From IMG/VR virus record IMGVR_UViG_3300021437_000062, positions 1 to 32,145 of that record: a stretch of DNA of 32,145 nt; one strand, written 5' to 3'. Both the position numbers and the translations under genes were made by a program. The stretch's first letter is position 1. Each line of letters starts with the position of its first letter. This DNA comes from a virus. The notes beneath the pieces are model-generated. The model was given only the letters and a program-made list of their open reading frames with translations. It had not been told where the DNA came from and did not search any database. This document shows positions 1-32,145 of the stretch, piece after piece.

Positions 1-1
1 T

Positions 2-268
2 GATGACCCTGTATTTACAGCAGGGTATCATAGAGAACGGATGCAGTTTCAAGTGTTTGTAGTAGATACTATAGATACAGGTACTGGGGAGGCTTATACC
101 AAAGCATTAAGTATAAGAGAGACTTTCCACAAAGGATTGCATCTTAAAGAGGGTTCTACAGATATTTATGTCCTTAGAACTCCATTTATATCTCATGCTA
201 CTGTAGCTACTGACAAAGTAGTTGTTAGCGTAGTTATTGACCTTGTTGTAGAAGTTTCATCTTTCTAA
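2..268 (+). CDS. putative tail terminator protein, 5' end outside the window
   Basis: The reading frame is already open at the left edge (first codons read DDPVFTAGYHRERM), so the start lies upstream and only the last 88 residues are visible. The pattern, a G-x-Y-x-x-E-R-x-Q-x-x-V strand, a T-G-T-G-E-A helix start (SIRETF) and a closing run of beta strands, resembles the C-terminal half of tail terminator proteins. These cap the tail tube when it reaches full length and form the joint to the head. The position before the tail tube and tape measure genes agrees. The assignment rests on fold pattern and gene order, not on an exact motif. An internal ATG at position 41 is unlikely to be the start because it has no ribosome binding site and would cut off the first strand. 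Confidence 0.5.
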   Translation, partial: DDPVFTAGYHRERMQFQVFVVDTIDTGTGEAYTKALSIRETFHKGLHLKEGSTDIYVLRTPFISHATVATDKVVVSVVIDLVVEVSSF

Positions 269-277
269 AAGGGACTT

Positions 278-709
278 ATGTATAAACACATTGACGCTTT
301 ACTTGTTCCTAACTCTGGTCTTGTAGGGGTGTATAACACTGAAGAAGATTTTCTAGCAGGTTTACCTCCCCTTCGTACTTTCAGGATTTATACTAATCCT
401 ACATCTGACGTTAATCTAACTAATGCTCTCAAGCTAGAATTGATTAACATGGGTGACGCTGAACCTGCCCCTGAAGTTCCTGTTGTAGTTTCTAGATTTC
501 AAGCTAGGGCTGCTTTGTATAAAATGGGATTACTTGGTGTTGTATCTGATGCTATCAGGACAGCAGGTGTTATGGCACAATTAGCATGGGAAGATGTCCA
601 AGAGTTCCGTAGAGATAGTCCTACGGTAGCTGCATTAGCTGCTTCTCTGCATCTTACAGATACTCAAGTGGATGACCTGTTTATTCTAGCAGGAAGTCTT
701 AAAGTTTAA
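278..709 (+). CDS. virion-associated protein of unknown function
   Basis: 143 residues, starting after AAAAGGGA. I do not recognise the N-terminal half. The C-terminal half (about residues 91-143) starts VSRFQARAAL, contains AWEDVQEFRRDSP and ends LTDTQVDDLF. This is a helical module often seen at the ends of small phage tail or fibre proteins (pattern SR-Q-x-x-A-L, then W-x-x-F-x-R-x-x-P, then T-x-x-Q-V-D-x-L-F). The module suggests a tail-associated or fibre-associated role, but its function is not established. It sits 9 bases after the tail terminator gene and is probably co-transcribed with it. Confidence 0.6.
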   Translation: MYKHIDALLVPNSGLVGVYNTEEDFLAGLPPLRTFRIYTNPTSDVNLTNALKLELINMGDAEPAPEVPVVVSRFQARAALYKMGLLGVVSDAIRTAGVMAQLAWEDVQEFRRDSPTVAALAASLHLTDTQVDDLFILAGSLKV

Positions 710-727
710 TTTATTATAGGAGCGTTT

Positions 728-943
728 ATGCAAGTCGATGCCTCAGAAGCACTCATTTTTACAACTAAAGGTAACGTTCTATTGAACTCTCTTGAGCGTA
801 AAGATGGGTGGGAATTCAGTCCTAATGGTGTACTCTATTGGGAAGAATACTACCAAGGCGATGAACTTGTTAAACGCAGTGTAGCGATTTTCCAATTACC
901 TGAAGGTGAAACTCTTTCACTTACACAGGGCGCAATACAATAA
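728..943 (+). CDS. small hypothetical protein
   Basis: 71 residues after a good ribosome binding site (ATAGGAGCGTTT). It has no membrane segment and no motif I recognise. The sequence alternates short beta-prone stretches (EALIFTTKGNVLL, GVLYWEEYY, RSVAIFQLP), so a small beta fold is plausible. It lies in the same orientation and spacing as the surrounding virion genes, so a small structural or assembly protein is the likeliest role, by context only. Confidence 0.6.
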   Translation: MQVDASEALIFTTKGNVLLNSLERKDGWEFSPNGVLYWEEYYQGDELVKRSVAIFQLPEGETLSLTQGAIQ

Positions 944-964
944 AACAGAAGATAGGATAGAGAT

Positions 965-1414
965 ATGGCTAATACACAGGCTTTGGCACAGAGCTTTCGC
1001 GTAGAGCAATTGAATGGAATTCACGCATTGGGGACTACTGTAGTACGCGCTGCTACGACTCCTGATGTATTTAAAGCTGCTCTGTATTTTGCATCAGCTA
1101 CGACTGACGGTACTACTACTGCTTACACTACTACAGGTGAAGTAACAGGTACAGGATATACAGCAGGTGGTGTTACGTTTACATGGGTTGCCCCTGCTAA
1201 TACAGGTGCTGTAGCCTTCACAACACCTTCAGCATCATTCGCTTGGACTGGTCTGACTGCTTCAGCTTTTGACGCTGTATTGATTTATAACAGCACTCAA
1301 GGTAATAAAGCTGTAGGGGTATGGACGTTTGGTTCGCAGACTGTTACGGCAGGAAACTTCAGCTTAACCCAGCCCGGAAATACGTCTACTACTGGTTTGC
1401 TTCGCGTAGCTTAA
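965..1414 (+). CDS. phage structural protein, Ser/Thr/Gly-rich beta type
   Basis: 149 residues after AGGATAGAGAT. The layout matches a common small phage virion protein: an opening helix that names the 'particle' (VEQLNGIHAL), then strands with FKAALYFASATTDGTTTAYTT, the signature GEVTGTGYTAGG, and a closing set of strands with ALIYNS-like (VLIYNSTQGNKAVG) and DFGS-like (TFGSQTVTAG) turns. Such proteins are usually found among tail or fibre genes of phages of Gram-negative bacteria and are thought to decorate the particle or carry fibres. The exact role is unknown. It is followed by a hairpin at 1423-1461. Confidence 0.7.
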   Translation: MANTQALAQSFRVEQLNGIHALGTTVVRAATTPDVFKAALYFASATTDGTTTAYTTTGEVTGTGYTAGGVTFTWVAPANTGAVAFTTPSASFAWTGLTASAFDAVLIYNSTQGNKAVGVWTFGSQTVTAGNFSLTQPGNTSTTGLLRVA

Positions 1415-1422
1415 TCCAAATA

Positions 1423-1470
1423 AACCCCGAACGCCTCTTTACAATGAGCACCATCGGGGTTACTTTATTA
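1423..1470 (+). terminator. hairpin, possible weak terminator or processing site
   Basis: AACCCCGA (1423-1430) pairs with TCGGGGTT (1454-1461) across a 23-base loop, followed by ACTTTATTA. The stem is perfect over 8 bp, but the loop is long and the U tract poor, so it may attenuate or protect mRNA rather than terminate fully. Confidence 0.4.
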
Positions 1471-1482
1471 TAAAAGGATATT

Positions 1483-1776
1483 ATGGCAACAGGGCAAGGT
1501 ACTTTGATATTTGACTTCGGTGCAGCACCGGGTACTAACATAGTTCAGACTGTTGTTTCTGATGCAGGTATATCTGGGACTTCTAAAGTAGAGATATATC
1601 TGATGGGTACAGATAGCACAGCAGACCATAATACCACAGAGCATCAATTGCTTCCGTTAGGTGGTTTATCGTTGTCTGCTATAGCTGTTACGGCTGCGAC
1701 AGGGTTTACGGCTCAAGCTGCTACTATACTTAGACTAACAGGACAATTTCAAGCTCGATACGTTTGGGCTGACTAA
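1483..1776 (+). CDS. small phage virion protein (MATGQG type)
   Basis: 97 residues after AAAAGGATATT. The opening MATGQGTLIFDFGAAPG, the later KVEIYLMGTDSTADH and the ending YVWAD match a recurrent small phage family in fibre and virion gene clusters. The D-F-G-A-A-P-G turn and the aromatic end are the most characteristic parts. The family has no proven biochemical role that I can name. Its placement next to fibre-like genes suggests a fibre-associated structural part. No membrane or signal sequence is present. Confidence 0.65.
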   Translation: MATGQGTLIFDFGAAPGTNIVQTVVSDAGISGTSKVEIYLMGTDSTADHNTTEHQLLPLGGLSLSAIAVTAATGFTAQAATILRLTGQFQARYVWAD

Positions 1777-1790
1777 TACAAGGATAAATT

Positions 1791-3227
1791 ATGGCAGGCT
1801 TTCGTATAGAGGGGAACACCTCTGGTCGTGTTGCAGAGGTAGATACTAGCAATAACGTACAAACAAATTTACCAACTACTGCAAACGTTGCAGGATTCGC
1901 AGTGCTATCTGCTGAGACAGATACAGGGGTAGCTACAGGTACTCGTGAAGTCCGTAAAGCTAGTATCACACAGGACTTTAGGCTTCTGACTGGTGCACCA
2001 TCGTTGTTGATGTCTAGGAACTTTCCGGGTACTACAATCAATACTGGATACTGGCATCAAATTGCTACTACTCAAACGGTAGCTCAAGCATCTAACTTAC
2101 TTACGATTAACAATAGTAACGTTACTACTCTTTCTACTGGTTCTGGTAATCAGTCTGTTCAAGCTGTACCTATTAACATGGGTGGTGCGACTGTAGTTGA
2201 GATTGACGGTTACCCCACCAATACTCCTGTTAGTAACAACGTAACGGAATGGGGTGCTTTTAACTACACTACGTTCAACGGCACTATTACTGACGGTGCA
2301 TGTTTCCGTTTTACATCAATCGGTGACTATCGTTGTGTTCTGATTACGAACTCTGTTGAGGTGCAATCTGCTGCTATCAATAGCACGACATACGCGCCTA
2401 TTAACAGTATCAAGAATTACAAAATCCGCATCTCTGATGAAGGTGCAGAATTCCTTGTAGATGACGTTCGTGTAGCTTTCGTACAGCGTCCTAGTACCTC
2501 TGGTACATCGTTGATGAATACAGCACTGTACTTGTCCGCTAGAACGTATAACGCTGCTACAGCCCCTGCAAGTGCTACTCAATTCAAGATTGGTCATGTA
2601 GCTGCATGGCTTGAAGACCAAGCACCTAACCGTGACTACATGTATACTTTGAGTGGTCAAGGTAACTACTGCGCATATACTCAAGATGGTAACGCAACGC
2701 CCGGCCCTACAGCTATTTACACGAACAACACTGCGCCTACGGCTGCTGTTCCAACGAACACCACTGCTGCTCTTGGTTCTGGTCTTGGTGGGCATTTCAC
2801 CGCTACTGCTACGGCTGCTGTCAATACTGACTTGATTATCAGTTCATATCAGGTTCCAGCTAACTCTGGTACTGTCACAGGTAAAGCTCTTTACATTAAC
2901 GGATGCTGGGTTGATACTTATGTCCAAACTGCTCTTACTGCTGGTGGCGCTAACATTGTTTGGTATCTATCTATTGGTAGTACTTCGGTATCTGAAGCAA
3001 CTGCTGAATCAGGGACAACAAAGATAAGACGTATCGTTCCTCTTGGTGTTCAATCTGTAGCTGCTGCTGCTGCTGCTTTGGTGCAGTGCACCCGTATCCA
3101 AGTTCCATTGACTGCGGTTCCTGTGTTTCCGGGTGAATTCGTTAAAGTATGCTGCCGTTATGTAGGTACTGCTGCTACAGCAGGTGCTTATGGGCATGTA
3201 ATCGGCTTTGACGGTGTATTTGAGTAA
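1791..3227 (+). CDS. virion structural protein with lectin-like domain
   Basis: 478 residues after AAGGATAAATT. Residues about 1-60 (GNTSGRVAEVDTSNNVQTNLP) form a small capping domain that recurs at the start of large phage surface proteins. Residues about 75-270 look like a concanavalin/LamG-type jelly roll: GACFRFTS, DYRCVLIT, then KNYKIRISDEGAEFLVDDV, the strand pair that ends such folds. The C-terminal third (from about residue 280) is Ala/Thr-rich and beta-prone. The protein probably sits on the tail or capsid surface and may bind carbohydrate. No catalytic motif is visible. It is followed 3 bases later by the repeat protein gene, so the two are probably translated together. Confidence 0.65.
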   Translation: MAGFRIEGNTSGRVAEVDTSNNVQTNLPTTANVAGFAVLSAETDTGVATGTREVRKASITQDFRLLTGAPSLLMSRNFPGTTINTGYWHQIATTQTVAQASNLLTINNSNVTTLSTGSGNQSVQAVPINMGGATVVEIDGYPTNTPVSNNVTEWGAFNYTTFNGTITDGACFRFTSIGDYRCVLITNSVEVQSAAINSTTYAPINSIKNYKIRISDEGAEFLVDDVRVAFVQRPSTSGTSLMNTALYLSARTYNAATAPASATQFKIGHVAAWLEDQAPNRDYMYTLSGQGNYCAYTQDGNATPGPTAIYTNNTAPTAAVPTNTTAALGSGLGGHFTATATAAVNTDLIISSYQVPANSGTVTGKALYINGCWVDTYVQTALTAGGANIVWYLSIGSTSVSEATAESGTTKIRRIVPLGVQSVAAAAAALVQCTRIQVPLTAVPVFPGEFVKVCCRYVGTAATAGAYGHVIGFDGVFE

Positions 3228-3230
3228 AGT

Positions 3231-4946
3231 ATGTCTTTACTACTGGCACTCACTACCGCCGTAGGCGGGATACAAGTAGCCTTAGTAGGACAAGCGGTAA
3301 GTCTAAGTTCAGGAAGTCTGTTAGGTACTCTACAGACTTTCCTGTTGACGAACCTCTTAAACTTAGCTCAAGGTAGTACAATATCTACTTCATCTAATGC
3401 AGTTTCTGGTTCATCTTTAGCAGGTACTCAAGGTTCTTTAAGTACCTCTTTAGTTAATACTCTATTAGGTCTCGCTGAAAGTACAGCGTCAGGAACGGTA
3501 GTAAGTGCTAACGTAGTACCTGTAGTAGGTATTCAAAGTACCACTAATCAAGGAGCAGTAACACCTAGCCAAGCTGCTGCATTGCAACTTGTAGGGATAC
3601 AGGAAGCCTTCTCTTTAGGTTCATTGACAGCTACAGCTTCTAACTCTCTTGTAGGAACAGCTTTAAGCCTTCTACAAGGGTCTTTAGCTAGCGCTATAAG
3701 CCCTGCATTGACTTCTGTATTGCAGTCTTTAGTACAAGGTACTTCAACTCCTGTACTATCTGTTAGTGCTTCAGGAAGTCAAGAAAGTACAGCACAAGGA
3801 AATACAAGCGCAGTATCTTCAGCTTTTCCTTTAGGTGCACAAGAGGCTCAAGTACAAGGGACTGCTGTAGGAACATCTAGCTTTGGCATATCAGGACAAT
3901 CTGAAACTCAAGCTCAAGGTAACTTAATAAGTACCTTAGCGGGAATCCTGTTTGGAACTCAAGAGGTACAAAATCAAGGTACTTTGCAAGCAAGTAACAT
4001 AGGGGCTATTCTAGGAATTCAGGCAGGTACATCTCAAGGTAGTGTATCTTCTGTTTCTGTAGTTAGTACAACAGGTCAAGTCCAAGTCCAAAGTCAAGGT
4101 ACGATAACGGCTCAACAAGCTGCTAACTTACAGCTTATAGGGATACAGCAGAGTATCTTACAAGGTACTTTAGTTCAATCGTTGTCTCTAGCAGTATCAA
4201 CTCAAGTACAGACTGACGCTATTGGAGTAATAGGTTCTCTAAATACCCCATTGCTGGCCTCTAACACCCTCTTAGACGCTTCAGGAACTCTTGTAGGTAC
4301 TTCTACCCTACCTTTGACTTCTCAAGCGTTACAGGGCTTTATAGGTACGTTAACGCCTGTCTCTGCGGGTGTTATTCAGCTTATAGGGTTACAGCAAGCT
4401 ATATCTCAGGGTAATGTCTTTGGGGTTACGACAAGAGCTATCACTTCTTCTAGTGCAGCTAATCAAGCTGGTTCTATAGTAGCTGCTCCTTCTAACGGGT
4501 TATCTTCTCAAGTTCAAGGCACAGTCCAAGGTTCTATACCTTTAGTAATCTCTACAGCTTCTCTAGGTACAAATACCTCTGCTGAAGCTCAAGGTATTCT
4601 AGCTAGTACCTTTATTAAGAGTATCACTGGATTACAGCAAGCTAATACATTAGGGAACATCCTTCCAACGATAGGTGCTGTTCTTACAGGGCAATACACT
4701 CAAGACCAATTAGGTAGCTTCTTAGTTCAATACAGTAAAGCCCTTCAAGGTGCTTCTATAGCATTGCAACAAGGATCTGTTACCTTTAATCTGATTACTG
4801 CTGCTATTAGTGCAATCAGGACATTGTATGTACTGCATGAAATCAGAGGGTTGCCTTTATCGCATGAAGATAGGACTTTGATAGTAGATATTGAAAATAA
4901 AACACTAGCTAATCTGGATTCTATTAGAAGCACGATAGGAATATAA
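3231..4946 (+). CDS. fibre-like repeat protein with 20-residue repeats
   Basis: 571 residues. From about residue 46 to 520 the chain is built of roughly 24 consecutive units, nearly all exactly 20 residues long, each ending in QG or a close variant (LG, SG, IG). Examples are TVVSANVVPVVGIQSTTNQG and TLQASNIGAILGIQAGTSQG. Three units are 22 long (they contain QLVGIQ, QLIGIQ or QLIGLQ) and one is 21. The units are rich in S, T, A, Q and small hydrophobics, with almost no charge. A regular period of this kind suggests a beta-solenoid or fibrous rod. The last 50 residues are different: charged and helical (LYVLHEIRGLPLSHEDR), perhaps an anchor or trimerisation end. There is no clear ribosome binding site, so translation probably depends on the upstream gene, whose stop is 3 bases away. 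A tail fibre or whisker is likely; I do not recognise a named family. Confidence 0.7.
   Translation: MSLLLALTTAVGGIQVALVGQAVSLSSGSLLGTLQTFLLTNLLNLAQGSTISTSSNAVSGSSLAGTQGSLSTSLVNTLLGLAESTASGTVVSANVVPVVGIQSTTNQGAVTPSQAAALQLVGIQEAFSLGSLTATASNSLVGTALSLLQGSLASAISPALTSVLQSLVQGTSTPVLSVSASGSQESTAQGNTSAVSSAFPLGAQEAQVQGTAVGTSSFGISGQSETQAQGNLISTLAGILFGTQEVQNQGTLQASNIGAILGIQAGTSQGSVSSVSVVSTTGQVQVQSQGTITAQQAANLQLIGIQQSILQGTLVQSLSLAVSTQVQTDAIGVIGSLNTPLLASNTLLDASGTLVGTSTLPLTSQALQGFIGTLTPVSAGVIQLIGLQQAISQGNVFGVTTRAITSSSAANQAGSIVAAPSNGLSSQVQGTVQGSIPLVISTASLGTNTSAEAQGILASTFIKSITGLQQANTLGNILPTIGAVLTGQYTQDQLGSFLVQYSKALQGASIALQQGSVTFNLITAAISAIRTLYVLHEIRGLPLSHEDRTLIVDIENKTLANLDSIRSTIGI
3369..4800 (+). repeat. degenerate 60-bp coding repeat array (20 residues per unit)
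   Basis: The 20-residue units of the repeat protein give a 60-bp period at DNA level, most visible as CAAGGT or CAAGGA codon pairs for Gln-Gly every 60 bases. The copies have diverged, so this is an old protein repeat rather than a recent tandem duplication. Confidence 0.7.
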
Positions 4947-4947
4947 C

Positions 4948-5244
4948 ATGAGTACATATGTAATAGATGGTTCAGGTAGAGCGGTTATAGACAAGGATTC
5001 TAACGCTAATCTAGATTACTCTTTGGATTGGACGAACTGGTTAGAGACAGGTGATGCTATCACAGGTCTTACAGTCTTAGTCCAAGGGGTGACGCTAGTC
5101 AGTTCTCAATACTCAGGTGCTCTAACGACTGCTTGGGTATCTGGGGGGACAGTAGGCGACCGCGCTGTAGTTACCTTCAGAATCAGTTGTAGCTCAGGTC
5201 GAATTGATGATAGAAGCATTTACCTGAAGATTAAAGATAGATAA
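4948..5244 (+). CDS. fibre or tail-surface domain protein, DDRSI-type
   Basis: 98 residues, starting one base after the stop of the repeat protein, so probably translationally coupled. The pattern is well known from phage virion genes: D-x-x-A-x-L-D-Y-x-x-D-W near the start (DSNANLDYSLDWTNWL), a central W-x-S-G-G-T-x-G (AWVSGGTVGD), and the ending G-R-x-D-D-R-S-I-x-L-K-I-K. Similar proteins are annotated as fibre-to-tail adaptors or structural proteins. The fold is probably an Ig-like beta sandwich. Placed directly after the rod protein, it could cap or attach it; that is inference. Confidence 0.65.
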   Translation: MSTYVIDGSGRAVIDKDSNANLDYSLDWTNWLETGDAITGLTVLVQGVTLVSSQYSGALTTAWVSGGTVGDRAVVTFRISCSSGRIDDRSIYLKIKDR

Positions 5245-5247
5245 AGA

Positions 5248-5302
5248 AAGAAATTTCTTCTGTGTTGGTATGTCACTTACATACTTAATTTTGCAAAATT
5301 AA
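5248..5302 (+). promoter_or_regulatory. two perfect palindromes before the tail tube gene
   Basis: AAGAAATTTCTT (5248-5259) and the 18-bp TTAATTTTGCAAAATTAA (5285-5302) are both perfect palindromes, 25 bases apart. The second ends one base before the AGGATAG ribosome binding site (5304-5310) of the tail tube gene. No strong sigma70 promoter is evident here. They could be protein-binding sites, mRNA 5' stabilisers or processing hairpins. Confidence 0.45.
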
Positions 5303-5315
5303 ATAGGATAGAATT

Positions 5316-6533
5316 ATGCCAGTATCAGCAAAAGGCGTAGCAAAACGTGTCGCGTATAAGAAAGAGACGACATGGGGTACTCTAGCGGGTGCCACAGGTG
5401 CTAAGTACCTTCGCCGTGTAACATCTAACTTCAATCTGAAGAAAGAAACCTACGAATCTAACGAAATTCGCACGGACTTTCAACTTGCGGACTTCCGTCA
5501 TGGTGTCCGTTCAGCCGATGGTTCGCTCTCTGGTGAATTGTCTCCCGGTTCTTATTCGGACTTCATGCAATCTGTAGTAGCTCGTGACTTCACAGCAGGT
5601 ACAGTAATTGCTCTTGGTGCAACGACGCTTTCTATCGCTGCTTCTGGTTCGCTGTTTACGTTGACCCGTAGTGCAGGTGACTGGATTGTTGACGGTATGA
5701 AAGAGGGTGACGTTATCGCTCTTACAGGTGCATCGCTTAACACTGCTAACGTATCGAATAACCTCTTGGTTTGCTCAATGACTTCTACGGTTCTTACCGT
5801 GATGCAATTGAGTGCTACCGCTATTTTCCCACAAGCTACCATCGCTACTGTTACAGTCACGGTCATTGGTAAGAAAACCTTTGCACCTTTGACTGGTCAT
5901 ACAGATGACTCGTACACCGTTGAAGAATTCTACTCTGATATTTCTCAGTCTGAAGTCTACACAGGTATGAAAGTCAAGTCGATGGCTGTCAAGTTGCCTG
6001 CTACAGGTCTTGTAACTACCGACTTCTCGTTCATGGGTAAAAACCTTGAGCAATCAGGTGGTACTCAGTACTACACAACACCTACCGCTGCTGGTACTAC
6101 AGGTATCTTCGCTGCTGTGTCGGGTGCTCTGATTCTTAACGGTACTCCTGTTGCTCTTATCACTTCGATGGACTTTACGGTTGAACGTGGTGCTGAAGCT
6201 GCTAAGGTTGTAGGTTCTAACTTTGCTGCTAACATCTTCACAGGTCGTATCAAAGTTACAGGCAATATGTCTGTGTACTTTATTGACGGTGTTGCTCGCG
6301 GCTTCTACGATACTGAAACTCCTATTTCTTTGGTTGTTGCGCTGTCTACAAGCAATGCACCTAACGCTCAAGTAGTTTCTTTCTCGTTGCCTAAAGTAAA
6401 GATTAACTCTGCTGATAAGAACGATGGTGAAATGGGTATTACTCAAAGCCATAGCTTCTCTGCTCTGTTGAACTCTGACGGTACTACAGGTAAGCAAACC
6501 AGTACAATCCAAATCCAAGATACATCTATCTAA
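5316..6533 (+). CDS. major tail tube protein
   Basis: 405 residues after AGGATAG. Near the N-terminus KKETTWGTL, RVTSNFNLKKETYES, then FRHGVRSADGSLSGELSPGSYSDF fit the Phage_tube_2-type family: a first strand with ETTWG, a bait-like S-x-E-I segment (ESNEIRTDFQ) and the G-S-L-S-G-E-L-S strand pair. These proteins stack in hexamer rings around the tape measure to form the tail tube. The middle (residues about 90-190) is an extra Thr/Ala-rich beta stretch, perhaps a surface domain, which makes the protein longer than minimal tube proteins. A strong terminator follows at 6554-6586, and a new promoter drives the next gene, as expected for an abundantly made protein. Confidence 0.85.
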   Translation: MPVSAKGVAKRVAYKKETTWGTLAGATGAKYLRRVTSNFNLKKETYESNEIRTDFQLADFRHGVRSADGSLSGELSPGSYSDFMQSVVARDFTAGTVIALGATTLSIAASGSLFTLTRSAGDWIVDGMKEGDVIALTGASLNTANVSNNLLVCSMTSTVLTVMQLSATAIFPQATIATVTVTVIGKKTFAPLTGHTDDSYTVEEFYSDISQSEVYTGMKVKSMAVKLPATGLVTTDFSFMGKNLEQSGGTQYYTTPTAAGTTGIFAAVSGALILNGTPVALITSMDFTVERGAEAAKVVGSNFAANIFTGRIKVTGNMSVYFIDGVARGFYDTETPISLVVALSTSNAPNAQVVSFSLPKVKINSADKNDGEMGITQSHSFSALLNSDGTTGKQTSTIQIQDTSI

Positions 6534-6553
6534 CGTATAGATTTTATCTTTAA

Positions 6554-6586
6554 GCTCTCCTTGGTTAACCCCTTGGAGGGCTTTTT
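6554..6586 (+). terminator. rho-independent terminator after the tail tube gene
   Basis: GCTCTCC (6554-6560) pairs with GGAGGGC (6575-6581), with one G-U pair, and is followed by TTTTT. It should end most transcripts of the abundant tube protein. Confidence 0.8.
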
Positions 6587-6600
6587 ATCGTCTATAGGTA

Positions 6601-6629
6601 TTGCTTTTTGACCTTATTGATGTTATAAT
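6601..6629 (+). promoter_or_regulatory. sigma70-type extended -10 promoter
   Basis: TGTTATAAT (6621-6629) is a perfect extended -10 (TG-n-TATAAT). A weak -35, TTGCTT (6601-6606), lies 17 bases upstream of the -10 hexamer. It follows the tube terminator and precedes the tail chaperone gene, so it would set a separate level for chaperone and tape measure expression. Confidence 0.65.
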
Positions 6630-6693
6630 AGAACTTAGGGCTAGGATTATATTATACGATTCTAGGGTAATCAATTTATATAAAGGATAAATA

Positions 6694-7104
6694 ATGGCAG
6701 GCTTAGACCTATCTAAAGTTAATGTATCGGCTCTTTCTGAAGTCGGACATGAATTTGAACTTTCGCTACCTGAAGTGGGTACGAAAATGGATGCTTTCAT
6801 CAAAGTACGAGGGGCTAACTCTAAAGTAGCTTTGAAGTTCCAGAATAGACGCTATAACGAACAGCAAGTCAAAGAGAACATTGCTAAGAAGCGTGGCAAA
6901 GAAGTTGAACCTATGCTGATGGAAGATTTGGATAAATTCCTTGTTGACCTAGCGGTTAATCGGACTATCAGTTGGCGCGGTATTACAGACGATGGTGAAG
7001 ATGTACCATTCACCCCTGAGAACGCAGAACGTGTCTATAGTGAACATACTTGGATTCGTGACGCAGTGATACAGGAGTCGAACCTAGTCGGTAACTTTCT
7101 CTGA
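6694..7104 (+). CDS. tail assembly chaperone, short form (gpG-like)
   Basis: 136 residues after AAAGGATAAATA. It lies between the tail tube and tape measure genes, the standard place of tail assembly chaperones. The sequence has a beta N-terminal part (EFELSLPEVG, AFIKVRGANSKVALKF) and a helical C-terminal part ending IQESNLVGNFL. Chaperones of this type hold the tape measure protein before the tube polymerises, and usually exist in a short and a frameshifted long form. The end of this gene overlaps an open second frame that has no start codon of its own and carries a typical chaperone extension, so I read it as the short form. Family membership rests on position and architecture. Confidence 0.75.
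   Translation: MAGLDLSKVNVSALSEVGHEFELSLPEVGTKMDAFIKVRGANSKVALKFQNRRYNEQQVKENIAKKRGKEVEPMLMEDLDKFLVDLAVNRTISWRGITDDGEDVPFTPENAERVYSEHTWIRDAVIQESNLVGNFL
7096..7104 (+). other. probable programmed +1 frameshift site (TTT CTC TGA)
   Basis: Near the end of the short chaperone frame the codons read AAC TTT CTC TGA. A tRNA-Phe on TTT can slip one base forward onto TTC with good pairing; the next codons TCT GAT GAG then enter the open second frame. A stop codon only one codon away would favour pausing. A -2 shift would reach the same frame, but I see no good slippery run for it. Inferred, not proven. Confidence 0.6.
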
Positions 7105-7507
7105 TGAGGACATAATACAGGCTAAGGCTTACGCAGAGCAAGAATTTAGGCTATCAGCAAAGCAAAAAGATGGAAGTTCTTATAGAGAACAACTAGAGAA
7201 CGTTGAACGAATCACAAGACAAGTTCCAAAAGAACTTCAGGATTTGGTTGAACTTCCTCAGAGTTTACAGCAATGCTGGCGGTGGTTTCTAGAGCTAAAT
7301 GCAACAAGAGAGTGCTCTATGGGGGTATCAGCAATTTCCCATAGAGAAATACAAGCGTATTTCGACTTGTATTATATAGAGTATAACCCTGAAGAAGTGC
7401 AAATGCTTCGGATGTTCGATAGCGTAGCTGTTGCTTATATGAATGAGCAAAGTGCAAAAGACGCTAAAGAATCCGAAAAGAAATCACAAAATAAATCAAG
7501 GGATTAA
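7100..7507 (+). CDS. tail assembly chaperone, frameshifted C-terminal extension (gpT-like)
   Basis: This frame is open from 7088 to 7507 but has no ATG or GTG before the domain begins. A TTG at 7244 lacks a ribosome binding site and lies inside the protein-like stretch. From the frameshift site it reads SDEDIIQAKAYAEQEF and continues into a domain with LQQCWRWFLELNATRECS, ISHREIQAYFDLY and LRMFDSVAV, the W-x-x-F-L-x-L plus E-I-x-A-Y-F-D-L pattern of chaperone extensions. Joined to the upstream frame it gives a product of about 270 residues. The long form recruits the tape measure protein. A strong hairpin overlaps the stop codon, and the tape measure gene follows 41 bases later. Confidence 0.75.
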   Translation, partial: SDEDIIQAKAYAEQEFRLSAKQKDGSSYREQLENVERITRQVPKELQDLVELPQSLQQCWRWFLELNATRECSMGVSAISHREIQAYFDLYYIEYNPEEVQMLRMFDSVAVAYMNEQSAKDAKESEKKSQNKSRD

Positions 7508-7534
7508 GGCAGCTTCGGCTGCCTTTGTTCTTTG
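7506..7534 (+). terminator. UUCG-loop hairpin after the chaperone gene
   Basis: AAGGCAGC (7506-7513) and GCTGCCTT (7518-7525) form a perfect 8-bp stem closed by the very stable TTCG tetraloop, followed by TGTTCTTTG. It overlaps the chaperone stop codon. The U tract is interrupted, so it probably lowers rather than abolishes read-through into the tape measure gene, and may protect the upstream mRNA. Confidence 0.7.
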
Positions 7535-7548
7535 TAAAGGATGGAATA

Positions 7549-10500
7549 ATGGATTTACAGACATTAAAATTTACAGTAGATACAAGTGACCTGTCCAAGG
7601 CTATAGGTACGCTTAATGAGCTTAAATCCGCTATTACAAGCGTAGACAAAGCAAACAGTGAAGCAAAGACAAAAGCTGCTCAAGCGGCTAAAGCTCAAGC
7701 TGACCAAGTAACAGCAGAAGAAAGGGCGTATACTGCTCTTGAGAAAGCTGAAGAAAAGAAGCGCAACGAGAGCAACAAGACGACTAAGACGTTAGAAGAT
7801 AACGCTGCTAAAGTCGAAAAGATTATGAAATTTGAGGCTGACCGCCTTGAGTTTATGAGAGAGGAATACACCAGAGGGAATTCTGGAGTATTGTCACGGA
7901 TACGCGCTTTAGGTGCTCTTACAGACCAAGAGAAGGCTCTTGGGGACACCTTAGATAAGCAAAGAGAAATCCTTGGTGGAGATTCGTTAGATAAGTCCAC
8001 AGGTGTATTGAAGGTACTAGGGAACCAAGCTGCTGTTACAGCTAAATCCCTTGAATTATTGAACGGTGGTTTTGGTCTTACATCAGCACAAGCTAATCAG
8101 CTTGCTCTTGGTATCGTGCGTGTTACTAACGCAGCTAAGGATGATGGAAGAACTATAGATGCTACCAATGCTCAAGTAAACACCTTAAAAGCTAGTTTCA
8201 TTGAATTAGCTAGTGCTCAGAACGCTAGAACCGCTGCTATTAAAATGCACGATAAAGCAGAGAGAGACAGTGCCAATGCTCTCGCTTTTGTTAATAAAGA
8301 GATGGAACGTATCACGTTTGCATTTCAGATGGTCAACGAAGAGCTTGGTAGAACTACAGCGAATGGTCTGTACAAGTTCGAGCAGATGCTTAAAATCTCT
8401 GGAAAGAGTATCCAAGAGCAATCATCTTTACTTGAGGATTACAAGAATAAAATCATAGCTGTTAATAAAGCTAGAGATGCAGGTCAAGACAAAGGACCAA
8501 ATACAGGTTATATTACTCGTGCTGTCGGCCCTCAGATTACTGACATATTCGTAGGTCTATCTACAGGGCAATCACCGTTGACTGTATTGATGCAACAAGG
8601 TGGACAGTTGCGTGACCAATTCGGCATGATGGGGATAGCCTCTAAAGATATGGCGGGCATCATGCGGGCCTCTGCTGCGTCTATGGTGGATTCCATTAAG
8701 GGTGTAGGCATAGCGATGACTTCGCTTGTTGTAGGAGTCATCAAGGATGCACCTAAGTTCATGGGTGGGGTTGTGTCCAGTATCACAGGAATGGATGCTG
8801 CTTTCACCAAGTTCCATGATAGCCTTGTAGCTAACTCTAATGTATCTACAGAAGCAATTAGACGTATCAGTCTTGCCTTCTCGGCTTTAAGAGTTAGTGT
8901 TGGATTTATTGCAGTAGCTTCTGTAATTGCTCTTGCAGCAATGGCGTATGAAATGTATCATATAGCTCAAGCAGGTGCAGAATTAGGAAAGACATTAAGT
9001 TATAGCAACGGTGAATTAGGTGTTACTAAGCAGTACAGTATAGACCTTGCTAAGTCCTTGACTTACACAGGTAACTCTGCTTCTAGCTTGATTGCTATAT
9101 TTACTGAAATGGCTGCTACGACGAAAATATCGTCCGAGTACATGGCTAAATTAGGTGTAACTGCTCTTGAATCTGCTAAGTACACAGGACAATCAGCTAG
9201 TGACTTAGTTAAAGCATTCGCTGCTATTAAAGATGCTCCGTTTGATTCTTTAGTTAAATTAGGCATGGCTTCAGGTCGTGTATCTCAAGCTATCCTTGAT
9301 GAAGTCCATGCTCTTGAGCTTAAAGGTAAGCGTTTAGAGGCTGTAGCATTAGCCTCTGAAGAGTATCTCAGAGTACAGAATGATACTACTTCTGTAGCTA
9401 AAGGCAATACATCTGTATTTGATAAAGCATGGATAGCTACTAAAGATTCTATCGTAGCCACTACTGGTAGTTTAGTAGAGTTTGGTACTAATTGGGCTAA
9501 GTTTGAGATAATCCTAGCAGTTCATCAGATTTCTTTGATGAAAGATGCGTGGGATTCTGTAGCTAAATCAATTAAAGATGCTGCTGAGAATATAAGTAAT
9601 TTTAATAATTTAAAGACCCCTGAAGGACTTAGAACAACTACCCGTAGAGATGGTCGTTCAAGTAGACTCGGGGGATATGGTCTAAATGGTCAACCTACAA
9701 GTCAGTACGATGGCTCTAATCCTATCGTAAAAGGATTCTTACAAGACAACGGTATCATTGCTAGTGACAACAGAGAGCAAGCCGCTGGGCTTCGCGCTAA
9801 GGTTCAACAAGATAATAACACTGCGCAGTACATTCAGAACAACAAAGAAAAGACTGAAGCTACAGCACGTTGGGCTACTGAATCTATTAAGTACATGAGT
9901 GCAGTTGAGAAAGCTGAGAAAGAACTGAATAGAATTCAAGGGCTTTATAACGAAGATGTTAAGAAAGGTGCATTATCAGCATTAGCTCAAGCAGAAGCTG
10001 ACAAGACTTTACGCGGTGCTCAACGTGAATACGCTGCTGCTAAGTACGAAGCCAATGCTGCGGGTCTCCCTAAGTTCTCTAATATCAAAGAGAAAGAGAT
10101 TATAGATGAAAACGTACAAATGTACGAAAGAGAACGTGCTGCTTTAGCTAAAGCTGAAGGAGACCAACTTGACATTCTAAAGACTAGATATGACCAAGGC
10201 TTACTACTTCAGACTGAGTACGAAGCTAGACGTAGAGATATTATCCAGACATTCGGTGAAGCTAGATTAGCGTATATTCAGACTGAAGCTAACGTAGGTG
10301 TAAGGGATTACGAAGCGTACTTCGCTAAGTTGAATGACGTGTTCTACGCTAGGAAGAAAGCTATCGACGAAGGGTACTCTTTGAACCCTGAGCATCATGC
10401 AGCCTTGATGAGAGGTCTTAAAGATGAGTTTGATAAGCTAGCTGAAGTTGCTCTTAAAGGACAGAGGGATTTAGCAAATAGATTATCTCTTGAGAAAGTA

Positions 10501-13500
10501 GGTCTAGCTAACACCATCAGTACAGATGTGTTGCAATCGTATGCTGAATACGGTAAGCATCTCAAAGAGATAAATGAAGCGATGCGTGAGTACAATAAGC
10601 AAGAAGAAAAGCGCACTCTGGATTATAAAAATAACAGAGATGCGCAGCTTGCTGAAGTATGGGCTACCCCTTTACAGACTGCTATTATTAAAGCACAGAC
10701 GGAAGCTACTAAGAAGTACACTGAAGCTATCGCAGAGATGGACAAACGTCTAGCTCTTGCTGTGAAGAACAGACAAGCTATGGCTACAGTTAAGGATGAT
10801 TGGGGCAATACTTTAGATAATACAGGTTCTCAAGCATATCAAGATGCTCTTAAAGTAGAACAAGAAGCGAGAATAGCTGTTAATAAAATAGTAGCTGACC
10901 AACGTGCAGCACAAGAAATGTCTGCTACGGATACTGTAGTTCTTTATGAACAAAAAGAACGTAGAGCTTTTGCTGATGAAATTTCTGGGGCTATCGTTAC
11001 AGGTCTATTTGAAGGCGGAAAGGCCGGTTCTAAGAAGCTTAGAGATACTATCATAGCTGAACTCAAGAAGCCTGTTACTTTAGTTGTACAAGCGCTTGTA
11101 AACACCATAATGGGGCCAAATGGTTTAATAGGCAATTTACTTGGCGGCAGTGGTTCAGGCGGGTCTGGTGGACAAGGCGGGGGTTCTCTGGGGAACTCTC
11201 TCATCGGTTCATTAGTGAATAGGTATATCGGTGGCGGTAGTTCAGGTGGGTTCCTTCCCGGACTTGTTCAGGGTGCTGGAAACATGTTCGGTGGTGGTTT
11301 CGCTGATGTATCTGCTATGACTGCTTCCTTTGTAGACAGTGGTATGACGTACTCTGCTGCACTAGCTTCTGCTGGTAACGCTGTAGGAGGATTTGCTGGG
11401 ACAATGGGCTCTCTTGTTGGCGGTATGTCTGCTCCATTTGCCACTTTAGGTACAGCCTTAGAGGGTGGTATTGCTGCTGCTGGTGGATTTGCTTCTGTAC
11501 TCGGTGCTGCTATTCCTATCATCGGTGGGATTATACTTATTGCTTCTGCTCTTGGGTTATTTGACAATGAACAAGGCTTCAAGTTCAATAACGCTGGTAC
11601 AAAAGGACAACGCGACCCTAGTCGAATCGTAGATTCCTCTTTAGGTAAGTTTGAAATTGGTGGTGACTTTGAATTGAAAACATTCAAGCAATTCACAACT
11701 AAAGTTCAAGCTCTTGATACCTATATAGTCGATAATTTACTTTCACCTGAAGCATTGGCTAAGGTTAAAGAGAATATCCAAAACATAGGTGACACTGGAT
11801 GGTACGGTGCTAACTCAAAGGATGAGTTTTCTAAGAATCTAGAAGCTGCTTCTAAAGAATTCTTACAGAATCGTTATAGCACAGCGTTTGATGAAATCAA
11901 TAAAACGATAGCAGGTAAAATTAGAACATTTGAAGGTACAGCAGACGAGCTTATAGCTTTCTTGCAAGGAACCTTTACAGTTCTAGCAGCTATTGATAAT
12001 GCAATGCCTACGCTTAAAAACATCTTTGGGCAAGTAATTAACCTAGATGATGTTATTGGGTATCAGAAGGAAGGTGAACAGCTTTCAGACACCTTTAAAC
12101 GCCTTATGGGGGTATTCCAAGGGACTAACCTGTTGGTTAATGCTGTCTTTGGTGGAGACATGATTAAGGTATTTGGTGCTGTAGGTCTTGCTGGTACTAA
12201 AGCTCGTGAAGATTTGGTTAAAGCTGCTGGTGGGATTGACGCTTTCAATAGTTCATTATCATTCTTCTTACAGCACTTCTACACAGCTAAAGAGCAAGGT
12301 ACGCTTGGTCAGAAGATGTCTCAAAAGGCTCTTGATGCAGGATTCGAGGCTATAGGGGTTAAGACGCCTAAAGACCGAGATGAATTCAGAAAGATGGTTG
12401 AAGGGATTGACCTTACTACAGAAGCGGGTAAAAAGCAATACGCTGCAATGATGGCACTTGCTCCTGCTATGGTGGCAGTTACTCAAGCGGCTGAAGATGC
12501 TAAAGCTTATTTCTTACAGCATTACTACTCTGACTCTGAACGTGCTGCTTTGAATAAAGCTCAAGCGTTGAAAGATGTTAATGCAGAATTTGCTAGACTT
12601 GGTATAGCCGTTCCTAAATCCAAAGCTGAATTTAGGAAGTTCATAGAAGGTATCGACCAGACTACAGAAGCTGGAAAGAATCTGTATCATGACATGATTC
12701 TCCTTGCTCCTGCATTTGATTTACTTTCTGATTCTGTTACTTCTTTTGCCAATATGACTAAAGATAATGTAACGAGTCTCTTTCAGAATGTAATCGCTTC
12801 TAGTGTATCTGCTGATGACGCTAGACAGAAAGGTGCTGAAGCTGCTGGTAAGCAATTCTTCGATGCAATGCAAGGACAGATGCTTAACGTAATTGGTGAC
12901 ATGATTGTCAAGAACATCATTGAACCAATGACTGCTCAATTACTTCCTCAAATTACTGCTAGTGCAGTTGAAGTAAGTACAGAGAGTATTATAGCGGGAA
13001 CTAATCTTAGCCTAGGTGGTGAAGTTGCTGGTGCTAATATAGCTGCTGGTGGTGTGGCTGCTGGTGCTAATTTAGTTACAGGGGGCTCTGACGCTGGACT
13101 GAAAGTAGCTATGGGCGGTGCTGTTGCAGCATTTACTTTAGATGTAGCGGTTAAGCAGATTGTAGCTACTATTGATGTCATGACTAAGATATTTCAAAGT
13201 CCTGAATTCAAGACAGCTTTCCAAGCGTACACTGCTGCTATGGGAACCTTTGCTGCTAGTATGTACAATGCTTCTGCAAGTATCCCCGGATTTACTCCAT
13301 ACAATCCTAATAGTAACTCAGGGGGTGCTGGAGGTAGTTCTACAGCTTCTACTGCTGCTAAAACAGCTTATGATATTCTTGTCGCTGCTATAAATAAGCA
13401 GAAAGATTTAGCTAATGCACAGCTTAAATTGATTACAGCTATTTATGATATTACCATAGGTGCTATCAAACAGCTTACTAATACAGTTGACCCTGTTAAG

Positions 13501-14121
13501 CAACAGCAATATCTAGACGCTAGACGATTCATTACTAGTGCTGCTGGTGACGTTAAGAACGGTATTCTTCCTGATTCTACAGCATACAAAGACGCAGTAG
13601 CTGCTGCTGTATCTGGTGTATCTGATGCTACCTACGCAAGTAAAGTAGATGAAGAAAGAGCCAAGATGCTTCTAGCGAATGAGCTTCAAGGTATAGCTGA
13701 TGTTCTTGGCCCTCAGAAAACAGGCTTAGAACAGCAGATAGCTTATCTTGATGGTTTGTTGACTACAGCTAAAGAGCAACTTGACGCTATGACAAATACA
13801 GCTACGGCTATCATGTCATTAGCTCAAGCTATCGCTAACTGGACTACAGTAACAGGACAGTTGTTACCTAATGCACCTACGTTCACTATGCCTACGTTTA
13901 CGACCTTCTCAGGGGGTTCTAACGGTCTTGGTGGTGCAGGTTCAGGTGGTTCAGCCTCTAGTTCTGTAGGTGACGTAGTGAATGAGTTACAGCAGTTGAG
14001 AACTGAAGTTACTCTGCTTCGTGCTGAAGTACGCGCTGATGTTACGGCTAATATCAAAACATCTAAGATACTTGAGAGAGTGTCACCAGACGGAACAAGT
14101 CTGTATACACACGCTGTATAA
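7549..14121 (+). CDS. tail tape measure protein
   Basis: 2190 residues. I chose ATG 7549 (after AAAGGATGGAAT) over an upstream TTG. The opening DLQTLKFTVDTSDLSKAIG and the Ala/Lys/Glu-rich helices that follow are typical of tape measure proteins, which run inside the tail tube, set its length and help eject DNA. Around residue 322-353 lies the family signature TRAVGPQITDIFVGLSTG followed by QSPLTVLMQQGG. Hydrophobic stretches occur near residues 447-470 and 1314-1340 (AAIPIIGGIILIASALGLF), candidates for insertion into the host membrane. Glycine-rich segments near residues 1200-1240 separate helical parts. Two related units of about 70 residues, 82 residues apart, lie at 12262-12474 and 12511-12720. 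At roughly 1.5 angstrom per residue the length would suit a tail of about 300 nm; that is an estimate from the usual rule. Confidence 0.95.
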   Translation: MDLQTLKFTVDTSDLSKAIGTLNELKSAITSVDKANSEAKTKAAQAAKAQADQVTAEERAYTALEKAEEKKRNESNKTTKTLEDNAAKVEKIMKFEADRLEFMREEYTRGNSGVLSRIRALGALTDQEKALGDTLDKQREILGGDSLDKSTGVLKVLGNQAAVTAKSLELLNGGFGLTSAQANQLALGIVRVTNAAKDDGRTIDATNAQVNTLKASFIELASAQNARTAAIKMHDKAERDSANALAFVNKEMERITFAFQMVNEELGRTTANGLYKFEQMLKISGKSIQEQSSLLEDYKNKIIAVNKARDAGQDKGPNTGYITRAVGPQITDIFVGLSTGQSPLTVLMQQGGQLRDQFGMMGIASKDMAGIMRASAASMVDSIKGVGIAMTSLVVGVIKDAPKFMGGVVSSITGMDAAFTKFHDSLVANSNVSTEAIRRISLAFSALRVSVGFIAVASVIALAAMAYEMYHIAQAGAELGKTLSYSNGELGVTKQYSIDLAKSLTYTGNSASSLIAIFTEMAATTKISSEYMAKLGVTALESAKYTGQSASDLVKAFAAIKDAPFDSLVKLGMASGRVSQAILDEVHALELKGKRLEAVALASEEYLRVQNDTTSVAKGNTSVFDKAWIATKDSIVATTGSLVEFGTNWAKFEIILAVHQISLMKDAWDSVAKSIKDAAENISNFNNLKTPEGLRTTTRRDGRSSRLGGYGLNGQPTSQYDGSNPIVKGFLQDNGIIASDNREQAAGLRAKVQQDNNTAQYIQNNKEKTEATARWATESIKYMSAVEKAEKELNRIQGLYNEDVKKGALSALAQAEADKTLRGAQREYAAAKYEANAAGLPKFSNIKEKEIIDENVQMYERERAALAKAEGDQLDILKTRYDQGLLLQTEYEARRRDIIQTFGEARLAYIQTEANVGVRDYEAYFAKLNDVFYARKKAIDEGYSLNPEHHAALMRGLKDEFDKLAEVALKGQRDLANRLSLEKVGLANTISTDVLQSYAEYGKHLKEINEAMREYNKQEEKRTLDYKNNRDAQLAEVWATPLQTAIIKAQTEATKKYTEAIAEMDKRLALAVKNRQAMATVKDDWGNTLDNTGSQAYQDALKVEQEARIAVNKIVADQRAAQEMSATDTVVLYEQKERRAFADEISGAIVTGLFEGGKAGSKKLRDTIIAELKKPVTLVVQALVNTIMGPNGLIGNLLGGSGSGGSGGQGGGSLGNSLIGSLVNRYIGGGSSGGFLPGLVQGAGNMFGGGFADVSAMTASFVDSGMTYSAALASAGNAVGGFAGTMGSLVGGMSAPFATLGTALEGGIAAAGGFASVLGAAIPIIGGIILIASALGLFDNEQGFKFNNAGTKGQRDPSRIVDSSLGKFEIGGDFELKTFKQFTTKVQALDTYIVDNLLSPEALAKVKENIQNIGDTGWYGANSKDEFSKNLEAASKEFLQNRYSTAFDEINKTIAGKIRTFEGTADELIAFLQGTFTVLAAIDNAMPTLKNIFGQVINLDDVIGYQKEGEQLSDTFKRLMGVFQGTNLLVNAVFGGDMIKVFGAVGLAGTKAREDLVKAAGGIDAFNSSLSFFLQHFYTAKEQGTLGQKMSQKALDAGFEAIGVKTPKDRDEFRKMVEGIDLTTEAGKKQYAAMMALAPAMVAVTQAAEDAKAYFLQHYYSDSERAALNKAQALKDVNAEFARLGIAVPKSKAEFRKFIEGIDQTTEAGKNLYHDMILLAPAFDLLSDSVTSFANMTKDNVTSLFQNVIASSVSADDARQKGAEAAGKQFFDAMQGQMLNVIGDMIVKNIIEPMTAQLLPQITASAVEVSTESIIAGTNLSLGGEVAGANIAAGGVAAGANLVTGGSDAGLKVAMGGAVAAFTLDVAVKQIVATIDVMTKIFQSPEFKTAFQAYTAAMGTFAASMYNASASIPGFTPYNPNSNSGGAGGSSTASTAAKTAYDILVAAINKQKDLANAQLKLITAIYDITIGAIKQLTNTVDPVKQQQYLDARRFITSAAGDVKNGILPDSTAYKDAVAAAVSGVSDATYASKVDEERAKMLLANELQGIADVLGPQKTGLEQQIAYLDGLLTTAKEQLDAMTNTATAIMSLAQAIANWTTVTGQLLPNAPTFTMPTFTTFSGGSNGLGGAGSGGSASSSVGDVVNELQQLRTEVTLLRAEVRADVTANIKTSKILERVSPDGTSLYTHAV
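12262..12720 (+). repeat. tandem protein repeat within the tape measure gene
   Basis: Two homologous units, each starting FLQH(F/Y)Y, carrying P-K-(D/S)-(R/K)-x-E-F-R-K at their centre, then (V/I)EGID-x-TTEAGK, and ending LAPA. They are 246 bases (82 residues) apart. The DNA has diverged, so this is an old duplication. Confidence 0.75.
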
Positions 14122-14140
14122 CATATAGCTTGATGAAACA

Positions 14141-14172
14141 CCCCTAGAGGTCTCTAAAAGGACTTCTAGGGG
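14141..14172 (+). terminator. hairpin after the tape measure gene
   Basis: CCCCTAGAGG (14141-14150) pairs with CTTCTAGGGG (14163-14172), with one G-U pair. There is no U tract, only CTTATAAAGG with the next ribosome binding site. It may stabilise mRNA or act as a partial terminator. The core stem is the same as that of the terminator at 18716-18754. Confidence 0.45.
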
Positions 14173-14187
14173 CTTATAAAGGATAAT

Positions 14188-15090
14188 ATGAAAGTAATAA
14201 AACCTGTTACCTTTGTCAGCACTATGCTAACGTCAACTACAGCCGTAGAATCGACCGCTGACTACGCTGCTGGCACGACATACGCTCTAGGCAATAGAGT
14301 TATTTACAATACAAAGAAGTACGAAAGCCTACAGAATACTAACGTAGGGCATACACCCGATACTAATCCAACATGGTGGTTGTATGTAGGTAGTAGCAAT
14401 AAGTACGCTCTGTTCGATGGACAGGCTAGTTCACCTACGACAGGGACTTCCTCTATCGTCACTACATTGACCTCTGGTGTAGCTTTTGATTCTCTAGCGG
14501 TTATCAATTCATTCTGTGTCTCTGTTAGGCTAGTCATCACTGACTCATTAGCAGGTAACGCTGTAGTGTACGATAAAACAATAGGTCTATCAGGGGCTAG
14601 TATAACATCTTGGTATGATTACTTCTATGTATCAGCTTTGGATGTAAGAACACAGATTATCTTCGATAGTCTACCACAAAGCACAGGCTATGTGCATACA
14701 CTTACTTTCACTTCTGCTACAGGTAACTCTGTCAGTATAGGCGAAGTTCTATTCGGAACAATGTCGGATTTAGGGGCTACTCAGTACGGTGTTACAGCAG
14801 GTATCATTGATTACTCTGTAAAAACTACAGATGCTTATGGTATCACTACGTTCACACAAAGAAATTACAGTAAACGAATAGAAGCTAAAGTACAGCTTAA
14901 TAACACTCAGCTTAATAGAGTACAGACCTTGATGTATTCATTAAGAGCAAAGCCTTGTGTATGGATTGCAGCAGATGACCCTTTACTTCAAGAACCCTTG
15001 ATTGTATATGGATTCTACAAGGATTTTAGTACAGACATTGCATATCCATCGTACTCCATGTGCAGTATTTCTATAGAAGGTTTAATATAA
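14188..15090 (+). CDS. distal tail protein with chitin-binding-like module
   Basis: 300 residues after AAAGGATAAT. Residues about 25-70 (YAAGTTYALGNRVIYNTKKY, then the aromatic PTWWLY) resemble a small carbohydrate-binding module of the CBM5/12 type, with the A-x-G-x-x-Y-x-x-G-x-x-V-x-Y pattern and exposed Trp/Tyr. The C-terminal part (NYSKRIEAKV, LRAKPCVWIAADD, LIVYGFYKDF, SISIEGL at the end) is a conserved block in the tail gene just after the tape measure in several phage groups. The protein is probably part of the tail tip or baseplate. Its specific role is not established. Confidence 0.7.
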   Translation: MKVIKPVTFVSTMLTSTTAVESTADYAAGTTYALGNRVIYNTKKYESLQNTNVGHTPDTNPTWWLYVGSSNKYALFDGQASSPTTGTSSIVTTLTSGVAFDSLAVINSFCVSVRLVITDSLAGNAVVYDKTIGLSGASITSWYDYFYVSALDVRTQIIFDSLPQSTGYVHTLTFTSATGNSVSIGEVLFGTMSDLGATQYGVTAGIIDYSVKTTDAYGITTFTQRNYSKRIEAKVQLNNTQLNRVQTLMYSLRAKPCVWIAADDPLLQEPLIVYGFYKDFSTDIAYPSYSMCSISIEGLI

Positions 15091-15091
15091 T

Positions 15092-16033
15092 ATGCCAATA
15101 ACAGCATTACCAACGCCAGTCCCTACAAGGGCTGACCCTGCTAACTTCAGTACAAGAGCAGATACGTTCTTAGCAGCTTTACCGCAGTTTGTCACAGACG
15201 CTAACACGTTAGCTACCTCTGTAAGTACAAGTGAAACTAACGCTGCTAATAGTGCTACGGCTGCTGCTGCTAGTGCTACTTCAGCTAGTACCCAAGCTAC
15301 TAACGCTGCTAATAGTGCAACATCAGCAGCTACACAAGCGACTAACGCAGCAACTAGTGCTTCTAGTGCAGCGGGTGCTCCGGGGACTAACGCTACAAGC
15401 TCGACTAGCATAGCTATCGCTACAGGTAGCAAGAGCTTTAACTTAGTTGAAGCGAATAAAGCATACAGCATAGGGCAATCTTTAGTCATCGCTAGTACAG
15501 CATCTCCTAGTAACTTCATGGTAGGACAGATTACTGCTTTCACCTCTAGTACAGGCGCTATTACTGTTAACGTAACGGCTACAGGGGGTTCTGGTACGTT
15601 TACAGCATGGTCTGTAGCATTGACACCTATAGCAGGTACAGTAGTGACTACCGTCAATGGTTCTTCAGGGGCTATTACAGGTATCGCTACACTAGTAGGG
15701 GTAGAGACTTTTACAAATAAAACATTGACAAGTCCTACGATTAACTCCCCTACGGTTAGAGTAGCACCGCTGTATATCACGACAAGCCAAACGCTAGTCT
15801 CTAATGGTGTTTACGCTTATGGTGCGAATATCAATATGACGTTACCATTGTCTCCTACTGTAGGTGATTGGATTAACGTAGCAAGTACAGGGTCATTTCA
15901 AACGGCTGCACTTCTAAGGAACTCTCAGAATATCATGAGTCTAGCTCAGGATTTGACCTTAGATAAGGACTATTGCAGATGTACTTTAGTGTACGTCGAC
16001 AGTACACGCGGTTGGGTTATAACAGAGAATTAA
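15092..16033 (+). CDS. tail fibre protein with Ala-rich stalk
   Basis: 313 residues, starting one base after the previous stop. The opening ALPTPVPTRADPANFSTRAD and FLAALPQFVTDANTLATSV is the common attachment segment of phage tail fibres. Residues about 45-100 are an Ala/Ser/Thr/Asn stalk (ETNAANSATAAAASATSAS and similar units), which usually forms a trimeric coiled coil. The rest is beta-rich, with VETFTNKTLTSPTIN, a linker found before fibre head domains. It probably recognises the host together with the next gene product. The stalk is also a short imprecise DNA repeat (CTAACGCTGCTAATAGTGC and variants near 15238-15360). Confidence 0.8.
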   Translation: MPITALPTPVPTRADPANFSTRADTFLAALPQFVTDANTLATSVSTSETNAANSATAAAASATSASTQATNAANSATSAATQATNAATSASSAAGAPGTNATSSTSIAIATGSKSFNLVEANKAYSIGQSLVIASTASPSNFMVGQITAFTSSTGAITVNVTATGGSGTFTAWSVALTPIAGTVVTTVNGSSGAITGIATLVGVETFTNKTLTSPTINSPTVRVAPLYITTSQTLVSNGVYAYGANINMTLPLSPTVGDWINVASTGSFQTAALLRNSQNIMSLAQDLTLDKDYCRCTLVYVDSTRGWVITEN

Positions 16034-16048
16034 AAGGGAAATACATAT

Positions 16049-16807
16049 ATGTCTTTATTGTCAAGTTTTTTAACACAGAGTGGTGTAGCGACTACTGTAT
16101 TTACTTCTAATGGAACCTTCACGGCTACTCAAAGTAAAATGTACCTGTTTATGTTGCAGGGCGGTGGAGGTGGTGGGGGTGCTTGGAGTCATTCTGGGAC
16201 TAATCTGTCTTCATCAGCACCGGGAGGGGGCGGGGGACGTTATTCTGTGATTCCCATTTATATGACCTCTGGACAGACTGCTACTGTAGCTATTGGTGCT
16301 GCTGGTACTGGGGGTACATGCGTAACGACTACTACTGCAAATACCCCTCCAACAGCAGGGGGTGCTACTACAGTTACAATAGGCTCAATTGTCTATAGTG
16401 CAGCAGGTGGTGGTGCGGCAGGGAATATGATTCAAATGCCTGGTAGTGTAAGTTTAACATTAGGGGGGATAGGAGGGGGGAATACTTCCACTGCCGCAGG
16501 AGCCCCCTCTATTGTTTTTGGTGATTCTGAATCGGGTGCAAATGGCCTTGCGCAAATAAGTTTAGCGACTGGAGGGACTTCTTCTACATTTTCTGATAAC
16601 CCGACATCGGGGCTATGTCAAGGCGGTAGTTCTAAATTGGGTAAAGGGGGTATTACTCTTTCAATGGTTACAAACGGTGCTACAGCCCCTGCTGGAACAG
16701 GTTATGGTGCAGGGGGGGCGGGTGCTGCTTATACAGCAGGGGCTACTACAATCTTCTATGGGTACGGCGGCAACGGTTCCCCCGGTATCTGCTACGTCAT
16801 AGGCTAA
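16049..16807 (+). CDS. glycine-rich tail fibre tip or adhesin
   Basis: 252 residues after AAAAGGGA. A first beta segment (TVFTSNGTFTATQSKMYLF) precedes long glycine runs (LQGGGGGGGAW, APGGGGGRYSV, LGGIGGGN, GAGGAGAA) and the end is GYGGNGSPGICYVIG. Fibre tips of this build occur in many phages. Glycine-rich motifs can pack as polyglycine helices that display variable loops to the receptor. Direct succession to the stalk gene suggests the two form one fibre. Receptor specificity cannot be read from the sequence. The few cysteines (for example in GGTCVTT and GLCQGG) are not arranged as a metal site. Confidence 0.7.
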   Translation: MSLLSSFLTQSGVATTVFTSNGTFTATQSKMYLFMLQGGGGGGGAWSHSGTNLSSSAPGGGGGRYSVIPIYMTSGQTATVAIGAAGTGGTCVTTTTANTPPTAGGATTVTIGSIVYSAAGGGAAGNMIQMPGSVSLTLGGIGGGNTSTAAGAPSIVFGDSESGANGLAQISLATGGTSSTFSDNPTSGLCQGGSSKLGKGGITLSMVTNGATAPAGTGYGAGGAGAAYTAGATTIFYGYGGNGSPGICYVIG

Positions 16808-16865
16808 CCTATTTTTACTACCTTAATACCTCTAAGTTTTACTCTAGTACCAATGCAGCTTACCT

Positions 16866-17429
16866 ATGAACTCTACATCTCCGCCTCACGAAACACCTTC
16901 TGTAAACAAAGAGAAGCACTCTAAAGATAGAACGTTTAGTCTTTCTAAAGATAACACGTCGTTCTCCAAGGAGAACTCCTTTCTCTCTAAAGATAACACG
17001 TCGTTCTCCAAGGAGAACTCCTTTCTCTCTAAAGATAACACGTCGTTCTCCAAGGAGAACTCCTTTCTCTCTAAAGATAACACGTCGTTCTCCAAGGAGA
17101 ACTCCTTCCAAGACCGCTTTTCTGAATTACACACTGACATTAAATCTCTACGCGAAAGCCTAGAGGTTAATATGCGGGAAATGACCGCAGCTATCACTAA
17201 ACTAGTCCGCTTTGAAGAAAGACAAGCCTTTATGATGAAAGCTCATGAAGCTGCTGTCAAACGCTCAGAGAAAGCAGAGGTGGACTTCGATGCGCTAACA
17301 TCTAGAGTAGAAACTCTAGAAAAGGATGCCCCGATGCAACGTACCGTAAATAAATGGGTACTTACGGCAGTATACACTATAGCAGCTTCTGCTGTAGGGT
17401 ATATAGGGCATATTCTTAAATTATTTTAA
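16866..17429 (+). CDS. XhlA-like lysis-associated membrane protein with repeat N-terminus
   Basis: 187 residues if ATG 16866 is used. That start has no ribosome binding site. Residues about 27-80 are four copies of a 14-residue Ser/Lys/Asn/Phe repeat (SKDNTSF-SKENSFL). The rest is a helical region (ITKLVRFEERQAF, LTSRVETLEKD) ending in one membrane segment (WVLTAVYTIAASAVGYIGHI, followed by LKLF). This is the size and layout of XhlA-type small phage proteins that sit beside holins and endolysins. An in-frame ATG at 17172 has a good site (TAGAGGTTAAT) and would give an 86-residue protein of typical XhlA length. So either the repeat is a true N-terminal extension, or the gene starts at 17172 and the repeat is non-coding DNA with another role. 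A holin-like or accessory lysis role is inferred from position. Confidence 0.55.
   Translation: MNSTSPPHETPSVNKEKHSKDRTFSLSKDNTSFSKENSFLSKDNTSFSKENSFLSKDNTSFSKENSFLSKDNTSFSKENSFQDRFSELHTDIKSLRESLEVNMREMTAAITKLVRFEERQAFMMKAHEAAVKRSEKAEVDFDALTSRVETLEKDAPMQRTVNKWVLTAVYTIAASAVGYIGHILKLF
16941..17107 (+). repeat. four tandem 42-bp repeats, each with an inverted repeat
   Basis: Four copies of a 42-bp unit, identical over the part I compared base by base (AAAGATAACACGTCG through GTTCTCCAAGGAGAAC). Each has a 7-bp inverted repeat GTTCTCC-AA-GGAGAAC at 16961-16976, 17003-17018, 17045-17060 and 17087-17102. A degenerate partial unit precedes them. The identity suggests recent expansion. Since 42 is a multiple of three, the frame is kept on both strands, so open frames through the array say little about coding. 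Confidence 0.9.
17163..17174 (+). promoter_or_regulatory. ribosome binding site for an alternative internal start
   Basis: GAGG at 17163-17166 is spaced 5 bases before ATG 17172, in frame with the XhlA-like gene. It is a better initiation signal than anything before ATG 16866, and it decides whether the repeat region is coding. Confidence 0.5.
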
Positions 17430-17459
17430 CATATAAACATACACATATAAAAGGATATT

Positions 17460-17618
17460 ATGAAGTATTTTCAAATGCTTAAAGATGCTTTTACAAAAGC
17501 TAAGGATGCTATTGTATCCGCTAAAGATAAAACCGTAGGGATGTACCTATGGACTAAAGGTAAAGCTCTAGCTACAGTATCTAAAGTGAAAGCTATCTAT
17601 GGCTTCATTAAGGGCTAG
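17460..17618 (+). CDS. 52-residue cationic amphipathic peptide in the lysis cassette
   Basis: A short gene with a good ribosome binding site (AAAAGGATATT) that begins MKYFQMLKDAFTKAKDAIVS and ends KVKAIYGFIKG. It has about 11 lysines against 3 acidic residues and alternating hydrophobic positions (F, M, L, A, I, V) compatible with an amphipathic helix along most of its length. There is no transmembrane stretch and no signal peptide. Its end overlaps the endolysin start by 20 bases, so the two are probably coupled. Position suggests a lysis-related role: a membrane-disrupting or regulatory peptide is one reading. Small cationic peptides that disrupt the outer membrane are known from other phages, but homology is not claimed here. 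It could also be a simple leader that couples endolysin translation. Confidence 0.6.
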   Translation: MKYFQMLKDAFTKAKDAIVSAKDKTVGMYLWTKGKALATVSKVKAIYGFIKG

Positions 17619-18105
17619 GGCTGCTGCCGTAGCAATGAGTGCAGTTGGTATTGGATTCATTACTAACTATGAAGGCTTTAGAGATAAAGCCTATATTCCT
17701 GTAGTCGGAGATAGACCAACAATAGGAGTGGGCAGCACTACTTGGGAAGATGGTACTCCCGTTAAAGTAGGGGATAGCATTACAGTAGAGCGAGCAGAGA
17801 TTCTGTTGCATAGTACTCTAACACAGTACGAAGATGCCGTTAAGAAATGCGCACCTGTTCCTATGTATCAGTACGAATTCGATGCTTATACTTCTTTGAC
17901 GTATAACATAGGTACAGGGGCTTTCTGTGGTAGTTCTATCGCTAGGCACCTCAGAGAGAAGAACTACGAACAAGCCTGTAAAGATATTCTTCAATGGGAT
18001 AAGTTCAAAGGTAAACCTCTCAAGGGTTTGACTAAACGCAGACATGATGAATACCAACTCTGTATAGGTGCTAAAGAGCCTATCACAAGAGACATGATAC
18101 GATAA
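17599..18105 (+). CDS. lysozyme-type endolysin, probable SAR endolysin (GH24-like)
   Basis: 168 residues. After a short basic start (MASLRAR) there is a weakly hydrophobic Ala/Gly/Ser stretch (residues 8-22, AAAVAMSAVGIGFIT), typical of a signal-arrest-release segment. Such a segment lets the enzyme reach the membrane through the Sec system and then escape into the periplasm. The catalytic region follows: YEGFRDKAY (Glu25), then VVGDRPTIGVGST (Asp38, Thr41). This is the Glu-Asp-Thr set of phage lysozymes, with Glu-Asp spacing longer than in T4 lysozyme. Later blocks (FDAYTSLTYNIGTGAFCGSS, LTKRRHDEYQLC) fit the family. It cuts the glycan of peptidoglycan. The start overlaps the peptide gene and has only a weak ribosome binding site. 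ATG 17635 is a possible later start but would lose the SAR segment. Confidence 0.9.
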   Translation: MASLRARAAAVAMSAVGIGFITNYEGFRDKAYIPVVGDRPTIGVGSTTWEDGTPVKVGDSITVERAEILLHSTLTQYEDAVKKCAPVPMYQYEFDAYTSLTYNIGTGAFCGSSIARHLREKNYEQACKDILQWDKFKGKPLKGLTKRRHDEYQLCIGAKEPITRDMIR

Positions 18106-18119
18106 CCAAAAGGATAGAT

Positions 18120-18659
18120 ATGTTTGGTGAAATAAATGAAACAGCTAAGTTAATATGGGCAACGGTCTGTACTGCTGTATTCCTTGGATGTATGACAGGC
18201 TTGTATTTCTGGCATATCTCTAAAGTCAACACAGCAGTAGAACTAGCAGTCCAGAAGATAGATTTAGAGCAAGACATGCGTAACCTCAAGCTGCAAGAAA
18301 GAGCACATGAGGCAAGCGTTAGACTTGATGAAACCCTTAAACAAGTTCAGAAAGATAAAGATGCTAAGATTAAAATTGCTAATGCTAGTTACGATAATCT
18401 TCTTCAGTGGGTGCGCAAGCAAGGAATTGGTAGTACAGCAAGCACAGACGGTATACCCGACAGTCCCATTGTTGGTAAAGATTCCAGAGAATCTGACTTC
18501 GGAATCTTACATAGACAAGATGCAGAAGCTCTTGTTGAATACAGTAAAGACGCCGAATCCCTAAGAGTAGAGGTGCTATCGTGCTACCAGCAGTACGATG
18601 CAGTCAAAGATACCCTAGATGCCTTTAAGAAAGAGAACTCTCCAAAGGCTCAGAAATAG
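18120..18659 (+). CDS. i-spanin (Rz-like)
   Basis: 179 residues after AAAAGGATAG, 14 bases after the endolysin. One N-terminal membrane segment (residues about 11-31, LIWATVCTAVFLGCMTGLYF) is followed by a long charged coiled-coil region (LEQDMRNLKLQERAHEASV and on). The C-terminal block HRQDAEALVEYSKDAESLR, ending VLSCYQQYDAV, resembles the end of Rz-type proteins. The inner-membrane spanin joins an outer-membrane lipoprotein to fuse both membranes in the last step of lysis. A second reading frame inside this gene encodes a lipoprotein that fits the partner. Family call rests on topology and context. Confidence 0.8.
   Translation: MFGEINETAKLIWATVCTAVFLGCMTGLYFWHISKVNTAVELAVQKIDLEQDMRNLKLQERAHEASVRLDETLKQVQKDKDAKIKIANASYDNLLQWVRKQGIGSTASTDGIPDSPIVGKDSRESDFGILHRQDAEALVEYSKDAESLRVEVLSCYQQYDAVKDTLDAFKKENSPKAQK
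18361..18564 (+). CDS. o-spanin (Rz1-like lipoprotein) nested in the i-spanin gene
   Basis: 67 residues in a second frame inside the i-spanin gene. The first 17 residues are a lipoprotein signal (MLRLKLLMLVTIIFFSG) ending in a lipobox, F-S-G-C, with Cys18 as the lipidated residue. Phe at -3 is less usual than Leu. The mature part is 50 residues with several prolines (VYPTVP, KIPEN, TPNP), as in Rz1 proteins. I chose ATG 18361 because it places the signal at the N-terminus; an earlier ATG at 18307 would add 18 mostly charged residues. The ribosome binding site is weak (AAAGATAAAG). A fully nested Rz1 is a well-known arrangement in Gram-negative phages. Confidence 0.8.
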   Translation: MLRLKLLMLVTIIFFSGCASKELVVQQAQTVYPTVPLLVKIPENLTSESYIDKMQKLLLNTVKTPNP

Positions 18660-18715
18660 GCTTAAACGGGCCTACAAGACGTTTTATTTGATGAATGGTA
18701 CAGAGATACCAATTG

Positions 18716-18754
18716 AACCCCTAGAATGCCCTATAAAGGCTTCTAGGGGTTTTT
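18716..18754 (+). terminator. strong rho-independent terminator at the end of the lysis genes
   Basis: AACCCCTAGAA (18716-18726) pairs perfectly with TTCTAGGGGTT (18741-18751). An inner GCC-GGC pairing (18728-18730 with 18738-18740) extends it, and a run of T follows. It ends the plus-strand transcription unit. Confidence 0.9.
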
Positions 18755-18773
18755 CTTTGGGCGTTACGGACGT

Positions 18774-18806
18774 AAAAAAGCCCTGAATCCGTTAGGAGAC
18801 AGGGCT
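18774..18806 (-). terminator. rho-independent terminator of the RNR transcription unit
   Basis: Read on the minus strand: AGCCCTG (complement of 18800-18806), loop, CAGGGCT (complement of 18779-18785), then TTTTTT (complement of 18774-18779). It faces the plus-strand terminator 20 bases away and separates the convergent arms. Confidence 0.85.
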
Positions 18807-18814
18807 GGGTAAGG

Positions 18815-19159
18815 TTAGCTATGTACAGTCAATGGGGCTACACCTATGACTGAACTTTCACTGAATCGTTCAAAGGCAACGTACCATTCTAGATTAGCTC
18901 TAAGGTAGTAATACTGTTCGTACATCTCAAGTCCTGATTTAGGATTCTCAGGGTCTTTGTCCCTCCAGTACCGTACTATACATGTCACAGGCTCTTTCCG
19001 TTGAATGATTAACTCTATATTGCTTATCCTATCATCACTAAGAAAAGTCAGCTTATCTGGGAAAGACAGTTCAGGAAGTTTTAGGTTCTTTATAGCATCA
19101 GGTATAACATTCATAAAGATATATCCATTTATAGGTTCCGTTTTAGTTACTTCGCCCAT
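18815..19159 (-). CDS. hypothetical protein downstream of RNR
   Basis: 114 residues with a strong ribosome binding site (AAAGGAGGACGT), 16 bases after the RNR alpha stop and last in the unit. Read as MGEVTKTEPINGYIFMNVIP, then a middle with FPDKLTFLSDDRISNIEL and an aromatic end (MYEQYYYLRANLEWYVAFERF). I recognise no domain, membrane segment or catalytic motif. The mixture of strands and an end rich in Tyr and Phe suggests a compact cytosolic fold. Co-transcription with RNR is clear, but a role in nucleotide metabolism is only a guess. Confidence 0.6.
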   Translation of the reverse strand: MGEVTKTEPINGYIFMNVIPDAIKNLKLPELSFPDKLTFLSDDRISNIELIIQRKEPVTCIVRYWRDKDPENPKSGLEMYEQYYYLRANLEWYVAFERFSESSVIGVAPLTVHS

Positions 19160-19175
19160 ACGTCCTCCTTTAATA

Positions 19176-21854
19176 TTACATACATGCTACACACTCTCCT
19201 TTTGCTGCTTGGACTCCTGCTTGTGTATATACATAGTACAGTCCAAGGATATTTGGATTATTAAATGCCTCCGTATGAACTTCAGCAATCCAAGACGGAG
19301 ATTCATCTGAGGCAAAGAATAGGTTTAAAGATTGCCACTGGTCAATAAATGGTTTTCGAGAGGATGCTAGCCTGATTATACTTTTTTGGTTTATTTCAAA
19401 AGCAGTTTTAAAAACCTCTTTCTCATCCTCTGTCAGCCAATCTACATGTTGTACCGAGCCTACTTTATCCGTAACACTCTGAATATTCTTTTTTGAATAG
19501 ACTCCTTTCTTTTTCATCAGTGCGAGCAGAATAGGATTAATTCTATCCATATCTCCTCCTGCTGTATTTTGAGTATATATCATTGCAGGGTCAGGATTAA
19601 TTCCTTCAGAGATTCCCCCCATTAATAAAGCTGTACTTTTAGTAGGCGCAATTGCAATCCTGTGTGTGTTTCTTACCGATAGTCCTGTGCACCACTCTGG
19701 TTCACCCAATTTTTCTGCCATATCTAAACTAGCTCTTTTTGATTCTTTATCAATATGGGATGCAATTTCTTGACTAAGCAGGTGAGCTTCAAATGACTCA
19801 AAAGGTAGCATTTTAGATTGCAAGTACGTATGGAAACCACACTGACCAAGTCCAAGTGCTCTACCCTTTTTAGTGAAATCTACAGCTTTATTTAATCCAT
19901 TAATATTTTTTGCCTTTTGAATAAAATCCTCTGCAATACAATCAAGGAATATCGTAGCCCAATACACGGAGTCAGTGTTTTTCCACTCGTCCCATTTTGC
20001 TACATTCATTGAAGATAGAACACAAGTGAATGTATGATTTTCATCTGAAAATAATGTTATCTCATCACAGTTTCCTGTAAGTATCCCATTAAATACAGCC
20101 ATATGTTTTTTAGGTTCTGTAAAACAATAGGTCGGGCTTTCTATCTTATTATATACCTTTTGAGATACAGTTACAAATTTTTCGGAATTTCTTTGTGGTC
20201 GTCTTTTTGTAAACATTAAACGTTTTGGACAAAAGCCAAGTTCAGCCAAATGGAAAAGTCCTGACGATGACACAAGAAGTCTAAAAACCTCTTTACAATG
20301 GTAATCTTTTAGCCCTCCGGTTCCATCATTAGCAGGTAGCTTACGAATTCCTTCTTCTTCAAACATAGATATTTTAGATTGAACACCCATTGTTTGAAGC
20401 ATATATTGAATTTCTTTTAGAAATTTTTCATTTACGTTTGCTATTTGTAAAGACTCATTTATACCATTTTTACAAATATGTCCATCCCCATCACAAAACC
20501 CTGCAAACCATTCTAATCTGGAATTTACTGTATAACTAGTATTTGGAACAAAGAATTTTTCTTTTAGATTACTTGCATATCCGTAAATTCTAGTTTGTTC
20601 TGGTTGCACAGTCCAGTTGGTTACTGATTTTATGTGCTCTTTTAATTTAATCTTTTCATGATATAGGTATATTCTGCTTTTAGTATTATCTACAAAACAT
20701 CCATCAGCCGAATAAAAACCATTATCATATGCATACTCTAGTATATCTTCACCATCAATTATAGGCAAATTAAACTTTACAAGTTTATCACCAATCTGTA
20801 AGTCTTTAGCGGGAATACAGATAGGATTACTTCCATATTTTTTTACAACATAAAATTTATGATACTCTGTACAGTCTAATGATTGTCCTGCACTTGTTTG
20901 TACTGTAATTAGCTCAGAATTTTCAGATGTTTTTTTAACTTGAACATTTGACCACTCATTTCCATTCCATACGTTCACAAATTTATTTTCCAATAATCCT
21001 ATTTTTATATTTCCTTTATCAGTAAGGAGTAGTGTATCAGGGGAAACACATAAATTACTTCCCTTGACTTTCAAATTATTTTTGATATATGCTTCTGGTC
21101 TATTATTATTTATTTTATCTATAAAGCAGAAATATCCCCTACCATGAACCATTTTTAGTTTCATAGCCTTTTTAAATCTGCGAATTGATTCCGTATCGTT
21201 AGAATTACAGAGATTTATAAAATCATTTGTGACAATCCACCCAATATTTACATCATCAGGTTCTTCTAGCGCATAGTCTGCAAGTTCATCAAAATCTCCG
21301 TGGTCTATTTCAAGATAGCCAGCCCACGCACCTCTCCTAGAAGTACCCTGCGCCACATCTCTCATTGCTTGAACGTAGGATTTAAATACAGGGAGAACGC
21401 CGGACGCTTTTCCACCAGATTTGATTTTACTTCCTCTAGGTCTAATATTCCCTAAGTATCCAGAAGTACCAAAACCATTTTTAGTTAGCATAGCGGTTTC
21501 ATGAAGTGTACCATAAAAGCCGTCTACACTATCTGAAATTTCTGCACCGCTGCATGAAACTGACATTCCTCTATCTGTCCCTGTATTTGCAAGCACAGGT
21601 GTACTAGGGCTTAGCCATCCGTTCCAAAGCAAGTTAAAAAATTTATTTTCTGCTTCAGGATACTCATTTTTAACATATTCTGCGGCAGTTTTAGCAATCC
21701 GTTCAAATTGCCCTCTGACAGATTTGCCGTTAGTATCATACTCGTATTTTTCTTGGAAAAGTTGATACCCTGCTGTAGTATACCACTCAGGAAGATTCCC
21801 TTGTTCTTGAAGTTCTTTTCTTTTAGCACTGAGCTTTTTATATAAATTATCCAT
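19176..21854 (-). CDS. nrdA: ribonucleotide reductase class I alpha subunit with intein
   Basis: 892 residues from ATG 21854, which overlaps the beta stop as TAATG and follows GGAAGGTAGAC. A slightly earlier ATG at 21869 lacks a ribosome binding site. The enzyme turns ribonucleotides into deoxyribonucleotides. Visible sites are SPSTPVLANTGT, the first redox Cys in SVSCSG (residue 101), the thiyl-radical Cys in SNLC-DEI (residue 596; the N-x-C-x-E set is complete only after splicing), the second redox Cys in FTCVLS (611), the radical-relay Tyr pair in LYYVY (873-874), and a C-terminal C-x-x-C (GECVACM, 888-891). There is no ATP-cone domain at the N-terminus. A 327-residue intein interrupts the gene at 20070-21050. 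Without it the enzyme is 565 residues, short for class I alpha. The gene is much richer in AT than its non-RNR neighbours. Confidence 0.93.
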   Translation of the reverse strand: MDNLYKKLSAKRKELQEQGNLPEWYTTAGYQLFQEKYEYDTNGKSVRGQFERIAKTAAEYVKNEYPEAENKFFNLLWNGWLSPSTPVLANTGTDRGMSVSCSGAEISDSVDGFYGTLHETAMLTKNGFGTSGYLGNIRPRGSKIKSGGKASGVLPVFKSYVQAMRDVAQGTSRRGAWAGYLEIDHGDFDELADYALEEPDDVNIGWIVTNDFINLCNSNDTESIRRFKKAMKLKMVHGRGYFCFIDKINNNRPEAYIKNNLKVKGSNLCVSPDTLLLTDKGNIKIGLLENKFVNVWNGNEWSNVQVKKTSENSELITVQTSAGQSLDCTEYHKFYVVKKYGSNPICIPAKDLQIGDKLVKFNLPIIDGEDILEYAYDNGFYSADGCFVDNTKSRIYLYHEKIKLKEHIKSVTNWTVQPEQTRIYGYASNLKEKFFVPNTSYTVNSRLEWFAGFCDGDGHICKNGINESLQIANVNEKFLKEIQYMLQTMGVQSKISMFEEEGIRKLPANDGTGGLKDYHCKEVFRLLVSSSGLFHLAELGFCPKRLMFTKRRPQRNSEKFVTVSQKVYNKIESPTYCFTEPKKHMAVFNGILTGNCDEITLFSDENHTFTCVLSSMNVAKWDEWKNTDSVYWATIFLDCIAEDFIQKAKNINGLNKAVDFTKKGRALGLGQCGFHTYLQSKMLPFESFEAHLLSQEIASHIDKESKRASLDMAEKLGEPEWCTGLSVRNTHRIAIAPTKSTALLMGGISEGINPDPAMIYTQNTAGGDMDRINPILLALMKKKGVYSKKNIQSVTDKVGSVQHVDWLTEDEKEVFKTAFEINQKSIIRLASSRKPFIDQWQSLNLFFASDESPSWIAEVHTEAFNNPNILGLYYVYTQAGVQAAKGECVACM
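20070..21050 (-). mobile_element. intein with LAGLIDADG homing endonuclease in the RNR alpha gene
   Basis: 327 residues inserted between SNL and CDEI. Splicing blocks: N-terminal Cys in CVSPDTLLLTDKG, block B with TEYH (T-x-x-H), block F (TYCFTEPKKHMAVF) and the end NGILTGN before Cys+1. The penultimate residue is Gly, where most inteins have His. Two LAGLIDADG-type motifs are visible, YDNGFYSADG and LEWFAGFCDGDGH. The endonuclease would spread the intein by cutting intein-less copies of the gene. The Cys after the intein is also the catalytic Cys of the enzyme. Confidence 0.92.
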
Positions 21855-22819
21855 TAGTCTACCTTCCATTCAAATTCATTTTCATCCCATTCTCTATGGT
21901 ATTGTGAGCCAAGTCCACTGAAAAAGTCATTAAAATTATAGTCATTAATTGCCTTGTAAAATGTATCAGCAATAGGATTGTATGTTACCTCAAAAATAGG
22001 TCTTATATCTAAGTTTTTTAAACATTCATTTATTCTCGACTGAACAAAATTTTCTAATTGGTGTGAAGTTATACCATCAATTTTCCCTTTAGAGAACATT
22101 AATTTGATAATTTCAACTTCATGTTCATATATTTTATTTGCTGTTTCAATTATCAAATTATGTATTTTTTGAAGTTCATCTTCGTTTGGATTAATTCTAC
22201 TTACGAGATACTTATAAGACCATGCCCCTGCGATACTGTGGATATTTTCATCTCTCAGAGAGAAATTGATTCCCCTAACAACATGCATTAATTTATTTTT
22301 TCCTTGCGATTGATAGTGCTTTAAAAATGCGAAGCTACTATAAAGGATAACTCCTTCAACCATTGAAAAAGCGGCAAGAGAAATTAAATCATCTTTATGA
22401 GAGACTATCTGTCCAATATGTTCTATTCTATTTTTTAGAATAGGATTATCCTCATAAGACATAAAAAACTCTTTATTATTTAAATGCAGTAGCTCATTTA
22501 TTCGATTATAGAATGGGGCATGAACTGCAAGTTCAAACATGCTAAATACAGAGGCCATCCTGTGAAATTCACTTCCGTCAAATATTTGTTTATATCTAGA
22601 CCCCCAATATTCAGAACCAGCATGTGTTTCATACAATGAAAATAACTTCAATGTCGTTATGACAGCATGTTTTTCTGCTTCGGTAAAATTAACTAGAATA
22701 TCTTGTATATCTTTTTCAACTTTTGGCTCCTTCCAAGACCAAAAGATTTTTAATTGCTCATCAGCGAATTCAATTGGCTCTTTTCTCTCCGATATAGGAA
22801 TTAAATGCTTATCAATCAT
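21854..22819 (-). CDS. nrdB: ribonucleotide reductase class I beta subunit
   Basis: 321 residues. The beta subunit makes and stores the radical that the alpha subunit uses. Expected metal-site residues: Glu64 (LYETHAG) at the first ligand position, Glu96 and His100 (FELAVHAPFY), radical Tyr104, Glu155 (MVEGVILY), Glu191 and His194 (RDENIH). Tyr lies four residues after His, as in Escherichia coli. The Glu-to-His spacing in FELAVH is four, not the usual three (E-x-x-H). The start overlaps the upstream gene as ATGA and the stop overlaps the alpha start as TAATG, so the three genes are coupled. High AT content. The end lacks the long acidic tail of some beta proteins but keeps an aromatic, acidic end (DENEFEWKVD) that probably binds alpha. 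Confidence 0.9.
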   Translation of the reverse strand: MIDKHLIPISERKEPIEFADEQLKIFWSWKEPKVEKDIQDILVNFTEAEKHAVITTLKLFSLYETHAGSEYWGSRYKQIFDGSEFHRMASVFSMFELAVHAPFYNRINELLHLNNKEFFMSYEDNPILKNRIEHIGQIVSHKDDLISLAAFSMVEGVILYSSFAFLKHYQSQGKNKLMHVVRGINFSLRDENIHSIAGAWSYKYLVSRINPNEDELQKIHNLIIETANKIYEHEVEIIKLMFSKGKIDGITSHQLENFVQSRINECLKNLDIRPIFEVTYNPIADTFYKAINDYNFNDFFSGLGSQYHREWDENEFEWKVD

Positions 22820-23148
22820 TCCACTAACCCCCTTGCTCTATACATATCTTTAATCAAGCTGCAATTCTTTGATTTATCCACAGCTTCTCTACTTGCATAC
22901 CCAGAGTTAATCCACTCTTTATCTGTTCGCTCATTACCTACCCATCTACTGCATTGTACCACTTTTCCAAACCTATTCCTATGCTGTATATTCTCTTGTA
23001 TTTCATAAGGTAGCCCTATTTCCATTCCAAGACTGTATAAAATACCCTCGAATTCATTTTTATTCTTGTCAATCCAATCATATGTGATGTCAGTATAGAC
23101 AGCCGCTAGTTCAGTCATACTGACGTACACAAGTGCAATTATATTCAT
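22816..23148 (-). CDS. hypothetical protein, first gene of the RNR unit
   Basis: 110 residues after AAAGGAGAAGC, first behind the promoter at 23190-23218. It reads MNIIALVYVSMTELAAVYTD, a charged helix (WIDKNKNEFEGILYS), then a C-terminal half with FGKVVQCSRWVG and INSGYASREAVDKSKN. I recognise no family or catalytic motif. It shares an ATGA overlap with the beta gene and its AT-rich composition, so it probably arrived with the RNR genes. A role connected to RNR (for example a small regulator or partner) is possible, but only by position. Confidence 0.6.
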   Translation of the reverse strand: MNIIALVYVSMTELAAVYTDITYDWIDKNKNEFEGILYSLGMEIGLPYEIQENIQHRNRFGKVVQCSRWVGNERTDKEWINSGYASREAVDKSKNCSLIKDMYRARGLVE

Positions 23149-23161
23149 GCTTCTCCTTTGT

Positions 23162-23200
23162 CCTGCTATAAGTTAATCTTATGGACTGTATTATAGCAGG
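23162..23200. promoter_or_regulatory. 10-bp inverted repeat over the RNR promoter, possible operator
   Basis: CCTGCTATAA (23162-23171) and TTATAGCAGG (23191-23200) are perfect inverted copies, 19 bases apart. The right arm is the extended -10 of the promoter and the left arm lies just downstream of the expected transcription start. A dimeric regulator bound here would block transcription. The transcript keeps only one arm, so an RNA hairpin is unlikely. Confidence 0.55.
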
Positions 23201-23218
23201 TTATGATGTTAATGTCCA
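23190..23218 (-). promoter_or_regulatory. sigma70-type extended -10 promoter of the RNR unit
   Basis: On the minus strand: TGGACA (complement of 23213-23218), a 17-base spacer that ends in TGC, then TATAAT (complement of 23190-23195). This is a near-consensus -35 with an extended -10, about 45 bases before the first gene. Confidence 0.8.
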
Positions 23219-23223
23219 ATGCT

Positions 23224-24141
23224 TTATGTTTGATTCCCTTGCTTGTCAAGCAATTGCCTGTACTGGATAAACCCTTGAAGATTCCCTGAAAGATATTTAC
23301 CTTTGTTATTCAAAGCTGTGACACCTTGCATAAAACACGGTGGTAAATCCTTCTCTAGGCTTTCTACTTCCATGACTTTACCTTGATGTTCTGTAGGGCT
23401 TAGGTGCTGTTTAGCCCCTGAGAATAACCTATCGTAAATCTGCATAGCTTTTTCTCTAGAGTCATTCAAAGCCCTGTAAGAGACTTGAGCACAACAACTA
23501 GCAGAGATTTTCAAGGCTTGTTCTTCTGTCAGTTTATCGAAGTTACTGTCAAAGAACTCTTGGCTTCCTTCTGTAGTTTCTTCCCAATACACATACGGAA
23601 TATGCCATTGATTAGGTTTAAGCTGAACAGGGATACTCAAGTCATACGCTTGTCGCATCTTATCTGCTAGTGCAACCATCTCAGGCTGTGCTGCATCAGG
23701 GTCTTGACGTAACCAAAAGAAATTCATGAATTCAGTCCCCGTTAGAATCACTTTAATAGTGCTATAAGGCTCTGTAATTCGGTTAGTCCACTGCTTATGT
23801 AGTCCAATCCATTCCAAGAGCCTAGAGACGGCAAATGAAGCCTTTGCGGATACATTCCAGCAGCTTTTAGCTAAAGCTAATCGAAGTCCTTTAAGAACCT
23901 CTGTGCTTTGCATCCCTGCTTTATTCTTTCCCCATACAATAGGTCTGACATGCTTAGAGTTAACTTCATAGGATTTCTTTACCGTTACAGCACGAGAACT
24001 CTGGGAATTCCTAGATAGAATCCTATGAGTGTTCATTTCACCGTGTAAGAATCTAGGATAACTAAGCTCAAAAGTAGTCATCCTAGAACCTTCAGGGGAA
24101 ATGCTATCTGTTATTACTTTTACTTCAATAGGGTAATTCAA
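23224..24141 (-). CDS. thyX: flavin-dependent thymidylate synthase (ThyX-like)
   Basis: 305 residues. It makes dTMP from dUMP using FAD, NADPH and methylene-tetrahydrofolate. The signature lies at residues 38-50: T-H-R, then seven residues (ILSRNSQ), then S-S-R, the ThyX motif R-H-R-x7-S with Thr in the first place. Later TEHQGK, MQGVTALNNKGK and NLQGFIQYRQLL match the nucleotide-binding end. It is longer than free-standing bacterial ThyX (about 220-250 residues), with extra sequence around residues 100-200. The start is TTG, 5 bases after GGAG; no ATG fits better. It ends the operon of pyrophosphohydrolases and lies just before the RNR promoter, in a dNTP-supply block. Confidence 0.85.
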   Translation of the reverse strand: MNYPIEVKVITDSISPEGSRMTTFELSYPRFLHGEMNTHRILSRNSQSSRAVTVKKSYEVNSKHVRPIVWGKNKAGMQSTEVLKGLRLALAKSCWNVSAKASFAVSRLLEWIGLHKQWTNRITEPYSTIKVILTGTEFMNFFWLRQDPDAAQPEMVALADKMRQAYDLSIPVQLKPNQWHIPYVYWEETTEGSQEFFDSNFDKLTEEQALKISASCCAQVSYRALNDSREKAMQIYDRLFSGAKQHLSPTEHQGKVMEVESLEKDLPPCFMQGVTALNNKGKYLSGNLQGFIQYRQLLDKQGNQT

Positions 24142-24151
24142 ATGCTCTCCT

Positions 24152-24604
24152 TTATTGCTGTAGTCCTTGATTGGTTTTAGTCAGTTCTCTTTCAAGAAGA
24201 AACATCAGATTAGTGATGGCTGCTGCTAGATGATGGCAATCGCTACCCCCTTCTCCTACGTCATACGCTTCCCCTCGTTGATAAGCCCATTGATGCCTTT
24301 GACTAGCTGCAAAGAACCTCCGTTGAGGATTATCTACTTTCTTCCAATTAGGTTCGATAGATAAATCAGGGGAATTGTATTTCTTAGCACCTGCTGTAAG
24401 AGTACGAACGATTTCATGCAAAGCATTAGGTGGAAGTAATGAGTAATCGGGCTTACCTGCATCATGCTTAATACCTGTCCCTTTACCACCTGCACCTGAA
24501 TCACCTATTTCAATCATAGGTTTACCAACGTATTGACTTGGGTCGAATTTCAATGCTGATTCTTTTCCTGTTTTAGTCCATCCTTCATCATAATGTACGT
24601 TCAT
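24152..24604 (-). CDS. dATP/dGTP diphosphohydrolase-like protein (DUF5664 type)
   Basis: 150 residues from ATG 24604, which overlaps the upstream stop as ATGA and has AAAAGG at the right distance; the ATG two codons earlier would sit directly on that site. Family blocks are DAGKPDYSLLPPNALHEI, TAGAKKY, a central RHQWAYQRGEAYD and DCHHLAAAITNLMFLL: the D-x-G-K-P...LLPP, G-A-x-K-Y and H-x-W-x-x-x-G-E...H-H-x-A-A-x-x-N pattern of small phage diphosphohydrolases. These hydrolyse dNTPs to dNMPs. Together with the MazG-like neighbour, RNR and ThyX it would shape the dNTP pool. Substrate choice cannot be read from the sequence. Confidence 0.8.
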   Translation of the reverse strand: MNVHYDEGWTKTGKESALKFDPSQYVGKPMIEIGDSGAGGKGTGIKHDAGKPDYSLLPPNALHEIVRTLTAGAKKYNSPDLSIEPNWKKVDNPQRRFFAASQRHQWAYQRGEAYDVGEGGSDCHHLAAAITNLMFLLERELTKTNQGLQQ

Positions 24605-25146
24605 AGGCATCCTTTTAAATCCACAGCTTCAAAGCCTGCTGGTTTCATGATTTTATCATCCTCGTTACGAAGATAAGCGTAATGCGTAGCCCCTTCATGC
24701 TTGTAAGTACGGATAGTATCACCGTAGATTTCTAGAGTACGTTGATGCGTCAACACATCATCCTGATGAACAAGTTTACTCAAGTTATTGTTAGAGATAA
24801 GATGCAAGGCTTTCTGAATGTCATAACCCTTGACTTGCAGCTTACGAAGCATCCCTAGTGATACAACAAGCACATCAATAACACCGTCAAGAACCTCAAC
24901 GTAATCCTCATCAGCAAGCCCTGTACCGATTTCTAGGACTTCTTCTTCAAGATACCCTAGTTGCTTTACAAAGTCCTCTTTAGAGGTCTTAGAATCCTTT
25001 CCTGCTAGTGCATTAAAGGTACAGCATTCATTATAGAAATCATCTAGACAGTAGTTCTCATACACAGGGACTTCTTGCTTAGGTGCTTCCTGTTCAGGTG
25101 CATTTCCGAATAAATCCTGTGTTTTAGTATCTTCAATTTGTTTCAT
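24601..25146 (-). CDS. MazG-like nucleotide pyrophosphohydrolase
   Basis: 181 residues after AAAGGATTAAA. The centre is the all-alpha NTP pyrophosphohydrolase core: GYLEEEVLEIGTGL (E69-x-x-E72), then EVLDGVIDVLVVSLG (E84-x-x-D87), with acidic residues that hold magnesium, and SNNNLSKL, the usual N-x-S-K-L end of the core. The last 50 residues (IRTYKHEGATHYAYLRNED, then KPAGFEAVDL) match a C-terminal module found in phage versions. The first 30 residues are Glu/Gln/Pro-rich and probably flexible. The enzyme would hydrolyse dNTPs or related nucleotides. Overlap with the next gene (ATGA) shows coupling. Confidence 0.8.
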   Translation of the reverse strand: MKQIEDTKTQDLFGNAPEQEAPKQEVPVYENYCLDDFYNECCTFNALAGKDSKTSKEDFVKQLGYLEEEVLEIGTGLADEDYVEVLDGVIDVLVVSLGMLRKLQVKGYDIQKALHLISNNNLSKLVHQDDVLTHQRTLEIYGDTIRTYKHEGATHYAYLRNEDDKIMKPAGFEAVDLKGCL

Positions 25147-25147
25147 T

Positions 25148-25327
25148 TTAATCCTTTACAATTTCAACGTCAGAAGTATAGACTATATTGAGAGTATCTA
25201 GGGTATCCCCTGTTCGTACCCAATACACATCTGCGTTTGGTTCAATTCGGTGCACTATATAAGTCTTACCGATGTACTTAGCATACCACAGTAAGTTATC
25301 TCTACTACGGACTATTTTAATCTTCAT
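25148..25327 (-). CDS. small hypothetical protein
   Basis: 59 residues, starting MKIKIVRSRDNLLWYAKYIG and ending TSDVEIVKD. The pattern of strands (KIKIV, LLWYAKYIGKTYIVHRI, ADVYWVRT) suggests a small SH3-like or other beta barrel. It is the first gene after the extended -10 promoter at 25356-25364 and its stop lies 1 base before the ATG of the MazG-like gene. There is a short ribosome binding site (GGAGTCATA). No function is suggested by sequence. Confidence 0.65.
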   Translation of the reverse strand: MKIKIVRSRDNLLWYAKYIGKTYIVHRIEPNADVYWVRTGDTLDTLNIVYTSDVEIVKD

Positions 25328-25355
25328 TATGACTCCTTATTGTCAGCATAGCTTA

Positions 25356-25365
25356 ATTATAGCAG
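25356..25365 (-). promoter_or_regulatory. extended -10 promoter of the pyrophosphohydrolase-ThyX operon
   Basis: On the minus strand CTGCTATAAT (complement of 25356-25365) gives TGC-TATAAT, a perfect extended -10. The -35 region (TTTTCT or nearby) is weak. The ten bases are identical to those at the RNR promoter. It lies between a terminator and the 59-residue gene. Confidence 0.65.
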
Positions 25366-25376
25366 TTTCTCAACCA

Positions 25377-25407
25377 AAAGAAAACCCCTTGGACTGAACC
25401 AAGGGGT
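25377..25407 (-). terminator. rho-independent terminator after the DEDD exonuclease gene
   Basis: On the minus strand ACCCCTTGG (complement of 25399-25407) pairs with CCAAGGGGT (complement of 25384-25392) and is followed by TTTCTTTT. It separates the recombination genes from the dNTP operon. Confidence 0.85.
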
Positions 25408-25416
25408 GTACTTCTA

Positions 25417-26373
25417 TTATGTCTTAGAAGATGCTAGTAATGATTTACGTTTCTCTTTCGTAGTTAGATTAGTGCTAGAACGATGCAAAGCACCGCAATC
25501 ATTGCATTTAATCTCTTTATAGATACCTGTAGGTGTAGTCACACGTCTACCTGTTTCTTCGATTTCAGTGCTTCCACAAGTCTTACAACGAGGTGTATTA
25601 TCACTGTAGTAATTAGCTGCGTTAAATCCTGATACAAGTCCACGGCTACGCAAAGCTAGATACACAAGACGAAGCAGATTAACGTCTTGCTTGCAGTAAT
25701 CATACATCTCAAGCAAAGCTGTTTCATCACCTTCTTGAACACGAACCCAAAGGTCAATACCGCTATGCTGTACTTTACGACCTACTTCAAGATAAGCGCC
25801 TAAGCTATCTAGTTTATTGCTAGGTAGTCGGAACTTCTTCTTGGCGATTTCTAGAGTATCTAGAATATGCACAGTAGGAAATGTAGGAAGGTCGTTAGCC
25901 AATGCTCTAGCTTCAAGCATCTTCATATCGAAGTTACGTCCGTTATGCGCTACAACAGCATCAGCTTGCGATACAAGCTCAATAGCTGCTTTAACCATGT
26001 TGTAATCTTCACCTCTACGGACTTCTTCCTTGTCTACAATGATATGAGTTTCCCCTTCATGCAGCCATTGGTAGCCTACCATCAATACCTTGCCACCTTC
26101 TGATTTAACTGCACTCTGATTGATGTATTGGCGGTGCCTCCCGAACGCATACACAAGAGCAGCAGAAGTTTCAATATCAAGAAGAAGAATCCGAGGGCCA
26201 TCTTTGGGCATTTCCTTTGTAGTTTTAAGAGTATTACGAGTAAGCAATCCTGAGATAAAATCATTAACTCCTGATTTAGAGATACCTAGAATCTCTGCGA
26301 TATTACGACTGCTGTATCCTTGAAAACGAAGTTCGATAATTTCATCTTGGATTTCTTTTGAATAATAACTCAT
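25417..26373 (-). CDS. DEDD 3'-5' exonuclease with N-terminal HTH and C-terminal zinc ribbon
   Basis: 318 residues after AAGGAGATGT. Residues about 10-40 (EIIELRFQGYSSRNIAEILG, ISKSGVNDFI) form a resolvase-type helix-turn-helix. Residues about 60-235 form an RNase H-like exonuclease of the DEDDy type: LLLDIETS (Asp66, Glu68), VVAHNGRNFDMKML (Asp149) and YDYCKQD (Tyr226, Asp230). The end has four cysteines, CKTCG (263, 266) and CNDCG (290, 293), a zinc ribbon. It would trim DNA or RNA 3' ends. The two extra domains suggest binding to DNA. The start overlaps the endonuclease VII-like gene as ATGA. Confidence 0.8.
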   Translation of the reverse strand: MSYYSKEIQDEIIELRFQGYSSRNIAEILGISKSGVNDFISGLLTRNTLKTTKEMPKDGPRILLLDIETSAALVYAFGRHRQYINQSAVKSEGGKVLMVGYQWLHEGETHIIVDKEEVRRGEDYNMVKAAIELVSQADAVVAHNGRNFDMKMLEARALANDLPTFPTVHILDTLEIAKKKFRLPSNKLDSLGAYLEVGRKVQHSGIDLWVRVQEGDETALLEMYDYCKQDVNLLRLVYLALRSRGLVSGFNAANYYSDNTPRCKTCGSTEIEETGRRVTTPTGIYKEIKCNDCGALHRSSTNLTTKEKRKSLLASSKT

Positions 26374-26906
26374 ACATCTCCTTGTAGTTCATGCAAGCAC
26401 TCATCAATAGCTTCTTGCACTTGTTTAAAAGTAACATCACGACTAAGTAACCCTGTACTAAAGTTCTTCTTTCGTTCAGCCCCGTTTTTACCTTTAGGTA
26501 ATCCTAGCTTAATCAGAAGATTATCTTTAGTCCTTTCATCGAGTTTATTGAACTCAGTCTTAGCTTTCTTCATCCAAGAAGGATGCAAGAATCTTTCATC
26601 AGGTTCTTCTTTGTTCTTATGCACATAATCAGCACAAGCTAAAAGGAACTCATACAGTCCGTTAGGATACCATGACTTGATATGCCTATTGAAGTTATTC
26701 TCAATGACACCTAGCATAGCGTTAGTGCTTCTATGTAGAACACCTCTAACGTACTGTGTTTTGTGGTCATGGTCAAGTACAGCTTTACCCTCTGGCATGG
26801 TAAGCAAAGTCAAAGCATCTTTAAAAGATTGCTCAGATAGAAGAAGTTCTCTGACTGTCTTAACATCCTTAGCGGTGTACAGATGCTTAGGTAACGGGGT
26901 TTGCAT
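26370..26906 (-). CDS. endonuclease VII-like nuclease
   Basis: 178 residues after AAGGAGCGTA. The core VLDHDHKTQYVRGVLHRSTN with AMLG (residues 43-66) is the His-Me finger of phage recombination endonuclease VII: D-H-D-H-K-T, V-R-G-V-L and N-x-x-L-G. Such nucleases cut branched DNA before packaging and during recombination. The two C-x-x-C pairs that hold zinc in T4 endonuclease VII are not present around the core (LTMPEG before it, LHRSTN where a Cys pair is usual). The Lys/Arg-rich C-terminal half is helical. Neighbouring exonucleases support a DNA-processing role. Confidence 0.75.
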   Translation of the reverse strand: MQTPLPKHLYTAKDVKTVRELLLSEQSFKDALTLLTMPEGKAVLDHDHKTQYVRGVLHRSTNAMLGVIENNFNRHIKSWYPNGLYEFLLACADYVHKNKEEPDERFLHPSWMKKAKTEFNKLDERTKDNLLIKLGLPKGKNGAERKKNFSTGLLSRDVTFKQVQEAIDECLHELQGDV

Positions 26907-27225
26907 TACGCTCCTTGTACTTCTCTAGGACTAGACATCCTTTATGTTTTTCAATGACTTTCATAATCAAATCATGCGGGACGTTATCATAGATAAGCTC
27001 ATCTACCCCGTCAATCTGAAACATAGGTTCAGGTGTATTGCAGAACCCTATTTCAAAGGTAGCCCATTCATGCGGGTTGTCACTTCTAGGTGTGCAGTAA
27101 TGCAATCCAGAAGCCTGTACGCTGAATTGGAAACCGTCTCTACATACTAAAGGGCTGATTGGAATTGGGTGCTGAATAGCATCTAGACGTCTTACAGCTT
27201 TGATATAACTTGAGAGTAAATTCAT
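26887..27225 (-). CDS. hypothetical protein
   Basis: 112 residues, starting directly after the upstream stop (TAAATG) and overlapping the next gene by 20 bases. The N-terminal half has CRDGFQFSVQASGLHYCTP and WATFEIGFC, a beta-rich segment; the C-terminal half (DGVDELIYDNVPHDLIMKVI) is helical. Such small proteins occur between phage replication genes. I recognise no catalytic motif. Three Cys and two His do not form an obvious metal site. Confidence 0.6.
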   Translation of the reverse strand: MNLLSSYIKAVRRLDAIQHPIPISPLVCRDGFQFSVQASGLHYCTPRSDNPHEWATFEIGFCNTPEPMFQIDGVDELIYDNVPHDLIMKVIEKHKGCLVLEKYKERNANPVT

Positions 27226-27456
27226 TTAGAGACCTAAGGTACTCTTACTAATTGCACTCAAAAGATAATCCAGCTTCTCTTGGTATTCTACAATCTCAGC
27301 TTTAAGTGCATCAATCTCTCTATCTGCTTCAGATAGCAACTGCACAGCATGGACTAGGGACTTTTCAGTAAGCGTCTGTTTGGACTCTTGCTGTTCTTCT
27401 TGGTCATTAGCTGTGTTATCAAAGTCACTCGGGTCTGCGAAGTACATGCAATTCAT
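27226..27456 (-). CDS. small coiled-coil hypothetical protein
   Basis: 76 residues. After an acidic, Gln-rich start (ADPSDFDNTANDQEEQQESK) there is one long helix with a heptad-like pattern (LVHAVQLLSEADREIDALKA, EIVEYQEKLDYLLSAI). It probably forms a dimeric coiled coil. It overlaps the exonuclease gene as ATGA, so translation is coupled. Function unknown. Confidence 0.6.
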   Translation of the reverse strand: MNCMYFADPSDFDNTANDQEEQQESKQTLTEKSLVHAVQLLSEADREIDALKAEIVEYQEKLDYLLSAISKSTLGL

Positions 27457-28445
27457 TTACTCTCCTTTGTTTTCTTTAGGTTTATCTTAAATCGTTTAAG
27501 GAACGCCTTTGAATCCAAAGGGTCATCCATTGAGCATTTCATATGTACGCATTTGAAGTACAAATCAAACATATGCAAGTAATCAGATTTTATTACTTCA
27601 CCATTCCAAGCTGTGTACTCGAACTTGTCAGGATACCATTCCTTGTATTTATCAAGGACTTTCTGTAAAGCCTCTTTCTCTGTCTTGCAATCCTTCAAGT
27701 CATTGTATGCTGATTTCTCTCCGTACTTCTTATTAGTCAAGAAAGTAGGTTTGTAGTGGTCTACAGGGTCGCCTATAAGCATCTGAAAGCAAAAGAACAT
27801 AAAGCCATCACCTGTGATTTTCTTACCAGTATCCCATAAGCTACCAAGCGTAGGAACAGCTTTTACTTCAGGTTTTTCTTTAGTAAAATCATACAGATTC
27901 AATCCTGAGTACGCATTGGCATCTTTGTCTACTGTAACGATAATAGGCATGTCTTTACCTGCTAGGACTTCATAACCACGGATAATAACGTAATCATCAG
28001 CTTCCATACCATCAGAGACTCTAGCTTTGTAGTTCTCTAGCAAGAACTTCTTGCAGTTTCTAAGATGCAACGGTCTAAGCATATGGTTACGATTACCTTT
28101 GTACTGTTGTGGTAACGGTAAAGTATCTCTGAAGTTATTCTTTCCAGAGATAAACACCTCTACAGAATCAGCAAATAAAGAACTCTTGAATCCTTCAATC
28201 TGTCGCTTCATGATACCGTAAGCTGCTATAGGTTCTTCTGCTGTCTGAATATCTTCTATTTCCCAATCTTCTGGAATGTATTCTTTCTCTTTGCTCTCTA
28301 GGAACTCTTTAAGAGCAGTCCTGTTATCAAAAGATTTTGTCCACGCTGAAGATTTATGCACAGCTTTAATAGTCCGTGTTTCGATAGCTGCCGCTGCTCT
28401 GTAAGCAATAACGTCACCATCTATAATCAAAACAGTTCTACTCAT
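27453..28445 (-). CDS. 5'-3' exonuclease (FEN/PIN type)
   Basis: 330 residues from ATG 28445; an upstream TTG at 28463 has no better signal. The acidic sites of flap endonucleases are visible: IIDGDVIAYRAA (Asp9, Asp11), YKGNR, DGMEADDYVI (Glu148, Asp150, Asp151), VTVDKDA (Asp173, Asp175) and IGDPVDHYK (Asp226, Asp229), the last in the helix-turn-helix that grips the DNA backbone. In phages such enzymes remove RNA primers and degrade host DNA. It lies 3' of the single-stranded DNA binding protein genes. The terminator just upstream (28465-28495) would limit read-through, so a weak local promoter or partial read-through is needed. Confidence 0.85.
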   Translation of the reverse strand: MSRTVLIIDGDVIAYRAAAAIETRTIKAVHKSSAWTKSFDNRTALKEFLESKEKEYIPEDWEIEDIQTAEEPIAAYGIMKRQIEGFKSSLFADSVEVFISGKNNFRDTLPLPQQYKGNRNHMLRPLHLRNCKKFLLENYKARVSDGMEADDYVIIRGYEVLAGKDMPIIVTVDKDANAYSGLNLYDFTKEKPEVKAVPTLGSLWDTGKKITGDGFMFFCFQMLIGDPVDHYKPTFLTNKKYGEKSAYNDLKDCKTEKEALQKVLDKYKEWYPDKFEYTAWNGEVIKSDYLHMFDLYFKCVHMKCSMDDPLDSKAFLKRFKINLKKTKESK

Positions 28446-28464
28446 ATTTTGTATCGAATCCAAT

Positions 28465-28495
28465 AAAGAAAAACCCCTCAGAGTTAACTGAGGGG
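28465..28495 (-). terminator. rho-independent terminator after the small helical gene
   Basis: On the minus strand CCCCTCAG (complement of 28488-28495) pairs with CTGAGGGG (complement of 28474-28481) and is followed by TTTTTCTTT. It ends transcription of the SSB unit before the 5'-3' exonuclease gene. Confidence 0.85.
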
Positions 28496-28504
28496 ATTAT
28501 TAGA

Positions 28505-28729
28505 TTAGCCCGTATAGGCTTGAACTGTGTCAATCAATGCTTTGCTCTTATCAATCAGGTCAGTTTCAGTAGCGTTAGCGATAGCTTTGGCTACAGCAGC
28601 AAGGATACTTGGGTCAAAACCATCTTCTTTAGCTGCATCTTTAACAGCTTTGATACTCTCTTTCAGAGCATTTTCTTCCTTGCAGTATTCTACAAGAGCA
28701 TTGAGGTATTGTACTTTAGTTTTAGACAT
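28505..28729 (-). CDS. small helical protein, possibly nucleoid-type
   Basis: 74 residues, nearly all helical (KVQYLNALVEYCKEENALKE, SIKAVKDAAKEDGFDPSILA). The K-E-S-I-K-x-V-x-x-x-A-K-x-x-G-F-D-x-x-x-L segment recalls small helical DNA-binding proteins of phages and alpha-proteobacteria (DUF2312/GapR or T4 DsbA type), but the match is weak and could be chance. It lies right after a membrane protein gene and just before a strong terminator, so it ends the SSB transcription unit and may be abundant. Confidence 0.5.
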   Translation of the reverse strand: MSKTKVQYLNALVEYCKEENALKESIKAVKDAAKEDGFDPSILAAVAKAIANATETDLIDKSKALIDTVQAYTG

Positions 28730-28743
28730 AGTTTCCTTTCTGA

Positions 28744-28938
28744 TTATTTATTACGGTAAGCTAGACAACCTGTAAGCCAAGCTGATGCAGCCCATGTAGC
28801 TAGATTGTACCCTACATTTGTACCAAAGATTGTATTAGTAGCCCATATGGTTACAAAGGGGCATACAATCATAATACAGATTACACCTACGATGATACCT
28901 GCAATAGCGTATTTATTATCTCTCAAGTTCTGCCTCAT
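28744..28938 (-). CDS. small membrane protein with two hydrophobic segments
   Basis: 64 residues from ATG 28938, four bases after the SSB stop. I prefer it to longer upstream readings, which overlap the SSB gene in an unlikely frame. A first membrane segment (YAIAGIIVGVICIMIVCPF) is followed by a polar turn (NTIFGTNVGYN) and a second, weaker one (LATWAASAWLTGCLAY). It is likely an inner-membrane protein. Small early phage membrane proteins often act in superinfection exclusion or host takeover; nothing in the sequence tells which. Confidence 0.6.
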   Translation of the reverse strand: MRQNLRDNKYAIAGIIVGVICIMIVCPFVTIWATNTIFGTNVGYNLATWAASAWLTGCLAYRNK

Positions 28939-28942
28939 CTTT

Positions 28943-29611
28943 CTAGAATGGAAGGTCGTCATCCAAATCTTCCACTGCTTTAGGTTTAGCTTTCGATACA
29001 GGTGCAGCTTTAGCTTTAGGGGCTTCTGCTGCTGGTGCTTCACCTACGATACCGAATTCAGAACCTTGTACTACATTTTCATGTGAATTAGGTTCATATG
29101 GAATCAAGGTCTCTACAAGGACATTCTTCAGATAGAATTGCGTAGTGCCATTAGTCTTACGGAAGAATGGGTCAATAGAGACTTGACCGATAGAACCATT
29201 AGCTACGATTTTATCTGTGCTATTGGTGATGTCAAGCAAAGTACCTCCTTTACGTTGAAATACTTTAGGACGGTAAATCTCAGGGACTTCTTTACCAGTT
29301 TTACCTAGCGTACAGCTTTTCTTAACCTTGAGAATCCATACGTTTTTACCTGCATCTTCAGGCGGGTCAATCTTGTACTTAGTCTTGAAATCAGCAGTCT
29401 TGACTTTCTTAATAGAGATACCTTTAGCGTTCATCTCTTGCATTTCAGCTTCAAGATTATCTACATAGTCCTCGTCAGTGACTACAACAGAAGCAGACCA
29501 TTCAAATCCGGGTTCTTCTGTAGTACCTTCAGCTTTGAATCCACGGCGGGGCTGTTGTACCGTGCAGTACATAAGCATACCTTTAAGATTTCCGTCAGTG
29601 ATTTTACTCAT
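28943..29611 (-). CDS. single-stranded DNA binding protein
   Basis: 222 residues after AAAGGAAACTA. The N-terminal region (LKGMLMYCTVQQPRRGF, EWSASVVVTDEDY) and a central KNVWILKVKKS strand suggest an OB fold of the phage (Enc34/DUF2815) type. The C-terminal tail is a Pro/Ala/Lys linker (APAAEAPKAKAAPVSKAKPK) followed by the acidic tip DLDDDLPF, the mark of SSB proteins. It coats single-stranded DNA during replication, and the tip recruits partner enzymes. The two short genes after it are probably read from the same mRNA, up to the terminator at 28465. Confidence 0.8.
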   Translation of the reverse strand: MSKITDGNLKGMLMYCTVQQPRRGFKAEGTTEEPGFEWSASVVVTDEDYVDNLEAEMQEMNAKGISIKKVKTADFKTKYKIDPPEDAGKNVWILKVKKSCTLGKTGKEVPEIYRPKVFQRKGGTLLDITNSTDKIVANGSIGQVSIDPFFRKTNGTTQFYLKNVLVETLIPYEPNSHENVVQGSEFGIVGEAPAAEAPKAKAAPVSKAKPKAVEDLDDDLPF

Positions 29612-29626
29612 ATTAGTTTCCTTTCG

Positions 29627-30592
29627 TTATTTCGTTGTTGACTTTTCTGGTTTGTTATAAGGTTTCACGATTCCTTTAGCTTTCGCTTCTACAAATCGTT
29701 CAACATAATTAGGATTATACATCCTTTTTATCGTATTGTAATTATTATAAGCAAATTCCCTGAACCAACCTTTAGTGATAGTCGTACAGACTTTCTCTAA
29801 GGCTGTCTCAAAGGCTTTCTCTCTGTCGATGTTAATAACACCAAAAGGGATTATAGCACGTTCTAGAGCAAGTACATATACTTCTTCAAGAACACCGCAT
29901 AATCTTACACCTTCTGAAGTATCAAAGAAAGCATTACGGTCGCATTGAACTTCAGAATTACCTTTATTATACAGCTTATACGCGGGTACGTCAAGATGTT
30001 TTACAGCTTCATGCAAAGAATCATGCTCGTACTTGTAATCAAAGTTATCCGTAAAGAATTCATCCTTTGATTTATTAAGAGAATATCCTTTAGTATAAGT
30101 CGCTGCTTCTCTCTGCATGAATACATCTTTATGCAACTCAATAAAATACTTGAATTCTTCATGTTTCTCGAACTTATTCAAGACTTCAATATCCTTCATA
30201 GTCTTGAGGAAATGCTTACCACCTTTGTATTTATGAGAGTGCTTTAGTAAAGCGTACATAGGGATACTGCATACACTCACAAGGTTATCTGCAAAGTGCA
30301 CTCCATCTTCTACTTTATATTTCTCTAAGTCAAGAATCGCTTGATTGCTTCGCTGCATAGGTGTTTCTGTACCTGCGAATTGACAATCAATGATACGGTC
30401 GTTTGTCTTGATGTACCCAGAATCTTGCTTAAACGCCAGTCCCTTGACGTATTCTTTATTATCGTAATAGAGTTTTTTGAAGTCATCTTTAGTGCAAATA
30501 AAATCTATATCTCTATTTTCATCGTCACCACGCATAGCGAAGTACATCTCTCCATCACGAACGGAGATAGCTTGAGAGCCTATGATCAGCAT
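29627..30592 (-). CDS. nucleotidyltransferase-like protein
   Basis: 321 residues from ATG 30592, overlapping the upstream stop by 7 bases; a TTG at 30610 is less likely. The N-terminus MLIIGSQAIS and, about 25 residues on, RDIDFICT fit the G-S and D-x-D core of nucleotidyltransferases (polymerase beta fold). Later HDSLHEAVKHLDVPAYKLY recurs in phage proteins with this fold. Its target could be a tRNA, a protein or a small molecule. The second half is long and has no recognised domain. Its place beside SSB suggests an early gene. Confidence 0.6.
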   Translation of the reverse strand: MLIIGSQAISVRDGEMYFAMRGDDENRDIDFICTKDDFKKLYYDNKEYVKGLAFKQDSGYIKTNDRIIDCQFAGTETPMQRSNQAILDLEKYKVEDGVHFADNLVSVCSIPMYALLKHSHKYKGGKHFLKTMKDIEVLNKFEKHEEFKYFIELHKDVFMQREAATYTKGYSLNKSKDEFFTDNFDYKYEHDSLHEAVKHLDVPAYKLYNKGNSEVQCDRNAFFDTSEGVRLCGVLEEVYVLALERAIIPFGVINIDREKAFETALEKVCTTITKGWFREFAYNNYNTIKRMYNPNYVERFVEAKAKGIVKPYNKPEKSTTK

Positions 30593-30771
30593 TCTTGGGA
30601 AGTCTCCCAATCATCGTTTACCGACGCTTCCCATTCAGCGTCAATATCAGAAGCGACAGCCATTACTTCAGAGTAAGCAGGGTCTGTGTTGAAATGCCAG
30701 TTATTATCAAGGCATAGCTTTCTAATAGTCTCTAGTGCATCTTGATTATCTTCAATGAGGATGATTTTCAT
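30586..30771 (-). CDS. small acidic hypothetical protein
   Basis: 61 residues after AAGGAGCTAT. It begins MKIILIEDNQDALETIRKL, which looks like the first strand and helix of a receiver domain, but the protein is too short to be one and ends acidic (SDIDAEWEASVNDDWETS). Overlap with the next gene shows coupling. Function unknown. Confidence 0.6.
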   Translation of the reverse strand: MKIILIEDNQDALETIRKLCLDNNWHFNTDPAYSEVMAVASDIDAEWEASVNDDWETSQEC

Positions 30772-30800
30772 ATAGCTCCTTAGTTAATGTTAGTGCATGT

Positions 30801-30806
30801 ATTATA
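30801..30806 (-). promoter_or_regulatory. possible -10 box upstream of the 61-residue gene
   Basis: TATAAT on the minus strand (complement of 30801-30806), at the very end of the methyltransferase gene. No clear -35 is found 16-18 bases upstream, so this is weak. Confidence 0.3.
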
Positions 30807-31533
30807 CATCGGATTCTTTAGCTAAACGCTGTTTTTGCATTTCAACGTACTCAGGTGATATTTCTATTCCTATGAAGTTTCTATTCAATCGTTTAGCCGC
30901 TACTGCTGTTGTACCACTCCCCATAAACGGGTCAAGAATCACTTGAGCATTTGTACTTCTGATAATTCTATCAGCTAATTCAATAGGGAACGGTGCAGGA
31001 TGAGGATTATTTCTTTCTTGGGGTATTTCCCACACATCCCCTAAAGCTGATGCACCTTTAGCTAATACAAATTTAGGTTTAGCTATAAGGTAGATTACTT
31101 CATAAGTAGGAAGGAAATACCCTTTGTTAAAATTGATTCCACCTTTACGCTTCCAAATGATTATCTGCCGTACAGGGAATTGACTTACAATATCTTGACG
31201 GTCTTGTAGCAAACCTCCCTGTACTCTCCATTTATGATTATAGAAGATAGCACCGTCATCTTTTAATACTCTGAACATTTCCGTAAGACAATCTTTTTGC
31301 CATTGAACGTATTCGTTATGTGGCATACAGTCATTGTAGTTACTATATCCTTCTAGTAACTTAGCATTAGACCATTTACCTCCACGTCCATCTTTCATAC
31401 CGTTGCCAGTTGAGTTTTTAAGGTTGTATGGTGGTGATGTACATACCAAGTCGATAGAAGCGTCTGGAAACTGTTTTAAGGTGCTTAGTGCATCCCCGCA
31501 GATACAAGTATCTAATACGTCTTGTATCAGCAT
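30802..31533 (-). CDS. beta-class DNA methyltransferase (N4-cytosine or N6-adenine)
   Basis: 243 residues from ATG 31533; a TTG at 31554 is weaker. Motif order is that of beta-class enzymes: catalytic motif IV first (CTSPPYNLKN, residues 31-40), then LLQDRQ-type target region, and the S-adenosylmethionine site late (DPFMGSGTT, residues 201-209, with FIGIEISPEYV after it). The S-P-P-Y form is more frequent in N4-cytosine enzymes, but adenine cannot be excluded. No restriction enzyme gene is next to it, so it is probably a solitary enzyme that protects phage DNA or marks it. The recognised sequence cannot be read off. It overlaps the next upstream gene by 7 bases. Confidence 0.85.
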   Translation of the reverse strand: MLIQDVLDTCICGDALSTLKQFPDASIDLVCTSPPYNLKNSTGNGMKDGRGGKWSNAKLLEGYSNYNDCMPHNEYVQWQKDCLTEMFRVLKDDGAIFYNHKWRVQGGLLQDRQDIVSQFPVRQIIIWKRKGGINFNKGYFLPTYEVIYLIAKPKFVLAKGASALGDVWEIPQERNNPHPAPFPIELADRIIRSTNAQVILDPFMGSGTTAVAAKRLNRNFIGIEISPEYVEMQKQRLAKESDV

Positions 31534-31787
31534 AACGCAGACGATGCTACCCAATTACCATAAACACGATTACCGTATTCCTCTTGATAATACTGGAGTT
31601 CCTCATCAGGAATATAGACTTTTCCATGACCTGTTTCTCCATGAAGGACAAGATGCAGGTCATGCTTTAACGCGAAGTCAATGAGCTTTTGTTCGCCTTT
31701 TTCACAACGTTTAAGATGCGCTGTAATCATACCTTCAAGTTCTTTGCGTAGTTTGTTATGCGTAGCATCTGATGTTTGTTCTTGCAT
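31527..31787 (-). CDS. hypothetical protein
   Basis: 86 residues after AAGGAGCAAC. The N-terminal half is a helix (HNKLRKELEGMITAHLKRCE), followed by short strands (LHLVLHGETGHGKVYIPDEE) and an acidic aromatic end. The string GETGHGK resembles a P-loop (G-x-x-x-x-G-K), but it lacks the following Ser/Thr and the protein is far too short for an ATPase, so I take it as chance. Overlaps the methyltransferase gene. Function unknown. Confidence 0.6.
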   Translation of the reverse strand: MQEQTSDATHNKLRKELEGMITAHLKRCEKGEQKLIDFALKHDLHLVLHGETGHGKVYIPDEELQYYQEEYGNRVYGNWVASSALC

Positions 31788-31804
31788 GTTGCTCCTTAAT
31801 TACT

Positions 31805-32143
31805 CTAATGTATTTCTGCTGCGTTATTTCCAACTTTGTATTCACCATCAAGTTGTACTTTCATTTTCAAGATTGTACCAGCTTTCTTGATGTAGTCAAC
31901 AAGAGACTGTCCAATTTCTTCTGCTATTTCTTCAGGTGCTTCAAAATCCCCTTGGTCATGAAATGCAGCAAGTCTACGGACTACATATCCTTTGTATAGG
32001 TAATACGGTCTACCAAGGTTATCTAGTTGTAAATACCCAAGTTTATTATCAAGCATACACAAAGCATAAGTGATGATTGTAGCACCAAGATTCTGTACTT
32101 TAAGATTAACAAGAAGATGCTTGCTTCTTGCAGATAGAATCTT
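31805..32143 (-). CDS. hypothetical protein, 5' end outside the window
   Basis: The frame is open to the right edge with no convincing start inside: the first visible residues are KILSARSKHLLVNLKVQNLG. At least 112 residues are visible, ending KVGNNAAEIH. The centre has LGRPYYLYKGYVV and the end is a helix plus strands (EEIAEEIGQSLVDYIKKAG, TILKMKVQ). Neither an enzyme motif nor a membrane segment is visible. A TTG at 32062 could be misread as its start but has no ribosome binding site. Confidence 0.6.
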   Translation of the reverse strand, partial: KILSARSKHLLVNLKVQNLGATIITYALCMLDNKLGYLQLDNLGRPYYLYKGYVVRRLAAFHDQGDFEAPEEIAEEIGQSLVDYIKKAGTILKMKVQLDGEYKVGNNAAEIH

Positions 32144-32145
32144 AC

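Follow-up and report, generated by a model that had tools for sequence, protein, structure and literature searches.

The bead-rope type of virion fibre is already known from the Ralstonia podophage GP4 (PDB 8JOU), whose structure study reportedly describes fibre I as an 'elongated rope protein' that connects five gp80 dimers. Pfam names the bead (PF23140, 'Podophage GP4 fiber I protein gp80') and the adaptor (PF23148, 'Podophage GP4 fiber-tail adaptor protein gp77'); no Pfam model matches the rope proteins that we tested. Neck fibres made of bead chains, for which no rope has been described, are known from the Anabaena myophage A-1(L): its gp80-gp82 build five flexible fibres, each about 100 nm long, on a neck ring of 15-fold symmetry, where gp81 trimers are the beads, gp82 the anchor and gp80 the tip, in a ratio of about 14:1:1 (PMC10966104). 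In phage LSH1, mass spectrometry identified gp34-gp36 as a three-gene virion module, in which gp34 combines an adhesin domain with a badly predicted region that puzzled the authors, gp35 matches 8JOU_g and gp36 has an Ig fold; the same authors likened a protein of the myophage Slicko01 to LSH1 gp34 (PMC13243795).

Here we analyse a glycine-rich repeat protein encoded in a 32,145-base IMG/VR virus record with siphovirus-like tail genes (IMGVR_UViG_3300021437_000062, hereafter the window; Table 1). Based on the observed repeat, the gene order, a common C-terminal motif and a correlation between bead family and repeat period, we propose a physical complex in which this protein is probably the rope of a GP4-type beads-on-a-rope virion fibre, here in a siphophage.

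Table 1 Features of the window that bear on the proposed fibre (positions are those of the window).
Feature	Position	Strand	Evidence and remarks
Candidate bead, 149 aa	965..1414	+	phrog_644, E 1.5e-7; family followed by period-20 proteins
Candidate payload adhesin, 478 aa	1791..3227	+	ConA-like lectin/glucanase fold in the N-terminal half
Repeat ORF	3231..4946	+	ATG start, 571 aa; proposed rope of the bead-chain fibre, between bead-type and Gp77 genes
N-terminal MSLLLALT of the repeat protein	3231..3254	+	Shared, with little or no variation, by the repeat proteins encoded after members of the 478-aa lectin-fold family
Tandem units	3315..4775	+	aa 29-515; 24 units, of which twenty have 20 aa, three have 22 and one has 21
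22-residue unit no. 1	3555..3620	+	AVTPSQAAALQLVGIQEAFSLG
22-residue unit no. 2	4101..4166	+	TITAQQAANLQLIGIQQSILQG
22-residue unit no. 3	4347..4412	+	TLTPVSAGVIQLIGLQQAISQG
Sole 21-residue unit	4533..4595	+	Unit cutting after G
9-residue repeats RTLYVLHEI RGLPLSHED RTLIVDIEN	4818..4898	+	aa 530-556; may dock the rope on the Gp77 adaptor
Gp77-like Ig-type adaptor	4948..5244	+	PF23148 E 1.9e-23; 8jou_D E 3.4e-8; proposed collar anchoring the rope
Tail tube protein	5316..6533	+	PF18906 E 7.4e-40; context, marks a long-tailed phage
Tail assembly chaperone	from 6694		Family match
Tape measure, 2198 aa	from 7525		Family match

Repeat architecture

A first-pass annotation made from the sequence alone had read the protein as about 24 exact 20-residue repeats, interrupted by three 22-residue units with a common core and one 21-residue unit, and carrying almost no charge. 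Our measurements bear this out. The unit boundaries are given by cutting after G at residues 28, 48, 68 and so on to 515; all 24 units end in G, and QG ends 13 of the twenty 20-residue units. Glycines spaced by 20-22 residues form a chain of 25 members, while the longest such chain in 5000 shuffled versions of the protein had 12, so that none of them came close. The autocorrelation reaches z=8.1 at lag 20 and z=7.7 at lag 40, and no other lag up to 63 comes near these values. By direct count, 13 of the 487 residues in the repeat region are charged, and the composition of the protein is biased to S/L/T/A/G/Q. The consensus of the 20-residue unit has G20 in all copies, Q19 and a second G at position 12 in 13 of 20 each, and hydrophobic residues at positions 2 and 10 in 85-90%.

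The three 22-residue units all contain QL(V/I)G(I/L)Q, the core that had been pointed out earlier, and constitute one repeat family at the DNA level (D1). They belong to a subtype of the form TxTPxxA..(Q)L(T/I/V)G(I/Q/L), and a 'TP...QLTGQ' unit is also found in other phages (L070, L073, L075), so that these units, which the first-pass annotation had guessed to be regular kinks or loops, represent a repeat subtype of wider occurrence. The repeat copies are old, being mostly 60-78% identical in their DNA, which indicates that selection, rather than recent duplication, has kept the unit length strict. The period-20 repeats end at residue 515, and the final 55 or so residues carry a different, charged repeat of 9 residues, which the first-pass annotation missed.

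Homology searches and structure prediction

We found no family in Pfam, PHROG or the PDB that matches the repeat protein, in line with the first-pass annotation, which knew of no named family with this repeat; the Pfam and PHROG searches, run up to E=1, returned no described repeat or solenoid family either. Whole-protein searches confirmed no homologue among viral contigs and gave one chance match only (E 1) among phages. The PDB matches 9hjm_F, 3g14_A, 36za, 6njk, 7tfm and 8d02 were rejected as weak or compositional, with unconvincing alignments. An AlphaFold2 monomer model, built on a shallow alignment of five sequences and hence weak evidence, reached a pLDDT of 40.5 and a pTM of 0.25, with short strands scattered between residues 70 and 260.

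These results bear on the fold that the first-pass annotation had suggested, a beta-solenoid or trimeric fibre to be checked by structure prediction. Such a self-standing rod, for instance the shaft of a side fibre, would carry no beads, and the Gp77-like protein would anchor its end. Beta-solenoid repeats of about 20 residues exist, for example of the filamentous haemagglutinin type, and beta-helix coils of this length are usual; the window repeat resembles them in its strict period near 20, its richness in glycine, its near lack of charge and its alternating hydrophobic residues, and the short strands of the model also speak for a fold of this kind. However, the protein has neither a solenoid family match nor a confident solenoid model, and its exact unit length goes with the family of the upstream bead gene (see below), a dependence that would not be expected of a self-contained fold. 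We consider the free-standing rod unlikely, whereas the other part of the earlier suggestion, that this is a fibre protein, is supported by the synteny with Gp77 and by a bead-rope-adaptor cassette that is found in many phages. For a rope that folds only on its partners, low AlphaFold2 confidence in their absence would be the expected outcome.

Since the repeats are too diverged for normal homology search, the analysis was moved to the neighbouring genes.

The bead-rope-adaptor cassette

The gene directly 3' of the repeat gene encodes the Gp77-like protein. In the Burkholderia phage BcepMigl, which is near GP4, gp59 is the Gp77 homologue and gp56 is Gp80 (140 aa; PF23140; 8jou_a, E 2.5e-59, present as 10 chains), and gp57, which lies between gp56 and gp59, is rich in glycine and repeats with a period of 20. 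The ten Gp80 chains in 8JOU agree with the five gp80 dimers that GP4 fibre I is said to contain. A Lessievirus repeat protein searched against the PDB matched no chain convincingly, and none of 8JOU; a rope modelled without sequence would escape such a search. Among the IMG/VR loci with Gp77, the order Gp80, period-20 protein, Gp77 is found wherever the contig extends far enough, in dozens of metagenomic phages, as it is in the GP4-like Burkholderia phages. The window gene lies between a bead-type gene and a Gp77 gene and thus occupies the rope position.

A further family match of the Gp77-like protein, to phrog_4137, covers the final 90 of the 349 positions of that family. This suggests that some phages have the adaptor joined to a preceding domain, which could be a rope.

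The window has in common with the GP4 system and its near relatives a Gp77 homologue, which here is encoded beside the repeat gene, and C-terminal 9-residue blocks of a similar kind, described below. On the other hand, its phage has siphovirus-like tail genes, its cassette includes a lectin-fold gene, and its protein has 24 repeats as opposed to 7-11 in Lessieviruses (counted by eye). It also differs in the bead: none of the window genes scanned at positions 278-15090 matches PF23140, and a phrog_644 protein is present instead, separated from the rope gene by the lectin-fold gene and a small ORF. Our proposal is weakest on the identity of the bead. The phrog_644 protein is of the right place and size to be a putative bead, and its comparison with Gp80 in hhalign gave the best cross-family score, which is not clearly above reversed controls; as Gp80 homologues, neither phrog_644 nor phrog_3758, a further bead-type family, obtained hhalign scores above the controls.

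The AlphaFold2 model of the 478-residue lectin-fold protein has a pLDDT of 76.6, and its Foldseek matches include the receptor-binding domain of TM4 gp23. The family of this protein was found at 42 viral loci, and at most of them the next ORF starts with MSLLLALT and encodes a repeat protein of period 20-23 that is otherwise unrelated in sequence. Within this N-terminus M1-L5 are invariant and A6 and L7 are conserved to at least 90%, and the repeats that stand behind it are unrelated to each other. At locus L094, a 394-kb viral contig, a lectin-fold homologue adjoins two long ORFs with collagen-like GPQG repeats (periods 15-18) and there is no MSLLLALT rope. Locus L057 encodes an 887-residue rope (2106-4769) with a ConA-like lectin domain inside the repeats (Laminin_G_3, residues 293-403), as if the adhesin were built in.

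The neighbourhood also bears on where such a fibre sits. A decoration bound to the head or neck, that is, a head fibre and not a tail or collar fibre, would suit the labels of the bead-type families phrog_240, phrog_3758 and phrog_24741, which are those of head ('head and packaging') or virion structural proteins, and the podovirus-like loci in which the cassette lies between the portal gene and the scaffold or capsid genes; where Gp77 is missing, the rope could well be attached at another site. We nevertheless hold this placement to be quite improbable for the window, as Pfam and the GP4 structure put Gp80 in fibre I and make Gp77 the fibre-tail adaptor, and as the window genes adjoin the tail tube gene.

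Relatives of the window's tail tube gene were considered as carriers of the same cassette and were rejected: in L002-L006, L008, L009, L012 and L016 the stretch from terminator to tube does not contain it. The cassette thus looks like an insertion in the lineage of the window. When L006-L016 are compared with positions 5316-14121 of the window, the tube gene is common, homologues of the chaperone and the tape measure are found where the contigs reach, and the lectin-rope-Gp77 block is absent.

Elsewhere in the window, a 300-residue protein encoded after the tape measure (14188-15090) has a strong match to phrog_6278 and a weak one, under the cut-off, to a chitin-type module (CBM_5_12, E 5.2e-5), and the minus strand at 19176-24141 encodes the large and small subunits of ribonucleotide reductase and a protein of a ThyX- or ThyA-type thymidylate synthase family.

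Related modules in other phages

Our model also accounts for the badly predicted region of LSH1 gp34-type proteins. In Slicko01, the region behind the adhesin domains has a period of exactly 20 (z 10.1). Of the two genes that follow, one encodes a 107-residue protein at the position of gp36 and the other a 121-residue protein with a weak match to the Gp80 profile (E 1.9e-4, among nine proteins). The LSH1 module and its Slicko01 relative resemble the proposed fibre in having an adhesin with a poorly predicted region (of period 20 in Slicko01), a Gp80-like dimer and an Ig-fold protein; they differ in that rope and adhesin domain form one protein and that the Gp77 profile misses the Ig-type protein, and their authors proposed no rope. 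The A-1(L) fibre is similar in being a chain of beads present in many copies, but no repeat backbone protein is described for it (PMC10966104), and the repeat protein in the window cassette argues for a different build.

Charged blocks at the C-terminus

Repeat proteins of this type end in tandem 9-residue blocks of the form R-x-h-x-[IV]-x-x-E-x, in up to six copies. A 9-residue matrix trained on 14 rope proteins, the window protein being left out, scores the window protein at 29.2 bits at residues 530-556, a value that none of 5000 shuffles reaches. Across 3552 ORFs the best unrelated score is 8.8 bits, and everything that scores above the window protein is a rope. In a census of loci, the motif exceeds 8 bits at 21 of the 26 loci with Gp77, compared to none of the 79 loci without it. 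A later sample drawn by Gp80 holds one locus, L227, that has the motif and no Gp77 match in its stretch, and in this sample the tails of Lessievirus type often fall slightly under the threshold. This co-occurrence suggests that the blocks may dock the rope on Gp77.

Bead family and repeat period

We then asked which period follows which bead. A search with one single bead sequence found three loci only; the Gp80 sample, drawn by bead sequence alone, comprises 69 distinct loci, for each of which the next three ORFs were checked. A strongly periodic ORF lies downstream at 31 of these loci, at a lag of exactly 20 in 27 cases, compared to 6 of 172 upstream ORFs. The next three ORFs of the other 38 loci contain no strong repeat, and many of them show a weak peak at 20. 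The phrog_644 family, found in at least 578 stretches, has period-20 proteins downstream, while phrog_3758, a third bead-type family of similar size, is followed by period-21 proteins. Many phrog_644 loci hold two tandem copies of the gene, with an ORF of about 64 residues between the copies at L161, L170, L176 and L187.

Where a strong repeat is present, the period is 20 at 52 of 56 Gp80 loci, 20 at 71 and 22 at 8 of 82 phrog_644 loci, and 21 at 33 of 48 phrog_3758 loci. The 186 ropes fall into 11 single-linkage clusters, joined partly through composition, and the association of bead family with period (Fisher P 1e-17) comes from related loci, so that it does not represent that many independent events. 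A split of the period by bead family is what would be predicted if the bead footprint set the repeat length, and an extended segment of 20 residues, at about 6.6 nm, would lie within the range of a small bead dimer.

It could also be argued that the protein is a low-complexity linker that drifts fast, with a period left over from duplication that serves no repeated binding, and both its low AlphaFold2 confidence and its biased composition are compatible with this. The age of the copies, with a period held by selection, speaks against such a linker, as does the recurrence of exactly 20 in proteins with very different repeat sequences, and we give this explanation very little credence.

Discussion

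Taken as the rope of a bead-chain fibre, the repeat protein would work as follows. Its C-terminal blocks would fix the chain to a ring of the Gp77-like Ig adaptor on the neck or tail, and each of the 24 units, probably extended as a strand, would hold a single small bead, either a monomer or a dimer. The bead would most likely be the phrog_644 protein. The lectin-fold protein would probably be a carbohydrate-binding payload that meets the host surface, a role that we liken to that of the lyase-like domains of LSH1 and Slicko01 and of the lectin domain inside the L057 rope. The length of the repeat would be set by the footprint of the bead, as the correlation between bead and period supports, and the number of repeats would set the length of the fibre.

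Gene pairs of this bead-and-rope kind are present in hundreds of phages. In Pfam, PHROG and the literature searched, the GP4 structure paper lying outside that search, the rope has no named family, and neither a 20-residue rule nor C-terminal blocks are described for it. We tentatively extend the reading of the window protein to a wider one, to which we give somewhat less than even chances: the repeat protein would be a molecular ruler, and it would belong to a widespread unnamed class of ropes in podophages, siphophages and myophages, in which the unit of 20, 21 or 22 residues is the footprint of one bead, the type of bead fixes the length of the unit, the number of units fixes the length of the fibre and the 9-residue C-terminal tag plugs into a Gp77 collar.

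If the window protein is such a rope, the rope of the recently seen flexible bead-chain phage fibres would have both a gene identity and a sequence rule, and the bead-period rule is simple and directly testable. The rope reading would also explain the failure of structure prediction on such proteins, a puzzle stated for LSH1 (PMC13243795), and many unannotated glycine-rich repeat proteins of phages would become interpretable.
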